Assembly: GCF_009193295.2 (NCBI RefSeq)
Contig: NZ_CP059973.1
Span: 4,340,001-4,404,000 of the forward strand
Reading direction: 5' to 3'
Source of the DNA: Bacteroides luhongzhouii
Lineage (GTDB): Bacteria; Bacteroidota; Bacteroidia; Bacteroidales; Bacteroidaceae
Length of the DNA: 64,000 nucleotides
Part shown: in pieces, positions 1 to 64,000 of the stretch
Layout: each line of letters begins with the position of its first letter
Position numbering within the stretch: the first letter of the stretch is position 1
The notes under the pieces: generated by a model
The model's input: the letters and a program-made list of their open reading frames with translations, nothing else
Databases searched by the model: none
What the model was told of the DNA's origin: nothing
Position numbers and translations under genes: made by a program

Positions 1-2
1 CA

Positions 3-1475
3 GAAATATTACCGAACAGTTTTCATCGGCTGGCACATTTGCAATTTGTTCCAGCCATCCTTTCACTAAGTATAGGTATCTTATTATTTCTCATTGCGTT
101 AACGCTCTTGTTTGGACGCGTTTATTGTTCCACAATTTGCCCTATGGGTATTTTGCAGGATGTCATTGCACGCATTTCAAAAGCAACAGGGAAAAAGAAA
201 AAAAGATATAGTTACAGTCCCGCAAAAAACAAATTGCGTTGGGGCATACTCGGACTGACAGTAATCGGGTTTCTATGCGGATTTACATTTGTTGTAGGCC
301 TGCTCGATCCATACAGCGCGTATGGACGTGTGGTAGTGCATATATTCAAACCTATCTACATGTTGGGGAATAATCTGTTGGAATCCGTCTTTTCCAAGTT
401 CGACAATTATACGTTTTATCAGGTAGATACCTCTGTTTTAAGCATTTCTTCTCTTTTCATTGCTGTTATCACTCTTGCAGTTATTTTTGTAATGGCATGG
501 AAACACGGACGGACATGGTGCAATACGGTTTGTCCCGTAGGAACAGTATTGGGATTATTGAGCCGCTTTTCATTATTTAAGGTCCGCATTGATACTGCGA
601 AATGTAATGGATGCGGGCTTTGTGCTACCAAATGCAAAGCCTCCTGCATCAATAGTAAGGAACATGCCATTGATTATAGCCGTTGTGTAGATTGTTTCGA
701 CTGTCTGGAAGCATGCAAGCAAAAGGCATTGGTCTACAACCCTTCTTTAAAGAAACAACAAACAAACGTAGAAGCCCCTACGCCATCATCACCGGACACG
801 GATTCATCCAAACGCCGCTTTTTGGTTGCCGGTCTTGTTACTGCCGGGGCTACTCCCAAACTCCTGTCCCAAGCCAAAGAATCCGTTGCAAGATTAGAAG
901 GCAAGAAGGCATACAAAAAAGAGAATCCAATCACTCCTCCGGGCTCTATCAGTCGGGAACACTTTCAACAGCAATGTACATCCTGTCATCTTTGTGTCAG
1001 CAAATGCCCCTCTCATGTTCTGCAACCTGCTTTTATGGAGTATGGTTTGGCAGGCATAATGCAGCCGACCGTTAGTTTTGAGAAAGGATTTTGTAATTTT
1101 GACTGTACTGTTTGCGGAGACGTTTGTCCCAATGGAGCAATTCTTCCCATAAGTGTAGAGCAAAAACATCTTACACAAATGGGATATGTTGTTTTTATCG
1201 AGGAAAATTGCATCGTTTATACTGATGGAACCAGTTGCGGAGCGTGCTCCGAGCACTGTCCTACACAGGCTGTGGCAATGGTACCATATAAAGACGGATT
1301 AACGATCCCTCATGTAAACAAAGAAATATGCGTAGGTTGTGGAGGATGTGAATATGTTTGTCCTGCCCGTCCATTCCGCGCTATCTATATTGAAGGAAAT
1401 CCAGTGCAAAAAGAAGCAAAACCTTTTAAAGAAAGCGAAGAACATAAAGTGGAGATAGACGATTTCGGATTCTAA
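3..1475 (+). CDS. NapH/NapG-like polyferredoxin membrane protein (5' end outside window)
   Basis: The reading frame is open to the left edge, so the true start lies upstream. The N-terminal part is NapH/CcoG-like: three hydrophobic segments and two CxxxCP motifs (YCSTICP, WCNTVCP). A cytoplasmic ferredoxin part follows with CxxCxxCxxxC clusters (CNGCGLCATKC, CVDCFDCLEAC). A Tat-like stretch (SKRRFLVAG, near base 807) and a hydrophobic helix then lead into further clusters (CTSCHLCVSKC, CTVCGDVC, CGACSEHC, CVGCGGCEYVC), as in NapG/MauM proteins. It therefore looks like a NapH-NapG fusion passing electrons between the quinone pool or membrane and an extracytoplasmic partner. The redox partner is not visible in this window. 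Family assignment is firm; the physiological role is inferred. Confidence 0.85.
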   Translation, partial: EILPNSFHRLAHLQFVPAILSLSIGILLFLIALTLLFGRVYCSTICPMGILQDVIARISKATGKKKKRYSYSPAKNKLRWGILGLTVIGFLCGFTFVVGLLDPYSAYGRVVVHIFKPIYMLGNNLLESVFSKFDNYTFYQVDTSVLSISSLFIAVITLAVIFVMAWKHGRTWCNTVCPVGTVLGLLSRFSLFKVRIDTAKCNGCGLCATKCKASCINSKEHAIDYSRCVDCFDCLEACKQKALVYNPSLKKQQTNVEAPTPSSPDTDSSKRRFLVAGLVTAGATPKLLSQAKESVARLEGKKAYKKENPITPPGSISREHFQQQCTSCHLCVSKCPSHVLQPAFMEYGLAGIMQPTVSFEKGFCNFDCTVCGDVCPNGAILPISVEQKHLTQMGYVVFIEENCIVYTDGTSCGACSEHCPTQAVAMVPYKDGLTIPHVNKEICVGCGGCEYVCPARPFRAIYIEGNPVQKEAKPFKESEEHKVEIDDFGF

Positions 1476-1538
1476 TCAGTACACAGTACTGGTGTAAAAG
1501 ATTCCATCCGTATATTTGCGCTCTATTGTGGTATATTT

Positions 1539-1596
1539 AAATGCGGATAACAAAACTTTATACTTACGCAATTAAAGTTCCATGTTATCCGCATTT
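1539..1596. terminator. Long two-part hairpin after the polyferredoxin gene
   Basis: A 14-bp outer stem (AAATGCGGATAACA at 1539-1552 with its complement at 1583-1596) encloses a 7-bp inner stem (AACTTTA 1554-1560 / TAAAGTT 1573-1579). It lies about 65 bp after the stop codon and is AT-rich on both sides, so it is probably a terminator or 3' stabiliser. The T-run is weak. Confidence 0.5.
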
Positions 1597-1715
1597 ATTG
1601 TGTTCTATGGATAACAAAAAACTGCTTATGACGTTCTCTTAAAAAAACTATTCATTATATTCCTCCTACTTTCAATAAATTCACTAAATTCGTGGCGAAC
1701 TAAAGAAAGCAACTC

Positions 1716-2522
1716 ATGGAGGTATTCACAAATAACAGGAATAGCCGGAAATATCAGATTGGCTATGCACTAAGCGGAGGATTTATTAAAGGATTTGCCC
1801 ATTTGGGAGTTATGCAAGCTCTTTTAGAGCATGATATTAAACCGGAAATCATCTCCGGAGTAAGCGCAGGAGCACTTGCCGGTGTCTTTTATGCAGATGG
1901 CAACGAACCCCACAAAGTACTTGATTATTTCTCCGGACATAAATTCCAGGATTTAACCAAACTGGTAATTCCTAAAAAAGGATTATTTGACCTTTGTGAA
2001 TTTATAGACTTTCTCCGAACCAACGTTAAAGCAAAAAACTTGGAAGATTTACAACTTCCTCTGATTATCACAGCAACCGACCTCGATCATGGACGCATGG
2101 TTCACTTTCACCGGGGTAGCATAGCTGAACGGGTTGCTGCTTCTTGTTGTATGCCTGTTATGTTCGCACCAGTCAATATAGATGGCACTAACTATGTTGA
2201 TGGAGGATTGATGATGAATCTTCCCGTATCTACCCTGCGTAGAGTGTGCAATAAGGTGGTGGCTGTCAACGTAAGCCCCATCATGGCACAGGACTACAAA
2301 ATGAATATTGTAAGCATTGCTATGCGTTCATTCCATTTTATGTTCCGCGCCAATACTTTTCCAGAAAGAGAAAAGTGTGATTTATTAATCGAGCCATACA
2401 ATCTATACGGATATAGCAATACCGAACTGGAGAAAGCAGAAGAAATCTTCGGACAGGGATATAATACAGCAAATGAAGTACTTAATCAACTGTTGGAAGA
2501 AAAAGGGAAAATATGGAAATAA
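1716..2522 (+). CDS. Patatin-like phospholipase (RssA type)
   Basis: A 268-residue single-domain patatin protein. The glycine-rich oxyanion loop (ALSGGFIKGFAHLG, about residues 18-31), the nucleophile elbow GVSAG (about 43-47) and the Asp of the dyad in VDGGL (about 156-160) are all present, so a Ser-Asp acyl hydrolase is expected. No signal peptide is seen, so it is probably cytoplasmic and acts on acyl lipids; the natural substrate is unknown. The 3' end overlaps the following amylase gene by 10 bases, which suggests co-transcription and translational coupling. Length is normal for the RssA/YchK-like branch. Confidence 0.9.
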   Translation: MEVFTNNRNSRKYQIGYALSGGFIKGFAHLGVMQALLEHDIKPEIISGVSAGALAGVFYADGNEPHKVLDYFSGHKFQDLTKLVIPKKGLFDLCEFIDFLRTNVKAKNLEDLQLPLIITATDLDHGRMVHFHRGSIAERVAASCCMPVMFAPVNIDGTNYVDGGLMMNLPVSTLRRVCNKVVAVNVSPIMAQDYKMNIVSIAMRSFHFMFRANTFPEREKCDLLIEPYNLYGYSNTELEKAEEIFGQGYNTANEVLNQLLEEKGKIWK

Positions 2523-4273
2523 CCTCCTATCCATCGGAAAAAAGAATGAATACGAATATTAATAATCTACTCTATATGAATGACGAAAATAAAATAATTA
2601 TCTATCAAGTGTTCACCCGCCTGTTTGGAAATAACAACAACCACTGCGTCTACAATGGAGACATTGCCACCAACGGCTGTGGGAAAATGGCTGATTTCAC
2701 GCTCAAGGCACTTGGTGAAATCAAAAAGCTAGGTACTACGCATATATGGTATACAGGCATCATCGAACATGCCACTCAAACGGATTATCGCCGTTATAAC
2801 ATCAGTCCGGATCATCCTGCCATTGTGAAAGGAAAAGCTGGCTCTCCCTATGCCATCAAGGATTATTATGATGTAGATCCTGACTTGGCCAACGACGTAC
2901 AAGGACGTATGAAAGAATTTGAGAACCTGGTACACCGTACACATCGCGCAGGTCTGAAAGTGATTATAGATTTTGTACCTAATCACGTAGCACGCCAATA
3001 CCATTCGGACGCACAGCCCGACGGTACGACGGAATTGGGGGCTAACGATGACCCCAGTCAATCTTTCAGTCCATACAATAATTTCTATTATATTCCGCAA
3101 GCGGAACTTCGTGCCCAGTTCGATATGAAAAACGGCGCAGCAGAGCCTTACCGGGAATTTCCGGCTAAAGCTACCGGTAACAATCGTTTTGACGCTACGC
3201 CCAATATCACCGACTGGTATGAAACGGTGAAATTAAATTATGGAGTGGATTATCAGAATGGCGGTACCTGCCACTTCTCCCCGACTCCGGACACTTGGAT
3301 AAAGATGCTGGACATTCTTCTTTTCTGGGCATCAAAGAACATTGACGGTTTCCGTTGTGACATGGCAGAAATGGTTCCCGTTGAATTTTGGGAATGGGTT
3401 ATTCCTCAAGTAAAAGAGGTTTATCCTGAAATACTTTTCATCGCAGAAGTCTATAATCCCAGTGAATATCGTAATTATCTGTTCCGTGGCAAGTTTGACT
3501 ATCTATATGATAAGGTAGGACTGTATGATACGCTGCGGAACGTAGCCTGCGGATATGAATCTGCCGCCGCAATCACTCATTGCTGGCAAAGCCTGAATGG
3601 AATAGAGAAAAAAATGCTCAACTTCCTGGAGAACCACGATGAGCAACGTATCGCGTCTGATTTCTTTGCCGGTAACCCGCGTAAAGGGATTCCCGCACTA
3701 ATCGTTTCTGCTTGCATGAACACCAATCCTATGATGATCTATTTCGGTCAGGAGTTCGGAGAGCTGGGCATGGATAGCGAAGGATTCAGCGGAAGAGACG
3801 GACGGACTACTATATTTGATTATTGGAGTGTAGATACTATACGTCGTTGGCGAAACGGAGGTAAATTTGACGGGAAAATGCTTACTGAAGAGCATAAGCA
3901 CCTCTACTCTATCTATCAAAAAGTACTGACGCTTTGCAACGAAGAGCAGGCAATCAAAAAGGGGGTATTCTTTGACTTAATGTATGCCAATATAAACGGA
4001 TGGCGTTTCAATGAGCAGAAGCAATATACTTTTATGCGGAAATATAAAAACGAGATTCTGTTTTTCGTTATCAATTTCGACAGTCAACTGGTAGATGTTG
4101 CCATCAACGTGCCTTCACATGCCTTCGACTTTTTACAGATTCCTCAAATGGAATCTTATCAGGCTATCGATTTGATGACTGGCGCTAAAGAAGAAATCTG
4201 CTTATTACCTTATAAACCGACAGATGTTTCGGTCGGAGGTTATAACGGAAAAATTTTAAAAATTACTTTTTAA
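2513..4273 (+). CDS. GH13 alpha-amylase family glycoside hydrolase
   Basis: A 586-residue alpha-amylase-fold protein. Conserved GH13 regions are readable: VIIDFVPNH (region I), DGFRCDMAE with the nucleophile Asp (region II), ILFIAEVYNP with the acid/base Glu (region III) and FLENHDEQR with the transition-state Asp (region IV). A C-terminal beta domain follows. No signal peptide is evident, so a cytoplasmic role on glycogen or imported maltodextrin is likely, in keeping with glgB a short way downstream on the other strand. The start overlaps the patatin gene; a second in-frame ATG 11 codons later (MNTNIN, 2546) is an alternative. Exact specificity cannot be read from the sequence. Confidence 0.9.
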   Translation: MEITSYPSEKRMNTNINNLLYMNDENKIIIYQVFTRLFGNNNNHCVYNGDIATNGCGKMADFTLKALGEIKKLGTTHIWYTGIIEHATQTDYRRYNISPDHPAIVKGKAGSPYAIKDYYDVDPDLANDVQGRMKEFENLVHRTHRAGLKVIIDFVPNHVARQYHSDAQPDGTTELGANDDPSQSFSPYNNFYYIPQAELRAQFDMKNGAAEPYREFPAKATGNNRFDATPNITDWYETVKLNYGVDYQNGGTCHFSPTPDTWIKMLDILLFWASKNIDGFRCDMAEMVPVEFWEWVIPQVKEVYPEILFIAEVYNPSEYRNYLFRGKFDYLYDKVGLYDTLRNVACGYESAAAITHCWQSLNGIEKKMLNFLENHDEQRIASDFFAGNPRKGIPALIVSACMNTNPMMIYFGQEFGELGMDSEGFSGRDGRTTIFDYWSVDTIRRWRNGGKFDGKMLTEEHKHLYSIYQKVLTLCNEEQAIKKGVFFDLMYANINGWRFNEQKQYTFMRKYKNEILFFVINFDSQLVDVAINVPSHAFDFLQIPQMESYQAIDLMTGAKEEICLLPYKPTDVSVGGYNGKILKITF

Positions 4274-4308
4274 GTAAAAAGACTAAGAACCGCATACCCC
4301 TTACCCTT

Positions 4309-4333
4309 CGGGCACTTCATCTAGAAATGCCCG
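4309..4333. terminator. Hairpin after the amylase gene
   Basis: A six-base GC-rich stem (CGGGCA 4309-4314 / TGCCCG 4328-4333) about 35 bp past the amylase stop is followed by an AT-rich stretch. It is a plausible weak terminator. Confidence 0.4.
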
Positions 4334-4416
4334 GAGGATTATTTTATGTATGTTGCCCAAACAAATATTCTCAAAGGCTGTTTAGTTAGATAACTAATCC
4401 TCTAAACTCAAAGCTT

Positions 4417-4905
4417 ATGAAGAAATTTATGATTTGTGCAATCACGCTGTTTTTGCTATTATCTACATCTGTCTTTGGAGATACCCCTCCCGGCAATGTA
4501 CAGGCAACCTTCAAAAAAATGTATCCCAAAGCAAATAGCATCGCCTGGTCACAAGATGACGGGTATTATTGTGCCAATTTTGTAATGAACGGATTTACTA
4601 AAAATGTGTGGTTTAACGTCCGAGGACAATGGGTGATGACGCAGACTGATCTTGTTAGCCTTGATCGTCTGTCACCGGCAGTCTATAATGCTTTTGTATC
4701 CGGGGCATATGCAAATTGGGTGGTAGATAATGTGACAATGGTAGAGTTTCCCAAATGGCAGGCTATTATTGTAATTAAAGTAGGACAAGATAACGTTGAC
4801 ATTAAATATCAGTTATTCTATACTCCACAAGGAGTATTACTGAAAACACGCAACGTGAGTGATATGTATGATATTCTCGGACCAAGTACCTTTTTGGTAA
4901 ACTAG
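4417..4905 (+). CDS. Secreted PepSY-like (DUF2874-type) protein
   Basis: A 162-residue protein with a clear Sec signal peptide (MKKFMICAITLFLLLSTSVFG, cleavage near residue 21-22). The mature part has two repeats of the PepSY-like pattern common in Bacteroides: a helix and strand with 'FKKMYPKANSIAWSQDDGYYCANF' character, then 'VDNVTMVEFPKWQAIIVIKV'. Small periplasmic proteins of this type are abundant in Bacteroidetes and may bind or inhibit other proteins; no enzymatic residues are seen. It is a single gene with its own terminator downstream. Family call is moderately sure, function unknown. Confidence 0.75.
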   Translation: MKKFMICAITLFLLLSTSVFGDTPPGNVQATFKKMYPKANSIAWSQDDGYYCANFVMNGFTKNVWFNVRGQWVMTQTDLVSLDRLSPAVYNAFVSGAYANWVVDNVTMVEFPKWQAIIVIKVGQDNVDIKYQLFYTPQGVLLKTRNVSDMYDILGPSTFLVN

Positions 4906-4934
4906 AATTAAATCATTTAATGCGCAATATAAAT

Positions 4935-4980
4935 AAGAAAGCCCCCGCAGATATACAATGATATTTGCGGGGACTTTCTT
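4935..4980. terminator. Bidirectional terminator between the PepSY-like gene and glgB
   Basis: A long stem (AAGAAAGCCCCCGCA... paired with ...TGCGGGGACTTTCTT) with flanking A and T tracts lies between convergent genes, so it can stop transcription from both sides. Confidence 0.85.
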
Positions 4981-4995
4981 ATTTTAAAAATAAAA

Positions 4996-7008
4996 TTATT
5001 TCTTCTTTCTAAGCACTACAGCGGTACGGGCAGGAATGTAGAGTTTCAGCCACTCTTTCTTCTCCTTACTGTACAGCGGGTCGGCAATAGTGAAATGCAC
5101 TACAGAATCATCTGCCAAACCGTTTCCTCCAAATGCAACGTCATCCGTATTCAATATTACTTCATAGGCTCCCGGAGTTACCAGGAATCCATAATCGGTA
5201 AATGACTGTTTCGGATTAAAGTTAAAGACAAATATAAGGTCTTTACGTCCGTATGCCAATACCTGATCGCCATCATTATGCCATATTTCCTGAACAGGTG
5301 TTGCCTGGAAGTCTTTCACGCTCTTGAGAACTTTCAGCATATCCTTATCAAAATCACCCATATAATGATAGGTCAGATTCTTGTTGTCTACCAAATTCCA
5401 TTGGCGACGGGCATATTTACATGACCATCCGTTACCTTCACGTGGGAAGTCAATCCATTCGGGATGCCCGAATTCATTTCCCATAAAGTTCAGATACCCC
5501 CCGTTGATGGTTGAAGAGGTCAATAAACGAATCATCTTGTGCAAAGCGATACCACGATTGACAACATAATTTTCATCTCCCTTTTGCATATGCCAGTACA
5601 TATCAGCATCAATCAAACGGAAGATAATTGTCTTGTCTCCCACTAATGCCTGGTCATGGCTTTCTGCATACGAAATGGTCTTTTCATCCTGACGACGGTT
5701 GGTTACTTCCCAGAACATGCTGGAAGGTTTCCAGTCTTCATCAATCTTTTCTTTGATTGTCTTGATCCAATAGTCCGGAATGTTCATCGCCATACGATAA
5801 TCGAAACCGTAACCGCCATCTTCTACTTTTGCAGCCAGCCCCGGCATACCGGAAACTTCTTCCGCAATGGTTATCGCTTTCGGATTTACCTGATGAATCA
5901 CTTCATTAGCCAATGTCAGATAACAAATCGCATTATCATCCTGATAACCGTTGAAATAATCTCCGTAGTTACAGAAGGCTTCACCCAAACCGTGACTATA
6001 ATATAGCATAGAAGTTACTCCGTCAAAACGGAAACCGTCAAATTTATATTCTTCCAGCCAGTACTTGCAGTTAGACAACAGGAAGTGAATCACTTCGTTC
6101 TTGCCATAATCGAAGCATAGAGAATCCCAAGCCGGATGTTCGCGACGAACGCCCGGATAGAAATACTGATTCGGATCACCGGCAAAGTTTCCTAATCCTT
6201 CTACTTCATTCTTCACTGCATGCGAATGAACGATGTCCATAATCACAGCAATTCCCATCTCATGAGCGGCATCGATTAATGCTTTCAATTCATCGGGAGT
6301 ACCAAAACGGGAAGAAGCAGCAAAAAAGCTGGATACATGATAGCCGAAACTTCCATAATAAGGATGTTCCTGAATGGCCATTATCTGGATACAGTTATAC
6401 CCTTCTTCAGCAACACGGGGAAGTATTTTCTCGCGGAATTCATTATAAGTACCCACTTTTTCCTCCTGCTGCGCCATTCCAATATGACATTCATAAATCA
6501 ACAGTGGATTCGTGTCGGGCTTGAATGTTTTCTTTTTAAATTTATAGGGTTTCTCCGGGGCCCAGACTTGCGCACTGAATATCTTGGTCTGTTCATCCTG
6601 CACCACACGTGTAGCCCATGCAGGAATACGCTCGCCTTGCCCACCTTCCCAGTATACATTCAGCTTGTAGAGATCGCCATGACGGATAGCATCCGCCGGC
6701 AGGTTAATTTCCCAATTGCCATTCTTTTGTTTTTTCAGCTTGTAGGCTGCTTTTTCCTCCCAGTTATTAAATGTACCCACCATATAAATATGAGTAGCAT
6801 TGGGTGCCCATTCACGGAAAGTCCACCCCTTATCGGTGCGATGCAATCCAAAATAAAGATACCCCGATGCAAAATCTGAAAGGGTTTGTTTTCCTTTATT
6901 CGTCAATTCAGCTTCCTTGTCTAATACACGCTGATGACGCCCGGTAATAGCACCGGCAAAAGGTTCCAGCCAAGGATCGTTTTTTATGAGATTAAGTGTC
7001 TTTTCCAT
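4996..7008 (-). CDS. glgB: 1,4-alpha-glucan branching enzyme
   Basis: A 670-residue GH13 branching enzyme of the eukaryote-like (GH13_8) size class. An N-terminal CBM48-type beta-sandwich (about residues 60-150, with FREWAPNATHIYMVGTFNNWE) precedes the barrel. Catalytic regions are seen: VIMDIVHSHA, DGFRFDGVTSMLYYSHG (nucleophile Asp), ITIAEEVSGMPGL (acid/base Glu) and YAESHDQALVGD. It forms alpha-1,6 branches in glycogen by cutting and moving alpha-1,4 chains in the cytoplasm. It is the last gene of a minus-strand group with the YhcH-like and DUF2461 genes, 18 bp from the former. Confidence 0.95.
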   Translation of the reverse strand: MEKTLNLIKNDPWLEPFAGAITGRHQRVLDKEAELTNKGKQTLSDFASGYLYFGLHRTDKGWTFREWAPNATHIYMVGTFNNWEEKAAYKLKKQKNGNWEINLPADAIRHGDLYKLNVYWEGGQGERIPAWATRVVQDEQTKIFSAQVWAPEKPYKFKKKTFKPDTNPLLIYECHIGMAQQEEKVGTYNEFREKILPRVAEEGYNCIQIMAIQEHPYYGSFGYHVSSFFAASSRFGTPDELKALIDAAHEMGIAVIMDIVHSHAVKNEVEGLGNFAGDPNQYFYPGVRREHPAWDSLCFDYGKNEVIHFLLSNCKYWLEEYKFDGFRFDGVTSMLYYSHGLGEAFCNYGDYFNGYQDDNAICYLTLANEVIHQVNPKAITIAEEVSGMPGLAAKVEDGGYGFDYRMAMNIPDYWIKTIKEKIDEDWKPSSMFWEVTNRRQDEKTISYAESHDQALVGDKTIIFRLIDADMYWHMQKGDENYVVNRGIALHKMIRLLTSSTINGGYLNFMGNEFGHPEWIDFPREGNGWSCKYARRQWNLVDNKNLTYHYMGDFDKDMLKVLKSVKDFQATPVQEIWHNDGDQVLAYGRKDLIFVFNFNPKQSFTDYGFLVTPGAYEVILNTDDVAFGGNGLADDSVVHFTIADPLYSKEKKEWLKLYIPARTAVVLRKKK

Positions 7009-7026
7009 ATCAGAATTGAATTAGGA

Positions 7027-7473
7027 TTATGCTTTTACTTTTACGATTACTTTTTTCACACCATCCGGAGTGATGCCGGGAGCATGACCGTCTTGCGGGA
7101 AGAAGATAGCAAACATTCCCGGTTTTACGGTAACGTATGTCTCTGCCAATCCTTCAAAGAAAGTAATGTCCTTTTCTGCGTTATAAGGCGCATCTGCCGG
7201 AACACAATCTTTAGCAGCAGTATACCCCATAATTTCTGTTCCCGACAACGGGATTTGAATATCAATAAATTCGTTATGAGTTTCCAGTTTGGCTTCCTCT
7301 TTTGTTTTAGGTTTGGTTTGTGCGATATTCACAAACAGATCTTTCCCCTTCAGTTCTGTCTTACCAATTTCCATGGCTTGGAGGTCATGAGACTTCAAGA
7401 AGTCAATGGCTTGTGCAAACAAAGAATTTAAAGACGCATATTTCTCCAGATTTTCTAAAGTATCTACTACCAT
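7027..7473 (-). CDS. YhcH/YjgK/YiaL family protein (DUF386)
   Basis: A 148-residue protein with the single-domain cupin-like fold of the YhcH/YjgK/YiaL family. The pattern is visible as ETHNEFIDIQIPLSGTEIMGY, FFEGLAETYVTVKPGMFAIFFPQDGHAPG and the final KKVIVKV strand; the His and Glu residues there usually form a metal site. Members are often linked to sugar-acid or sialic-acid metabolism, but no such genes are next to it, so no substrate is assigned. It ends 18 bp before glgB and starts 37 bp after the DUF2461 gene, so the three are probably one transcript. Confidence 0.85.
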   Translation of the reverse strand: MVVDTLENLEKYASLNSLFAQAIDFLKSHDLQAMEIGKTELKGKDLFVNIAQTKPKTKEEAKLETHNEFIDIQIPLSGTEIMGYTAAKDCVPADAPYNAEKDITFFEGLAETYVTVKPGMFAIFFPQDGHAPGITPDGVKKVIVKVKA

Positions 7474-7510
7474 ATGAGTTAAATTTTAAAGTTTATATTC
7501 TAGGCATTAT

Positions 7511-8185
7511 TTATTCAAAATCATCAATCGTATAATTCATAAAATCGGCAAACCGTTTGAACTGGCGGAACGCTTTGTCTATCTGTTCCAACATATCCGG
7601 CTGGGTAAAGAAGTCATCAGGAACATTATAAGAACAAACATACTCTTTACATTTCAAATAATCGACGTATTTGAAGTCTTTTGGGAAGCCTTTCGGAGCT
7701 GTTTTCAGAAAATCCTCCCCTATTACCGGGAAGTATTTCTTAAATTCCGGATCTTCTACGATCGCAACAAATTCTTCGATATTGTCATAAATAGATTGTC
7801 TCACTGCTTTCAGGATATTGGAAGGCAGACACAAGCTTCCTCCGGCAAGCATCGAACCATCCGGCTGCAAGTGTACATAATATCCACAATGGTCAGATTT
7901 CTTTCCTTTGGCATTGATATAACCGCCGAAATGTATTTTATAAGGTGTTTTATCCGCAGAGAAGCGGGTATCCCGGTAAATACGATAAGTACAGTCTTTG
8001 GGTTGAATTCCCCGGATAGTCTCATCAAACAGGGAAATGCGGGCAATCACTGTTGCCAAAAAGTTGTCGAACTCAGCACGGGCTGTTTCATATTCTGCCT
8101 TGTGCTCATTAAACCACTCACGATTATTATTCGCGGAAAGATCTTTTAAAAACTGAAAGATAACGGGTATGTTCATCTTTATCAT
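7511..8185 (-). CDS. DUF2461 / TIGR02453 family protein
   Basis: A 224-residue protein recognisable from its start (FLKDLSANNNREWFNEHKAEYE) and the central YRIYRDTRFSADKTPYKIHFGGYI block, both typical of TIGR02453. The family has no established biochemical function; it has a predominantly alpha/beta soluble fold with no signal or membrane segment. A second possible start (Met at residue 4) is equally credible. It is the first gene of the group leading to glgB, with a promoter-like element upstream at 8203-8210. Confidence 0.85.
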   Translation of the reverse strand: MIKMNIPVIFQFLKDLSANNNREWFNEHKAEYETARAEFDNFLATVIARISLFDETIRGIQPKDCTYRIYRDTRFSADKTPYKIHFGGYINAKGKKSDHCGYYVHLQPDGSMLAGGSLCLPSNILKAVRQSIYDNIEEFVAIVEDPEFKKYFPVIGEDFLKTAPKGFPKDFKYVDYLKCKEYVCSYNVPDDFFTQPDMLEQIDKAFRQFKRFADFMNYTIDDFE

Positions 8186-8202
8186 TTTCTATTATTACTC
8201 TA

Positions 8203-8210
8203 CAAACGTA
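8203..8210 (-). promoter_or_regulatory. Bacteroides -7 element (TACGTTTG) for the DUF2461-glgB group
   Basis: Read on the minus strand it matches TAnnTTTG and lies 18 bp before the gene start. No clear -33 TTTG is visible. Confidence 0.5.
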
Positions 8211-8258
8211 CAAATTTTATTTCATATAAACTACAAAAGGGGGTAAAAGGACATAAAA

Positions 8259-8288
8259 AAAGCATCGGCCTGGTAAAACCGATGCTTT
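8259..8288 (-). terminator. Terminator of the pabB-pabC operon
   Basis: A 10-bp stem (AAAGCATCGG / CCGATGCTTT) with an A-run on its left, which is a T-run on the minus strand. It lies about 175 bp past the pabC stop. The stretch 8289-8462 between them holds no gene that I can see. Confidence 0.75.
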
Positions 8289-8462
8289 AACACATTTATC
8301 AAAAAAACAGACTCTTCTGTCTCTGACGTACTTTAGCTTTCACAAGTGGAGTACAATCTCTTTAATTAATCTTATATCTAATACTATGAAAAACACATAA
8401 ATATAACAGTACAAAAGTGACATTTGTTCAGCAATACTCTGTATATTTCAGTTAATTATCGT

Positions 8463-9059
8463 TTATAGAATGAAATGTTCCTCATTTACAGGCAATACAA
8501 TACGCTCCCAGTCAATCATGGCGTTGAATAACATGATATGTGAATAGTCATTTAAATGTACTTGCGCAATGTCTTTCTCAACAATCAATTGCTTATTCAG
8601 AAGTTCCGCCCGCTTCGTTCCCCGGAGTAACGGATGAGCCGGAGTAAACCATGTACGACCGTCATAGAGGGCGATATTGGCTATAGAAGTATCTGTCAGA
8701 TAGCCGTCTTTCACGATTAAAATATCATCTGCCATTCCTCTTTGGGCATATAAAGCGTTCAATTCTCCGCGATGTGTGCTTTTGTAAGTGTAATTAATGG
8801 TATCGGATTCTATCAGATGCAAAGAGGACACTTGCCGCATCTGATAAGGAGCATACGTGACTTCTTCTACTTCTTTTCCATACACAATCCGGCATTTATG
8901 AATCCCGTTTAAAACCGGTGGCGATATATACTCACTCAAATCAAGCGGAACACTATCTTTCCAAAAGACCGCACGGGTTCTATTGAAACGCTCTGTGTGA
9001 TAATCAAGATTATAAATCTGTCCATCCTCTATCCGGATAGTCTCAATAAATGGGTACAT
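8463..9059 (-). CDS. pabC: Class IV aminotransferase, probable aminodeoxychorismate lyase
   Basis: A 198-residue fold-type IV PLP enzyme, short for the family. Readable landmarks are the N-terminal 'YPFIETIRIEDGQIYNLDYHTERFNRTR', the PLP lysine in TYKSTHRGELN, and the cofactor-loop 'DTSIANIALYDGRTWFTP..PLLRGTKR'. It should eliminate pyruvate from 4-amino-4-deoxychorismate to give p-aminobenzoate for folate. It overlaps the 3' end of pabB by 17 bases, which supports the assignment over a branched-chain or D-amino-acid aminotransferase. Shorter than E. coli PabC but all key blocks are present. Confidence 0.85.
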   Translation of the reverse strand: MYPFIETIRIEDGQIYNLDYHTERFNRTRAVFWKDSVPLDLSEYISPPVLNGIHKCRIVYGKEVEEVTYAPYQMRQVSSLHLIESDTINYTYKSTHRGELNALYAQRGMADDILIVKDGYLTDTSIANIALYDGRTWFTPAHPLLRGTKRAELLNKQLIVEKDIAQVHLNDYSHIMLFNAMIDWERIVLPVNEEHFIL

Positions 9060-10050
9060 ATACTTTTTGTTTCATTTCGTTATACTCACTTTCCGCATCG
9101 CTCTGACAGGTTATTCCACCTCCACTTTTAAAATACATTTTTTCTCCTTCCTGTTCTACAAAACGTATCATAACGGCACTATCCAAATTAATTCCATCCG
9201 AATAGCCCATAATTCCTGTATAAAATCCTCTGTCGTAGGTTTCAGCTTTCCGAATAATCTGCATCGTTTTTTTCTTGGGGGCACCGGTAATGGAACCGGC
9301 TGGCAAAAGTCGGAAAATAAGTTCTCCCAAATGTTCCGAATAGTTTTCCGGCAATACACCTTGAATTTCAGAGCTTGTCTGAAGAATCGCTCCCTGATTA
9401 GTCTGCAATGTATCGATATACCGATACCGGGAAACAGACACTTGATTGGCAATCATGCTTAAATCATTACGAATCAAATCTACGATAGTAGCGTGTTCTG
9501 CCGCCTCCTTAGGATCGTTCATCAATAATTGGGCAGCAGAAGGAATGGAAGCGTCAATAGTCCCTTTCATCGGGTATGAGCTGATTTTTCCTTGATGAAT
9601 TCTCACAAATATTTCTGGAGAAAAAACAGTAAAAGAGTCTTTAACCCATAGCTTATAAATCGCTTTAGAGTGATAATAAATATCTTTCAGAGTGAGATTG
9701 GTATCTACCGGAGTGCGACAAGTCAAATTTGTGAGAAAACTATTTCCAGCCAGGATATTCTGTCGGACAATATTAAACGAGCGTTGATAAGAATAGAAAG
9801 ATTCTGCAGAAGGCTGCCAATGGATAGAGTTCGCTAGTTTAGCTGAAAAAGAGGGTGTATACTTTTCAGTTGACGTAGCTTGATTGGTAAATCCATTCAA
9901 ATTATACAAAAGTTCAGTAGAATCAACAGCAGCAACCTCTTCTATATAAGATGCATCCTGCAGATAATTGATAATAAAAATAAAAGGACGATGGTGTTGT
10001 CCAAACTGATTCATCCGTTTGATGGCCTGTTCCTTATTATATAAGTGCAT
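9043..10050 (-). CDS. pabB: Aminodeoxychorismate synthase component I
   Basis: A 335-residue chorismate-binding enzyme lacking the long N-terminal domain of TrpE. The chorismate-site blocks are present: YPMKGTIDA with the PabB-type lysine (anthranilate synthases differ there), DLIRNDLSMIA, PAGSITGAPKKKTMQII and YTGIMGY. With a glutamine amidotransferase (PabA, not in this window) it aminates chorismate. It forms a two-gene operon with pabC. The -7 element TACATTTG lies on the minus strand at 10076-10083. Confidence 0.92.
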   Translation of the reverse strand: MHLYNKEQAIKRMNQFGQHHRPFIFIINYLQDASYIEEVAAVDSTELLYNLNGFTNQATSTEKYTPSFSAKLANSIHWQPSAESFYSYQRSFNIVRQNILAGNSFLTNLTCRTPVDTNLTLKDIYYHSKAIYKLWVKDSFTVFSPEIFVRIHQGKISSYPMKGTIDASIPSAAQLLMNDPKEAAEHATIVDLIRNDLSMIANQVSVSRYRYIDTLQTNQGAILQTSSEIQGVLPENYSEHLGELIFRLLPAGSITGAPKKKTMQIIRKAETYDRGFYTGIMGYSDGINLDSAVMIRFVEQEGEKMYFKSGGGITCQSDAESEYNEMKQKVYVPIY

Positions 10051-10075
10051 AAAATACTTCAGCGTTTAGGAATGG

Positions 10076-10083
10076 CAAATGTA
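10076..10083 (-). promoter_or_regulatory. Bacteroides -7 element (TACATTTG) for pabB-pabC
   Basis: A minus-strand match to TAnnTTTG 25 bp before the pabB start. No clear TTTG is seen at the -33 distance. Confidence 0.5.
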
Positions 10084-10119
10084 CACAAAAAGTATAGATT
10101 AGAAAAAGATAGTAATAAA

Positions 10120-10155
10120 AAAGGGTTACCCGACGTATCATACCGGCAACCCTTT
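10120..10155 (-). terminator. Terminator of the TPR-protein gene
   Basis: The stem AAAGGGTT/AACCCTTT, extended inward with one mismatch, has an A-rich left flank (T-run on the minus strand) just after the stop of the TPR gene. Confidence 0.75.
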
Positions 10156-10177
10156 GTCATTTATAAGATTGGTCAAA

Positions 10178-10912
10178 TTACTTCATAACAGCTTTCACTT
10201 GAGGAAGCATCTTTTTCACATTTTCATTTTCCGGAGAGATCTTAGCAGCCTCTTCCAAATAGTCTAATGCTTCTTTAAATCTTCCATCCGCTTTTTCTTT
10301 TTCTACAGCATATTTGTCTGCGTCTGAATTTGCCAAAGGAGCAGCTTTCTTCAGAATATTAGCTCCGTCATTATAACACAAAACTCCTAAACTATACAAT
10401 GCATTTGTTTTATACTGCTTGTGATCCAATGGAATTACTTTCTTGAAACAATCTTCTGCTTCTTCAGCTTTTCCTGCTTTCTGCGCTGCAAGTCCTGCTT
10501 TTAGATAATGAAGACCATAATTCTTCACCATTGTCTTATTATTAGGATCAACTTTCAATCCCTCTTCCAAAGTAGCTACATATTCAGCAGTTTTCTTTTG
10601 TGCATCTAAAGCCAAAGCTTTACGAGCATACGCATTTCCTATATTGAATTTCTTTTGAATTGCTATATCAAAAAAAGTCACAGCTTCCGGATATTTTTTC
10701 ACAGCATCAGCAGCTATACCACAATAATAAGCGGTAGCAGAGTCTTGATTATTCGTCTGTTTCAAATATTCACTGAATTTCGCATACGCTACTGGATAAT
10801 CTTTAGCATTAAATGCATCATTTCCTTCTTTTTTCAATTGCTCAGGGTCGGTTTGTGCAAAAACATTAGCCACTACAATACAAAATGCAAATAAAAAAAT
10901 CAATTTCTTCAT
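10178..10912 (-). CDS. Periplasmic tetratricopeptide-repeat protein
   Basis: A 244-residue protein with a Sec signal peptide (MKKLIFLFAFCIVVANVFAQ) and at least four TPR units, e.g. LKKEGNDAFNAKDYPVAYAKFSEYL, AYYCGIAADAVKKYPEAVTFFDIAI, YARKALALDAQKKTAEYVATLEEGL and NALYSLGVLCYNDGANILKKA, followed by FKEALDYLEEAAKISPEN. TPR superhelices mediate protein-protein contacts; no catalytic domain is attached. It is monocistronic, with its own promoter and terminator. The partner cannot be inferred from its neighbours. Confidence 0.85.
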   Translation of the reverse strand: MKKLIFLFAFCIVVANVFAQTDPEQLKKEGNDAFNAKDYPVAYAKFSEYLKQTNNQDSATAYYCGIAADAVKKYPEAVTFFDIAIQKKFNIGNAYARKALALDAQKKTAEYVATLEEGLKVDPNNKTMVKNYGLHYLKAGLAAQKAGKAEEAEDCFKKVIPLDHKQYKTNALYSLGVLCYNDGANILKKAAPLANSDADKYAVEKEKADGRFKEALDYLEEAAKISPENENVKKMLPQVKAVMK

Positions 10913-10943
10913 AACTTTATGTGTTTTTTAGTTGTTTATCGTT

Positions 10944-10974
10944 CAAAAGTAAAAGTTATAATAGAAAAACACAA
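10944..10974 (-). promoter_or_regulatory. Promoter of the TPR-protein gene
   Basis: On the minus strand the -7 element TACTTTTG (10944-10951) is preceded by TTG (10972-10974) at 20 bp, the spacing expected for the Bacteroides housekeeping sigma factor. Confidence 0.6.
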
Positions 10975-11153
10975 CCGTATTTTATTTTTTTGAGCTTTTT
11001 GAAACCTATATAACGTTCGTTATTCTTCGTAAAAATGACGTTTTTCTATTTCTTCATCCCAAACCATATAAATAAACAAAACTTTTCTCTTTTATAAATT
11101 ACTGATTCATAGCCACAAAGAAATATATGAATAAAAAAAGTGCCGGAAAGTTT

Positions 11154-11182
11154 TTGAGTTTTCATAAAAAGCACTACCTTTG
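11154..11182 (+). promoter_or_regulatory. Promoter of tRNA-Arg
   Basis: TTG (11154-11156, within TTTTTG) and TACCTTTG (11175-11182) are 18 bp apart and end 17 bp before the tRNA 5' end. It is one of the cleanest promoters in the window. The rest of 10975-11153 shows no gene. Confidence 0.75.
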
Positions 11183-11199
11183 CATCCGAAAATAAGGCT

Positions 11200-11273
<74 letters not shown>

Positions 11274-11278
11274 CTTAG

Positions 11279-11320
11279 AAAAATCGCAAACAGCTATTAA
11301 AATAGCGTTTGCGATTTTTT
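11279..11320. terminator. Terminator after tRNA-Arg
   Basis: The stem ATCGCAAAC/GTTTGCGAT continues inward as GCTATT/AATAGC and ends in T6. The A-tract on the left means it can also serve the convergent AbgT gene. Confidence 0.9.
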
Positions 11321-11373
11321 CATTTAATAGATTCGTCCACATGTTGTCTACTTGATATTTTTTCACGTACTGG

Positions 11374-12831
11374 TCACAATCCTATCGGTATTTTCAACAA
11401 ATACCAAGCTATAAACAGCAATGTCCAGGAAACCAGAATACCTAATGAATATCTCCAGGTATATTTAAGCAATGAGCCATACGTAATCTGCTTATCATAC
11501 TGCCGCATATAAGTCAGTACCAAAGGCATATAGAATAAAAAAGGAGTAATGGCATTCGTCGAACTATCTCCGATACGGAAAGCGCATTGTGCTACATCCG
11601 GAGCAATTCCCATCTGCGCAAACATCGGAATAAAGATAAAAGACATAAAAGCCCATTTGGAGGTAGCAGATACCATAATCAGGTTTATCAATGCTGTAAA
11701 CAGAATAAAAAGGACGAGAGCAGACAAAGGAGCCGGCTCAAACGAAGAGAGCAGATCAGCTCCCATGATGGCTAAACATTTATCCAGATGGGAATATTCA
11801 AAACAAGCAAACATCTGTGCAGCAAAGAAAGCAATAACGAAATACACTCCAAGAAGTTTCATTGGCTGCGTAAGTCCTTCAATCACATCATTGTCAGTGC
11901 GATACCGTCCGGAACTGAATCCATAAGCCATCCCCGTAATACCTGCTCCCAAAGAAAGCAAGAATAAAATACCGGCAATAAAAGGCGAATGCATCAAACC
12001 TCCGTTCACCCCTCGCAAAATTCCATAAGAAGAAAAAGTAAGCCACAAGATAAGAGCGACATAAACAGCTGCTACAACAATGGAAATCATAATGGCACGC
12101 CGCTCTTTGCGAGACAGAGGATGATATGCCACCACTTTCACACTGCCTTCATACTTTCCTAACGTGGGAAGAAGCCATTTTTGAGTAATCCAATACACAA
12201 TAGCCGTAATGACTACCGTTGAAGCACTCATAAAGAAGTAATTACAAAGAGGTTCCGTGTTCCCCTGATAACCCGTTTGTGCCAATGCCGCCTCTTGTGT
12301 AGTATGCGCCAATAACGGGTCCATCGTACTCAATACAATATTAGCACTATACCCGCACGCAACAGAGACATAAGCCGTAATAATTCCTGCAATCGGATGA
12401 AGCCCCACCCACTGAAACAGCATAGCAGCAATAGGCAATAAAATAATATATCCACCATCCCCAATAGCATTCGACAACAAACCGAGCACAATCACCCACA
12501 AGATGATTTTCCTCTTTTCCTGCCGGTTCCCTACTCCCATGCGGATACACGCATCAATAAAACCAGAATGTTGTGCCACTCCCAGTCCGAACATAGCGAT
12601 TATCACCATCCCCAACGGAGCAAAGCCCGTGAAATTCTTAATAGCGTTCCGCAACCACCAACGAATTCCTTCCGGACTCAACAGGCTTTGTACACGGATG
12701 TCCTCACCTGTCTGCGGCAATGTCACTTTCAGCCCATAGATATCACATATCCATGAAAGAAAGACCACTGCCATTGTCAGCAGAAGGAACATCGTAGCGG
12801 GATGAGGCATACGCCATTTATTCTTCATCAT
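11374..12831 (-). CDS. AbgT-family p-aminobenzoyl-glutamate transporter
   Basis: A 485-residue polytopic membrane protein of the AbgT family. It shows about ten or more hydrophobic segments, the family loop SNAIGDGGYIILLPIAAMLF, the VACGYSANIVLSTMDPLLAHTTQEAA block and the late MVSATSKWAFMSFIFIPMFAQMG / GDSSTNAITPFLFYMPL segments. Members import p-aminobenzoyl-glutamate, or export sulfonamides, in exchange for protons or sodium. The start is only 9 bp after the response-regulator stop, so it is the last gene of the kinase-regulator operon. This suggests signal-dependent transport, with pabBC lying 1.3 kb downstream. Confidence 0.9.
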   Translation of the reverse strand: MMKNKWRMPHPATMFLLLTMAVVFLSWICDIYGLKVTLPQTGEDIRVQSLLSPEGIRWWLRNAIKNFTGFAPLGMVIIAMFGLGVAQHSGFIDACIRMGVGNRQEKRKIILWVIVLGLLSNAIGDGGYIILLPIAAMLFQWVGLHPIAGIITAYVSVACGYSANIVLSTMDPLLAHTTQEAALAQTGYQGNTEPLCNYFFMSASTVVITAIVYWITQKWLLPTLGKYEGSVKVVAYHPLSRKERRAIMISIVVAAVYVALILWLTFSSYGILRGVNGGLMHSPFIAGILFLLSLGAGITGMAYGFSSGRYRTDNDVIEGLTQPMKLLGVYFVIAFFAAQMFACFEYSHLDKCLAIMGADLLSSFEPAPLSALVLFILFTALINLIMVSATSKWAFMSFIFIPMFAQMGIAPDVAQCAFRIGDSSTNAITPFLFYMPLVLTYMRQYDKQITYGSLLKYTWRYSLGILVSWTLLFIAWYLLKIPIGL

Positions 12832-12840
12832 TTTCCGAGT

Positions 12841-13569
12841 TTACTCTTCGTCAGGCTCCAGATTATCCAAATCGATAATACGCAATTCCAGTGCACGTAC
12901 TGCCAATCTGGTAGCATTTACTCCCACCCGTTCTCCATTCGGGAAAAGGCGTCCGATAAGATCATTCTGTCGTTTCTCCAATGATTTTACGCCGAAAGGC
13001 ATCCCTTTCAGATTGGCAATCATCTCCTTCGTATATCCTAATGCCAAATGGCGGAGAAAGCGTTCGTCATATTCATCAATATCATAACTGATGACTGCTT
13101 CCTGACGCTTGGCATCATTGGCTACAGATTTCTTGAAACGATCTACAATCTTTTCCAAAATCGGATAGTTAAATACCAGCTTCTTTCCGTCCATCACAGC
13201 CTGCACATCTGTTTTCGTCAGTAGTTCTCCTGTTTTGAGGATAATTCCGTCGGCACCGGCATTCAATACATCCACCCACAACTTTTCATTCAGAATCTCA
13301 CCCGTGAAGATCAGTACCCGAACTCCTTTGTAGCGTTTGAATATATTCCGGCAAATATCAACACCAATGGTCGTAGAACCTCCCAGTCCTAAGTCCAACA
13401 ATACCAAATCGGGGAGCTGCGCCTCCATCAACGGCCAAAACTCACTTTCCGTCATTGCCGTACCGATCACTTCCGCATTCGGTATTTCATGACGGAATAT
13501 TTCTTCTGTCCCTTTCAACTCCAGTTTTACATCCTCTACGATAATAACTTTAAACTTCTGTTCTTCCAT
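12841..13569 (-). CDS. Response regulator with LuxR-like output domain
   Basis: A 242-residue two-domain regulator. The receiver (about residues 7-130) has the acidic pair in VEDVKLELKG, the phospho-acceptor Asp in PDLVLLDLGLGG, the switch Thr in VLIFTGE and the Lys in GIILKTGE. The C-terminal part (about 165-235; FLRHLALGYTKEMIANLKGMPFGVKSLEKRQ) resembles a LuxR/GerE helix-turn-helix with an unusual insertion. It starts 34 bp after the double histidine kinase and ends 9 bp before the AbgT gene. Presumably it is phosphorylated by the kinase and controls this or a distant promoter. Confidence 0.88.
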   Translation of the reverse strand: MEEQKFKVIIVEDVKLELKGTEEIFRHEIPNAEVIGTAMTESEFWPLMEAQLPDLVLLDLGLGGSTTIGVDICRNIFKRYKGVRVLIFTGEILNEKLWVDVLNAGADGIILKTGELLTKTDVQAVMDGKKLVFNYPILEKIVDRFKKSVANDAKRQEAVISYDIDEYDERFLRHLALGYTKEMIANLKGMPFGVKSLEKRQNDLIGRLFPNGERVGVNATRLAVRALELRIIDLDNLEPDEE

Positions 13570-13603
13570 GTTTCTTATCTAATAACTTTTATGTGTTCTC
13601 CTT

Positions 13604-16600
13604 TTATCGGTGCGGAATGGTGAAATAAACCGTAAATCCGCCACCTTCAGCCGGTTCGGCATTGATACGACATCCTCTGCGTCCCGCAAATTCGTCATGG
13701 TCGCGGATAATCTGCTTGCATACCAGATATTCCGTTCCTCTCAACTCCCCTTTCTCACCGGAAGTCATACGTGCCAGATTCGGATAAAATAATTGATTCA
13801 ATTCTTCCACACTCTTTTCACGTCTCGTATCCGTAAAAAGGAAACGGATATATTCATTATCCTTACGTGCTTGCAGACATATCACCCCATCTTCACGCAC
13901 AGTCAATGCTTCATCAATCAGATTTTCCAATAGAAAACGCAACTGATTCACATCTCCTATCACCTTCGCTTCCATCGGTTCTATCTCCAGTTTTATCCTC
14001 TCCGAACGGTTCTTCATTGATTTCTTGAAGTATTTTCCGGCAGTGTCCAAAAGTTCCTGCACCGGAATCACAGTACGCCGGAAAGTGACTTCCTCCAATT
14101 GACGGGAAGCACACGAACTTAAAATCGTAAAGATTCCCTTATAATATTCAATCAATTCCGTCATAGTCTCCACCGCTTCACGCTCCTCCATTTCCGAAAG
14201 CTTCTGCGTATTTAACCGTCCTACAATCTGTTTGATTTTATTCGGATAATAAATCGTCTCATGTTTGATCGTCGACAAACAGTTGTCAAGTACCATATTC
14301 TGTACATGCAACATACTGTCTTCCCAAGAAGCTCTGCGTGTTTCTTCATGCGCCGACTCAATATCCCGATATTTAGTAGCCAGTTTCACCACTGCGTTAA
14401 ATACAACAATAGCCACATAACGTGCTACCAGTTCAAAAAGCAGCCGGTCCGTTTCTTGCTCCGTTCCCTCTCTACGCTCCAGATAAAGCACACCGACACA
14501 TTGATGTTCACCTCCTACTTCCACCATCAGCGGAATTGCCTGAAGATGCTGTTCAGAAAGATATTCTCCGGAACTAAAACACTGTTCTACCATCTCCGGC
14601 ATTTCCTGTCCGGGACGAGAAGCGTATTCCAGCCGATGTGTCGTTTCGTTATAAACGGCAATCCCCATCCGGTCAATTGTCAGTAGTTCATTCACCGAAC
14701 CGAATGCTTCATCCACAATACGTTGCGGGATTTCTTTAAGCATACTTTCCTCCCGTTGGAGTGCCTCTACATTTTCTTGTTCCTGTGGTCTGACCAAAGA
14801 TGCCGCAAATACCTTTTGATTAATCTCAAGTACCTGTTCGAGATTCAAACGATTCTGCAAACGTTTTCTCATATACAGGAAATAGTATCCGACCAAAGAA
14901 ACAATCAGTAGAACAAAACATAAAATAATTCCTACTGTCTTATTCGTGTTCGACCGTTCCAACTGCCGGCAATACGCTTCAAGAGTCTGATCTTCTCCCT
15001 GCAACTTATACAAATCCGTAAATGCCGAATTATTATAACTGTATGCATCCAACTGTTTCAAAGCCAAAAAAGCAACTGACGCCTCATTCCTGATATCCAG
15101 AATCACATGATAATCCGAGTCAAACAATTCGTTCCACCAGCTGATTTCGGCAGGCATTCCTTCACCCACCAATTTCATATACCGATGCGGACGATCCGGA
15201 CGTGCATATTTTTCATAATGCTCATTCAGCAAGAGTATGGCAGAATCTATATATTGCAAAGCAAATTCATAATTTTCATCCACATTAGCAAAATAGGCGG
15301 CATTCGCATAATCCGACGCTGCATCCAGTAAATCCTCATATGCAGAATCCGTAACCACCACTATCGAATCGCCCTCCTGCAACATGGGAGGAATCGGGTC
15401 ATGCAGACAAGAGCTCACCCCAAACGGAAATAGCAGGCAAAGCAACAAGACTCCCATCGCTTTACGCACTCCCGAAGGCAAACGGAAATAGAAACGACTC
15501 CCCTTCCCCAATTCACTCTCTACATCAAAGACACATCCCCGGAACAAATCATTCGTTTTCTTATATTTTTCAATGATTCCCTTACAATTCATCAGTCCGA
15601 AACCACTACCCTTATTTTCTTTCAAAACTTCCGGATCAGTTGCATTCTTCATTCCGATGACACGAGAGTCATATACTTTCTCACCAATGATATGAGCCAC
15701 ATCTTCTTCGGAAATACCCCTTCCGTTATCTTCCACGGAAATTTCGACATACGCATCCGTAGTACGGGCATACACTTTGATTGTTCCTCCTTCCGGAGTA
15801 TATTTTCGGGCGTTTTCCGCCAGCGTGTTAATCATAAACAAAGTCAATGCCCGGTCAGCCTTCACCATAACCGTAGTCGGTTCTATTTCCAACTTCTGAT
15901 TTTTCATTTCAAAAGCACGTCTCCCTTTGCCTAAGAGTTCAAAGAGTTCGTTGAGATCGAACGTTTCAATATTCAGGCTAAGCGTCCCCTGCTTCATCTT
16001 AATCCAAAGAGCCAAAATATCATTGTATTCATTAATCGTAGTTACCAGCTCATCAATGTATTGATACTTCTCTTTCTTTATCTTTGCATGATCGATATAT
16101 CCTCGTTCCGTCAACTTATGCACCTCATTCAAGATACGGTCAATATAAGGATTTATTCCATTCACAATGGCCAGACAAGCCTTCTTAATCAGATTTTGGC
16201 GTTTATTTCCCGCGATATGTTGTTCGTAAACATATCGTTGTTTTTCCAACTGCATCCGCTCATCACTCAATGCTTCTACCATCTGCTCATTGTCCACAGC
16301 CCAAACGATATACGGTTCAAGTACGTGCACCAAAGCTTTTTCATCACGGTTCAACCGATACAAAGGAACCAGTGCCGCTTTTCCTTCCTCCGAAATTTCC
16401 AGTTGAAGACGCCCTTTTCCGAACAGTTGGTCGATGCCTTGTTGAATTAACGGAACATTCATTGGAATAGAGGAAGTGATGTCCCGGCAAAGAGTCAGGA
16501 TTCGTTGCAGACGTTCCACATCTACTTGATTCCTTATTTTAGATCGCTTATTGAAAAACCACCAAAGAATAACCACCAGTACAAGTCCGGCAATAACCAA

Positions 16601-17920
16601 AGATAGTACAAGCGTCATTTGTCGTGAATCGGATTCCAATGAAAGATAGCGACTCTCCAACTCTTTATCCTGACGGGTATAATTCAGAATATCCAGGTAT
16701 ATGTTCCGGTTATAATCAGAAGCATACTTCATCCCGAGCCCCGCATACGATACACTCAATTGCTCCCGAATCCTCGAGATCCATTCGGGTACCGTCTTTA
16801 CGTCTTCCTCCATAATCCATGGAACCCCAGTATATGTCGTATCTCCTTCCGCATAAATACGTAGCTTATCCAACGTATCCACCGCATGATGATAATAAAG
16901 CATATGGTGTTGGTTCACACAATCTAACGCTTTTGCAAGCGTATCCAATGCTTCCGAATAACGTCCGTGCTCATTCATATACTTACCGATAGACACATAC
17001 GCACCGGCAATCTGATACAAATCATTATACTCCCGGAATTTTTCAAGCGCAAGCTGCGCCATTCGCAAAGGCAAAAGCGAATCTACAGGAAAACCAAACT
17101 GATCCAGCGCATATCCCCTCCTTGTTCGAAAGAGTTCGAAGTTGTTGGGAGAAACCATCAGATTAGCCAGCCCTTGCAGACCATTTCCTTCGAAATAAGG
17201 ATGATCAGTCTGAACGGCAGTCCGCCAGGTAATATATAGTTGGTCGAACTCACGCATTTTCCTGTCCTCCGGCTTGGTGGCTTCCACCAATGAAGCCGAG
17301 CCTTTGATATAATGATAATAAAGCAACTGATTAGTATCTGTCAATGCTTCATCTTCCGGGATCTGATTGAGAGATGCGATGGCTTCCTGCCGTTGCTGAA
17401 GATAATAGTAATAAATAGAAGAAACGATGAAAAATTCGGTGAACGCATAATCCAGTCGAAGTGCCTCGTGACGGTCGGCAAACAAATCACTCTCTTCCCG
17501 AATACGTTTCATACGCCGGAGCGCACTGTTACGATAATCATAAAATTCTTTGTTCATAGCTGTCCGCTGACAAATCTTCATCAGTCCGATATCAGCAATC
17601 AACAGTTCAAGTTCATTTTTAGTCAGTTTATATACTTCCTTATGCAACGCTTCCGCCCGGTCGAAATCCATAGCCATAAAAGCACAGAATCCGAGATTAT
17701 TGGATGCCTCCGCTTTCCCCGACTTATAAAAATTTACCTGTCGATAGGCTTCATTGGCATACTTATAAGAAGAATCCAGGCTTCGATAACGATAAGTATA
17801 CGCTTTCCCGTTTAATGAATCAATCAGGCGCACCTCTTTGGTCGGCACCATATCAGTGCACGAAAAGAAAGAGGCAAACAACACTATACCTATTATATAT
17901 AAAGGAAAGCGTGAACTCAT
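13604..17920 (-). CDS. Tandem double histidine kinase with TPR-like sensor regions
   Basis: One 1438-residue chain made of two kinase-like units. Unit 1: lipoprotein-like signal (Cys21), TPR-like helical sensor (about 35-425), membrane helix (436-456), dimerisation helix (about 575-645), and an intact HATPase with N-box INTLAENARKYT (698-708), DNGRGI (731-736) and GSGFGL (771-776). The position of the usual H-box His reads LAIVNGINPYI, without His. Unit 2: second signal/lipobox-like stretch (822-838, Cys838), short helical sensor, membrane helix (996-1016), GAF-like region (about 1065-1180), H-box STIKHETIYYPNKI with His1220, and an ATPase-like end that lacks DxGxG and GxGxG. The units look complementary. 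First gene of an operon with the regulator and AbgT. DUF5112/DUF5113-type Bacteroides kinases are probable relatives. Confidence 0.88.
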   Translation of the reverse strand: MSSRFPLYIIGIVLFASFFSCTDMVPTKEVRLIDSLNGKAYTYRYRSLDSSYKYANEAYRQVNFYKSGKAEASNNLGFCAFMAMDFDRAEALHKEVYKLTKNELELLIADIGLMKICQRTAMNKEFYDYRNSALRRMKRIREESDLFADRHEALRLDYAFTEFFIVSSIYYYYLQQRQEAIASLNQIPEDEALTDTNQLLYYHYIKGSASLVEATKPEDRKMREFDQLYITWRTAVQTDHPYFEGNGLQGLANLMVSPNNFELFRTRRGYALDQFGFPVDSLLPLRMAQLALEKFREYNDLYQIAGAYVSIGKYMNEHGRYSEALDTLAKALDCVNQHHMLYYHHAVDTLDKLRIYAEGDTTYTGVPWIMEEDVKTVPEWISRIREQLSVSYAGLGMKYASDYNRNIYLDILNYTRQDKELESRYLSLESDSRQMTLVLSLVIAGLVLVVILWWFFNKRSKIRNQVDVERLQRILTLCRDITSSIPMNVPLIQQGIDQLFGKGRLQLEISEEGKAALVPLYRLNRDEKALVHVLEPYIVWAVDNEQMVEALSDERMQLEKQRYVYEQHIAGNKRQNLIKKACLAIVNGINPYIDRILNEVHKLTERGYIDHAKIKKEKYQYIDELVTTINEYNDILALWIKMKQGTLSLNIETFDLNELFELLGKGRRAFEMKNQKLEIEPTTVMVKADRALTLFMINTLAENARKYTPEGGTIKVYARTTDAYVEISVEDNGRGISEEDVAHIIGEKVYDSRVIGMKNATDPEVLKENKGSGFGLMNCKGIIEKYKKTNDLFRGCVFDVESELGKGSRFYFRLPSGVRKAMGVLLLCLLFPFGVSSCLHDPIPPMLQEGDSIVVVTDSAYEDLLDAASDYANAAYFANVDENYEFALQYIDSAILLLNEHYEKYARPDRPHRYMKLVGEGMPAEISWWNELFDSDYHVILDIRNEASVAFLALKQLDAYSYNNSAFTDLYKLQGEDQTLEAYCRQLERSNTNKTVGIILCFVLLIVSLVGYYFLYMRKRLQNRLNLEQVLEINQKVFAASLVRPQEQENVEALQREESMLKEIPQRIVDEAFGSVNELLTIDRMGIAVYNETTHRLEYASRPGQEMPEMVEQCFSSGEYLSEQHLQAIPLMVEVGGEHQCVGVLYLERREGTEQETDRLLFELVARYVAIVVFNAVVKLATKYRDIESAHEETRRASWEDSMLHVQNMVLDNCLSTIKHETIYYPNKIKQIVGRLNTQKLSEMEEREAVETMTELIEYYKGIFTILSSCASRQLEEVTFRRTVIPVQELLDTAGKYFKKSMKNRSERIKLEIEPMEAKVIGDVNQLRFLLENLIDEALTVREDGVICLQARKDNEYIRFLFTDTRREKSVEELNQLFYPNLARMTSGEKGELRGTEYLVCKQIIRDHDEFAGRRGCRINAEPAEGGGFTVYFTIPHR

Positions 17921-17947
17921 TTTTGACTATTAACTGTTTTCAGAAAG

Positions 17948-17955
17948 CAAATCTA
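17948..17955 (-). promoter_or_regulatory. -7 element (TAGATTTG) for the kinase operon
   Basis: A minus-strand TAnnTTTG match 27 bp before the kinase start; no clear -33 element. Confidence 0.45.
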
Positions 17956-18029
17956 CAAATATTTCCGATAAGTTGGAGAGAAAATTATTTTTTATACAAT
18001 AAGTCCTTCTAAATAATAAGAGAAATTCC

Positions 18030-18037
18030 TACCTTTG
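18030..18037 (+). promoter_or_regulatory. -7 element (TACCTTTG) for prs
   Basis: A perfect TAnnTTTG match 36 bp before the prs start, divergent from the kinase promoter. The -33 element is not obvious. Confidence 0.55.
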
Positions 18038-18073
18038 CAGGCAAATTAACAAATAGGTAACATCTATTACAAA

Positions 18074-19012
18074 ATGAGCGAAAAAGCACCCTTTATGGTA
18101 TTCTCGGGAACGAACTCGAGATATCTTGCAGAAAAAATCTGCGCGAGCCTGGATTGTCCTCTGGGAAATATGAACATTACCCATTTTGCCGATGGTGAAT
18201 TTGCGGTTTCATATGAGGAGTCAATTCGTGGCGCACATGTATTCCTGGTTCAATCCACTTTCCCTAACTCAGACAACTTAATGGAACTTCTCCTGATGAT
18301 TGATGCTGCTAAACGTGCATCTGCAAAGAGCGTCGTAGCCGTAGTTCCCTATTTCGGATGGGCACGTCAGGATAGAAAAGACAAACCTCGTGTATCTATC
18401 GGCGCTAAGTTGGTGGCCGACCTGCTGTCTGTTGCAGGTATCGACCGACTGATTACGATGGACTTGCATGCAGATCAGATTCAGGGATTCTTCAATATCC
18501 CGGTAGATCACCTGTACGCATCAGCAGTATTCCTCCCTTACATCCAGTCATTGCAACTGGAAAATCTGGTTATTGCTACACCGGACGTAGGAGGTTCAAA
18601 ACGCGCCAGCACTTTCTCCAAATACCTTGGTGTACCATTAGTACTCTGCAACAAATCACGTGAAAAAGCCAATGAAGTAGCATCCATGCAGATCATCGGT
18701 GACGTGAAAGGTAAAAACGTAGTCTTGATTGATGATATCGTAGACACTGCAGGAACAATAACCAAAGCAGCCAACATCATGTTGGAAGCCGGTGCCCAAT
18801 CTGTACGAGCTATCGCCAGTCATTGCGTGATGTCTGATCCGGCTTCTTTCCGTGTACAAGAGTCTGCGCTGACTGAAATGGTATTTACCGACAGCATTCC
18901 TTATGCTAAGAAATGCCCGAAAGTGAAACAGTTGAGTATTGCCGACATGTTTGCTGAAACAATCAAACGAGTAATGAATAACGAATCTATCAGTTCACAA
19001 TACATCATTTAA
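18074..19012 (+). CDS. prs: Ribose-phosphate pyrophosphokinase
   Basis: A 312-residue class I PRPP synthetase, normal length. It shows the N-terminal FSGTNSRYLAEKICASL, the ATP flexible-loop region FGWARQDRKDKPRVSIGAKLVADLL, the metal-binding DLHADQIQGFF and the PRPP-binding loop VVLIDDIVDTAGTI. It converts ribose-5-phosphate and ATP to PRPP for nucleotide, His and Trp synthesis in the cytoplasm. It is monocistronic with a strong terminator. Confidence 0.97.
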   Translation: MSEKAPFMVFSGTNSRYLAEKICASLDCPLGNMNITHFADGEFAVSYEESIRGAHVFLVQSTFPNSDNLMELLLMIDAAKRASAKSVVAVVPYFGWARQDRKDKPRVSIGAKLVADLLSVAGIDRLITMDLHADQIQGFFNIPVDHLYASAVFLPYIQSLQLENLVIATPDVGGSKRASTFSKYLGVPLVLCNKSREKANEVASMQIIGDVKGKNVVLIDDIVDTAGTITKAANIMLEAGAQSVRAIASHCVMSDPASFRVQESALTEMVFTDSIPYAKKCPKVKQLSIADMFAETIKRVMNNESISSQYII

Positions 19013-19050
19013 TCGTTGATAGTTGAAGTTACAATTCAACAAGAAATAGT

Positions 19051-19090
19051 AAAATGGATAATGACCGCTTTTGGTTGTTATCCATTTTTT
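19051..19090 (+). terminator. Terminator of prs
   Basis: The stem AAAATGGATAATGACC with a complementary right arm (one mismatch) ends in T6, about 40 bp after prs. Confidence 0.85.
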
Positions 19091-19106
19091 ATATACATAT
19101 TATAAA

Positions 19107-19134
19107 AAATGGACCACGCAGTGCGCAGTCCATT
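19107..19134 (-). terminator. Terminator of the MORN-protein gene
   Basis: The short stem AATGGAC/GTCCATT around a GC-rich loop has an A-run to its left, which is a T-run on the minus strand, 20 bp after the MORN gene stop. Confidence 0.65.
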
Positions 19135-19153
19135 ATCATTTATCACCTATTAT

Positions 19154-20323
19154 TTATTGAAGTCTTCCAAATTTATAGGTTCCTTTTTTGATCACCTTTC
19201 CATCTTTATCTGTTTCTACAAAAGGACCATTCTTCTTTCCCTGTTTGAAAAAACCGTCGAAACGATTACCATCTTTGTCGATTTGTACGCCCTGACCGTC
19301 TTCCAATCCATCAACGAACCCACCTTTATATTGCATTCCAGCAACGGTTTTCAGAGTGCCTTGTCCATTGGGACGATTATCTTTCCAGTCACCGTCATAA
19401 ACATCGCCATTACTCCATTTATAAACTCCCTTGCCGTCACGCTTATTGTTTTTCCAGCTTCCTTCGTACACAGCACCATTCGCCCAGGTAAAAGTACCTT
19501 TTCCGTCTTGCATGCCGTTCTTAAAATTACCTACATATTTATCGCCGTTAGCATGGTAATAAACTCCTGGACCGGTACGCTCACCTAAGAGATACGAACC
19601 TTCATAACGGTCGCCCGTGTGGAAGTAATAAGTACCTTTTCCATGTTGAATATCATCCGCCCAGTCACCGTCATATTTATCCCCATTGGTATATTCAAAT
19701 ACCCCTTTTCCGTGACGGACATCATCTTTCCAGTCTCCTTCATATTTACAGCCATCATCCCAGTTCATGGTACCTTTGCCATTCTTTTTATCATTTTTCC
19801 AATGACCGGTATATTTGGCACCGTTTGCCCAAGTATATGTACCTTCGCCTTCGCGCTTATCATTCACCCAATGCCCCACATACAAATCACCATTATGATA
19901 ATACATGGTACCTTCACCATGTTGATAATCCTGATACCACATACCGTCATAACGGTTATTATTCATAAAATAATAGATACCTTTTCCGTGCTGCTGATCC
20001 TGGAACCACTGTCCTTCGTACTTTTCTCCATCGGGGAACATATAAATTCCATATCCTTCACGTTTCCCCTTCACATATTCACCTTCAAAGACATCACCGT
20101 TTTTAAAAACCGTTTTTCCTTTTCCGTTCGGTTTTCGTCCTTTCATTTCTCCCGTATAGACACTACCATCTTTAAAAGTATAGTTGCCAATCTTTATTTC
20201 AGTGGAGAATGTATCTTTAATTTTTCCGAAAAATCCGCCTTTTTTTCCTTCATTTTCTTGTGCCATCACTCCCTCTTGTGCAAGAAGAGCCAATAAAAGT
20301 GTAGTATATAGATATTTCCTCAT
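19154..20323 (-). CDS. Secreted MORN-repeat protein
   Basis: A 389-residue protein with a signal peptide (MRKYLYTTLLLALLAQEGVMAQ) and 14 MORN units of about 23 residues, each with the Y-x-G-x-W/Y core followed by G-K-G (YTGEM, FEGEY, YEGQW, YDGMW, YVGHW, YTGHW, YEGDW, YDGDW, YEGSY, YVGNF, YEGSW, YDGDW, YKGGF, FDGFF). MORN repeats form an elongated beta structure used in protein or lipid contacts. The signal peptide places it in the envelope. No enzyme domain is attached. The minus-strand TATCTTTG at 20363-20370 is its probable -7 element. Confidence 0.92.
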   Translation of the reverse strand: MRKYLYTTLLLALLAQEGVMAQENEGKKGGFFGKIKDTFSTEIKIGNYTFKDGSVYTGEMKGRKPNGKGKTVFKNGDVFEGEYVKGKREGYGIYMFPDGEKYEGQWFQDQQHGKGIYYFMNNNRYDGMWYQDYQHGEGTMYYHNGDLYVGHWVNDKREGEGTYTWANGAKYTGHWKNDKKNGKGTMNWDDGCKYEGDWKDDVRHGKGVFEYTNGDKYDGDWADDIQHGKGTYYFHTGDRYEGSYLLGERTGPGVYYHANGDKYVGNFKNGMQDGKGTFTWANGAVYEGSWKNNKRDGKGVYKWSNGDVYDGDWKDNRPNGQGTLKTVAGMQYKGGFVDGLEDGQGVQIDKDGNRFDGFFKQGKKNGPFVETDKDGKVIKKGTYKFGRLQ

Positions 20324-20362
20324 TGGTTTTAGTCGTTACTCATTTTAGAATTACAATTTGGA

Positions 20363-20370
20363 CAAAGATA
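20363..20370 (-). promoter_or_regulatory. -7 element (TATCTTTG) for the MORN gene
   Basis: A minus-strand match to TAnnTTTG 40 bp upstream of the start. A CAAA at the expected -33 distance is not present. Confidence 0.5.
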
Positions 20371-20408
20371 CAATTTCTATCCCAAACAGCCCACTTTCGG
20401 AAAGCAAT

Positions 20409-21692
20409 TTATGACAACTTTTTACCTGCAATGACCTCTTTTAATGTCTCTTTGCACAAATAGCGTTGTGCCAAATCCTGTATTTCCGCAGGAGTAACCT
20501 CGTTTACAGCTAGCAGAGAACGTGAAAAATAGTCATCATCCAGACCGGAAGTAGCAATAAAGATCCATGCATCCGCAAGCGAGAAAGGAGATTCATAACT
20601 ACGGCACATCTCTCCCAACATATAGTTACGTACGATAGTCAGTTCTTCCATTGACACCGGCTCCTGATGCAGACGGTCTATTTCATGATATACTTCCTGT
20701 ATCAACGGTTCCACATATTCATTATCCGTTTCTGTCGAGATAGCCAGCAATCCGCTATCCGGATAAAACATGATTCCCGCTGAAATGCCATAAGTATACC
20801 CCTTTTCTTCACGGATATTAGACATCAGCCGGCTGCCGAAATAGCCTCCGAATAAAGTCATCAATACCCGGAGTTTCAGATAATCAGGATGGTTACGAGT
20901 GATGGTTGTATATCCCATCTTTACAGCACTCTGCATAGCATCCTCACGTTCTGTAAAAATCCTCTTTTCGGGAACGGCGGTAAAAGGAAAACTTAATTTC
21001 GATACCGGCTGTTGATGTTTACCAAAAGAAGTGCCGAATGTATCCGTCACCCGGCTGATAATATCCTCCGTCACCTTGCCGGACAAGAATATAGAGCAAT
21101 TGCCCGAATGGTAATACCGTTCATAAAATTCACGAAGCACTTCCGGGGTGATGGCATGATAATCTTCCTCCACTACCATTTTACCACATGGATGCTGTTC
21201 GCCATAAAGCGACTTCAACAAGCTGCGATGTGCCAGGAAATCAACTTTGGAAGTATTGACCAGATATTGTTGGATATTGGTATCGAGGATAGTATGCAAT
21301 TCTTTCTCCGGGAATAGCGGTTCTTTAATCATGGATTCTACTACCTCCAATGTTTTCGCCAAATATTTATTCAACGAATAGACAGTGATGTATGCATACT
21401 CCGAAGAGCTGGACAGTTCGAGCCACGAACCGTAGTAATCCAGTTTCTCGGCAATGGTGGCAGCCGTATATTTTGCCGTGCCTTCACGCAGCATCCGGTT
21501 CGTAAACAAGGCTTGCAGCTTCTGAGACTGCTGCCAACGGGCACCAGCGAAAAGCACATCTATGCGTACAACTTCCTGTTCACCCGCATTAATAACAGTC
21601 AACGGAATACCGTTTGGCAATGTCATTCGGACGGGAGGAAGTATACGGAAATTTTTCAGGGGTTGTATTTCAGGTTGTATTTTACGATCCAT
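20409..21692 (-). CDS. M16-family peptidase homologue lacking the HxxEH zinc motif
   Basis: A 427-residue protein with the two-domain M16B layout (LPNGIPLTVINAGEQEVVRIDVLFAGARWQ at the front; SKVDFLAHRSLLKSLYGEQHPCGK and FYERYYHSGNCSIFLSG mid-way; MSNIREEKGYTYGISAG in the second half, holding the R/Y motif). Where catalytic members read HxxEH, this one reads LFTNRM, so it cannot bind zinc there. In bacteria such chains usually pair with an active M16 subunit, which is not seen in this window. No signal peptide is evident. It is followed by kdsB upstream on the same strand, 4 bp away. Confidence 0.88.
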   Translation of the reverse strand: MDRKIQPEIQPLKNFRILPPVRMTLPNGIPLTVINAGEQEVVRIDVLFAGARWQQSQKLQALFTNRMLREGTAKYTAATIAEKLDYYGSWLELSSSSEYAYITVYSLNKYLAKTLEVVESMIKEPLFPEKELHTILDTNIQQYLVNTSKVDFLAHRSLLKSLYGEQHPCGKMVVEEDYHAITPEVLREFYERYYHSGNCSIFLSGKVTEDIISRVTDTFGTSFGKHQQPVSKLSFPFTAVPEKRIFTEREDAMQSAVKMGYTTITRNHPDYLKLRVLMTLFGGYFGSRLMSNIREEKGYTYGISAGIMFYPDSGLLAISTETDNEYVEPLIQEVYHEIDRLHQEPVSMEELTIVRNYMLGEMCRSYESPFSLADAWIFIATSGLDDDYFSRSLLAVNEVTPAEIQDLAQRYLCKETLKEVIAGKKLS

Positions 21693-21696
21693 AAGA

Positions 21697-22449
21697 TTAG
21701 ATTCTATTCTTCAAAAACTCTTCTGCCCGTTCCAAGTCTTGCGGGGTATCGATTCCGATGGTTTCCACTTCACTAATGCCAACCTTTATTTTATATCCGT
21801 TCTCCAGCCAACGGAGCTGTTCCAAAGATTCAGCCAATTCCAGAGAAGACTGCGGAAGCATGGTTATCTCTTTCAGCACATCTGTACGATAGGCATACAG
21901 TCCGATATGTTTGTAGTAGGTATGTCCCTTCAGCCAGTCCTGTTTCTCGGCATTACGCTGATAAGGAATAATGGATCGGCTAAAATAAAGCGCGTTCCAG
22001 TTCTTATTGACTACCACTTTCGGTGAATTTACGTTTTCCAATACAGCAAATGGTTCATCTGCGGTAAAAGGTTTCACCAGCGTGGCAATCTGCGTGGTTA
22101 CATCTTCGAAACAAGCCTTTACCGCATCCAATTGTGAAGGCTGAATAAAAGGTTCATCTCCTTGTATATTAACCACGACATCAAAATCACCCCCAATCTT
22201 TGTACAGGCTTCATAACAGCGGTCCGTACCACTTTTATGATGAATGGAAGTCATCACTACCTTTCCCCCGAACGCCTTGACAGCAGCTTCAATACGCTCA
22301 TCGTCCGTGGCTACATAAGCGTCATCCAAAACGCCAGCCACTTGCTCGTACACACGTTGTATGACTGTTTTTCCACCCAACATAGCCAACGGTTTTGCAG
22401 GAAAACGGGTGGACGCATAACGGGCAGGTATAATTCCAAGAAATTTCAT
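21697..22449 (-). CDS. kdsB: 3-deoxy-manno-octulosonate cytidylyltransferase
   Basis: A 250-residue CMP-Kdo synthetase, normal length. The N-terminal nucleotide-binding signature is IIPARYASTRFPAKPLAMLGGKTVIQRV; VVNIQGDEPFI and the C-terminal GIDTPQDLERAE are also typical. It activates Kdo for the lipid A inner core. The gene abuts folK (the start follows its stop directly) and lies 4 bp before the M16 gene, so the three are likely one transcript. Confidence 0.97.
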   Translation of the reverse strand: MKFLGIIPARYASTRFPAKPLAMLGGKTVIQRVYEQVAGVLDDAYVATDDERIEAAVKAFGGKVVMTSIHHKSGTDRCYEACTKIGGDFDVVVNIQGDEPFIQPSQLDAVKACFEDVTTQIATLVKPFTADEPFAVLENVNSPKVVVNKNWNALYFSRSIIPYQRNAEKQDWLKGHTYYKHIGLYAYRTDVLKEITMLPQSSLELAESLEQLRWLENGYKIKVGISEVETIGIDTPQDLERAEEFLKNRI

Positions 22450-22836
22450 CTACTTAATGGATAATGAAGAATGGAAAACAGATAATGACTGTTGTATATA
22501 TCCCCTTTGCCAATCTTCCGGTTTTAATATTTTGTTATCATATAAAAGCATGTCAATGTCCAGACAAACTTTCTCCTCTTTTTTATCTTCCGGACGACGC
22601 CCGGACCTCTGTTCTATATCTTTCAGCGTTTTCCTCACTACTTCTTCATCCTTATCGGAAAAGAACATGACCACTTGGTTGGAAAACAAGGCCGGATTTT
22701 TAAAAAACAAAGGTTCAGTTTCCAATTCAGGCGCAAAACATATAGAAGAGAACGATTCAGTCAGTTTCTGTCTGGCAAAAGTCAAATTCTCTTTCCTGTT
22801 GTAATTACTCCCTATGCAAACAATATACCTATGCAT
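22450..22836 (-). CDS. folK: HPPK-like pyrophosphokinase, short form
   Basis: A 128-residue protein with the start of HPPK (YIVCIGSNYNRKENLTFARQKL), the substrate-site stretch TEPLFFKNPALFSNQVVMFF, and the magnesium/ATP site around KVCLDIDMLLYDNKIL. It lacks part of the usual C-terminal region; after the DID site the tail (GYIQQSLSVFHSSLSIK) is unlike the family and is encoded by sequence resembling intergenic DNA. It may be a compact Bacteroides HPPK or a homologue with altered function. It is upstream of kdsB with no gap. Confidence 0.7.
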   Translation of the reverse strand: MHRYIVCIGSNYNRKENLTFARQKLTESFSSICFAPELETEPLFFKNPALFSNQVVMFFSDKDEEVVRKTLKDIEQRSGRRPEDKKEEKVCLDIDMLLYDNKILKPEDWQRGYIQQSLSVFHSSLSIK

Positions 22837-22870
22837 TAAAAATAAGTATTTAATACTTTATACTTAATAC

Positions 22871-25198
22871 TTAGTTAAAAAGATCGTCCAATCCCCCCTC
22901 TTCTATCACCTCTCCGTCCGGAGTTTCCGAACCGGCACATGGATCAAATCCTTCAGGAAGTTTGAATTTCTCCTGCTGGTCATATCCCAAAGTCGGGTCA
23001 TCATACACTTTCTTCATATACAGTGCCCAAATAGGCAAAGCAGCAGCAGCTCCCTGTCCATAGGTCATTTTACCGAAGTGGATGTCGCGTTCGTCACCTC
23101 CTACCCAACAACCGGATACTAGTGAAGGAGTGAATCCCATAAACCAAGCATCAGAATTATCATTGGTCGTACCTGTTTTTCCACCCATATCGGCGGTAAT
23201 TCCATAACGGCGAACACGTCCTCCCGTTCCTTCATTAATAACGGCACGCAGCATAACCAACATTTTATATGCACTTGAAATACTTATCACTTCCTCCATT
23301 TGCGGTGCAAAGGTAGAAAGCACATTACCGTCACTATCTTCAATGCGTGTAACAAACAATGGAGCCACACGAATTCCTTTATTGGCAAAAGCCGTATATG
23401 CACTTACCATTTCACCGACAGAGATTTCACAAGGTCCCAGACAAAGCGAAACGACCGGGTCGATTGCTTTATTACGAACTCCGAAACTATGAATCAAACG
23501 TACGAGATTATACGGATTCAGTTTGCCCATCAGATAAGCGGAAATCCAGTTGTCGGAATTAGCCAGTCCCCACTTTAGAGTCACCATTTCCCCATAACGT
23601 TTATTGTTTGCATTACGAGGCGTCCAAGGAGTTCCATTCTCATCAATCAACGTTTGCTCTACGTGGCGTGTCTGATCGCAAGGAGAAAATCCATTTTCCA
23701 TTGCCAATGTGTATAAATACGGTTTGATAGTAGAACCAACCTGACGGCGTCCCACCATTGCCATATCATACTGGAAATATACATAATTCGGTCCACCTAC
23801 ATAAGCTTTGACGTGTCCGCTTACCGGATCCATCGACATAAATCCCGTCCGTAGGAAAGATTTGTAGTAACGGATTGAATCCATCGGTGTCATAATTGTA
23901 TCCTTATCTCCCTTCCAGGAAAAAACAGTCATTTCTTCCGGAGTATCAAACGCCTTACGGATCTGCTGTTCTGAAGCTCCCGCCTCTTTCATGAGACGAT
24001 AACGCTCCGTCTGCTTCATGGCTTTCGTCAACAACTCTTCCACTCGTTTTTCCGGTAATGACCTTGCATATGGAGCATTTTTACTTCCCTCTTTTTCTTT
24101 AAAGAATACAGGTTGCAAATAATCACCTAAATGCTCTTTTACAGCATCTTCGGCATACTGCTGCATACGTGAATTGATCGTTGTATAAATTTTCAATCCA
24201 TCTGTATAGATGTTATAATTCGTACCGTCCTTCTTTTTATTTTTCGCACACCAGCCATATAACGGATTAGTTTCCCAAGCAATGGAATCCTCGTAGAATT
24301 TCTGCATTTGCCAACCACGATAATCACTTTTCACAGGTTTCGGTGCTGTCATGACGCCACGGAGATATTCGCGGAAATAAGTAGCCAGTCCTTCTTTGTG
24401 GTCAACACGGTTATACCTCAGTTTCAACGGAAGAGCCTGCAAAGAGTCGCATTCTGCATCTGTGATATAACCGGCCTTACGCATCTGGTCAAGCACCACA
24501 TTACGACGGCCACGGGAACGTTCATTGAACCGAACCGGATTGTAGAGTGACGGATTCTTGCACATCCCCACCAACGTAGCAGCCTCTTCGATCTTCAAAT
24601 CCTTCGGTTCGCAGCCGAAGTATGTATGCGCAGCAGTTTTAATACCAACAGCATTATTCAGAAAATCAAATTTATTGAGATACATACTCAAGATTTCCTC
24701 TTTGGTATAGTAACGTTCAAGTTTCACAGCAATCACCCATTCAATCGGCTTTTGGAAAAGACGTTGAAGTGTATTTCTCGCCACATTTTCAGTAAACAGC
24801 TGTTTGGCAAGCTGTTGTGACAAAGTACTACCTCCGCCAGCATTTTTCTGAAACATCAAGCCACGTTTTACAAACGCACGAAACAGTGCTTTGGCATCAA
24901 TTCCGGAATGTTCGACAAAACGAACGTCTTCCGTTGCAATAAGAGCATTGATAATACTGGGCGACAAATCCTTGTAAGCTGTATACACCCGGTTTTCCTT
25001 GCTGTAAGACCATGTGCCAAGCACTTTTTCATCTTCAGAGAAAATCTCCGTTGCAAATTTATAACTCGGATTTTCCAGCTCCTCAACAGGAGGCATATAG
25101 CCAATCCAGCCCTTTGAGATAGAGACAAAGATGACAACAATAGCCAACACAACGACTGCCAAAAATATCCAAAGAGCTTTTATTATTTTTCGAATCAT
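22871..25198 (-). CDS. Penicillin-binding protein 1A (class A, bifunctional)
   Basis: A 775-residue membrane-anchored murein synthase. An N-terminal membrane helix (residues 8-28) precedes the GT51 domain with ATEDVRFVEHSGID (catalytic Glu) and GGSTLSQQLAKQL. The transpeptidase part carries the nucleophile motif STIK (in GSTIKPYLYTLAME), SDN (in ANSDNWIS) and KTG (in GGKTGTTNDNSDAWF). It polymerises lipid II and cross-links peptides in the periplasm. It has its own promoter and precedes folK-kdsB at a 34-bp distance, so read-through is possible. Confidence 0.96.
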   Translation of the reverse strand: MIRKIIKALWIFLAVVVLAIVVIFVSISKGWIGYMPPVEELENPSYKFATEIFSEDEKVLGTWSYSKENRVYTAYKDLSPSIINALIATEDVRFVEHSGIDAKALFRAFVKRGLMFQKNAGGGSTLSQQLAKQLFTENVARNTLQRLFQKPIEWVIAVKLERYYTKEEILSMYLNKFDFLNNAVGIKTAAHTYFGCEPKDLKIEEAATLVGMCKNPSLYNPVRFNERSRGRRNVVLDQMRKAGYITDAECDSLQALPLKLRYNRVDHKEGLATYFREYLRGVMTAPKPVKSDYRGWQMQKFYEDSIAWETNPLYGWCAKNKKKDGTNYNIYTDGLKIYTTINSRMQQYAEDAVKEHLGDYLQPVFFKEKEGSKNAPYARSLPEKRVEELLTKAMKQTERYRLMKEAGASEQQIRKAFDTPEEMTVFSWKGDKDTIMTPMDSIRYYKSFLRTGFMSMDPVSGHVKAYVGGPNYVYFQYDMAMVGRRQVGSTIKPYLYTLAMENGFSPCDQTRHVEQTLIDENGTPWTPRNANNKRYGEMVTLKWGLANSDNWISAYLMGKLNPYNLVRLIHSFGVRNKAIDPVVSLCLGPCEISVGEMVSAYTAFANKGIRVAPLFVTRIEDSDGNVLSTFAPQMEEVISISSAYKMLVMLRAVINEGTGGRVRRYGITADMGGKTGTTNDNSDAWFMGFTPSLVSGCWVGGDERDIHFGKMTYGQGAAAALPIWALYMKKVYDDPTLGYDQQEKFKLPEGFDPCAGSETPDGEVIEEGGLDDLFN

Positions 25199-25235
25199 GT
25201 TTTTTCTTGCTTAAAATGATGCATTAATTAAGGTG

Positions 25236-25266
25236 CAAAGGTAGATAAAATCCGCTATTCAGCCAA
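25236..25266 (-). promoter_or_regulatory. Promoter of the PBP1A gene
   Basis: On the minus strand TACCTTTG (25236-25243) is preceded by TTG (25264-25266) at 20 bp, a good Bacteroides promoter. Confidence 0.65.
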
Positions 25267-25351
25267 CGAGTTTGATTAGATTTTCTATTTTGTTAAAATA
25301 TAGAGTGACACTCATAACAAATAGCACGAAACCAAAAAGAAAGAACGTTTG

Positions 25352-25383
25352 TTTGGGAAAGTAGCGGAAAGGAAGTATCTTTG
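25352..25383 (+). promoter_or_regulatory. Promoter of the AAA-ATPase/PD-(D/E)XK gene
   Basis: TTTG (25352-25355) and TATCTTTG (25376-25383) are 20 bp apart, 42 bp before the start codon: a full consensus. Confidence 0.75.
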
Positions 25384-25425
25384 TCTACACTTATTCAAAG
25401 TATATTCATATAAAAGGCATAAATT

Positions 25426-27177
25426 ATGGAATATGTATTATCAGACAGGAAGTTGTTACCTTATGGTATGATGAACTTCGAGGACATCCGTTTGGACAAT
25501 TATTATTATGTGGATAAAACCTCTTTCATCCCCTTGATAGAACAGTCGGATCGTTTCTTCTTTTTTATCCGTCCGCGTCGATTCGGAAAAAGTCTGACTT
25601 TGAATATGCTTCAACATTATTATGATGTACGAGCCAAAGATAAGTTTGACGCTTTGTTTGGCGATCTTTATATCGGGAAGCACCCCACGAAAGACCGTAA
25701 TAGCTATCTGGTAATAAAATTAAATTTTTCGGGAATCAGTGGAGACTTACACAGCTACCGCAAAGGTTTGGACGAACATTGCAGAATCGTATTTGACTAT
25801 TTCTGCGATGTTTATGCCGACTATTTACCCGAAGGAATCAAAGAAAAAATGGACGAAAAAGACGGGGCGGTCAGCCAATTCGAATATCTGTTTACGGAAT
25901 GCGCCCGTGTAAATCAAAAGATTTATCTCTTCATTGATGAATACGACCATTTCACCAATACAATACTCTCTGATGTCGACAGCCTGAACCGTTACACTGA
26001 TGAGACACACAAAGAAGGTTATTTACGTGCCTTCTTCAATAAAATAAAATCCGGTACCGACTCCAGCATCAAACGTTGTTTCATCACAGGTGTCAGTCCC
26101 GTAACAATGGATGACTTGACCAGCGGCTTCAATATCGGCACTAATTACTCACTTTCACCAAGATTCAACGAAATGATGGGATTCACCGAAAGTGAGGTTC
26201 GCGAAATGCTGACATATTATTCTACGACATGCCATTTTAATCACACCGTTGATGAGTTGATAGAGCTTATGAAACCATGGTATGACAATTACTGTTTTGC
26301 GCAGGAATGCTATGGTAAAACTACGATGTACAATTCCAATATGGTGCTTTATTTCGTCAAGAATTATATCGAATACAGCGGTGAAGTACCGAAGGACATG
26401 GTAGAAGACAACATCCGTATTGACTACGAGAAATTGCGTATGCTCATCCGCAAAGATAAGGAGTTTGCCCACGATGCTTCCATCATACAAACCTTAATAA
26501 GCCAAGGATACATCACTGGAGAAGTGAAGAAAGGATTTCCAGCCGCCAGTATTATCGATCCAGACAACTTCATAAGCCTACTCTATTATTTTGGTATGCT
26601 TACTATTAGTGGTACACATGAAGGGAAGTGCAAACTCACCATTCCCAATCAGGTAGTCCGCGAACAACTTTACACCTATCTATTGAACACTTACAATGAA
26701 GCCAACTTAAGCTTCAGTAATTATGAAAAAAATGAATTATCCAGTTCACTCGCTTATCGAGGTACATGGAAAGCATATTTTGATTATATTGCCGATTGCC
26801 TGAAGAGTTATGCCTCCCAGCGTGACAAACAAAAGGGAGAATTTTTCGTGCATGGTTTCACATTAGCCATGACTGCACAAAACCGATTCTACCGTCCCAT
26901 TTCGGAGGCAGACACACAAGAGGGATATGCCGACATCTTCCTATCTCCATTATTGGATATTTATCCCGACATGAAACACAGCTACATAATCGAGTTGAAA
27001 TATGCCAAATACAAAGATTCAGAGAATCGTGTGGAAGAATTACGATTGGAAGGTATCGCTCAGACAAACCGTTATGCTGATACTGATACAGTGAAAAATG
27101 CAATTGGCACCACACAGTTGCATAAGATTGTAGTAGTGTATAAAGGAATGGAAATGAGAGTATGTGAAGAAGTATAA
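25426..27177 (+). CDS. AAA-ATPase-like / PD-(D/E)XK nuclease-superfamily protein
   Basis: A 583-residue protein of the large Bacteroidetes family that joins an AAA-ATPase-like domain (PF09820 type) to a C-terminal PD-(D/E)XK domain (PF08011 type). The family-specific Walker A is IRPRRFGKSLTLNML (about residues 48-62) and Walker B is IYLFIDEYDHF (about 165-175). The nuclease-like core is readable as GYADIFLSP...SYIIELKYAKYK. Function is unknown; these genes occur in many copies and are often associated with accessory DNA. It has its own promoter and terminator. A decayed relative lies at 28107-28325. Confidence 0.92.
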   Translation: MEYVLSDRKLLPYGMMNFEDIRLDNYYYVDKTSFIPLIEQSDRFFFFIRPRRFGKSLTLNMLQHYYDVRAKDKFDALFGDLYIGKHPTKDRNSYLVIKLNFSGISGDLHSYRKGLDEHCRIVFDYFCDVYADYLPEGIKEKMDEKDGAVSQFEYLFTECARVNQKIYLFIDEYDHFTNTILSDVDSLNRYTDETHKEGYLRAFFNKIKSGTDSSIKRCFITGVSPVTMDDLTSGFNIGTNYSLSPRFNEMMGFTESEVREMLTYYSTTCHFNHTVDELIELMKPWYDNYCFAQECYGKTTMYNSNMVLYFVKNYIEYSGEVPKDMVEDNIRIDYEKLRMLIRKDKEFAHDASIIQTLISQGYITGEVKKGFPAASIIDPDNFISLLYYFGMLTISGTHEGKCKLTIPNQVVREQLYTYLLNTYNEANLSFSNYEKNELSSSLAYRGTWKAYFDYIADCLKSYASQRDKQKGEFFVHGFTLAMTAQNRFYRPISEADTQEGYADIFLSPLLDIYPDMKHSYIIELKYAKYKDSENRVEELRLEGIAQTNRYADTDTVKNAIGTTQLHKIVVVYKGMEMRVCEEV

Positions 27178-27202
27178 TTCTCTAATTATATCCCAAACAA
27201 AA

Positions 27203-27228
27203 AACAGGCGGGATTTTTCCCGCCTGTT
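27203..27228. terminator. Bidirectional terminator between the AAA-ATPase and smalltalk genes
   Basis: An 11-bp GC-rich stem (AACAGGCGGGA/TCCCGCCTGTT) with a 4-nt loop, A tract before and T-rich after, lies between convergent genes. Confidence 0.88.
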
Positions 27229-27265
27229 ATTCATTCATAAATATACCTATTTATAAGATAATCAA

Positions 27266-27358
27266 TTACAAGTTTGCTGCCTGCACACCGACCACTCCGG
27301 CAATTGCACCGGCAACAGCAATAATCACTTTCAAAATAATACTCCACGTTTTTTTCAT
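27266..27358 (-). CDS. Smalltalk protein (30 residues)
   Basis: A 30-codon ORF in the minus strand reading MKKTWSIILKVIIAV, then a glycine/alanine-rich hydrophobic stretch, ending in QAANL. This is the pattern of the Bacteroides 'smalltalk' peptides, typically found directly after an HU-family gene as here. It is a short amphipathic or membrane-seeking helix with a basic N-terminus. Its function is unknown; a type I toxin-like or membrane-signalling role has no support in this sequence beyond its shape. Confidence 0.75.
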   Translation of the reverse strand: MKKTWSIILKVIIAVAGAIAGVVGVQAANL

Positions 27359-27426
27359 AGACATTTTTCTTTTTTTATTAAACACTAAACAAACATCCTA
27401 ACCATCAATCGTTAATTGACAATTCA

Positions 27427-27957
27427 TTATGCGGCAGGATCCGGTGCTTCTCCGCTACCGCCACCTTCATTTCCTCCGCCTTCTTCTCCGCCATCATCCG
27501 GTTTTTCAGGATCATTAGGAGAAATAGTCATATTAAGCTTCTTCAGATATTCATCCAAGCTAATCAAATCCAACTTCTCATCTGCACGGGTGGCAGTCTT
27601 TGTAACGCGCAGCTCTTTATTCGCCTGAAAAAAGATACGAACGCTCTCTACACTTTTTGCATTGATATCCTTCGCCAGTTCGGCACCTTTCGAACGGGCA
27701 GTCAACATAAAGACGCCCAAACCTTCAATATTCACAGACTTACCTTCCAGCAGCTGTTCCTTCATCTTTTCCACAAAATTCTGGATCACACTCTTGATAT
27801 CACCGACAGACAGCGAAGAACGATCCTGCATTTTCTGTGCAATATATTTCAGGTTGACAGACTGACCTAAAGTGATCAGATGCGGATAATATCTCTTGGG
27901 AGAATTGGGAACACGCGGATCTGTTGGGCGCGTAATGACTTTGTAAATTACACTCAT
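27427..27957 (-). CDS. HU-family DNA-binding protein with acidic glycine-rich tail
   Basis: A 176-residue HU-like protein of the long Bacteroides type. It starts MSVIYKVITRPTDPRVPNSPKRYYP, continues with HU-like helices (SLSVGDIKSVIQNFVEKMKEQLLEGKSVNIEGLGVF), and the usual beta-arm region is modified. The last 30 residues are a disordered tail of Asp, Glu, Gly, Asn and Pro (PDDGGEEGGGNEGGG). It may bind or bend DNA near mobile or variable loci; this class is often found beside capsule loci and smalltalk peptides. It is probably co-transcribed with smalltalk (68 bp gap). Confidence 0.88.
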   Translation of the reverse strand: MSVIYKVITRPTDPRVPNSPKRYYPHLITLGQSVNLKYIAQKMQDRSSLSVGDIKSVIQNFVEKMKEQLLEGKSVNIEGLGVFMLTARSKGAELAKDINAKSVESVRIFFQANKELRVTKTATRADEKLDLISLDEYLKKLNMTISPNDPEKPDDGGEEGGGNEGGGSGEAPDPAA

Positions 27958-28002
27958 ACTACGTTTTTTTAAAGATTTAAATTCAAGTTATTTATTCACG
28001 TT

Positions 28003-28026
28003 TTGTTGATCAACAATGCAAAGGTG
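28003..28026 (-). promoter_or_regulatory. Palindrome and -7-like element before the HU gene
   Basis: The perfect 14-bp palindrome TTGTTGATCAACAA (28003-28016) directly abuts a minus-strand CACCTTTG (28019-28026), one base from the TAnnTTTG consensus. The palindrome would sit just downstream of the start of transcription, as an operator or mRNA hairpin might. Confidence 0.4.
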
Positions 28027-28055
28027 CCGCTTTTATTTCAGATAGAAAAGGAAAA

Positions 28056-28071
28056 AGCTCCTTAAGGAGCT
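28056..28071 (-). terminator. Terminator after the AAA-ATPase remnant
   Basis: A perfect 16-bp palindrome AGCTCCTTAAGGAGCT with a five-base A-run on the left (T-run on the minus strand), 36 bp after the remnant's stop codon. Confidence 0.65.
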
Positions 28072-28106
28072 CTTTATATTCATTCAAATTATTAACAACT
28101 TATTAA

Positions 28107-28325
28107 TCAACAACATATTTTCGTTCCATCACATACAATGTAGTCTTTATGCGGAGCATCATATCTATTCGTCCACATTTTAATCAAGCTTATTCTTACC
28201 TCCTTATTGGGAATATCCAATGTATATAAGCCTAATTCCTTATCATAGCTTTTTATTGTGATATAGCCATTTTGATATAATAACGGAAGAATAGCTTCTC
28301 TTTTTCCTATCTCGGAAGGTGATCT
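28107..28325 (-). pseudogene. Remnant of a second AAA-ATPase-like gene
   Basis: Translating the minus strand from 28325 gives about 72 codons without a normal start, containing LPLLYQNGYITIKSYDKELG, then LYTLDIPNKEVRISL, ending at TGA (28107-28109). The 'LLYQ-GY-TIK-YD...LGLYTL-PN-EV' pattern is characteristic of the segment following the ATPase domain in the PF09820/PF08011 family. An in-frame stop precedes it (28326-28328) and the rest of the gene is missing. It is a different subfamily from the intact copy 1 kb away. It is a relic at the downstream edge of the capsule locus. Confidence 0.65.
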
Positions 28326-28642
28326 TCATAAATTTTCCATTTCAATTCGATTTTTCACAACGCTACAAAAAAATATTCATCGCACCATTCACTGTTTTAC
28401 AAAAAAAAATATCAACGATCTTCACAGACAGTTGATATTATAGAAATCACATCGGATTTACACCGACATGAGGGCGTTAATCAGGAATACACCGCTGTAT
28501 ATTTCCTGACCACAAAATGTAGGGTTCTTCATGTGTGTAGCATAAAGTTAGGGACCTACATATTCCATCTCACTTTTGTGTAAAGTATTATAAACCACTC
28601 TATAACATTATTAATTTTAAAATATCTTGTTTATCAATAGAT
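28326..28642. other. Gene-free edge of the capsule locus with hairpins
   Basis: No credible ORF is seen here. Two stem-loops lie downstream of the capsule operon: TCAGGAA.../...TTCCTGA (28481-28508), a stable hairpin without a T-run, and ATATCAAC/GTTGATAT (28409-28438) with a nine-base A-run on the left that becomes a T-run on the minus strand and is the likely operon terminator. Confidence 0.6.
28402..28438 (-). terminator. Likely terminator of the capsule operon
   Basis: The 8-bp stem ATATCAAC/GTTGATAT with a 14-nt loop is followed on the minus strand by a run of T. It lies about 200 bp after the last capsule gene. Confidence 0.6.
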
Positions 28643-31081
28643 TTATTCTTCCTTACCAGATTGTTCTCCATATCCATAACCATAGCCGTATCGTTTACCA
28701 TAACCATAATACTTGCCATATTTACCATAACCGTAATAATAACCGTACTTTCTTTTCTTCAAATCCAAACCATTTATTACTGTACACAAGTTAGGTAACT
28801 TATTTCCATCAATAAGTTCATTAATCAAAGTATACTCATTCTTACGAGTATAATCCGCACGACATACATAAACAGATAAATCAGCCACACGTCCTATTAA
28901 TAAGGTATCAGTTACCATACCGACAGGAGCGGTATCGAGAATCACATATTCAAAATTCTTTTTAAGAGTCTCAATCGCTTTATCCAATCCATCACGTGCT
29001 AACAATTCTGTCGGGTTAGGAGGAACTGTTCCACCAGGAAGAATATAGAGATTCTTACTGACATCAGAGAGCTGTACCAAATCCATCAAATTCTTTTCCG
29101 GATTAGCCAAATATTGAGTTATACCTTGTTCTCTTTTTGATATATTGAATACCTTATTCAAACCTGGCTTGCGGATATCAAGACCAACTATTACTACCTT
29201 CTTCCCTAATAAAGAAAGACTGATAGCAAGATTACCAGAGATAAAGGATTTACCTTCACCACTGACTGTGGAAGTAACTAAAATCACCTTCTTGTCATTT
29301 CCAAGCATAAACTGAAGATTCGTTCGGACATTGCGGAAAGTTTCACTCATCAGGTTGTTTTGATTCTCAAATACAGCAATAGCTCCCTGCTTTTCATCTG
29401 TCAACGGGATATCACCGACAATAGGTGCACTAGTAAGTTTTTCTACATCTGCACGACCTTCAATCTTGAATTTGGTTAATTCAAGCAAATATATAACCCC
29501 TACCGGAATTCCGACTCCTAGTATCAAAGCGATTAAATAAGTAATTTTACTTCTAGGAGACACAGGAGCATCATCTGCTATAGCTTCATCTATAATCTTC
29601 GCATTATTGGCTGTGGCAGCCAGAGTTATAGCATTCTCTTCACGTTTCTGAAGCAACATCAGATAAAGTCCAGCCTTTATCTCTTGCTGACGTGCAATAC
29701 TTACAAACTCACGTTCTTGCCCAGGTGCCTCACTAATGCGACGGGAATAACGGCTCGCTTCACGATCCAGATCCGCCTTTGTGATAAACAATCCACGCAA
29801 CACTCTATCTAAAGATACTTGTACATTCTCTTTCATTGCACTAATGCTGGTATCCAAGTTTATGATGGTAGGATTATTCTCTGTTGATGTACGCAGCAAA
29901 CGTTTTCTCTCAACAAGCACATCATTATAACGGTTAATAGCAGCTGCAAGATTCACATCTTGCAATCCTATATTACTAGGCAGTACTTCATAACCTTCAT
30001 TTTGCATATATTTCTGCAAATCCTGCAGCAAATTAATCTGGGTTTGATTCTCCACACGTTTCTTTTCATATTCAGCACTACCGGTCAAAGCAATCTGTGC
30101 ATCACTGGTTAAATCCGTAATACCCGCCCCACGTTTAAAGCTTTCCAGATCTTTTTCTGTACTGCCCAGTTCTTTGGAGATAATACTAATACGTTCATTG
30201 ATAAATTCTGCTGTTTTCTGTGCAACTTCATTCTTATCATTATTCGTATTGATATTATACATCTCCAATAGCTTATTAATAAAATCCTTGCCGCGCTGTA
30301 CATTTGAGTTTTTCAATGATATGACAGCTACAGAAGTGGTTTTGGAAGTAGGTTCTATAGTCATATTCTTGCAACACCATTTCGCTACAGTCAAAGGCTT
30401 ATTAATTGTAGCTGTAATATTACGTGTAGTCTTTTCCAAATCTGTAGTTTCTTCCAATGTTCTTTTAGAAGATAATACCGAGTCCGGCGTCAGGAAAAAA
30501 GCCAATGTCCCTTTGTCGGTAGGAAAAACCGCCGGCAATTTTTCAAAATGTTTCTGATATTCATCATCGTCAATCTTCACAGTCACATCCATACTTCCCT
30601 GTGGTTGCAATGCCATCTTCACTATCATCGGCTCCTCCAACAAATCAGCCTCCTGCGGAGTCAGACTCACTTGTACAGGTGAAGTCTTATACATGTTCCT
30701 GGAAGGGAATTCATCCTCATCTGTATAAGAAATATAAAGACCCAAATCTTCAACCACCTCTTTGACAATAGTCTTTGAACGGAGAACTTCAATCTCGTTA
30801 TCAATATTCTGCGAAGAAGAGATCATACCATCCAATCCCAGACTCTCCAACCCGGAAAGCATTCCTGCACTCCCCCCTTTCTTATCATCTTTTATTAAAA
30901 CCGTAGCGGAAATATTATATACGGGAGTGGATATATGCAAATAGACCCATGCCGCAATCAAACACGCCACAACCGCCCCCACAAACCAAGGCCAGTGGAT
31001 CAAATATTTAAACAATAGTTCCTTGACGTCTATATTTTCTTCCTTAGATTCTTGTGCTTCATTAAAATCTGTTTCTTTCAT
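28643..31081 (-). CDS. Wzc-like tyrosine autokinase / polysaccharide co-polymerase
   Basis: An 812-residue protein with the Wzc layout: membrane helix 1 (WPWFVGAVVACLIAAWVYL, about 30-48), Wzz periplasmic domain and long coiled coil, GNVR-type segment, membrane helix 2 (ITYLIALILGVGIPVGVIYLLEL, about 515-540), then the BY-kinase with Walker A SGEGKSFISGNLA, A' VVIVGLDIRKPGL and B YVILDTAPVG. The C-terminus is an extreme Tyr/Gly/Lys tail (from about residue 772), the autophosphorylation cluster. With the Wza-like and Wzy proteins it controls chain length and export. It is the last gene of the capsule operon. Confidence 0.95.
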   Translation of the reverse strand: MKETDFNEAQESKEENIDVKELLFKYLIHWPWFVGAVVACLIAAWVYLHISTPVYNISATVLIKDDKKGGSAGMLSGLESLGLDGMISSSQNIDNEIEVLRSKTIVKEVVEDLGLYISYTDEDEFPSRNMYKTSPVQVSLTPQEADLLEEPMIVKMALQPQGSMDVTVKIDDDEYQKHFEKLPAVFPTDKGTLAFFLTPDSVLSSKRTLEETTDLEKTTRNITATINKPLTVAKWCCKNMTIEPTSKTTSVAVISLKNSNVQRGKDFINKLLEMYNINTNNDKNEVAQKTAEFINERISIISKELGSTEKDLESFKRGAGITDLTSDAQIALTGSAEYEKKRVENQTQINLLQDLQKYMQNEGYEVLPSNIGLQDVNLAAAINRYNDVLVERKRLLRTSTENNPTIINLDTSISAMKENVQVSLDRVLRGLFITKADLDREASRYSRRISEAPGQEREFVSIARQQEIKAGLYLMLLQKREENAITLAATANNAKIIDEAIADDAPVSPRSKITYLIALILGVGIPVGVIYLLELTKFKIEGRADVEKLTSAPIVGDIPLTDEKQGAIAVFENQNNLMSETFRNVRTNLQFMLGNDKKVILVTSTVSGEGKSFISGNLAISLSLLGKKVVIVGLDIRKPGLNKVFNISKREQGITQYLANPEKNLMDLVQLSDVSKNLYILPGGTVPPNPTELLARDGLDKAIETLKKNFEYVILDTAPVGMVTDTLLIGRVADLSVYVCRADYTRKNEYTLINELIDGNKLPNLCTVINGLDLKKRKYGYYYGYGKYGKYYGYGKRYGYGYGYGEQSGKEE

Positions 31082-31090
31082 TGCAAATCA

Positions 31091-31915
31091 TTATTTTAAA
31101 ATATTTACTAATAAGCTGACAATGGATACCAGGATAGAGGTTGCAGAGAACCAGAGACTGGTACTGTTACCTACATCTGAATTTCGAGCTTTTGCTTTAT
31201 TAGGAGTTACGTAGATAATATCATTCTGTTGTAACCAATAGTAAGGCGAAAGAATGGTTTCGGCCTTGTTCAAATCCAAGGTCACAATTTGCTGTTTGCC
31301 GTTTGCGTCCTCACGGATCAACTTCACATTATCACGAAGACCGTATACCGTCATATCACCAGCCATAGCCAATGCCTCCAACAAATTTACCTTCTCATTG
31401 GAAATAGTAAAAGTTCCGGGACGGGTAACTTCGCCGATAACCGATATTTTATAATTTACCATACGCACCGTTACAATGGGAGTCTCCTTCATGTAAGGTT
31501 TTAGTTTATCTATGATCAACTGTTCCGCTTCCCTTTTCGTTAAACCTCCTAACTTCAATTCTCCTAACACCGGAAAATTTATGTTTCCTTCATTATCTAC
31601 CAAATAAGGTTGTAATACAGGTTGGGTAGTCACATAAGACGAAGTACTCACCGCTATTCCGGCATTGCTGGCAACTGTCAGATTAAAAGGTATCGCAAGT
31701 TCAGGATTAGTACACGATACCACAATAGTCAACAAATCCTTGGGCATGATCTTGGCATCATACAATTTTTCCTGTTGTTCTACTTCGTTCACAACTTCCA
31801 CATTCTGGAAATAGGGAACCTTTTTATAAGACTGACAGGCAGCCAATAGGAATGGCAACAATAATAGCCACAAATTTCTCTTGTTTAGTCTTCTCATCAT
31901 AATTCTTAAATTCAT
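31091..31915 (-). CDS. Wza-like polysaccharide export lipoprotein
   Basis: A 274-residue outer-membrane export protein. It has a lipoprotein signal (LLLPFLLAACQSYK, lipid-modified Cys near residue 27), the Poly_export domain (DLLTIVVSCTNPELAIPFN...YLVDNEGNINFPVLGELKLGGLT) and one SLBB-like domain (ISVIGEVTRPGTFTISNEKVNLLEALAMAGDMT). A C-terminal hydrophobic segment (ATSILVSIVSLLVNIL) probably crosses the outer membrane. It lies 9 bp upstream of the Wzc-like gene, and the pair forms the trans-envelope channel. It is shorter than E. coli Wza, as is usual in Bacteroidetes. Confidence 0.93.
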   Translation of the reverse strand: MNLRIMMRRLNKRNLWLLLLPFLLAACQSYKKVPYFQNVEVVNEVEQQEKLYDAKIMPKDLLTIVVSCTNPELAIPFNLTVASNAGIAVSTSSYVTTQPVLQPYLVDNEGNINFPVLGELKLGGLTKREAEQLIIDKLKPYMKETPIVTVRMVNYKISVIGEVTRPGTFTISNEKVNLLEALAMAGDMTVYGLRDNVKLIREDANGKQQIVTLDLNKAETILSPYYWLQQNDIIYVTPNKAKARNSDVGNSTSLWFSATSILVSIVSLLVNILK

Positions 31916-31949
31916 AATTAAACGCCCTTTAATTCCTAAGTTTTATTTT

Positions 31950-33356
31950 TTAATATGCTTCTTTTTCTCCGTGTATGGCATTATACACCGTCTTATACAT
32001 AATATATAAGTCCAATAAAAAAGTCCAATGCTCTATATACCAGATATCACGTTGCACACGTCCCTCCATCTGCCAGAGCTCTTTCGTCTCACCACGAAAG
32101 CCCGTCACCTGAGCCCAACCAGTTATTCCAGGTTTAACAAAGTGACGAACCATAAACTTGTTTATCAGATTAGAATATTCCTCCGTATGCTTTAACATGT
32201 GAGGACGGGGACCTACAATCGACATATCACCCTTCAGTACATTTATAAATTGAGGTAATTCGTCCACACTCGTCTTTCTCATAATCTCTCCGATACGTGT
32301 TTTACGAGGATCGTTTTCCGTAGCCTGAAGGGTATCACACTGCGCATTAACCTTCATCGAACGAAACTTGTAACACCAAAATTCACGACCATCCTCACCA
32401 CTGCGTTTCTGTTTGAAAAAGACAGGACCGGGAGAACTTAATTTAATTGCAATTCCGAAGAATATATAGACGAACGGAAAGACAGTAATAAGAAATAACC
32501 CCGAACAGACAATATCAAAAGCACGCTTAATAATACGGTTTTCTAACGACTCCAATGGTTCACAACGAATGGAAAGCACAGGAACATTACCCAATAACTC
32601 AAAATGCATCCTACGCTTCAAATAGTTACGAACATTAGGAACACTAAAAAAACGGACCAAATGGTTTTCACAGTAATTAATGATAGGGACAATCTCTGCA
32701 CTTCGCGCAGAAGGAAGGCTACAATAAAGCTGATTGATCTCTCCCGCATGTTTTTCTAAAAAAACACTTACTTCATTTGGTTGTCCCAAATATGGAACAT
32801 CCTGCGGATACCGGTCTGAAGGAAAATCCTCGAAATACCCCAGTACACGATAACCGGACGTAGGATCATCCGTCATCGCATGATAAAGTTCCTGCATATT
32901 CTCATGGCTCCCAACTAATACTACCTTGCGAACATTTCCTCCCTTTTTTCGATAAAGCTCCAGAAAGTGACGGGAAATTAGACGATAGCTGACGATAACA
33001 ATTATTAAAGCGACATAAAACAGTCCGAAATATCGGGAATGAGAAAAATGGAAATGAAAAACAAGCAGCGTACAAACCGAAAAAAAAACAAAAGGAACCA
33101 TGTTACGTAAAACACGAATCATGATCTGTTCGGGACGCACCACAGAACGATGAAGAATAACACCTGAATGCATGTTACAAAGTAAATAGCACAGAGTGAT
33201 AAGAATCATTCCTTGAAAGATAGAACCGCAATGAATACACCAAAAGCGGGTACCCAGTAACAAATTAAATCCCCATAAAAGCAGATTCAGCAAAATAAGG
33301 TCTCCTAAGAGAACCAAAGATTTTAGGACTTTGTTGAAACGTTGGACTTCTTGCAT
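31950..33356 (-). CDS. Undecaprenyl-phosphate sugar-1-phosphate transferase (initiating enzyme)
   Basis: A 468-residue polyprenyl glycosylphosphotransferase of the WcaJ/WbaP layout: four N-terminal membrane helices, a CoA-binding-like middle domain (about residues 140-255), a fifth hydrophobic segment (FDIVCSGLFLITVFPFVYIFFGIAIKL) and the catalytic bacterial sugar transferase domain with FFKQKRSGEDGREFWCYKFRSMK, KTSVDELPQFINVLKGDMSIVGPRP and KPGITGWAQVTGFRGET. It transfers the first sugar phosphate to undecaprenyl phosphate; glucose or galactose is usual for this layout, the exact sugar being unproven. Confidence 0.95.
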   Translation of the reverse strand: MQEVQRFNKVLKSLVLLGDLILLNLLLWGFNLLLGTRFWCIHCGSIFQGMILITLCYLLCNMHSGVILHRSVVRPEQIMIRVLRNMVPFVFFSVCTLLVFHFHFSHSRYFGLFYVALIIVIVSYRLISRHFLELYRKKGGNVRKVVLVGSHENMQELYHAMTDDPTSGYRVLGYFEDFPSDRYPQDVPYLGQPNEVSVFLEKHAGEINQLYCSLPSARSAEIVPIINYCENHLVRFFSVPNVRNYLKRRMHFELLGNVPVLSIRCEPLESLENRIIKRAFDIVCSGLFLITVFPFVYIFFGIAIKLSSPGPVFFKQKRSGEDGREFWCYKFRSMKVNAQCDTLQATENDPRKTRIGEIMRKTSVDELPQFINVLKGDMSIVGPRPHMLKHTEEYSNLINKFMVRHFVKPGITGWAQVTGFRGETKELWQMEGRVQRDIWYIEHWTFLLDLYIMYKTVYNAIHGEKEAY

Positions 33357-33375
33357 AAATGTTTCCTATGATTGA

Positions 33376-34116
33376 TTAATGATGATCCACAAGCGTTCCA
33401 TTTTTCTCTTTCAAGATATTCCATAAGAACAACATATTTCCTATGATATACCTACGCCACATCCTTTTCGGTTCTTTCAATAAACGATATGCCCATTCCA
33501 AGGAATGATCTTGCCAGCACTGTGGAGCACGCTTCACTGTTCCTGCAAAAAAATCAAACACAGCACCAATTGTACCTATATGACAATGAACATTTAATTC
33601 ATTCAAATGTACATATGCCCATTTTTCTTGTTTAGGCGCAGTCATACCAATCCAAAGCAAATCGGGGCTCACTGCATTAATAGCCTCTATAATCTTTCGA
33701 TTATCCTCGTCTGAAAATTCAGGCTTATAGGGTGGTGAATATGTTTCCACGACAATATTAGGATAATCCATAGCTGTGCGCTGCCTCACAAGTTCCAATG
33801 TAGATTCGCTGCTTCCCATAAAAAAGCATTTACCACCCTTCTCATTCAGTTTACGCATCTCAATTTCAAAGAAATCCCATCCTGCAATACGTTCCATAGG
33901 CTGACTTCTCGCCTTAATCCATTGACAAGCCTTCACTATGCTTGCCCCATCAGGGATCAAAACATCGCCATTCGTCAATGCTTCTGCAAATAAAACATCT
34001 TTCTTTGCTGTGTTGAAAGAATGTGCATTAATGGTGTTTATAAGCAATTTGCCATCAGGTAGTGAAGCCAATTCAGCTTTACTACCTATAATTGATAATG
34101 TTTTTAATTCAAACAT
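33376..34116 (-). CDS. WecG/TagA/CpsF family glycosyltransferase
   Basis: A 246-residue GT26 protein. Family blocks: LINTINAHSFNTAKKDVLFAEAL, VLIPDGASIVKACQWIK, KCFFMGSSESTLELVRQR, PDLLWIGMTAPKQEKWAYVH and IGAVFDFFAGTVKRAPQCWQ..LEWAYRLLKEPKRMWRRY. Members add the second sugar, often N-acetylmannosaminuronic acid or N-acetylmannosamine, to a lipid-linked primer at the membrane surface. It lies 19 bp before the initiating transferase gene. A uronic-acid donor would fit the nucleotide-sugar dehydrogenase encoded in the same locus. Confidence 0.92.
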   Translation of the reverse strand: MFELKTLSIIGSKAELASLPDGKLLINTINAHSFNTAKKDVLFAEALTNGDVLIPDGASIVKACQWIKARSQPMERIAGWDFFEIEMRKLNEKGGKCFFMGSSESTLELVRQRTAMDYPNIVVETYSPPYKPEFSDEDNRKIIEAINAVSPDLLWIGMTAPKQEKWAYVHLNELNVHCHIGTIGAVFDFFAGTVKRAPQCWQDHSLEWAYRLLKEPKRMWRRYIIGNMLFLWNILKEKNGTLVDHH

Positions 34117-34223
34117 AATCTTATTGAATAGTTAGATATTATCTATCAGAGCATATTTATTTCTTCCCCCTATCCAAGCAGACATTGGATAAATGGTGTT
34201 AGTAAAAGAACTGTTAGAAGCTA

Positions 34224-35318
34224 TTAGATTAGTTTTTTTAAAATATCTCTCATTCTAATTTCAAATCGGTATAGCGTAAATTCTTCGTCAAATTTTTTAT
34301 TTCCTTTCTTTCCCATAGCCGCCGTTTCCTTTGGATGGTTAATCATCCACTCCAAACATTCTGCTAAATCTTTTGATGATTGTCTATTTACCAACCAACC
34401 AGTTTTTCCATTCTCTATAATATCAGAAATTCCACCCTCTTTTGTTGAAACACAAGGTAGCCCATACTGCATAGCTTCAAGTAGCACCAAAGGGAAACAT
34501 TCATTGAATGTGGGAAAGACAAAGATGTCTGCACTTCGAAAAAAAACATCTTTATCAACACCATACTTTTTTCCATTGTACATAACCAACCGATTTAGCC
34601 CACGCTTTTCAATTTCGGCATTCAAACGAGCAATATCTATTTCAGCCGTTTCACCGCCTATTAAATCACAAGCAAACAAATATCCTTTCTCTTTTAGAAT
34701 CTGTAAAGCATTAAGTAACACCAAAACCCCTTTACTCACCAACAAATTAGAAAGAAACAATAAGTGTGGAACTTCATTATGTCGTTCTGCAATAGGTTCT
34801 CCTGTCAATATCTCAGGAATGCCATTCGGACAAATATACACATCCTCACGTTTGACATATTTTTGTACATCCTGATATAAAGTTTCTGCTAACAGAATGA
34901 CTTTCAACCCACAAAAGAATTTCCTATAAAGCCAATTATCTAGTTTTCTGTCTTGTTGTGTTACTACACCTTTATTATGATAATGTGCCACAACTTTGCA
35001 ACCCATTATTTTTAACAATTGTACCACAACAAAGTCTTTATAAAAAGCCTTTCCACAAGCATTCGGCGTGACGTATATCAACTCTGGTTTTATTTTTGTT
35101 ACCTCCTTGATAATTCCACTAAGTAACTTTATAAACTTCCACAGTTTCTTTATCCCACCTTTACCAATATCTTGCAGATTCTTTGCCGTAGTAAGATTAA
35201 TGTAACGGCAATCAAACTCCTCATTTATAAGTTCACTGTCATAAATATACTTCCCCACCATTGCTGCACCGTGAACTGGTGGTGGAAGATGGAGAATGAA
35301 AAGAATTTTAGTTGTCAT
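34224..35318 (-). CDS. Glycosyltransferase family 4 (GT-B)
   Basis: A 364-residue GT-B glycosyltransferase. The N-terminal glycine-rich start is ILFILHLPPPVHGAAMVGKYIYD, and the C-terminal nucleotide-sugar half has PHLLFLSNLLVSKGVLVLLNALQIL and the EX7E motif region FVFPTFNECFPLVLLEAMQYGLPCVST. It adds one sugar of the repeat unit at the cytoplasmic face of the membrane. The donor and linkage cannot be told from sequence. The preceding gap (34117-34223) holds no gene. Confidence 0.92.
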   Translation of the reverse strand: MTTKILFILHLPPPVHGAAMVGKYIYDSELINEEFDCRYINLTTAKNLQDIGKGGIKKLWKFIKLLSGIIKEVTKIKPELIYVTPNACGKAFYKDFVVVQLLKIMGCKVVAHYHNKGVVTQQDRKLDNWLYRKFFCGLKVILLAETLYQDVQKYVKREDVYICPNGIPEILTGEPIAERHNEVPHLLFLSNLLVSKGVLVLLNALQILKEKGYLFACDLIGGETAEIDIARLNAEIEKRGLNRLVMYNGKKYGVDKDVFFRSADIFVFPTFNECFPLVLLEAMQYGLPCVSTKEGGISDIIENGKTGWLVNRQSSKDLAECLEWMINHPKETAAMGKKGNKKFDEEFTLYRFEIRMRDILKKLI

Positions 35319-35483
35319 ATATTCCTATTCATTATGATAGGTACTCACCACGTGGCTATAATACCTCTACCGGTATCATAGCCCATTTTGAGTCATATTT
35401 CTGATTAATAATTTAAGTTATTTTGTAATATTCATCAGCAGAAGTTCTATACAGCAAGTCCCTACATGAAATATACAATTTTA

Positions 35484-36635
35484 TTACCGAATTGATTTAC
35501 AGTCTATTTCAAACTGGGATACTAATGCTTTATAACTATATTTATTTCGCATTCTTACCGTATCTTTCTTATAAGCGTCATAATTCACAATAATCTTTTG
35601 AATAGCATTAAATATTTCATCCTTTCCCCCAGATTCTACATATTCACCATTTTGCTCAATAATATGAGAAGTATTGGATGTGTGCCTAACAACTAAAGGA
35701 ATCGCCGCACCAACTGCATCTTCTATTAATGTAGTATGATGAATAGGCCAACAAGCAATATCTGACAACTTTAACAATTCTAACGTTTGTATTCTGTCAC
35801 ACCAACCATATATGTAAACACCAGAAGTACATTTGGCTAATTCCTCCGTTTCACGATCTGTAAATCGACCAAATAATACCAAAATCACATTTGATTTTAA
35901 TTCTTTTAGTGATTTATACGACTCAATTAATGAAATAGTACCTTTATCAATACCCATTTTTCCTCCACTTACAAGAATAAAAGCATCAATAGGAATATTA
36001 TATTTTTCTCTTAATTTCTCCTTGTCTGAATCTATAATATCTATGGAATTAGTATCACAACCAATTGGCATAAGATCAATCTTTGATGGACATGCCCCAT
36101 ATACTTCTTTAAAATAGTCACATCTTCCTGGAGTTACACCATAGAATTTTGTCACCTTTGATTGTACTAGTTTTGTACACAGCCTCATAAGACCTCCAAT
36201 AACAAAAAAATTCCATAGTTTTTTGGGAGATTCATTTATCTTATCAGAATGATTGTCTATAAAAAAGTTTGTTGATGGATGCAATAATACATAATACCAG
36301 CATAGTAACATTGACGAACTATTTACACCGTGATGAAAAATTGCATCTGGTTTTTCTTTTTTTAGAATATCATTTAAGCCACTACAGAAGAATGTATAAT
36401 TAGCTGTAGTTATGTTAGTTAGTATACGATAAACATGAACATTACCATAATAATAATCATAACCTTTTTCTTGAATTTTTCGTATTTCAGTTTCTTTAAG
36501 AAAGTTCGGAAAATGATTTTTAGAAGTAACAACCACAACATCATGCCCCGCTTGAGTCATATAATCAGGAAGTAAATTGTCTTGATATCCCCAACCATCT
36601 ATATAAGCAACCATACATATATGAACTACTTTCAT
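35484..36635 (-). CDS. Glycosyltransferase (GT-B fold)
   Basis: A 383-residue glycosyltransferase. It has an N-terminal half with MVAYIDGWGYQDNLLPDYMTQAGHDVVVVTS and a C-terminal GT4-like half with FILVSGGKMGIDKGTISLIESYKSLK and IACWPIHHTTLIEDAVGAAIPLVV, where the EX7E-like segment is modified. AT-rich coding sequence like its neighbours. One repeat-unit linkage is presumably its job. The gaps on both sides (35319-35483 and 36636-36728) carry no gene I can support. Confidence 0.88.
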   Translation of the reverse strand: MKVVHICMVAYIDGWGYQDNLLPDYMTQAGHDVVVVTSKNHFPNFLKETEIRKIQEKGYDYYYGNVHVYRILTNITTANYTFFCSGLNDILKKEKPDAIFHHGVNSSSMLLCWYYVLLHPSTNFFIDNHSDKINESPKKLWNFFVIGGLMRLCTKLVQSKVTKFYGVTPGRCDYFKEVYGACPSKIDLMPIGCDTNSIDIIDSDKEKLREKYNIPIDAFILVSGGKMGIDKGTISLIESYKSLKELKSNVILVLFGRFTDRETEELAKCTSGVYIYGWCDRIQTLELLKLSDIACWPIHHTTLIEDAVGAAIPLVVRHTSNTSHIIEQNGEYVESGGKDEIFNAIQKIIVNYDAYKKDTVRMRNKYSYKALVSQFEIDCKSIR

Positions 36636-36728
36636 TTTATTTATTATTGATTATTAGTGAACCGCAGATAACAGTATCAGACTACAATGCATTTGCATTC
36701 ACTTACCTATCTACTTCCATTTTTATAT

Positions 36729-37997
36729 TTACAGACGTCCGTCTACAATTTCACGAGGCAACACCCCCTTAACATCATAAACAACACCACCATCTTTAAC
36801 AAGCCCCTTTATATCCAACTTAAGGAACTGCTTGTGTGCAACACCAAGTATAACAGCATCAAACTTCTCTGTAGGTAACTCGCTAACAATATCAATACCA
36901 TACTCATTCTTTACAGCTGTAGCATGTGCCCATGGATCATAAATAGTTATATTATTTGAATACTCTTCAAAAGTGTTATAGATGTCCACAATCTTAGTGT
37001 TGCGGATGTCAGGACAATTCTCTTTAAAGGTAATACCGAGAATCAGAATTTTAGCATCCTTAACCATTACTCCCTTCTTGTTCATGTACTTAATGGTCTG
37101 GTTAGCTACATATGCCCCCATTCCATCATTCAAACGACGAGAAGCTGACATTATGCGAGGAAGTACGCCATACACTTGTGCCTTCTGGATAAGATAGTAG
37201 GGGTCAACAGAGATACAATGCCCCCCCACAAGACCTGGCTTCAGCTTAATGAAATTCCATTTAGTAGCGGCAGCATCAATAACGTCCTGTGTGTCAATAC
37301 CCATAGCATTGAAAATCTTTGCCAACTCGTTCATGAAAGCAATATTCACATCACGCTGACTATTCTCGATGATTTTTGACGCCTCTGCTATTTTAATAGA
37401 AGGAGCTTTGTGAGTACCATTTACGAGAACAGAATTATAAACGCCATCCACTATGTTAGCAATCTCTGGAGTAGAACCAGAAGTAACTTTTTTAATTTTC
37501 TCTACTGTATGCTCTTTATCACCGGGATTAATACGTTCAGGAGAATAACCTGCAAAGAAATCAACATTAAACTTTAGCCCACTGACCTGTTCTACAACTG
37601 GCAAACATTCTTCTTCTGTTACACCCGGATAAACAGTTGATTCATAAACAACAATATCCCCCTTAGAAATAACCTTACCAATTGTTTCAGATGCCCTCCA
37701 AAGAGGCTTTAAATCCGGATGATTGTCAGCATCAACAGGAGTAGGAACAGCCACTACATAGAAATTACATTCACGGATGTCCTCAATGTTGGCAGTACAC
37801 TTAAAACTATGATTATTGATTGCGTCTTGAAGAAGTTCATCTGATACCTCAAAAGTTGCATCATGACCAGCCATAAGAGCCTCACAACGCTTTGCGTTCA
37901 TATCGAAACCAACAGTTTTGTATTTGGTAGAAAACAAACGGGCAAGTGGAAGACCTACATAGCCCAAGCCGATGACGGCAATTTTTATTTCGCTCAT
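36729..37997 (-). CDS. UDP-N-acetylhexosamine 6-dehydrogenase (TviB/WbpO type)
   Basis: A 422-residue nucleotide-sugar dehydrogenase. The NAD-binding GxGxxG is in KIAVIGLGYVGLPLARLF; further signatures are FFAGYSPERINPGDKEHT, the substrate-binding ASKIIENSQRDVNIAFMNELAKI and the catalytic Cys in LVGGHCISVDPYYL. The 'SPERINPGD' form matches the TviB/WbpO/VipA group, which oxidises UDP-GlcNAc or UDP-GalNAc to the uronic acid. The polysaccharide is therefore probably acidic. The G+C and codon use look somewhat closer to core genes than the flanking transferases. No UDP-sugar epimerase is in the locus. Confidence 0.93.
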   Translation of the reverse strand: MSEIKIAVIGLGYVGLPLARLFSTKYKTVGFDMNAKRCEALMAGHDATFEVSDELLQDAINNHSFKCTANIEDIRECNFYVVAVPTPVDADNHPDLKPLWRASETIGKVISKGDIVVYESTVYPGVTEEECLPVVEQVSGLKFNVDFFAGYSPERINPGDKEHTVEKIKKVTSGSTPEIANIVDGVYNSVLVNGTHKAPSIKIAEASKIIENSQRDVNIAFMNELAKIFNAMGIDTQDVIDAAATKWNFIKLKPGLVGGHCISVDPYYLIQKAQVYGVLPRIMSASRRLNDGMGAYVANQTIKYMNKKGVMVKDAKILILGITFKENCPDIRNTKIVDIYNTFEEYSNNITIYDPWAHATAVKNEYGIDIVSELPTEKFDAVILGVAHKQFLKLDIKGLVKDGGVVYDVKGVLPREIVDGRL

Positions 37998-38057
37998 TGC
38001 TTTAATAAATTAAACAGTTTTTTATATATATAGAATGCGTGCAGTATAAAAAGGACT

Positions 38058-39011
38058 TTATTTTTTTCGGTATTGTAAGCAATAAAGTATACGATAAGCT
38101 CTAAAAACATTACCTAACATAATATAAGATAAACAAGCAAAGCACTTATCTTTCAAATTCTTGGAATAAAAAAAGTATCTTATCAATTTCCAATTACAAT
38201 TTACATAGCATTTAAGTTTGTATTCTACATCTCTATCATCGCACATCTTTTGAATAAAAAACATTCCATATGCGGTAGTTGTAATACAACGCGTCCATTT
38301 GTATTTATATCTACCTAGAGAATCTCCATAATCCAACAGTTTGCGCACAACAAAAATCAAGTCTGTAATTCTCTTGGGGCTAACCACATGAGTAATGGAG
38401 CCATCGCGCATAAGATGATGATAAACTGGGTTACAATAATATCCAACTCTTTCACAATGAAATAATGCAATAGGAGTGAACAAAGAATCCTCATGTGTGA
38501 TGCCTTCCGTGAAATAGAGATTATTGTCTGTAATTACTGAACGTTTATAGATAAAATATGGTGCGCATGGTTCATATTGAGACCCAATCACATCTTTACC
38601 CGTTGTACCTTTTATCATATCATTAATCGTTTCCTGCCTTCCGTTATCTTCATAATTACAAAAATGCGACTTAAAACAAAATACATCAGTCTTACCGTCA
38701 AGAAGATCCAAAATCTCAGATATACAATTAGTCTCGGCCCAATCATCAGAATCGAAAACCCAAAAATAAAGCCCCTTGGCTGCTCGGATACCACGATTAC
38801 GAGCTGCAGAAAGACCTGCATTTTTTTGATGAATAATCCTGATTCTTGAGTCTGAAAAACTTTGTTCAACAATCTCAATACTTCTGTCCTTGGTTCCGTC
38901 GTTTATGATAATTAGTTCATAATCATTTCTATTTGGAATCAGCAAAGAAGATACGCATTTCTTAACATATTTCTCAACCTGGTAAACAGGTATAATTATT
39001 GACAGTTTCAT
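38058..39011 (-). CDS. Glycosyltransferase family 2
   Basis: A 317-residue GT-A glycosyltransferase: LSIIIPVYQVEKYVKKCVSSLL, ELIIINDGTKDRSIEIVEQ, GLSAARNRGIRAAKGLYFWVFDSDDWAE (the last part holding the metal/nucleotide DxD-type motif) and THEDSLFTPIALF. The C-terminal third is helical and basic and may touch the membrane. It is the third of three related GT2 genes in this operon, separated from the dehydrogenase by 60 bp. AT-rich. Confidence 0.92.
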   Translation of the reverse strand: MKLSIIIPVYQVEKYVKKCVSSLLIPNRNDYELIIINDGTKDRSIEIVEQSFSDSRIRIIHQKNAGLSAARNRGIRAAKGLYFWVFDSDDWAETNCISEILDLLDGKTDVFCFKSHFCNYEDNGRQETINDMIKGTTGKDVIGSQYEPCAPYFIYKRSVITDNNLYFTEGITHEDSLFTPIALFHCERVGYYCNPVYHHLMRDGSITHVVSPKRITDLIFVVRKLLDYGDSLGRYKYKWTRCITTTAYGMFFIQKMCDDRDVEYKLKCYVNCNWKLIRYFFYSKNLKDKCFACLSYIMLGNVFRAYRILYCLQYRKK

Positions 39012-39066
39012 CTTACTAATCTTAGTTTATCACTTTCCACATTCAAACAAATTCACAGATACTGAC

Positions 39067-40059
39067 CTATATTTGTCCTTTGTAATATTTGTGCCCATGA
39101 AATTTTGCTATTATATTAATAATCGTATCTTTTAGGTAAAGAGGTAATGGCATTCGGCATATTTTAAAAATCAGTTGATCCGTTGTTCCTAAGCCTTGAA
39201 TATCCAAAACCATATGTGTTATTTCCTTCAATAAACAATAGCGTATAGTTCGAGACAAATAATATTTTCGATAAAACGCATAACGTACAATCGTTGCTTT
39301 GTATTTAAAGAATTCATTTTTTGCCCATATAGCATATTCATTATATGGATGTAACCTTACCACCTCACAACGTAAATTATAAAGAATATCGTTGCAAATA
39401 GCCAATTCTTCATACGGTCTTAATTTAGTCATTAATGACCCTACTGTTTCCACATAATGATAATAAGCCACATTACGCCATGTAATGGAATTGGCATGAC
39501 ACAAAACTTGAAGAGTAAAAACTGCATCTTCACGAAGAGATATATTTTCAGGATAGCAAATATTATTTTCTTTGATAATACTCGACCTAAACATTTTATT
39601 CCAGCACCATCCCAATAAATCTTTTTTTTCCAAATAGTATAAGTTTTCGACAAACACATGCGTAGGATTATGATCAAACAGTATGGGTTTCGATCCTTGC
39701 AGTGAGTCTTTCATAAGCCCTTGAAAAACTATATCCGCCATACTTCCATCAAAAAAAGCCGAAATAAATTGAGAAGACACCCAATCATCACTGTCAACGA
39801 ATAAAATCCAATCTCCCAACGCTACTTTAAGTCCCGCGTTTCTCGCTGCACTTACACCATGATTCTTTTGATGAAGAACCTTAAATCTTCTATCTGAATG
39901 AGCATATTCATCACATATATTTCCAGAAATATCAGAACTACCATCATCAACAAGAATACATTCAAAATCGCTATAATCCTGATGTTTAATGCTATCCAAA
40001 CAACGACGAAGCTTAGACTCTACATTATATACAGGTACTATGATTGATACTTTAGGCAT
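39067..40059 (-). CDS. Glycosyltransferase family 2
   Basis: A 330-residue GT2 enzyme: VSIIVPVYNVESKLRRCLDSIKHQ, FECILVDDGSSDISGNICDEYA, GVSAARNAGLKVALGDWILFVDSDDW and SLREDAVFTLQVL. It overlaps the next upstream GT2 gene by 8 bases, so the two are translated in tandem. It resembles the neighbouring GT2 proteins in its first 110 residues and diverges after that, as expected for different acceptors. Confidence 0.92.
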   Translation of the reverse strand: MPKVSIIVPVYNVESKLRRCLDSIKHQDYSDFECILVDDGSSDISGNICDEYAHSDRRFKVLHQKNHGVSAARNAGLKVALGDWILFVDSDDWVSSQFISAFFDGSMADIVFQGLMKDSLQGSKPILFDHNPTHVFVENLYYLEKKDLLGWCWNKMFRSSIIKENNICYPENISLREDAVFTLQVLCHANSITWRNVAYYHYVETVGSLMTKLRPYEELAICNDILYNLRCEVVRLHPYNEYAIWAKNEFFKYKATIVRYAFYRKYYLSRTIRYCLLKEITHMVLDIQGLGTTDQLIFKICRMPLPLYLKDTIINIIAKFHGHKYYKGQI

Positions 40060-40990
40060 TTATTAAAAGCATATTTTTTATTCTAACAATAAGCATTTCT
40101 ATTTTCCATCTACACCTCAGATATTTCAAATCTGAAAGTTTCATTTTCTGCAACAAATCAGATAGAATACGATATTCGCCCTTTGAAAGATTTGAACGAT
40201 GCTCCCAAAGAGAATAAACCAAAAAACCATAAATAAGTCCTTTACAAACCCCATACATTCTTTCATTCTTTTCGAAGGAAGCCACAATTTGTATATGTTC
40301 AAAAGTGATACGAATTCTTTCATGAGGATTCGTATAAAAAACGCTCATTGCTGAACTTTTTCGAATAAAATAATTATAATGACCAATATTACACATTGCA
40401 TAGGTATGAATATTGTGCAAAATAGACGTAAAGAAAAGAAAGTCCTCTGATATTGATATCCCTGGAATAAAACGATGATTGCCTATAACCTTTTTTGCTA
40501 TAATCTTATCCCAAAGGGCCCTATTGGGCTTATTGACCCATAAAAATGCTATTTTATCCCATTTATCATACAAATGATTATGCACAGATACTTTAACCTC
40601 TCTTCCAGCAAATCCAATGCATTTATAAGACTTCTGAATGACATCAACACTATTGAGTTTAGATGGAATTGTTAGAAAATCGCTAGAAATACTATCATCA
40701 GAATCAATGAAGGCAACAAATTGACCTTGTGCCATCTCCAAAGCAATGTTCCTTGCAATACTTACTCCTTCATTTTTTTTGTGTATTATACGAAATCTTG
40801 AATCATTTTGGGCATAAATATCGCATATTTCGGGTGAGTTATCTGTACTTCCATCATCTACAACTATGACCTCAAAATCTTGATTTTCCTGATTAAGAAT
40901 GCTATCAAAACAATCTCGTAGAAATTTTCCCGCATTATACACAGGTATAATAACAGAAATGAATGGATATTTTTTATCCATATGTCTCAT
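40052..40990 (-). CDS. Glycosyltransferase family 2
   Basis: A 312-residue GT2 enzyme: ISVIIPVYNAGKFLRDCFDSIL, FEVIVVDDGSTDNSPEICDIYA, GVSIARNIALEMAQGQFVAFIDSDDS and SISEDFLFFTSIL. Its start overlaps the pyruvyltransferase stop by one base (40990) and its end overlaps the next GT2 by 8 bases. The tight packing supports one polycistronic mRNA. A second possible start is three codons on (MDKK). Confidence 0.92.
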   Translation of the reverse strand: MRHMDKKYPFISVIIPVYNAGKFLRDCFDSILNQENQDFEVIVVDDGSTDNSPEICDIYAQNDSRFRIIHKKNEGVSIARNIALEMAQGQFVAFIDSDDSISSDFLTIPSKLNSVDVIQKSYKCIGFAGREVKVSVHNHLYDKWDKIAFLWVNKPNRALWDKIIAKKVIGNHRFIPGISISEDFLFFTSILHNIHTYAMCNIGHYNYFIRKSSAMSVFYTNPHERIRITFEHIQIVASFEKNERMYGVCKGLIYGFLVYSLWEHRSNLSKGEYRILSDLLQKMKLSDLKYLRCRWKIEMLIVRIKNMLLINA

Positions 40991-42117
40991 TATTTAAAGC
41001 AATCAGCCAAATAATCCATTGCGCAAGCTCGCATATCTTCTATTCTCTTGTTTACAGGAGCGAAATCGATAGGCCTTAATATTTCATCATTAGCTTTCAA
41101 GTCATCAATCATCTGATATCTGTCAGGCAATCCCATTTGCTCCAAAATGGCTGTAGCTCTATCATCGTCAGGATTATGCATACCAATCCAATTATAAGAC
41201 CAAAATGGTCTATTAAAAAGAGATGAAAACAGAGTGCCATGGAATGACTGCGTTAATACGAGAGAAGCATTTTTCATTAGTCCTAAGAATGCCAAAGGAC
41301 CGGTGTATTTGTACCTCTTGATCCCATATTTATCCAGATGATGGATAGCATGTGATTTCAAATCAATGGTATAAACGGGCATACCTGTTTCTTCTGATAT
41401 TTTATGAATGATACGATTCGTTTCAAACCTATCGTAATAGAAAGCATAGTTGAAGATAAACTTTCCACCAATTTCTGGAATGGGCAAAGCTTTACACCAT
41501 TCTTCTGGTGACAAAAGAAGAGTCGGATCTGCAATGATTTTCACTTCACGACCAGACAATTCCTCTAACCACATTTTCCCATGCGGCTCACGAACTGACA
41601 AATGTTCAAATTCACTCAAGAGTTGCTTATAAACATTGAGGTCATCAGCTTTCTTTAAAATGTTTGTGCCACCAAGACTTGGAGAATAAGCCACCTTACG
41701 TACATCATGGGTGAAATTCAAATAAAACTCTTTACCAGCATCTGCACAGCACACGTTCCACACTTGGTCTCCACCAGCAATAATCATATCATACTTTGAT
41801 GCTATCTCTGACAATTCTTTTCCTGTCCGATAGTCACCTTGTGACAAGACCAAATGCTTATTTGAAAAATCCTCATATTCTCGGAAAGACTCCTTGAATG
41901 TTCTTAGATGAAACAATGTATTGAAATTTCGTTTAATGGAAGCTCGATTGATACGATGGTCAAAAAAGCCATACATATTCCGAGAAACATTATTTGCATA
42001 GTTAATGAGTTCACATTCATGATGGAACTTGTTTGCGATTACGTATTGCAACGCAAATGCCTGAAGCATTGACCCACAATTATGGGAAGCTTGAAAAGTT
42101 AATATTCCTATTTTCAT
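40990..42117 (-). CDS. Polysaccharide pyruvyltransferase family protein
   Basis: A 375-residue PF04230-type protein: KIGILTFQASHNCGSMLQAFALQYVI, YDMIIAGGDQVWNV, VAYSPSLGGTNIL, EHLSVREPHGKMWLEEL, IADPTLLLSPEEW and SLVLTQSFHGTLFSSLFNRPFW with the conserved His. It should add pyruvate ketals, or in some members sugars, to the repeat unit, adding negative charge. Its start overlaps the preceding polymerase-like gene by 38 bases, an unusually long overlap for the locus. Confidence 0.9.
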   Translation of the reverse strand: MKIGILTFQASHNCGSMLQAFALQYVIANKFHHECELINYANNVSRNMYGFFDHRINRASIKRNFNTLFHLRTFKESFREYEDFSNKHLVLSQGDYRTGKELSEIASKYDMIIAGGDQVWNVCCADAGKEFYLNFTHDVRKVAYSPSLGGTNILKKADDLNVYKQLLSEFEHLSVREPHGKMWLEELSGREVKIIADPTLLLSPEEWCKALPIPEIGGKFIFNYAFYYDRFETNRIIHKISEETGMPVYTIDLKSHAIHHLDKYGIKRYKYTGPLAFLGLMKNASLVLTQSFHGTLFSSLFNRPFWSYNWIGMHNPDDDRATAILEQMGLPDRYQMIDDLKANDEILRPIDFAPVNKRIEDMRACAMDYLADCFK

Positions 42118-43243
42118 TTGTAATATATTTTCTGTTTGTAAATAAAGCAGAATAAGTCAAATAAATCATAACCCAAGGTGCGATGCCAATAAAACTTTCA
42201 GAACTAAGACCTATAATAATGATATCAAGAATGAGCACAAAACGATTCATTTTGCTAATACATGAAAATGATTTATACATATCACTGTATTGAAACAATA
42301 TCAATGGCAAAGCTATTACCAGCCCTCGACTTAACATCAATGATACAGGAGTGCTTTCCACATATAAAAAATCATTTACTTTAAAAATACTTTCAAAATT
42401 TCCCACACCAAACAACCATTCTTTAACATCCATATTAAATACATAGTTATAAAGATAAAATCTGGTCATAGCACTTCCATCGTTAAAATTGCGTGTATCT
42501 TGACTAAAAAGCTTTCCTCCTAAATCGCTAGTGGAAATATATCCAAATAAATAAACCGCAGCTATACAAATGCCCAATATGAAAACAATATTTTGATGTT
42601 TCAAAAAAGTAAAGACTTTCTTAGTGTTTAAGACAACCATCAATAATAAACATATCAATGTAGAAATTATAGCCGCTCGACCATTAAAAGTAAATAACAC
42701 GACAAATCCAATGACTATAGACAGAATTTTATATAGACTACGAATAGGACTAACAAGCAACAATAACATAATTACACTAACTATTGAGGCATTATGAAGT
42801 GGATGCCCCCATATACCAGATGAACGAAATCTACCATACTCCTCAAAACGGTAAAATAAATTATTCTGCATAATATACTCATAAATACACAAAACAGCTT
42901 CAAAAGCCAATACTAAAAAAACAAGTACAGAAACTATTTTATATCTAGGGAGAACCTTATTGCAAAATTGTGGGATTAACATATAACACAATAATGTCAA
43001 GCTTGAACTTCCTGAATCTCTTTGCCAGACAACTGTCATCAACAAAAAAGAAACTGCCGTGAGTATTACCCATTTTCTATCAAAAGAGTAAGAATATTGC
43101 TTTCCATAAACAATAAAGAATAGGGCAATTGGCAATATATTTAAATAGTGATTATAATACACAGGAGGAACTTCGCTGCTAAATAAATAGCAGTTTCCAT
43201 ATATCATTACAATCAAACATAAATAAATTAATACTATTTTCAT
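42080..43243 (-). CDS. Wzy-like O-antigen/capsule polymerase (predicted)
   Basis: A 387-residue integral membrane protein with about ten hydrophobic segments and a large extracytoplasmic loop in the second half (about residues 240-285, 'STSDLGGKLFSQDTRNFNDGSAMTRFYL'), the topology of Wzy polymerases/O-antigen ligases. RSSGIWGHPLHNASIVSVIMLLLL resembles the conserved Wzy_C-type segment. It is the only polymerase candidate in the locus and would join repeat units at the periplasmic face. Wzy proteins diverge fast, so the call rests on topology and context. Very AT-rich. Confidence 0.82.
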   Translation of the reverse strand: MKIVLIYLCLIVMIYGNCYLFSSEVPPVYYNHYLNILPIALFFIVYGKQYSYSFDRKWVILTAVSFLLMTVVWQRDSGSSSLTLLCYMLIPQFCNKVLPRYKIVSVLVFLVLAFEAVLCIYEYIMQNNLFYRFEEYGRFRSSGIWGHPLHNASIVSVIMLLLLVSPIRSLYKILSIVIGFVVLFTFNGRAAIISTLICLLLMVVLNTKKVFTFLKHQNIVFILGICIAAVYLFGYISTSDLGGKLFSQDTRNFNDGSAMTRFYLYNYVFNMDVKEWLFGVGNFESIFKVNDFLYVESTPVSLMLSRGLVIALPLILFQYSDMYKSFSCISKMNRFVLILDIIIIGLSSESFIGIAPWVMIYLTYSALFTNRKYITNENRNINFSSFP

Positions 43244-43395
43244 AAAATATGTAGAGCACTAATAATTATCTTACTCCAATTACTCAACATTGGGAAATGC
43301 CGTCTTAAACAATGCCCAATAATATATATACTAATTGTTTATACATGGATATGGTGACCCATTCGCATTGTTCATCTCTGATGATAGTTCTTTAT

Positions 43396-44943
43396 TCATA
43401 AATGAATCTTATGAGCAAGTGAAATAAGTTTGGAAATAATAAGTGCCCTTTCTGATTTCTCTAAACCTAATAAATAAATTACGATTGACGTAGAGAACAA
43501 ACATAAAATCCCAGTAACAACTAAGGATTTCACATTATGTTCCATATGTATATATAGGAAATATGGTAATATTGGCGATATAATAGCAACTAATATTACT
43601 GGAGCTAGAACCTTCCTAACATATAATCCCAATGAAAGCTGCGTTCGTCGTTTCGCAAATAAAAGTTTAAAAAATAGGGCACAAGCTGTCATTGTCAATT
43701 GACAAATAAACACAAGACTCGGATTCAAATCTACTTTAAGAGCTAAATAGCTAACCGGTAAAACCATAAGCATGAGCAAACCATTTGTCATTTGATATGA
43801 TCGTATCTTCCCTGAAGCATTCACTGCATTATTTAACGGATTTGACAAACTATCAATCATAGAAACAATCAATATGATTTTCAAAAAATTCGCAGCATAA
43901 GCAGGCGGCGTCTTTAGCCACAATACTAAAGTTTGGTCTGTCATAACCAAAAAAGGTAATGATAGCAGAAAAACCATAAAAAAAGAGAACTTTGCACCTT
44001 TACAGATCAACGAATGCATATATGCCAAATCATTAGAAGCATAACTCTTTGTAATTTGTGGATTAATAGCAGTTTGGAAATTGTTGGCAAACTGTTGAAC
44101 GGCTCCCTGTACTTGTATTGCTATTCCACGAGCTGCATTTACAGCAGGACCAAAAAACACGTTCAACAGCATATTCAATCCTTGAGTAACACCCATCAAT
44201 GCTAAATTACCTATTAAACTCCAACTAGCAAACATTCCCATTTCTTTTATTTTGTTAGTATTCCAAACCCAATGAAAATGTGTCTCTTCAAAATGTCTAT
44301 TACTATATGACGAATATACAAAACGAATAATCAGACTGACTACCAAAAGAAGAATTGCATAAATTTTTAATTTGTCAAAAGGAGATATGTAAAGAAAATA
44401 TACAATAATCAATTTTAAAGCCGCTTCCAGCAAACTTATATATGCAAAAACTCCCATTTTTTCGTGAGCAATAATAGCTGCATTATATGGAACGCTAATA
44501 ATATTCACGAACATAACCAAAATGGAACATTGAAACACCCACATGGCAGCATCTCTGCGTTCTATTGGAATCACCATCTTTTCATATAAAAACCATAAGC
44601 CTATAGTTTCGGAAAGAATAACAATAATAAAAGCGATTATCAAATGTATTATCAACGATGTAGAAAATGTTATATTCAAAACTTTTTCGTCATCACTCGA
44701 CATATCAAAACTAAAAAAACGTTGTGTTGCTCCAGCCATTGCATTATTCAAAAATGCGAACATAGCTACCACACCACCAACGACATTATAAATACCATAA
44801 TCTTCTATTCCTAAACTCTGTAATATTATTCTACTCGTAAAAAGACTTATTGCCAATAAGAAGATCATACGGAAGTAAAGCAATATTGTATTCTTTGCTA
44901 TTCGCTTATTATCAAAAGCTTGAGACATATAATAATAGTTCAA
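43396..44943 (-). CDS. Wzx-like lipid-linked oligosaccharide flippase
   Basis: A 515-residue polytopic protein of the MOP superfamily: 12-14 hydrophobic helices, start 'KRIAKNTILLYFRMIFLLAISLFTSRIILQSLGIEDYGIYNVVGGVVAMF' typical of Bacteroides Wzx, and 'NVFFGPAVNAARGIAIQVQGAVQQFANNFQTAINPQITKSYA' in the middle. It moves undecaprenyl-linked repeat units across the inner membrane. It is the first biosynthetic gene after upxY. A downstream start (MSQAFD, residue 6) is also possible. Confidence 0.93.
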   Translation of the reverse strand: MNYYYMSQAFDNKRIAKNTILLYFRMIFLLAISLFTSRIILQSLGIEDYGIYNVVGGVVAMFAFLNNAMAGATQRFFSFDMSSDDEKVLNITFSTSLIIHLIIAFIIVILSETIGLWFLYEKMVIPIERRDAAMWVFQCSILVMFVNIISVPYNAAIIAHEKMGVFAYISLLEAALKLIIVYFLYISPFDKLKIYAILLLVVSLIIRFVYSSYSNRHFEETHFHWVWNTNKIKEMGMFASWSLIGNLALMGVTQGLNMLLNVFFGPAVNAARGIAIQVQGAVQQFANNFQTAINPQITKSYASNDLAYMHSLICKGAKFSFFMVFLLSLPFLVMTDQTLVLWLKTPPAYAANFLKIILIVSMIDSLSNPLNNAVNASGKIRSYQMTNGLLMLMVLPVSYLALKVDLNPSLVFICQLTMTACALFFKLLFAKRRTQLSLGLYVRKVLAPVILVAIISPILPYFLYIHMEHNVKSLVVTGILCLFSTSIVIYLLGLEKSERALIISKLISLAHKIHL

Positions 44944-45138
44944 TAGTAAGAATCAATAGTGGTCAATGCCCAATTTAGAACATCCCCTTCTGTAAGATAT
45001 CTTACGAAAAATTGTTATTAAATTCACTTTTTTACTATTGACATACTGCAAGAACTACATTTTATGTTTCCATAGTCTCAAGTTCCTAGCGTCGTGTGCC
45101 CTACTTATCATCAAAATCCCATCTTGTTATAATTGCTC

Positions 45139-45711
45139 TCAAAATGGAAGAACTGGCTCCACATACCCAACCGGCATATCCGCACAAGCACACCCCAGCA
45201 TATTCAACCGGACAGCAATCTTGCTTCTGCCATCTACTGTAACAAGTTCTCCTACAAGTCCTGTCAAAGGCCCTTTGACAACACGTACTCTTTCACCACG
45301 TGCCAAAGGAGCACTATTCATACAGATTGCCTCTTCGGAATAGTCGAGCATAAAACGGAAACGGGCCATTTGTTCATCAGGAATGATAGTCGGACTGCTC
45401 TCACCGCGCATTACCATATACCGACTAACTGTAGAAAAGGAAAGAACCTCTTTACGTTCTTTGGGGTCAGCGTGTACAAAAACCATCATAGGAAGCAATA
45501 CGGATTCAACCACTTTTCGGCGGTCGCTCCATTGATGTACTTCTTGCTGGACTGGTACAAAATTTTCAATCCCCATTTTATCTAAACGCTCGGCTACTTT
45601 CTTTTCATGATGCATACGGACCAGAGCGACATACCAGCGTTTAGAGTGTGCTACGCCTTCCCCTGTCCCAATTTTAGGCCCAGCACTTAAAGTTTCTTTC
45701 GTTAGAATCAT
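45139..45711 (-). CDS. upxY: UpxY-family transcription antiterminator
   Basis: A 190-residue NusG-like protein: N-terminal NGN domain (RWYVALVRMHHEKKVAERLDKMGIENFVPVQQEVHQWSDRRKVVESVLLPMMVFVH) and a C-terminal KOW motif (RVRVVKGPLTGLVGELVTVDG). UpxY proteins head Bacteroides capsule operons and let RNA polymerase pass the long untranslated leader of their own locus. It is the first gene of the operon. It is preceded by a 5' region that includes the invertible promoter. No upxZ, the usual second gene, follows; the next 195 bp to the flippase (44944-45138) are empty. Confidence 0.95.
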   Translation of the reverse strand: MILTKETLSAGPKIGTGEGVAHSKRWYVALVRMHHEKKVAERLDKMGIENFVPVQQEVHQWSDRRKVVESVLLPMMVFVHADPKERKEVLSFSTVSRYMVMRGESSPTIIPDEQMARFRFMLDYSEEAICMNSAPLARGERVRVVKGPLTGLVGELVTVDGRSKIAVRLNMLGCACADMPVGYVEPVLPF

Positions 45712-45732
45712 ACTTTTTTACCCCTTACTTTT

Positions 45733-45755
45733 CCGTTACTTCTTAGGTAACGGAT
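45733..45755. repeat. Left inverted repeat of the invertible promoter
   Basis: CCGTTAC (45733-45739), seven-base spacer TTCTTAG, GTAACGG (45747-45753): a recombinase-type core site with 7-bp arms. The 21 bases 45735-45755 recur exactly, inverted, at 46004-46024. Confidence 0.9.
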
Positions 45756-46003
45756 AAGGTACTCATTCACAGAAAAACAGATGAAAGCAGAAAAACATGG
45801 ACAGGAACTGCCTACAAAGATGTTTTTCTAACCTACGCGAAGGGAAAAGCATCTCTAAAACAGAGTACAGGAATTTCAGGCATGATCAAACAGAATCATC
45901 ATGTCCTGATATATTTTTGTTGCATATTTCAACAATTCAGAAAAAAAAGAAGATTTTACTTGTTTACTATTTGTATTTTTGCATATCTTTGCACCGAATA
46001 ATA
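45756..46003. promoter_or_regulatory. Invertible promoter segment of the capsule locus (OFF orientation here)
   Basis: A 248-bp non-coding AT-rich segment between perfect inverted repeats. It holds one good Bacteroides promoter: TTG (45960-45962), 21 bp, TATCTTTG (45984-45991), on the plus strand, so it reads rightward away from upxY. No TAnnTTTG match was found on the minus strand of the segment. Inversion would place this promoter about 50 bp from the upxY start and turn the locus on. Phase-variable capsule promoters of this kind are established in Bacteroides. Confidence 0.88.
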
Positions 46004-46026
46004 ATCCGTTACCTAAGAAGTAACAG
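46004..46026. repeat. Right inverted repeat of the invertible promoter
   Basis: A perfect inverted copy (46004-46024) of the left repeat, with the same CCGTTAC arm, 7-bp core CTAAGAA and GTAAC arm (the outermost pair differs by one base). It lies 40 bp from the recombinase stop codon. Confidence 0.9.
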
Positions 46027-46064
46027 ACACATTTCGCCCTTGATTTCTAATACTTTATCGTTTT

Positions 46065-47021
46065 TTATCTACCTAAACGAAAGTTCCTAATGTAAGATAA
46101 ATTCCCTTTATTTACCTCTGTACGTTCTCTTAGCTCAAACCCCTTCAAATAGATTTGCGTGGTTTTTATAGATTTATGTCCCAATGATTCACTAATCATT
46201 TCAATTGGAACTCCACGATACTTGGCTGTCGTTGCCCAAGAATGGCGGAGCGTGTAAGAAGAGACGGGAGAATTCAACCGCAGAGCTCTCGCCAAATCTT
46301 TCAAACGATTATTAAATCTCCGAAGAGCAGACTGATATTCACGGTATGCCCTTTCATCCCTCCGTTTCTTGTTACTGCAAAGTATATCAAACAGATAGTC
46401 AGGACAATCGGGAATGGGTTCCTTATTACTCCGGAGCTGATTAATCATTCCCTTGGCGGTGTCCAATATTTCGACGCTCATAGGAGTTTTCGTTTTGATT
46501 CGATTATAACGTAATACACTCTGATCTAAAGCTGATTTTTCCAAATGCGCTAAATCAGCGAATGACATTCCACAAAACTGGAACATTAAGGCGGCAATTG
46601 TTTGGGTACGACGTAAACGCTCCGATTTAGGATCTTCATACAAAAGTTTGTGCAATTCACCGGCAGGCAAAGCTTTCTTCTGCCGGACATCCACGCCTGT
46701 ATAGACATCATGAAATAATCGGGGAACATAAGGAGCACTCCCCGCTTCTACTCCCCGATTGTAAATACTACGAAGCATACGCATATACGTAGAAATCGTA
46801 TTAGGCTTCAAACCACACTCATAAAGATACTGGCCATAACGTCGTAAACGTTCTTTGGTGACCTGTCTGAACGACATATTCAACGTACCACAAAACTTAC
46901 TGAAGGAATAAAGGGCATTCTTATAGACATGAGCCGTAGAATAGCGCCCCTCCTTTCGTAAACGATTGATGTAGTTCTCCCCACATCGACTAAATCCATT
47001 TTTATTCATCATTTGCATCAC
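46065..47021 (-). CDS. Tyrosine site-specific recombinase (capsule promoter invertase)
   Basis: A 318-residue phage-integrase-family protein. A SAM-like core-binding domain (about residues 10-105) precedes the catalytic domain. Of the usual R-K-H-R-H-Y set, Lys (in IKTKTPM), Arg (YTLRHSWAT), His (LGHKS) and the Tyr nucleophile (TTQIYLK) are clear. The first Arg position reads FCGMSFADL (Cys) and the first His is Tyr, as in other Bacteroides recombinases. It sits immediately beside the inverted repeats, so it very likely inverts them. A start two or three codons later (MMNK, MNK) is possible. Confidence 0.93.
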   Translation of the reverse strand: MMQMMNKNGFSRCGENYINRLRKEGRYSTAHVYKNALYSFSKFCGTLNMSFRQVTKERLRRYGQYLYECGLKPNTISTYMRMLRSIYNRGVEAGSAPYVPRLFHDVYTGVDVRQKKALPAGELHKLLYEDPKSERLRRTQTIAALMFQFCGMSFADLAHLEKSALDQSVLRYNRIKTKTPMSVEILDTAKGMINQLRSNKEPIPDCPDYLFDILCSNKKRRDERAYREYQSALRRFNNRLKDLARALRLNSPVSSYTLRHSWATTAKYRGVPIEMISESLGHKSIKTTQIYLKGFELRERTEVNKGNLSYIRNFRLGR

Positions 47022-47150
47022 TAGTTATTTTTTTTATATATATACTATTTGGCGAGCGACAAAAGAACAAATCTTTTTGCAGGTTCAATTTCACTTTCCA
47101 GATATTATTCCCTAATTAACATTCATTAATATTGCAAAAATTAACTAATT

Positions 47151-47561
47151 ATGAGCAGTAAAAAATCTAAAAAAGGCAGTAAAAGCGACAAAGCAAAAAG
47201 AAATGTTCAAACAATGGAAAAAGCCCCTGAAAGGCATTCAAAGGAAGAAATCATCAGTGAAGAAGAGCTGGAAAACAGAATAGCAATCAGTGGAGATATC
47301 CGCCTTTATCTCACCATGCATTTGAGAATCTTTATCGATGGATATTTCCACCATCCTAAGAAAAAAAAGCTGATAAATCTAGCCCAATATATCTATGACC
47401 AAAAAGTATTATACATTCACAAGCATGGCGGATATAAGTTGATGGAACTTAGCAGTATACATGCTGAATTGGCAGCGTTGAAAAAGTCTGTTGAAGAAGA
47501 ATATATGAAAGAGAAAAAGGAAAAAAGAGAACAGGCTGAAAAGCTTAAAAGCAAGTACTAA
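47151..47561 (+). CDS. Small basic hypothetical protein with coiled-coil ends
   Basis: A 136-residue protein I do not recognise. It has a Lys/Ser-rich N-terminus (about residues 1-25), a central helical part (ENRIAISGDIRLYLTMHLRIFIDGYFHHPKKKKLINLAQYIYDQKVLYIHKHGGYKLMEL) and a charged C-terminal coiled coil (SVEEEYMKEKKEKREQAEKLKSKY). No signal peptide or membrane helix. Its overall charge suggests nucleic-acid binding, but that is only inference. It is transcribed divergently from the recombinase. Confidence 0.7.
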   Translation: MSSKKSKKGSKSDKAKRNVQTMEKAPERHSKEEIISEEELENRIAISGDIRLYLTMHLRIFIDGYFHHPKKKKLINLAQYIYDQKVLYIHKHGGYKLMELSSIHAELAALKKSVEEEYMKEKKEKREQAEKLKSKY

Positions 47562-47571
47562 GAAAAAAATA

Positions 47572-47676
47572 ATGGGACAGTTGAAATATATGGCTTACCT
47601 TCGCCGCCGTTTTCAACCGGTTGGAAAACAACAAGAATTTCTCTCAAAAAATAGTGACGGTATGCTGTTGTCATAG
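47572..47676 (+). CDS. Possible 34-residue peptide ending in a long inverted repeat
   Basis: A short ORF (MGQLKYMAYLRRRFQPVGKQ..., 34 codons) starts 10 bp after the preceding gene and terminates inside the left arm of the 35-bp inverted repeat. It is basic with no recognisable domain. There is little evidence beyond spacing, so it may be a chance ORF. Confidence 0.3.
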   Translation: MGQLKYMAYLRRRFQPVGKQQEFLSKNSDGMLLS

Positions 47677-47729
47677 CGTCACTATAATGAAAGGATAGTA
47701 ACGCTATGACAACAGCATACCGTCACTAT
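47651..47729. repeat. Near-perfect 35-bp inverted repeat with a 9-bp loop
   Basis: The arms 47651-47685 and 47695-47729 match at 34 of 35 positions around the loop AATGAAAGG. Each arm is also bounded by its own short dyad (ATAGTGACG...CGTCACTAT), so alternative folds exist. It sits between the small genes and is too GC-balanced and T-poor at its end to be a classic terminator. Confidence 0.85.
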
Positions 47730-47790
47730 CCGACAGGGGATATTTACGTTTAAATAAAAACTTAATTTTTCAATCAAAAAACAAAAGAAA

Positions 47791-48135
47791 ATGAGACAAA
47801 AAATCAAGAAAGGCAAGTTGGAAGCTTGCAAATTGGTATGGAAAAAACGTATTACTGCCGAAAAGGGGATTTCGGATAAATGTGCGGAGAGAATTGTACA
47901 AGAGTGCATTAAACTAATAGAACGCATGTTGTATGGAAATGCAATGATAGCTTTTCACAAACAGGATGGTACGTTCTGCCTGGAAAGGGGAACACTGGTA
48001 GGATATGAAAAATTCTTTCATAGAGAATTCAATATCACAGCAAAACAAGAGTCTATTGTCTATTGGAGTGAAGAACAAAAAGGATGGAGAAGATTCATGA
48101 TCGGAAACCTGATGGAGTGGAAAGCGATTGTATAA
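47791..48135 (+). CDS. Small protein with WYL_2/DUF2693-like C-terminus
   Basis: A 114-residue protein. The second half (MIAFHKQDGTFCLERGTLVGYEKFF...IVYWSEEQKGWRRFMIGNLMEW) matches the pattern of the SH3-barrel-like WYL_2 (DUF2693) domain, which in Bacteroides occurs in small proteins of mobile elements and prophages. The N-terminal half is a basic helix. No function is established. It is probably co-transcribed with the next gene, 23 bp away. Confidence 0.6.
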   Translation: MRQKIKKGKLEACKLVWKKRITAEKGISDKCAERIVQECIKLIERMLYGNAMIAFHKQDGTFCLERGTLVGYEKFFHREFNITAKQESIVYWSEEQKGWRRFMIGNLMEWKAIV

Positions 48136-48158
48136 TTTATAATGAAAAATATTGAACT

Positions 48159-48938
48159 ATGAATATGATTAATAAAGGGATACCTTACTTCCCGACACCG
48201 GCAAACTTTTTTGACGAAGAGGTTATGGAGTTATTAGAAGCTAAATTTGGAGTGTTAGCTTCTTATATGGTCATGAGATTGCTTTGCAAAATCTATAAAG
48301 AGGGATATTACATTTCTTGGGGAAAAGAGCAAAACCTGATTTTCGTCCGCAAAGTAGGCGGCGGGATTAAAGAGGATATGATGGAAAAAATTGTCGATCT
48401 GTTATTGGAAAAAGGATTTTTCCATAAGGAAACATACGAGAAACACGGTATACTCACTTCGGAACAGATTCAAAGAGTGTGGTTCGAAGCTACGACACGA
48501 AGAAAAATAGATTTCTCACAACTACCTTATTTATTAGAGGCCAAACAGAGAAAAAGGATACACAAGGATGAGTTGAACAAGGAAAATGCTAACATTTTTC
48601 CAACTCAAGAGGAGGTGAGTTCAGAAAATGCAGACATTTCTCGACAAACTAAACTAAAGGAAACTAAACTAAATACTGAAGAAGAAGAAATAAGCGATGC
48701 TTCGTTTGAAATTCCGGGGTATGCATACAATCAGGCCACACACAACATGAACGGACTGATAGAAAGTCTGGAACACCACAAAGTGACTAATTCGGAAGAG
48801 AAGCAGGCAATTCTCCGGCTATCGGATTATGGCAAGAAAGGCACCCTGGTGTGGAGACTACTCTCCAATACGACCTGGAGCAAAATAGGAGCACCGGGAA
48901 AATACATCATTGCGGCGTTAGCTAGCGGACGGAAATAA
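48159..48938 (+). CDS. DUF4373 (Lin1244/Lin1753-like) domain protein
   Basis: A 259-residue protein whose first 130 residues ([50 protein letters not shown]...[23 protein letters not shown]) are the DUF4373/Lin1244-like domain, a DnaD-like winged-helix module seen in phage and plasmid replication proteins. A variable acidic linker follows (about 140-185), then a C-terminal helical part ([19 protein letters not shown]). In Bacteroides such genes occur near capsule loci and integrases. It may be a remnant replication initiator of a mobile element; that is inference. It ends the small accessory cluster. Confidence 0.78.
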
Positions 48939-48962
48939 ACCGACTGATAAAAAGCTGATAAA

Positions 48963-49007
48963 AAAGGTACGAAAAATCTGTGCTTTTCACAAATTCTTCG
49001 TACCTTT
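48963..49007 (+). promoter_or_regulatory. Hairpin overlapping the likely pyrB promoter
   Basis: The 11-bp stem AAAGGTACGAA (48963-48973) / TTCGTACCTTT (48997-49007) lies 43 bp before pyrB. The right arm contains TACCTTTA, one base from the -7 consensus, so the hairpin either terminates the DUF4373 transcript or overlays the pyrB promoter. Confidence 0.5.
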
Positions 49008-49050
49008 ACGCTCCGGTAAAACAAGTTCTATCCACATAAAAGATAACAAA

Positions 49051-49992
49051 ATGGAAAACAGAAGTTTAGTAACCATTGCCGAACATTCTAAAGAAAAAAT
49101 CCTCTACATGCTCGAAATGGCGAAGCAGTTTGAAATGAACCCTAATCGCCGGTTATTACAAGGAAAGGTAGTAGCAACCCTGTTCTTCGAACCTTCCACC
49201 CGTACCCGCTTGAGTTTTGAAACAGCTGCCAACCGTCTGGGTGCACGAGTAATCGGATTTTCGGACCCCAAGGCTACCAGCTCTTCCAAAGGGGAAACAC
49301 TTAAAGACACGATCATGATGGTGAGCAACTATGCAGATATTATCGTCATGCGACACTATCTCGAAGGAGCTGCACGGTATGCAAGCGAAGTGGCACCGGT
49401 GCCTATTGTCAACGCTGGTGACGGAGCCAACCAACACCCGTCACAGACGATGCTCGATCTTTACTCTATCTACAAGACGCAAGGAACGCTGGAAAATCTG
49501 AATATTTTCCTGGTGGGTGACTTGAAATACGGCCGCACCGTACATTCATTGCTGATGGCTATGCGCCACTTCAATCCGACTTTCCACTTCATCGCTCCCG
49601 AGGAATTGAAAATGCCGGAAGAATACAAACTTTACTGTAAAACGCACCAAATAAAATACGTTGAACATACGGACTTTTCCGAAGAGGTTATCGCTGACGC
49701 CGATATTCTGTATATGACCCGTGTACAACGCGAACGTTTCACTGATCTGATGGAATATGAACGGGTGAAGAATGTATATATTCTACGTAACAAAATGTTG
49801 GAGAATACACGTCCGAACCTGCGTATCCTGCACCCGCTTCCCCGTGTCAACGAAATTGCTTACGATGTAGATGACAACCCGAAAGCATATTATTTCCAAC
49901 AGGCGCAAAACGGTCTGTATGCCCGCGAAGCAATTCTTTGCGATGTATTAGGTATCACATTAGATGACGTTAAAAACGATATTTTATTATGA
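49051..49992 (+). CDS. pyrB: Aspartate carbamoyltransferase catalytic subunit
   Basis: A 313-residue ATCase catalytic chain. The carbamoyl phosphate site [12 protein letters not shown], the KGETLKDT loop, the [20 protein letters not shown] block and the aspartate site '[28 protein letters not shown]' are all present. It catalyses the first committed step of pyrimidine synthesis. It overlaps pyrI by four bases, giving the catalytic-regulatory pair of the class B enzyme. Full length. Confidence 0.98.
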
Positions 49993-50450
49993 GCGAAAAT
50001 AAACAAGCATTGCAAGTAGCTGCCCTGAAAAACGGGACAGTGATTGACCATATCCCATCTGAAAAGCTCTTCACCGTAGTGCAACTGCTCGGTGTGGAAC
50101 AAATGACAAGCAATATCACAATCGGATTCAACCTCGACAGCAAAAAGCTGGGCAAAAAAGGAATCATCAAAATCGCAGATAAATTCTTTTGTGACGAAGA
50201 GATCAACCGTATTTCGGTAGTGGCACCGCACGTCAAACTGAACATTATCCGCGATTACGAGGTAGTGGAAAAGAAAGAGGTAAAAATGCCGGATACACTT
50301 CATGGCATCGTGAAATGTGCCAATCCGAAATGTATCACCAACAATGAACCGATGAACACCATCTTTCATGTGATAGATAAGGATAATTGCATCGTGAAAT
50401 GCCATTATTGCGAGAAAGAGCAGAAACGTGAAGAGATTACGATCATTTAA
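49989..50450 (+). CDS. pyrI: Aspartate carbamoyltransferase regulatory subunit
   Basis: A 153-residue regulatory chain. An N-terminal allosteric nucleotide-binding domain ([27 protein letters not shown]) is followed by a C-terminal zinc domain with the four cysteines in CANPKC and CHYC separated by about 30 residues. It binds CTP/ATP and controls PyrB. Translationally coupled to pyrB by the 4-base overlap. Confidence 0.97.
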
Positions 50451-50480
50451 ATTAGACAATCATTTAAATGATTGTCTAAT
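50451..50480. repeat. Perfect 30-bp palindrome between pyrI and the flavin-reductase gene
   Basis: ATTAGACAATCATTT followed directly by its exact complement AAATGATTGTCTAAT, starting at the pyrI stop. It ends in TCGTAAATTAA, the same sequence that ends the aspD hairpin (58725-58798). It may act as an intercistronic RNA stem or be a dispersed repeat. Confidence 0.8.
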
Positions 50481-50494
50481 CGTAAATTAAAAAT

Positions 50495-51064
50495 ATGAAA
50501 CAGGACTGGAAACCAGGAACGATGATTTATCCGCTGCCGGCTGTACTGGTCAGTTGCGGAAAGGAAGAAAGCGAATATAATATTATCACTGTAGCATGGA
50601 CGGGTACGATTTGCACGAACCCGCCTATGTGTTATATATCCGTACGTCCGGAACGCCATTCTTATGATATTATCAAAAAGAACATGGAGTTTGTCATCAA
50701 CCTGACAACCAAAGACATGGCTTTTGCCACCGACTGGTGCGGAGTTCGTTCGGGACGTGATTATCATAAATTCGAAGAGATGAAACTGACACCCGGACAG
50801 TGTACGGTGGTCAGCGCACCGCTGATTGAGGAATCACCTCTTTGCATTGAATGTCGTGTAAAAGAAATCATCTCTCTTGGTTCACACGATATGTTTATTG
50901 CCAATGTGGTAAATGTGCGTGCCGACGACCGGAACCTGAACCCCGAAACCGGAAAGCTGGAACTGGCAGAAGCCAATCCGCTGGTATATGTGCACGGAGG
51001 ATATTACAATTTAGGAGAGAAAATAGGTAAGTTCGGCTGGAGTGTAGAAAAGAAAAAATCATAA
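50495..51064 (+). CDS. Flavin reductase-like protein
   Basis: A 189-residue FMN-binding split-barrel protein of the flavin_reductase family: the GTMIYPLPAVLVSCGKEESEYNIITVAWTGTICTNPPMCYISVRPERHSYDII pattern is characteristic, as are 'FVINLTTKDMAFATDWCGVRSGRDYHKF' and 'HDMFIANVVNVRAD'. It likely binds FMN as a dimer; whether it reduces free flavin or transfers electrons to a partner is unknown. It lies in the pyrBI-glyA region, 16 bp before the PorT-like gene. Confidence 0.9.
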   Translation: MKQDWKPGTMIYPLPAVLVSCGKEESEYNIITVAWTGTICTNPPMCYISVRPERHSYDIIKKNMEFVINLTTKDMAFATDWCGVRSGRDYHKFEEMKLTPGQCTVVSAPLIEESPLCIECRVKEIISLGSHDMFIANVVNVRADDRNLNPETGKLELAEANPLVYVHGGYYNLGEKIGKFGWSVEKKKS

Positions 51065-51080
51065 AAGGAACGACACTGTC

Positions 51081-51821
51081 ATGGATATGCTGCGTAAATA
51101 CATTCTTCTCGGTTTAATAGTTGTAGCCGGCAGCCCGGTTGCCGGCCAGAATTATAACGCAGACAGAGTAGACCGTCCCAACACAAAAAAAATAAATGTC
51201 GGTATCAAGGCGGGGTTCAACTCTTCCATGTTTATGGTATCTGAACTAAAAATTAAAGATGTAACCATTGATGAGGTGCAAAATAACTACAAGATAGGTT
51301 ATTTCGGTGCCCTCTTCATGCGCATCAACATGAAAAAGCATTTCATTCAGCCCGAAGTGTCGTATAATGTAAGCAAATGTGAGATTACTTTTGACAAACT
51401 CGGTTCCCAGCATCCTGCCATCGAGCCTGATTACGCTTCGGTGCAATCAGTGTTGCACAGTGTCGATTTTCCCGTTCTATATGGATATAATGTGGTGAAA
51501 AAAGGGCCTTACGGAATGTCAATCTTCGCAGGTCCAAAGCTTCGCTACCTATGGGGAAAGCACAATGAAATCACTTTTAAGAACTTCGATCAGAAAGGTA
51601 TCCACGAAAAGTTGTATCCGTTCAATGTCAGCGCAGTGATTGGCGTAGGTGTCAACATCTCGCGTATCTTCTTCGATTTCCGCTACGAACAAGGCATAGG
51701 AAACATCTCCAAGTCTATTATTTATGACAATATCAACTCTGATGGCAGTACGGGTGTGAGCCATATTATTTTCCGCCGCCGTGACAGCGCGTTAAGTTTT
51801 TCATTGGGATTCATTCTTTAA
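51081..51821 (+). CDS. PorT-like outer-membrane beta-barrel protein
   Basis: A 246-residue protein with a signal peptide (LRKYILLGLIVVAGSPVAG) and the alternating-strand pattern of the Bacteroidetes outer-membrane barrel family (PorT/OMP_b-brl_2): KINVGIKAGFNSSMFM, KIGYFGALFMRINMKKHFIQPEVSYNVS, YGMSIFAGPKLRYLWG, INISRIFFDFRYEQGIG and a C-terminal strand ending in an aromatic (ALSFSLGFIL). It is probably an 8-strand barrel in the outer membrane with unknown cargo or partner. Terminal gene of the transcript. Confidence 0.85.
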   Translation: MDMLRKYILLGLIVVAGSPVAGQNYNADRVDRPNTKKINVGIKAGFNSSMFMVSELKIKDVTIDEVQNNYKIGYFGALFMRINMKKHFIQPEVSYNVSKCEITFDKLGSQHPAIEPDYASVQSVLHSVDFPVLYGYNVVKKGPYGMSIFAGPKLRYLWGKHNEITFKNFDQKGIHEKLYPFNVSAVIGVGVNISRIFFDFRYEQGIGNISKSIIYDNINSDGSTGVSHIIFRRRDSALSFSLGFIL

Positions 51822-51894
51822 AATAAAATATCATTAAATCCCGCTTTTTACTAACATTTTTCTTGTAGTTCCTTCATTCTTTATTTATTTTCAT

Positions 51895-51902
51895 TAACTT
51901 TG
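51895..51902 (+). promoter_or_regulatory. -7 element (TAACTTTG) for glyA
   Basis: A match to TAnnTTTG 52 bp before the glyA start. The -33 is weak. Confidence 0.55.
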
Positions 51903-51954
51903 TGCGCTTAAAATAGGTATCTCGAATTAGAAATTTAATCTTACTTATAAAAGA

Positions 51955-53235
51955 ATGAAAAGAGACGACTTAATTTTCGACATCATCGAAAAAGAGCATC
52001 AACGTCAGTTGAAAGGAATCGAGCTGATTGCATCAGAAAACTTTGTGAGTGACCAGGTAATGCAGGCAATGGGTTCTTGCCTGACTAACAAGTACGCAGA
52101 AGGTTATCCCGGCAAACGTTACTATGGAGGTTGCGAAGTAGTAGACCAAAGCGAACAAATCGCCATCGACCGCCTGAAAGAAATTTTCGGTGCCGAATGG
52201 GCAAATGTACAGCCACACTCGGGAGCACAAGCTAATGCTGCTGTTTTCCTCGCTGTTCTGAATCCGGGCGACAAATTCATGGGATTAAATCTGGCACACG
52301 GCGGACATCTGTCTCATGGTTCATTAGTGAACACTTCCGGTATCATCTATACTCCTTGCGAATATAACCTGAATAAAGAAACAGGACGCGTTGATTACGA
52401 CCAGATGGAAGAAGTCGCTCTGCGTGAGAAACCAAAAATGATTATCGGTGGTGGTTCTGCATACTCTCGTGAATGGGATTACAAACGTATGCGTGAGATC
52501 GCTGACAAAGTAGGCGCTATCCTGATGATTGATATGGCTCACCCTGCCGGTCTGATCGCTGCCGGAGTGCTCGAAAATCCGGTTAAATACGCACATATCG
52601 TCACTTCTACTACACATAAAACACTTCGCGGACCTCGTGGTGGTGTCATCATGATGGGCAAGGATTTCCCCAATCCATGGGGTAAGACAACTCCGAAGGG
52701 TGAGATCAAGATGATGTCTCAATTACTGGATTCTGCCGTTTTCCCGGGTATCCAAGGCGGACCGCTGGAACATGTAATTGCTGCTAAAGCAGTTGCTTTC
52801 GGTGAAATCCTGCAACCTGAATTTAAGGAATATGCTAAACAAGTACAAAAGAATGCTGCCGTACTTGCACAGGCTTTGATTGACCGTGGCTTTACAATCG
52901 TTTCCGGTGGTACAGACAACCACTCTATGTTGGTCGACCTGCGTAGCAAATATCCTGATCTGACAGGTAAAGTGGCAGAAAAAGCATTGGTTTCTGCTGA
53001 TATTACCGTTAACAAGAACATGGTTCCGTTCGACAGCCGTTCGGCTTTCCAGACTTCCGGTATCCGCTTGGGTACTCCTGCCATCACTACTCGTGGTGCG
53101 AAAGAAGACTTGATGATTGAAATTGCTGAAATGATCGAGACAGTATTGTCTAACGTAGAAAATGAGGAAGTTATTGCACAAGTACGTGCACGTGTCAATG
53201 AGACAATGAAAAAATACCCTCTTTTCGCTTACTAA
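51955..53235 (+). CDS. glyA: Serine hydroxymethyltransferase
   Basis: A 426-residue fold-type I PLP enzyme, complete. Visible are the N-terminal [38 protein letters not shown], the cofactor-binding HSGAQAN and the internal-aldimine lysine in [15 protein letters not shown]. It exchanges serine and glycine with tetrahydrofolate, producing 5,10-methylene-THF. It is followed by a strong terminator and then, on the other strand, fhs, so the two one-carbon enzymes are convergent. Confidence 0.98.
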
Positions 53236-53288
53236 AACACAATTGTAAAGCTAGTAATTGTAAACTGTTAGTAGCTTATTTCCCATTT

Positions 53289-53326
53289 AAGGTCTGCTCT
53301 TCACGAAAGAAGCAGACCTTTTTTTA
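53289..53326 (+). terminator. Terminator of glyA
   Basis: A 10-bp stem (AAGGTCTGCT/AGCAGACCTT) with a run of T immediately after: a classic intrinsic terminator. Confidence 0.9.
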
Positions 53327-53435
53327 TTTATTAACGGTCCCCGTTCGAACCATCTATCCGGGATTTTGTTAACGAATAAAACCGTACAGTGTGTAAGAAG
53401 AGAAAACAGAAGCACACTGGACTCTATATACAGTC

Positions 53436-53477
53436 ATCCCCGTCTCTCCACATTCATTTTATAGGGAAAGACGGGGA
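53436..53477. terminator. Hairpin after fhs
   Basis: The stem ATCCCCGTCT/AGACGGGGAT with a 22-nt loop lies 49 bp past the fhs stop. It has no long T-run, so the terminator call is tentative. Confidence 0.5.
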
Positions 53478-53525
53478 TTTATTTCTACCGGCGTAGCGCC
53501 AGTACAAGTATTCTTTAAGGGTATA

Positions 53526-55193
53526 TCAGCTCAATCCTTCAATTTCTCCATCTACAACATCAATATACAATGCTTGCGGTTCTTTAGGCAATCCCGGCAT
53601 ACGAAGAATTTCTCCGGCAATGGCTACAATCATTTCAGCTCCATTATTGATTACAATATCTTTAATATGGAACTCGAAGTTGTTCACCGCACCATAAATC
53701 TTAGGATCGGCAGAGAATGAATACTGTGTTTTAGCAATACAAACCGGATAATGAGTGATTCCCATTTTCTCGATCAGTTTGATACGGTTGCGTGCAATAC
53801 TGCTATAAGTAATAACGCTGGCTCCGTAAATATTAGTAGCCACCTTTTCAATCTTCTGCTGTATATTATCTTCTTCCTTATATGTATAACGTAGAGGTTC
53901 GGACGGATTATTTTCGATTGTATCTACCACCAGACGAGCCATGTCTACTGCCCCCTCTCCTCCTTCACTGAACGCATTGTTGATGGCGAAACCGACTCCC
54001 AACTGTTCGCAATGCTCGCGCAACAATTCCATTTCTTCATCGGTGTCGGACGCAAACTTATTGAAAGCTACGATAATCGTCTGACCGAATGAACGAAGAT
54101 TACGAACGTGTTTGTCCAGATTACGCAATCCTTCTTTCAGTCCTTCCATATTCGGTTCTTTGATACGGTCGAGACTGACACCACCGTGCATCTTCAGTCC
54201 TTGCGCCGTAGCGACAATCACCGTGAGACGTGGTTGGAGTCCGCTCTTACGACATTTGATATTATAGAACTTCTCTGCACCGAGATCGGCACCGAATCCG
54301 GCTTCTGTAATCACATAATCACCGAAAGACATAGCCAGTTTAGTAGCCAGAATAGAGTTACAACCATGCGCAATATTAGCGAACGGACCGCCGTGTACAA
54401 AAGCTGCGGTTCCTTCGGTAGTCTGCACCAAATTAGGATGGATGGCATCTTTCAGCAACACAGTGATAGCTCCTGCCACTCCCAAATCTTTTACAGTAAA
54501 GGGTTGGTCTTCATAAGTGAAACCCAACAGGATATTTTCGATACGACGACGCAAATCACTCACATCTTTGGAAAGGCAAAGAATCGCCATAATCTCCGAA
54601 GCAGGAGTAATATCGAAACCGGACTCTTGGGTAATCCCGTTTGATTTGGGTCCGAGACCGACAACAATGCTGCGCAACGAACGGTCGTTTACGTCGAGCA
54701 CTCTCCGCCAAAGAATTTCTTTCAATCCGAAACCTTTTGCCTGATTCTGATAGAGATAATTATCGAGCAAAGCGGAAATCATGTTATGGGCAGAAGTGAT
54801 GGCATGAAAATCCCCTGTGAAATGGAGGTTAATCTTATCCATAGGAAGTACTTGTGCATATCCTCCGCCGGCCGCTCCTCCCTTCATACCGAAACAAGGA
54901 CCGAGAGACGGCTCACGAAGAGCGACAATCGCATTCTTTCCAATCTTATTCAGCCCCAGAGCAAGACCGATAGATACTGTAGTTTTACCAATGCCCGCTT
55001 TGGTTGCCGTAATAGCAGTGACCAGGATGAGATTGCTTTTCTTCACCTTCTCTTCATCGATCAGTTGTTCGGGAATCTTTGCGATATAGCGACCATAATT
55101 CTCCACTTCCTCGCGAGGGATCCCGATACATTCGGCAACTTGCTTTATCTTCTTCAGCTCAATGCTGCGAGCAATTTCTATGTCTGATTTCAT
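53526..55193 (-). CDS. fhs: Formate-tetrahydrofolate ligase
   Basis: A 555-residue N10-formyl-THF synthetase of normal length. The P-loop is [15 protein letters not shown] (usually AGEGKTT; here a conservative Ile), with [37 protein letters not shown] following, and the conserved [18 protein letters not shown] and [13 protein letters not shown] blocks. It activates formate with ATP for purines and methylene-THF. It is monocistronic, with minus-strand TACTTTTG (55227-55234) as the likely -7 element. Confidence 0.97.
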
Positions 55194-55226
55194 ACAGAAT
55201 ATGATTAGTTTTTATTTTTGAAAGAA

Positions 55227-55234
55227 CAAAAGTA
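55227..55234 (-). promoter_or_regulatory. -7 element (TACTTTTG) for fhs
   Basis: A minus-strand TAnnTTTG match 33 bp before the start. The remaining bases to 55363 are AT-rich, without an ORF. Confidence 0.5.
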
Positions 55235-55363
55235 TAACAAAAAAGCGAAATAGAGAAATTTAAAGTTCACCAGATATTTATATATCTATTTATTATAAAC
55301 ACTATAAACTCTTTTCACGCAATAACTGTTGTAAATGACATAACCTAAAACAACAACTTAATT

Positions 55364-57058
55364 ATGGAATGGATTATTAATCAACTAAGGGTACACCCTG
55401 AACTTGCTATTTTCCTAACGCTCTTTGCCGGATTCTGGCTGGGCAGACTCAAAATAGGGAAATTCTCATTGGGGACAGTCACCAGTGTTCTGCTGGTCGG
55501 AGTGTTGGTCGGACAACTGAATATCACTGTGGATGGCCCGATGAAAGCTGTGTTCTTTCTGCTTTTCTTGTTTGCCGTCGGCTACAAAGTAGGTCCGCAA
55601 TTTTTTCGCGGATTGAAAAAGGATGGGCTGCCACAGGTGGGATTCGCTGTACTGATGTGTATTGTCAGCTTGGTAGCACCGTGGATACTCGCCAAAATCA
55701 TGGGGTACCATGTAGGGGAAGCTGCCGGACTTTTGGCAGGTTCACAGACCATATCCGCCGTTATCGGTGTGGCAAGCGATACAATCAATCAATTGGGAAT
55801 CAGCGACGCACAAAAAACAACATTCATCAATGCGATTCCGGTAGCTTACGCTGTAACTTATATCTTCGGTACAGCCGGTTCTGCATGGATTCTGGCTTCT
55901 CTCGGCCCCAAAATGTTGGGCGGACTGGATAAGGTGAAAGCTGACTGCAAAGAACTGGAGGCTCAAATGGGAACATCGGAAGCTGATGAACCCGGATTTT
56001 CCCCGGCTCTGCGTCCGGTTGTATTCCGTGCTTATAAAATCACCAATGAATGGTTCGGCAAAGGAAAGAAAGTCAGTGAACTCGAAACATATTTATGCAA
56101 GAATGATAAACGGCTGTTTGTAGAACGAATTCGTCAAAGAGGAGTAGTGAAAGATGTCGACCCGAACCTGATTCTTCGCAAAAACGATGAAGTGGTACTA
56201 AGCGGACGCCGTGAGTTTGTAATCGGAGAAGAAGACTGGATCGGTCCGGAAGTGATCGACGCACAATTATTGGATTTTCCGGCGGAAACTCTTCCCGTAA
56301 TGGTGACTCACCGGACGTTTGCCGGGGAAAAGGTTGCCAAAATCCGGGCACAGAAGTTCATGCATGGAGTCAGCATCCGTAACATCAAGCGTGCCGGAAT
56401 CAATGTTCCGGTATTATCCCAAACGATAGTAGATTCGGGAGATATTCTTGAGCTCACCGGCCTTAAACATGAGGTGGAAGGTGCTGCCAAACAAATGGGT
56501 TACATTGACCGTCCGACCAATCAGACGGATATGATTTTCGTCGGGCTGGGCATCTTGCTCGGTGGTCTTTTCGGTGCACTGGCTATCCACTTGGGAGGTG
56601 TTCCTATCAGCCTTTCTACCAGTGGCGGCGCATTGATAGCCGGACTTCTATTCGGTTGGTTGCGCAGCAAGCATCCTACTTTCGGAGGTATCCCCGAACC
56701 CTCTTTATGGGTATTGAATAATGTAGGGCTGAATATGTTTATCGCAGTGGTCGGCATTGCTGCAGGCCCCAGTTTTATAGCCGGATTCAAGGAAGTCGGA
56801 GTCAGTCTGTTTATTGTCGGTGCACTGGCAACAGCCATCCCTCTTCTCGCAGGATTGCTGATGGCGAGATACCTGTTCAAGTTCCACCCTGCCCTTTCAT
56901 TAGGATGCACGGCAGGAGCACGTACCACAACAGCCGCACTGGGAGCTATTCAGGATGCAGTGGAAAGTGACACACCTGCATTAGGATATACAGTGACGTA
57001 TGCAGTCGGCAATACGCTACTGATTATCTGGGGAGTCATCATCGTGTTACTTATGTAA
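55364..57058 (+). CDS. aspT: Aspartate:alanine antiporter
   Basis: A 564-residue AspT/YbjL-family exchanger: five or so N-terminal helices, two central cytosolic RCK_C (TrkA_C) domains (about residues 210-375, '[24 protein letters not shown]...[19 protein letters not shown]' and '[44 protein letters not shown]'), then five or so C-terminal helices with [22 protein letters not shown]. Swapping aspartate for alanine, coupled to decarboxylation by the next gene's product, yields proton-motive force. The next gene starts 22 bp downstream. Confidence 0.93.
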
Positions 57059-57080
57059 AACTATATAAATAAATATCATT

Positions 57081-58718
57081 ATGGAAAAGAAAACAAATCC
57101 TGCCATCACGAAAAGTTATGCCAAGAAAATGGAAACAATCAGCCCGTTCGAGCTGAAAAACAAACTGATTGATATGGCAGATGAAAGCATCAAGAAAATA
57201 GCACATACCATGCTGAATGCGGGAAGAGGTAATCCGAACTGGATTGCTACAGAACCACGCGAAGCATTTTTTCTGTTGGGACAATTCGGACTTTGCGAAT
57301 GTCGCCATGCGTTTTCACTGGAAGAAGGAATAGCAGGTATTCCGCAAAAGGCTGGAATAGCCGCACGTTTCGAGGCTTTCCTGAAGGAGAATGAAAAAGC
57401 TCCGGGAGCTAGTCTGCTGAAAGAGGGTTACAATTATATGTTGATGGAGCATGCTGCCGATCCGGATACGCTGATTCATGAATGGGCGGAATCGGTGATT
57501 GGCGACCAATATCCTGTGCCCGACCGTATTTTACATTTTACAGAGTTAATCGTACAGGATTATCTGGCACAAGAGATGTGTGACCGCCGTCCGCCGAAAG
57601 GAACTTTTGACCTTTTCGCCACCGAGGGAGGTACGGCAGCCATGTGTTATCTGTTCGATTCTTTGCAAGAGAATTTCCTGTTGAATCAGGGAGATGCCAT
57701 TGCTTTGATGATTCCCGTGTTCACTCCTTATATAGAAATTCCGGAACTGCGACGCTATCAGTTCGACGTCACCGAAATTTCCGCCGACCAGATGACTCCT
57801 GACGGATTACATACCTGGCAGTATAAGGATGAAGATATAGACAAACTGAAAGATCCGCGAATCAAAGCGTTATTTATCACTAACCCGAGTAATCCGCCCA
57901 GTTACGCACTTAGCAAGGAGACTACCGAACGTATCATCAACATTGTGAAGAATGACAATCCGAACCTGATGATTATTACGGATGATGTGTATGGGACGTT
58001 TATTCCTCATTTCCGTTCATTGATGGCAGAATTGCCTCACAATACGCTTTGCGTTTATTCGTTCTCCAAATATTTCGGAGCTACAGGATGGAGAACCGCA
58101 GTGATTGCTTTACACGAAGACAACATCTACGACAAAATGATTACCCGTCTGTCGGAGGAGCAGAAATCAATATTGAACAAACGTTATTCCAGCCTTAGCC
58201 TGCAACCGGAAAGAATGAAATTTATCGACCGCATGGTGGCTGACAGCCGACAGATTGCACTGAATCATACCGCAGGACTTTCTCTGCCCCAACAAATACA
58301 GATGAGTTTGTTTGCCATCTTCTCGCTTCTGGATAAAGAAGACAGTTATAAAACCAAGATGCAGGAAATTATTCATCGCCGCCTGCATGCGTTGTGGGAT
58401 AACACAGGGTTCACATTGGTGGAAGACCCGCTGCGCGCCGGATATTATTCGGAGATTGATATGCTGGTATGGGCGAAGAAATTCTACGGAGATGATTTCG
58501 TTGCTTATCTGCAAAAGACATACAATCCGTTGGATGTGGTTTTCCGCCTGGCAAACGAAACGTCACTCGTTCTGTTGAATGGCGGTGGCTTTGCCGGACC
58601 GAAATGGAGTGTGCGTGTGTCACTGGCTAATCTGAATGAAGCCGATTACGTAAAGATCGGACAAAGCATCAAGCGTGTTTTGGAAGAATATGCCCAAACA
58701 TGGAAAGCATCAAAATAA
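57081..58718 (+). CDS. aspD: Aspartate 4-decarboxylase / aspartate transaminase
   Basis: A 545-residue PLP enzyme of the AspD family (fold-type I). The N-terminal helical stretch is followed by ARGNPNW-like 'LNAGRGNPNWIATEPREAFFLLGQFG', the 'TEGGTAAMCYLFDSLQENFLL' cofactor region, ITDDVYGTF and the PLP-lysine motif YSFSKYFGATGWR. It converts L-aspartate to alanine and CO2. With AspT it forms a decarboxylative energy-conserving cycle, which fits acid tolerance or aspartate use. The pair is a two-gene operon ended by the hairpin at 58725-58792. Confidence 0.94.
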   Translation: MEKKTNPAITKSYAKKMETISPFELKNKLIDMADESIKKIAHTMLNAGRGNPNWIATEPREAFFLLGQFGLCECRHAFSLEEGIAGIPQKAGIAARFEAFLKENEKAPGASLLKEGYNYMLMEHAADPDTLIHEWAESVIGDQYPVPDRILHFTELIVQDYLAQEMCDRRPPKGTFDLFATEGGTAAMCYLFDSLQENFLLNQGDAIALMIPVFTPYIEIPELRRYQFDVTEISADQMTPDGLHTWQYKDEDIDKLKDPRIKALFITNPSNPPSYALSKETTERIINIVKNDNPNLMIITDDVYGTFIPHFRSLMAELPHNTLCVYSFSKYFGATGWRTAVIALHEDNIYDKMITRLSEEQKSILNKRYSSLSLQPERMKFIDRMVADSRQIALNHTAGLSLPQQIQMSLFAIFSLLDKEDSYKTKMQEIIHRRLHALWDNTGFTLVEDPLRAGYYSEIDMLVWAKKFYGDDFVAYLQKTYNPLDVVFRLANETSLVLLNGGGFAGPKWSVRVSLANLNEADYVKIGQSIKRVLEEYAQTWKASK

Positions 58719-58724
58719 TTAACT

Positions 58725-58792
58725 GATTAGACGATTTACGATCGTATGATTGAGGATAGTAACCTCAATCGTACATTGTAAATCGTCTAATC
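58725..58792. terminator. Long hairpin after aspD
   Basis: A 15-bp outer stem (58725-58739 with 58778-58792) and an 8-bp inner stem (GATTGAGG/CCTCAATC). It shares the TCTAATCGTAAAT tail with the palindrome at 50451-50480, so it belongs to the same intergenic repeat family. It probably terminates aspTD. Confidence 0.65.
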
Positions 58793-58862
58793 GTAAATAA
58801 AAGAAAAGATAAGTTTTTTCTAAGAAAACATAACGGAAGCGAATAGTCAGGTTGAAAATCTC

Positions 58863-58870
58863 TATCTTTG
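58863..58870 (+). promoter_or_regulatory. -7 element (TATCTTTG) for the secreted hypothetical gene
   Basis: A perfect TAnnTTTG match 22 bp before the start codon; no clear -33. Confidence 0.5.
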
Positions 58871-58892
58871 TGGTAAATCAACCTTTACGAAG

Positions 58893-59435
58893 ATGAAAAA
58901 ACTGATTCTATTTCTTTCGCTGATATTATCAGTCGGTTTTGCATCCGCACAGTCGGAAATTCCTTCCGATAGTATTCGTCGTGCTCCATCCACCAATATT
59001 AAAGAGTTTGGTGGATTTCTGCTGGATATGGGATTAATGAATGTAGCGACTCCCGAACTTCCCAAGTTTAATTTAGAGATGCCTAATATGACGAAAGATT
59101 ATAATCAGCTCTTTCGTTTAAATACAGATGTTACTTATTCGCAAGGATTCACTGATTCTTTTTCTTCGTCTTCTTTCTCCGGCTTTTCCGGCTTTGGATA
59201 TGGTTGGGGATTGTCCTCTTCTCCACAGTTTATGCAGATGGGGTCTTTCAAACTGAAAAATGGAATGAGAATCAATACCTACGGAGATTATGACAAGGAT
59301 GGCTGGCGGGTGCCTAACCGCAGTGCTATGCCTTGGGAAAAAAATAATTTCCGGGGAGCATTCGAACTGAAATCGGCAAATGGCAATTTCGGAATACGAA
59401 TCGAAGTGCAACAAGGACGAAATGCACCTTATTAA
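58893..59435 (+). CDS. Secreted hypothetical protein
   Basis: A 180-residue protein with a signal peptide (KKLILFLSLILSVGFASAQ). The mature part contains a Ser/Phe/Gly-rich stretch (FSSSSFSGFSGFGYGWG) and a C-terminal beta-rich half (NGMRINTYGDYDKDGWRVPNRSAMPWEKNNFRGAFELKSANGNFGIRIEVQQ) whose last residues resemble an envelope-associated strand. I do not recognise a family. Monocistronic, between aspD and a convergent SDR gene. Confidence 0.75.
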   Translation: MKKLILFLSLILSVGFASAQSEIPSDSIRRAPSTNIKEFGGFLLDMGLMNVATPELPKFNLEMPNMTKDYNQLFRLNTDVTYSQGFTDSFSSSSFSGFSGFGYGWGLSSSPQFMQMGSFKLKNGMRINTYGDYDKDGWRVPNRSAMPWEKNNFRGAFELKSANGNFGIRIEVQQGRNAPY

Positions 59436-59458
59436 ATCAGGTACTTCAATATAAAACC

Positions 59459-59512
59459 CCGGAAGTCTGAAATAAAATCAAATAGTCCTATAGATTAGAT
59501 CAGACAGTCCGG
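59459..59512. terminator. Possible terminator between convergent genes
   Basis: The imperfect stem CCGGA-GTCTGA/TCAGAC-TCCGG encloses an AT-rich loop. No T-run is seen, so the call is weak. Confidence 0.35.
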
Positions 59513-59540
59513 AATTAAATTAAGTAAGTTCGGCACAGAA

Positions 59541-60557
59541 TTAGGAAAGCTCGAAGGCTTTATCTGCCGCACTTATTGCGTTGGCAATACGATCACACCA
59601 TGAATCAAATTCCGGATCAGGTATTTGTGATTCCGGATGGGAAAGCATATAGTGTACAGCTTGTCGTAATCCGTCTGCCATGGAAGTATTGCATATAAAA
59701 TCAGGAACCAACCGCTTTATCTTCGAGTTATCAAAGACTACCGTAGCTGCTTTATCTCCTAACAGTTCACCTCTGAAATCATAATGATCGTTATGCTTGG
59801 CAAGGAAATCGGATGCTACGTGTAATGCGTTCAGAGGTTTGCCCAACGCATCGGCAATGGTTTGGTAAATCTGATTCCAGGTCATGCTTTCATCGGTAGT
59901 GATATGAAAAGCGTTCCCAATAGCATGGGGGGTCGCCATCAGTCCTACATAACCTTTGGCAAAATCTTTAGAGTGAGTCAATGTCCACAAAGAAGAACCA
60001 TCGCCGGGGATAATAACAGGTTTGCCGTCAAGGATTCGTTTTAGGATCTGCCAGTTTCCCTTATCTCCATGTACAGATACGGGAGGTTTTGTTCCGTTGT
60101 AGGTATGGCTGGGACGGACGATTGTAACGGGAAAACCGTTTGTGCGATAGGCTGCCATCAGCACTTCTTCCGCTTCTATCTTATTACGGGAGTACTGCCA
60201 ATAGGGATTGGCCAAAGGGGTGCTTTCAGTAATACGGTAATCGGCCAATGGCTTTTGGTAGGCAGAGGCACTGCTAATAAAGATATATTGTCGCGTTTTA
60301 TTCTGGAACAGGCGGATGTCACGCTTCACGTCTTCTGCCGTATAGCCGATGAACTGTGCAACCACATCGTAATGTTCGGACGCGATGGCTTTTGCCACAG
60401 CTTCTTCCTCATTAATATCCGCAATGATACTGTGAATTCCCGCCGGTATCTTTTTCGAACCACGATTAAGGAGAGTAATCTCCCACCCTCTTTGTTGCGC
60501 CAATGCCACTACATCTGTACTGATCGTACCTGTTCCTCCAATAAATAATGCTTTCAT
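59541..60557 (-). CDS. NAD-dependent epimerase/dehydratase family (SDR) protein
   Basis: A 338-residue extended SDR with the N-terminal NAD(P) motif GGTGTIS (residues 7-13), the acidic residue context 'LLNRGSKK', the second-domain FISSASAYQ and the catalytic YxxxK-type YSRNKIEAEE (Tyr in WQYSRNK), then 'TIVRPSHTYNGTKPP'. The substrate is unknown; similar Bacteroides proteins are annotated as generic NAD-dependent epimerases. It is monocistronic. A minus-strand TATATTTG at 60586-60593 is the likely -7 element. Confidence 0.88.
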   Translation of the reverse strand: MKALFIGGTGTISTDVVALAQQRGWEITLLNRGSKKIPAGIHSIIADINEEEAVAKAIASEHYDVVAQFIGYTAEDVKRDIRLFQNKTRQYIFISSASAYQKPLADYRITESTPLANPYWQYSRNKIEAEEVLMAAYRTNGFPVTIVRPSHTYNGTKPPVSVHGDKGNWQILKRILDGKPVIIPGDGSSLWTLTHSKDFAKGYVGLMATPHAIGNAFHITTDESMTWNQIYQTIADALGKPLNALHVASDFLAKHNDHYDFRGELLGDKAATVVFDNSKIKRLVPDFICNTSMADGLRQAVHYMLSHPESQIPDPEFDSWCDRIANAISAADKAFELS

Positions 60558-60585
60558 AAAACCTGTTTTTTTATATTCTCCGGAA

Positions 60586-60593
60586 CAAATATA
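60586..60593 (-). promoter_or_regulatory. -7 element (TATATTTG) for the SDR gene
   Basis: A minus-strand match to TAnnTTTG 28 bp before the start. Confidence 0.45.
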
Positions 60594-60731
60594 TCAATTT
60601 CATCACTTACTTCCAGCAATCATTGCCATTTATTTTTCTGCCCGAAAATTCATGTAGTATACAGATTACTGATTCTTATACCCATATTACTGATTTGCAG
60701 AATGAAATTAAAAAGATACCTTCAAATGTTT

Positions 60732-60739
60732 TATCTTTG
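60732..60739 (+). promoter_or_regulatory. -7 element (TATCTTTG) for the AraC pair
   Basis: A perfect match 23 bp before the first AraC start; a TTTG lies 34 bp upstream, too far for a standard -33. Confidence 0.5.
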
Positions 60740-60762
60740 TATCAGATTAATAATAGAAACAT

Positions 60763-61665
60763 ATGGATGAAATAACAAAAATTGAAACCGTCGATCAGTA
60801 TGACCAATTGTTTGGACTGGAAACATTGCACCCTTTGGTGAATGTAATCGACTTCTCAAAAGCCACCAGGTCAGTTGAATATATCCGTATGAATATCGGA
60901 TTCTACTGCTTGTTCCTGAAGGATGCAAAATGTGGTGACCTCACTTATGGACGTAAGAATTACGATTATCAGGAAGGAACGGTTGTTTGTATGGCACCGG
61001 GACAAGTGAGCGGAATAGATAACCGCAACAGGCCTGCTCCCCGCACCAAGTCAATCGGCGTTTTGTTCCATCCCGATTTAATCCGCGGAACTTCATTAGG
61101 ACAGAATATCAAGAACTATACTTTTTTCTCTTACGAGGTAAATGAAGCATTGCATCTTTCAGACCAGGAAAGAGAAATCGTAACTGATTGCATACATAAA
61201 ATCAGGATCGAGCTGGAGCATCCTATCGACAAGCACAGCAAGCAACTCATCGTGCGTAACATCGAACTGCTGTTGGATTACTGTATGCGTTTCTACGAAC
61301 GGCAGTTTATCACACGTAATCAGGCGAACAAAGATATTATCGTAAAATTCGAGCAATTGCTGGACGAATACTTCCAGAATCAGGTGGCAATAACAGAAGG
61401 ACTGCCATCCGTGAAATATTTTGCAGACAAGGCATGTCTCTCTCCTAATTATTTCGGAGACCTGATAAAGAAGGAAACAGGAAAAACTGCACAGGAATAT
61501 ATCCAATGCCGGATTATCGAACTGGCAAAAGAAAGAATACTGGAAGGCGTTCAAACTGTCAGCCAGGTGGCTTATGAACTGGGATTTCAATATCCACAGC
61601 ACTTCAGCCGATTGTTTAAAAAGCATGTAGGTTGCACCCCGAACGAATATAAACAAAGAAACTAA
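60763..61665 (+). CDS. AraC-family transcriptional regulator (first of a tandem pair)
   Basis: A 300-residue protein with an N-terminal cupin-like sensing domain (about residues 20-180, including GTVVCMAPGQVSGIDN and GVLFHPDLIRGTSLGQNIKNYTFFSYE) and a C-terminal double helix-turn-helix: KYFADKACLSPNYFGDLIKKETGKTAQEYIQ and TVSQVAYELGFQYPQHFSRLFKKHVGCTPNEYK. The ligand is unknown. It is divergent from the SDR gene, which is a possible target. The close copy 29 bp downstream shows duplication. Confidence 0.92.
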   Translation: MDEITKIETVDQYDQLFGLETLHPLVNVIDFSKATRSVEYIRMNIGFYCLFLKDAKCGDLTYGRKNYDYQEGTVVCMAPGQVSGIDNRNRPAPRTKSIGVLFHPDLIRGTSLGQNIKNYTFFSYEVNEALHLSDQEREIVTDCIHKIRIELEHPIDKHSKQLIVRNIELLLDYCMRFYERQFITRNQANKDIIVKFEQLLDEYFQNQVAITEGLPSVKYFADKACLSPNYFGDLIKKETGKTAQEYIQCRIIELAKERILEGVQTVSQVAYELGFQYPQHFSRLFKKHVGCTPNEYKQRN

Positions 61666-61694
61666 GCATTTTTAGATACAGGAGTCTCAACATC

Positions 61695-62594
61695 ATGGGA
61701 GATAAAGTACTCAAAATAGGAACCGTGCATCAATGCAATTGTTGCCTGGGGAGCAAAACACTACATCCGCTGGTGAGTGTCATTGATCTCTCAAAGGCTG
61801 ACTTGTCGCCTCATACGGACATCAAGTTCGACTTTTATACGATTCTATTGAGTGAGTGTAAATGTGAGGCCTATGTGTATGGTCACCAGTATTATGATTT
61901 TTCAGACGGCACTTTGATCTGCCTGAGTCCCGGAGAATCTATCAGCATAAAAGAAAAGAATAAAAGATTTCCTTCCAAAGGATGGATATTGGCTTTTCAT
62001 CCTGATCTGATCTGTGGCACTCCGCTCGGACTTAATATACATAACTATACTTTTTTCTCTTATCAGCCTGAGGAGGCACTGCATATATCATTGCGCGAGA
62101 AACAGATCATTCTGGAGTTTATGGACAGAATCAACCAGGAACTCGAACGTTGTATTGATCGCCACAGCAAAAAAATAGTTTCAAAGTATATAGAACTATT
62201 GCTGGATTACTGTGTACGTTTCTACGAACGCCAATTTATTACACGTAACGAAGTGAATAAAACGATTATCAAACAATTTGATAAAATCATAAATAACCAT
62301 TTCGAAACGAAGCTGGTGCCGGCTGTCGATGTGCTTTCAAATGAATATTGTGCTAACGTGCTTCATTTATCTCCTGAATATTTCAACGACTTGCTGAAGC
62401 ACGAAACGGGTAAATCGTTCAAAGAATACATTGAGTTCAAACGCTTCGAGATTGCTAAAAATTGGTTGCTGAATACTGATAAAACAGTTAATCAGATAAC
62501 ACAAGAACTGGGTTTTCAGAATCCGCAATATTTCAGCCGGCTATTCAAGAAAGTTACCGGTTGCTCTCCGAATGATTTCAGAGTACCTAACTAG
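61695..62594 (+). CDS. AraC-family transcriptional regulator (second of a tandem pair)
   Basis: A 299-residue paralogue of the preceding gene with the same layout: GTLICLSPGESISIKEKNKRFPSK, AFHPDLICGTPLGLNIHNYTFFSYQ, IDRHSKKIVSKYIELLLDYCVRFYERQFITRNE (nearly identical to its neighbour) and the HTH part EYCANVLHLSPEYFNDLLKHETGKSFKEYIE / QITQELGFQNPQYFSRLFKKVTGCSPNDF. The N-terminal cysteine pair (CNCC) is specific to this copy. It follows the first copy in probable co-transcription. Confidence 0.92.
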   Translation: MGDKVLKIGTVHQCNCCLGSKTLHPLVSVIDLSKADLSPHTDIKFDFYTILLSECKCEAYVYGHQYYDFSDGTLICLSPGESISIKEKNKRFPSKGWILAFHPDLICGTPLGLNIHNYTFFSYQPEEALHISLREKQIILEFMDRINQELERCIDRHSKKIVSKYIELLLDYCVRFYERQFITRNEVNKTIIKQFDKIINNHFETKLVPAVDVLSNEYCANVLHLSPEYFNDLLKHETGKSFKEYIEFKRFEIAKNWLLNTDKTVNQITQELGFQNPQYFSRLFKKVTGCSPNDFRVPN

Positions 62595-62711
62595 AAATGA
62601 AATCCAAAAGGATTGGAGGACGATAAAGCAACAAAAAAGTCTTAATAAAATTTGAATTGAAATATCCAATTCTTAATCTATGTTATGAAACATACTTTTT
62701 TGCTTGGATAA

Positions 62712-62742
62712 TTTGCTAATTTCCCAATAGTCCGTATCTTTG
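62712..62742 (+). promoter_or_regulatory. Full-consensus promoter of a possible small RNA
   Basis: TTTG (62712-62715), 19 bp, TATCTTTG (62735-62742): the best promoter in this gap, but the gene downstream has its own promoter and a terminator lies between. Confidence 0.75.
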
Positions 62743-62748
62743 CAATGT

Positions 62749-62810
62749 GTTTTTCATAGTATTAGATTTAAGGTTAACAAAGGTTGGAGCAAGGCGTTGC
62801 TCCTTTTTTT
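62749..62810 (+). ncRNA. Candidate small RNA of about 60 nt
   Basis: Starting a few bases after the promoter at 62735-62742 and ending with the hairpin GGAGCAA-GGCG-TTGCTCC (62786-62803) plus T7. The transcript would have no ORF of any length. I cannot name a family. It may also be an AraC-locus 3' transcript or the leader of an attenuated unit; it is a candidate only. Confidence 0.45.
62786..62810 (+). terminator. Strong intrinsic terminator in the AraC-peptidase gap
   Basis: A 7-bp GC-containing stem with the tetraloop GGCG and seven T residues. Confidence 0.88.
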
Positions 62811-62890
62811 ATGTCTATACGTAAGCTCTCCTCTTTAACTTCCTAAGATGCCATTTCCCAAACAGTTGTTCTTTCTTATGAATGACGGTA

Positions 62891-62920
62891 TTGGAATTAC
62901 GCTATTTTTCAGTAACTTTG
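62891..62920 (+). promoter_or_regulatory. Promoter of the clostripain-like gene
   Basis: TTG (62891-62893) and TAACTTTG (62913-62920) are 19 bp apart, about 95 bp before the start of the lipoprotein gene. Confidence 0.6.
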
Positions 62921-63015
62921 CAAAGAGAGACGTATCAATTATGTCCCGGTAAAGCAAATCAAAAAGTTCTCTTTTTACGTTATGTATAAAAAGAAAATTT
63001 AATCCTTGTAGAATA

Positions 63016-64000
63016 ATGGAAGCAATGCAACAATATTATCGTCTGATGAAATCAATCCTCTTCGTATTATTTCTTTCTTTCGGCATGATTTCGTGCGAGA
63101 AAGAAGATCCGGTTTCTACATCTCCCAACACAAGGCAGACGGACAACACTGATCCGACAAATCCTGATCCTACCGACCCGGTGGTTCGTTCGGATAATGA
63201 ACAAACTGTATTTATGTATCTGCCCTGGTCGACTGACCTGACTTCCTTTTTCTATCAAAATATTGCTGATCTGAAAAGTATTATCGGACAGAATATATTA
63301 AAAAACGAGCGGGTTCTCGTATTTATGTGTACAACAACCACTAAAGCCACTCTCTATGAGCTTTCCTACGAAAAAGGCGCAGCCGTACAGAAGGCTTTAA
63401 AAAACTACAATTATCCGGATCCCAGCTATACAACGGCCGAAGGTATCACTTCTATCCTGAATGATGTACAGACCTACTCTCCCGCCAAACGATATGCAAT
63501 GATTATCGGATGCCACGGGATGGGATGGATCCCCGTATCAAAAACGCAATCACGCAGTAGTCTGCAAACAGTCAAAAAACATTGGGAATATGGGAATACA
63601 CCTATGACACGTCTCTTCGGAGGCAGAGAATCCAAGTATCAGACGGATATTACTACACTTGCCGAAGGAATATCGAGCGCAGGATTGAAGATGGAGTATA
63701 TCCTTTTCGACGACTGCTATATGTCGACAGTAGAGGTTGCTTATGACCTTAAAAACGTAACAAGTCACCTAATAGCATCCACTAGTGAAATTATGGCTTA
63801 TGGTATGCCATACGACAAGATTGGCCAGTACTTAATCGGAAACATAGATTATGAAAAGATTTGTGATGGTTTCTATTCTTTTTATTCAAATTATGTCACT
63901 CCCTGCGGAACAATCAGTGTCACAGATTGCTCGGAAATAGATCATCTGGCGGCCATTATGAAAGAAATAAATCAGCGTTATACGTTTAACGAAGAATTAA
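63016..64000 (+). CDS. Clostripain-family (C11) cysteine peptidase lipoprotein, 3' end outside window
   Basis: The frame runs from ATG at 63016 to the window edge without a stop. It has a lipoprotein signal (MKSILFVLFLSFGMISC; the start could be the Met at 63046), then a Thr/Pro/Asp-rich linker (DNTDPTNPDPTDPVV). The peptidase C11 domain shows the catalytic His in MIIGCHGMGW and the catalytic Cys in ILFDDCYMSTVEVAYDL. The fold is caspase-like, cutting after Arg or Lys in characterised members. As an envelope lipoprotein it would act at the cell surface or in the periplasm. The last residues read here are YTFNEEL. Confidence 0.88.
   Translation, partial: MEAMQQYYRLMKSILFVLFLSFGMISCEKEDPVSTSPNTRQTDNTDPTNPDPTDPVVRSDNEQTVFMYLPWSTDLTSFFYQNIADLKSIIGQNILKNERVLVFMCTTTTKATLYELSYEKGAAVQKALKNYNYPDPSYTTAEGITSILNDVQTYSPAKRYAMIIGCHGMGWIPVSKTQSRSSLQTVKKHWEYGNTPMTRLFGGRESKYQTDITTLAEGISSAGLKMEYILFDDCYMSTVEVAYDLKNVTSHLIASTSEIMAYGMPYDKIGQYLIGNIDYEKICDGFYSFYSNYVTPCGTISVTDCSEIDHLAAIMKEINQRYTFNEEL

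Follow-up and report, generated by a model that had tools for sequence, protein, structure and literature searches.

Does the short region between the first gene of a capsule operon and a neighboring tyrosine recombinase gene in Bacteroides luhongzhouii serve as an invertible promoter and, if so, in which state is it found? The region lies within a 64,000-nucleotide stretch of contig NZ_CP059973.1 (positions 4,340,001 to 4,404,000), here called the window, and the sequence-only reading had proposed that perfect 21-bp inverted repeats enclose a phase-variable capsule promoter there. The repeats were reproduced at 45735-45755 and 46004-46024 as exact inverted copies 248 bp apart, with an outer span (45735-46024) of 290 bp; when extended to 45732-45755 and 46004-46027, they cover 24 nt at 96%. 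From base composition, ∼0.001 exact 21-mer inverted pairs would be expected by chance per 64 kb. The window contains 18 overlapping exact 21-mer inverted matches in four clusters (8376/62745, 45735/46004, 47651/47701 and 50451/50455), and the three clusters elsewhere comprise two tight hairpins or palindromes and one distant pair. The distant pair is an exact inverted match of 23 bases (8376-8398 and 62745-62767). A 35-bp inverted repeat (97% complementary, with a 9-nt spacer) is found at 47651-47729 after a DUF4119 gene and is perhaps a terminator or a small palindromic element.

Table 1. Features of the candidate switch and its surroundings (window coordinates; strand is a dot where none applies)
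Feature	Position	Strand	Basis or description
Capsule operon, upxY to Wzc-like kinase	28643..45711	-	17.07 kb; gene content
upxY, NusG-like antiterminator, first capsule operon gene	45139..45711	-	NF033644, 176 bits (cut-off 100)
Leader between site and upxY start	45712..45732	-	GGGGTAAA 8 nt past site
upxY-side recombination site	45733..45753	.	CCGTTAC-TTCTTAG-GTAACGG; 7-bp arms perfectly palindromic, 7-bp core
Segment between sites, predicted to invert	45754..46005	.	Site pair, promoter direction, relatives
Hairpin inside segment	45877..45908	.	Same place in 15 aligned OFF-oriented segments
Promoter -7 box TATCTTTG	45984..45991	+	14 bp from right (recombinase-side) site; directed away from operon
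Recombinase-side recombination site	46006..46026	.	CCGTTAC-CTAAGAA-GTAACAG; inverted relative to upxY-side site
Linked tyrosine recombinase	46065..47021	-	PF00589, PF13102

The features of the locus are given in Table 1. An architecture of 7-bp arms around a 7-base core had been ascribed to both repeats. The left copy was found as described, but the outer arm of the right copy, GTAACAG, is one base off, and its arms thus form an imperfect palindrome. Placement of the segment between upxY and a tyrosine recombinase gene was borne out by profile matches, those to PF00589 and PF13102 establishing the identity of the recombinase. The 17-kb operon led by upxY could likewise be traced, and between upxY and the flippase gene there is no minus-strand frame of at least 100 aa in the window. 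In the leader, the offset of 8 nt between site and motif recurs in 63 of the 65 loci that have the motif, among 80 loci examined.

The segment had been described as promoter-bearing and free of genes, and this description holds: a -7 box is present, and no open frame of at least 100 aa lies inside, a 97-aa frame spanning the right end. Bacteroides promoters follow a -33/-7 consensus. Here, the -33 element is weak (CTTG at 45959-45962, a 3/4 match to TTTG), and a promoter pattern scan found no exact -33/-7 match in the segment; an exact TTTG-N-TAnnTTTG match is present at the other three capsule switches of the same genome, which are described below. A sigma-70 scan was also performed and gave 8 promoter-like matches against 7.5 expected, making it uninformative for Bacteroides promoters, and nothing in Rfam matched within 44500-48500. 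Given that the operon lies on the minus strand and the promoter on the plus strand, the switch is OFF as assembled, an orientation that the sequence-only reading did not mention. In this state, transcription from the promoter (45984-46065 region) would enter the recombinase gene from its 3′ end; the predicted product is an antisense recombinase transcript, which could stabilize the OFF state. The hairpin inside the segment shows both-side changes at two outer and two inner pairs across the 15 aligned segments; as a possible insulator or terminator, it could shield upxY from recombinase transcription.

To place the locus among its relatives, recombinase matches at E ≤ 1e-100 were collected from 158 genus genomes; they amount to 84 loci in 21 genomes, that of the window among them, and all 84 loci were read. 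A site pair lies just 3′ of the recombinase gene in 80 of the 84; the remaining four lack a usable pair, the locus running into a contig end (L110), having no pair (L118), having a shorter pair at the spacing cut (L125) or having a single site (L127). The core is TTCTTAG in 71 of the 80 site pairs. With a strict -7 box, 65 segments were scored as OFF, 5 as ON and 10 as unresolved; when the variant TATNTTTG was allowed, these numbers became 71 OFF (promoter away from upxY), 7 ON (toward upxY) and 2 unresolved. The comparison of strains that had been suggested for this locus thus reveals both orientations at loci of its type, in addition to conservation of the sites, recombinase and promoter. 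Once flipped, the 7 ON segments align with their respective closest OFF segments at 96.9, 96.8, 95.3, 92.3, 88.2, 81.5 and 76.4% identity, versus 52-56% in the unflipped direction. One of these (L131) is the flipped counterpart, at 95.3%, of the segment at 4.86 Mb in the B. luhongzhouii genome. As judged from these alignments, the flipped matches offer direct evidence of inversion at such loci, as distinct from the exact locus in the window, whose closest copies (L066 and L067) are both OFF. A rule of at most one ON locus per genome was considered and set aside: the 7 ON loci fall in 7 genomes, yet 34% of random draws equal this.

The genome itself, a single 5.76-Mb contig estimated as 99.98% complete, was searched for palindromes, and six places with paired sites were found. 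Four share the core TTCTTAG (3.251, 3.610, 4.386 and 4.861 Mb), each with upxY and with a linked recombinase 68-100% identical to that of the window (68-88% for the three paralogues). Three further switches of the window's type, absent from the sequence-only reading, are thus present, and all four capsule switches are OFF as assembled. The other two places, at 2.027 and 5.388 Mb, have the core TTTGTAG and segments of 304-305 bp (L009 8927-9230 and L015 9029-9333), and a lipoprotein-like frame begins after each segment. The adjoining recombinase at 5.388 Mb is ∼41% identical to that of the window, and at 2.027 Mb, the match is limited to a 58-residue stretch. A lone perfect palindrome, CAGTTACTAAGCTAGTAACTG, was also noted at 3670901-3670921 (L012); the 18 kb scanned there contain no other site of this kind.

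Because the cores at the four loci are identical, each recombinase could, we infer, act at the other loci. It may then be asked whether inversion in the window is real but performed by a recombinase encoded elsewhere, for example by one of the three paralogues, leaving the linked gene dispensable. The similarity of those paralogues to the window's enzyme would permit this, and a single global invertase works in this way in B. fragilis according to the portion of PMC12632263 available. Against such an arrangement, a linked recombinase is present at each of the four TTCTTAG loci, and the pairing of gene and sites is maintained in 80 of the 84 recombinase loci. Action from another locus is therefore regarded as unlikely, although it is the most credible of the alternatives weighed here.

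The prevalence of the OFF orientation, in all four switches of this genome and in 71 of 80 in the genus set, might alternatively reflect a frozen switch, that is, relic parts with a recombinase inactive here and a capsule permanently OFF in the source strain. The catalytic residues of the recombinase bear on this possibility. The residues were read in 81 recombinases, namely those of the 80 site-pair loci (own genome included) together with L026. All 81 retain Lys, Arg-II, His-III and Tyr, and all 81 have Tyr in place of the first His of HxxR. The place of Arg-I is occupied by Ser in 48, including the window's enzyme, by Pro in 33 and by Arg in none. A similar Arg-I change is found in the CTnDOT integrase. 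Given that Arg-I is absent throughout, the case for recombinase activity depends on the behavior of the family. A missing Arg-I would suit an inactive enzyme, but the residue is missing family-wide, including at loci found ON; moreover, all four loci of the genome have an open recombinase frame (one reported stop falls at the match end), arms and core have been conserved, and closely related segments are found as ON copies. A frozen switch is accordingly judged very improbable.

The preferred reading, an inversion switch operated by the linked recombinase, can also be compared with published systems. A literature text search for the repeat returned one paper, PMC12118408. In the portion of that source available, a 20-bp repeat, GTTACTTCTTAGGTAACGGA, surrounds a 290-bp region before CPS1 of B. 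xylanisolvens, where long reads revealed an inversion; the UpxY genes of CPS3, 4 and 5 are preceded by the same repeat, beside tyrosine invertases, and CPS2 is described as having neither repeats nor an invertase. The same portion reports CCGTTACCTAAGAAGTAAC at CPS1, 3, 5 and 6 of B. thetaiotaomicron. The B. xylanisolvens switches thus share with the window the 20-bp repeat, a 289-290-bp region, UpxY as first gene and a tyrosine invertase, as far as the text of PMC12118408 at hand describes them. In B. xylanisolvens XB1A (L061/L067), the segment and upxY are 96% identical in DNA to the window, and no match to the window is found in the 6.9 kb after upxY at L061. The switch is therefore common to both, whereas the capsule genes differ.

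The global invertase of B. fragilis is Mpi, an enzyme of the serine type. In the partial text of PMC12632263, inverted repeats enclose a promoter ahead of a capsule operon led by upxY, a likeness of layout; that text describes one trans-acting invertase, whereas in the B. luhongzhouii genome each of four loci has its own linked tyrosine recombinase. Switches of this kind are presented as common among gut Bacteroides in excerpts of PMC12632263, PMC10939037, PMC10994844 and PMC7315117. The S-layer switches of the BT1927 type, for which the available part of PMC12118408 gives the repeat CCGTTACCTABVRAGTAAC, have the same arms as the window's sites, and the 2.027- and 5.388-Mb loci are similar to them by repeat and layout. 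These two loci differ from the window in their core, in their recombinase (∼41% at 5.388 Mb) and in lacking an UpxY leader. The window switch therefore adds to a published kind, the repeat and the switch type being already known in related species.

These data can be accommodated by the following model. The linked tyrosine recombinase would bind the 7-bp arms, and strand exchange within the 7-bp core TTCTTAG would invert the segment between the sites. A promoter directed toward upxY would turn the operon ON, and one directed toward the 3′ end of the recombinase gene, as assembled, would leave it OFF; once ON, UpxY would carry RNA polymerase through the long operon. We infer that the window's recombinase acts on the window's sites, that inversion takes place in the source strain and that operon transcription depends on this promoter. 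The reading is based on an exact repeat far beyond chance expectation, on four loci with a common core, layout, recombinase and upxY, on flipped ON segments in relatives and on the same repeat with inversion in B. xylanisolvens long reads, as reported in the part of PMC12118408 available. The phase-variable switch first proposed is thus supported by anatomy, by both orientations in relatives and by the published repeat, and the probability that the window holds a DNA-inversion promoter switch for the UpxY-led capsule operon is put at about 0.93.

A fifth UpxY match above the cut-off was found at 4.577 Mb (L146, 4571500-4581500; upxY at 5257-5823 of that stretch, minus strand), with no repeat pair and no recombinase nearby. 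Here, a promoter TATCTTTG points toward upxY; 14 nt on, TCATTGCCTAAGTAGCAATGG occupies the position of the site and is followed by GTGGGGTAAAAA and the start codon. By its sequence, the locus resembles a switch in the ON state whose site is altered but still palindromic. Among the matches listed, an UpxY set of 30 loci (L148-L177) was assembled, which includes close orthologues (L148-L159) in 12 genomes (own included) with 87-100% UpxY identity and a promoter toward upxY. An inverted partner is absent from 12/12 fixed loci within 1.46 kb upstream, the best candidates having 7-10 mismatches, as in shuffled sequence, and no recombinase match lies within ∼1.5 kb to the left or right. Of 16 loci scanned with the leader pattern, 12 were recovered, and L154, L159, L163 and L176 were missed.

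Paired changes were then counted in 15 aligned leaders, namely 11 of the 12 close orthologues and four loci picked for a visible hairpin (L163, L168, L170 and L176). L149 was left out because its site stretch is identical to that of L148; L160-L162, L164-L167 and L173 have an ordinary invertible-type site and were not included; and L169, L171, L172, L174, L175 and L177 were omitted for an unclear start or motif, so that the hairpin may be missing there. Homology was the sole basis for choosing the 11 distinct orthologues; among these, pairing is seen in 94.7% of 75 cells and a double change occurs at 4 of 7 pairs. The paired fraction, the double-change cells and the covariation score were each reached in 0/500 shuffles, the double-change pair count was equaled in 52/500, and pairing with a sliding partner did not exceed 61.8%. 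Across all 15 leaders, the four picked by eye included, 95.1% of 103 cells pair, with double changes at 5/7 pairs (0/500 shuffles). Kinship of the sequences inflates counts of paired changes, and these counts come from a short alignment. Folding of individual leaders gives modest scores (z of -2.4 for the window's ON leader and -0.6 for the genome's fixed leader). Retention of the palindrome through changes in both arms is read as a sign of selection for a leader hairpin. UpxY uses nascent hairpins. Most simply, UpxY would act on this one and, if so, the upxY-side recombination site would double as an element of the leader: when the switch is ON, this site may be transcribed as a hairpin near the mRNA 5′ end, 8 nt before GGGGTAAA. 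Pairing of the mRNA 5′ end with GGGGU was considered as well and dropped, as it occurs in the window's leader and some fixed leaders, not all.

The partnerless palindrome with paired changes in the fixed UpxY leader raises the question of whether the palindromes of the window might themselves be regulatory elements, either protein binding sites or leader hairpins, with a segment that does not invert. That account is scarcely credible given that inverted pairs with matching cores adjoin a recombinase, that segments occur in both orientations and that inversion with the same repeat is already reported in the accessible part of PMC12118408. At invertible loci, the arms were compared between the two sites in 66 loci with the leader motif and 14 without it. 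In the 66, the outermost pair is Watson-Crick at 64 upxY-side sites versus 32 of the other sites, and the second pair at 55 versus 26; when G-U is admitted, the second pair gives 57 versus 63, the wrong way. The asymmetry of the outermost pair is also seen in the 14 motif-free loci (14 upxY-side versus 9 other) and so is not special to upxY leaders. Evidence from these alignments for a leader hairpin at invertible loci is thus mixed.

UpxZ is often the second gene in B. fragilis, as far as the source text at hand describes it, whereas UpxZ (PF06603) gave 0 matches in the genome of the window, where a very divergent UpxZ is possible. PF06603 matches occur in 38 of 157 genus genomes. Of the 21 recombinase genomes, 9 have a match; the 12 that lack one coincide with the 12 found, among the matches listed, to carry the fixed orthologue. 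One genome (G013) has both UpxZ and a fixed-looking locus (L163). The overlap of UpxZ absence with the fixed locus may represent one event in one clade. In genomes without a recognizable UpxZ, the role of UpxZ cross-inhibition may be filled by a fixed capsule together with switches that are mostly OFF.

Sequence exchange between capsule loci of one genome is also indicated. The loci at 3.251 Mb (L010, near 3251278) and 4.861 Mb (L014, near 4861409) are identical from 24 bases before the upxY-side site end to 602 after it, then 75-99% identical per 150-base bin to ∼5.5 kb; on the other side, identity is 55-69%, and the segments and recombinases differ. Among 77 of the 80 loci (short flanks being left out), upxY ends at least 95% identical were found in 18 of 127 same-genome pairs versus 14 of 2722 between-genome pairs. 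Homologous gene conversion explains this identity in same-genome pairs; for the pairs in G003 and G012, upxY is more similar than the site with its first 60 bases, so that ordinary gene conversion suffices there. For the 3.251/4.861-Mb pair, a crossover within the site is also possible. The shared sites may be points at which capsule loci of one genome exchange upxY ends. The joint proposal, in which the site is a leader hairpin aiding UpxY loading, a capsule locus in one Bacteroides group lost its recombinase and partner site and became locked ON while compensatory changes preserved the hairpin, a fixed capsule and mostly-OFF switches replace UpxZ cross-inhibition, and the sites are exchange points for upxY ends, is held tentatively, at slightly less than an even chance.

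In summary, the switch extends a known route of capsule variation in gut Bacteroides to a further genome; as assembled, this genome has its four switches in the OFF state, and the promoter of one UpxY locus is fixed ON. Genomes with no UpxZ match would offer a natural test of single-capsule expression without the known cross-inhibitor. A literature search, incomplete on the nearest work, found no paper stating a double role for the recombination site, and the possible novelty lies in a partnerless fixed-ON UpxY locus that keeps the palindrome as a leader hairpin by paired changes. If the leader-hairpin reading is true, the same few bases would serve both DNA inversion and transcription control.
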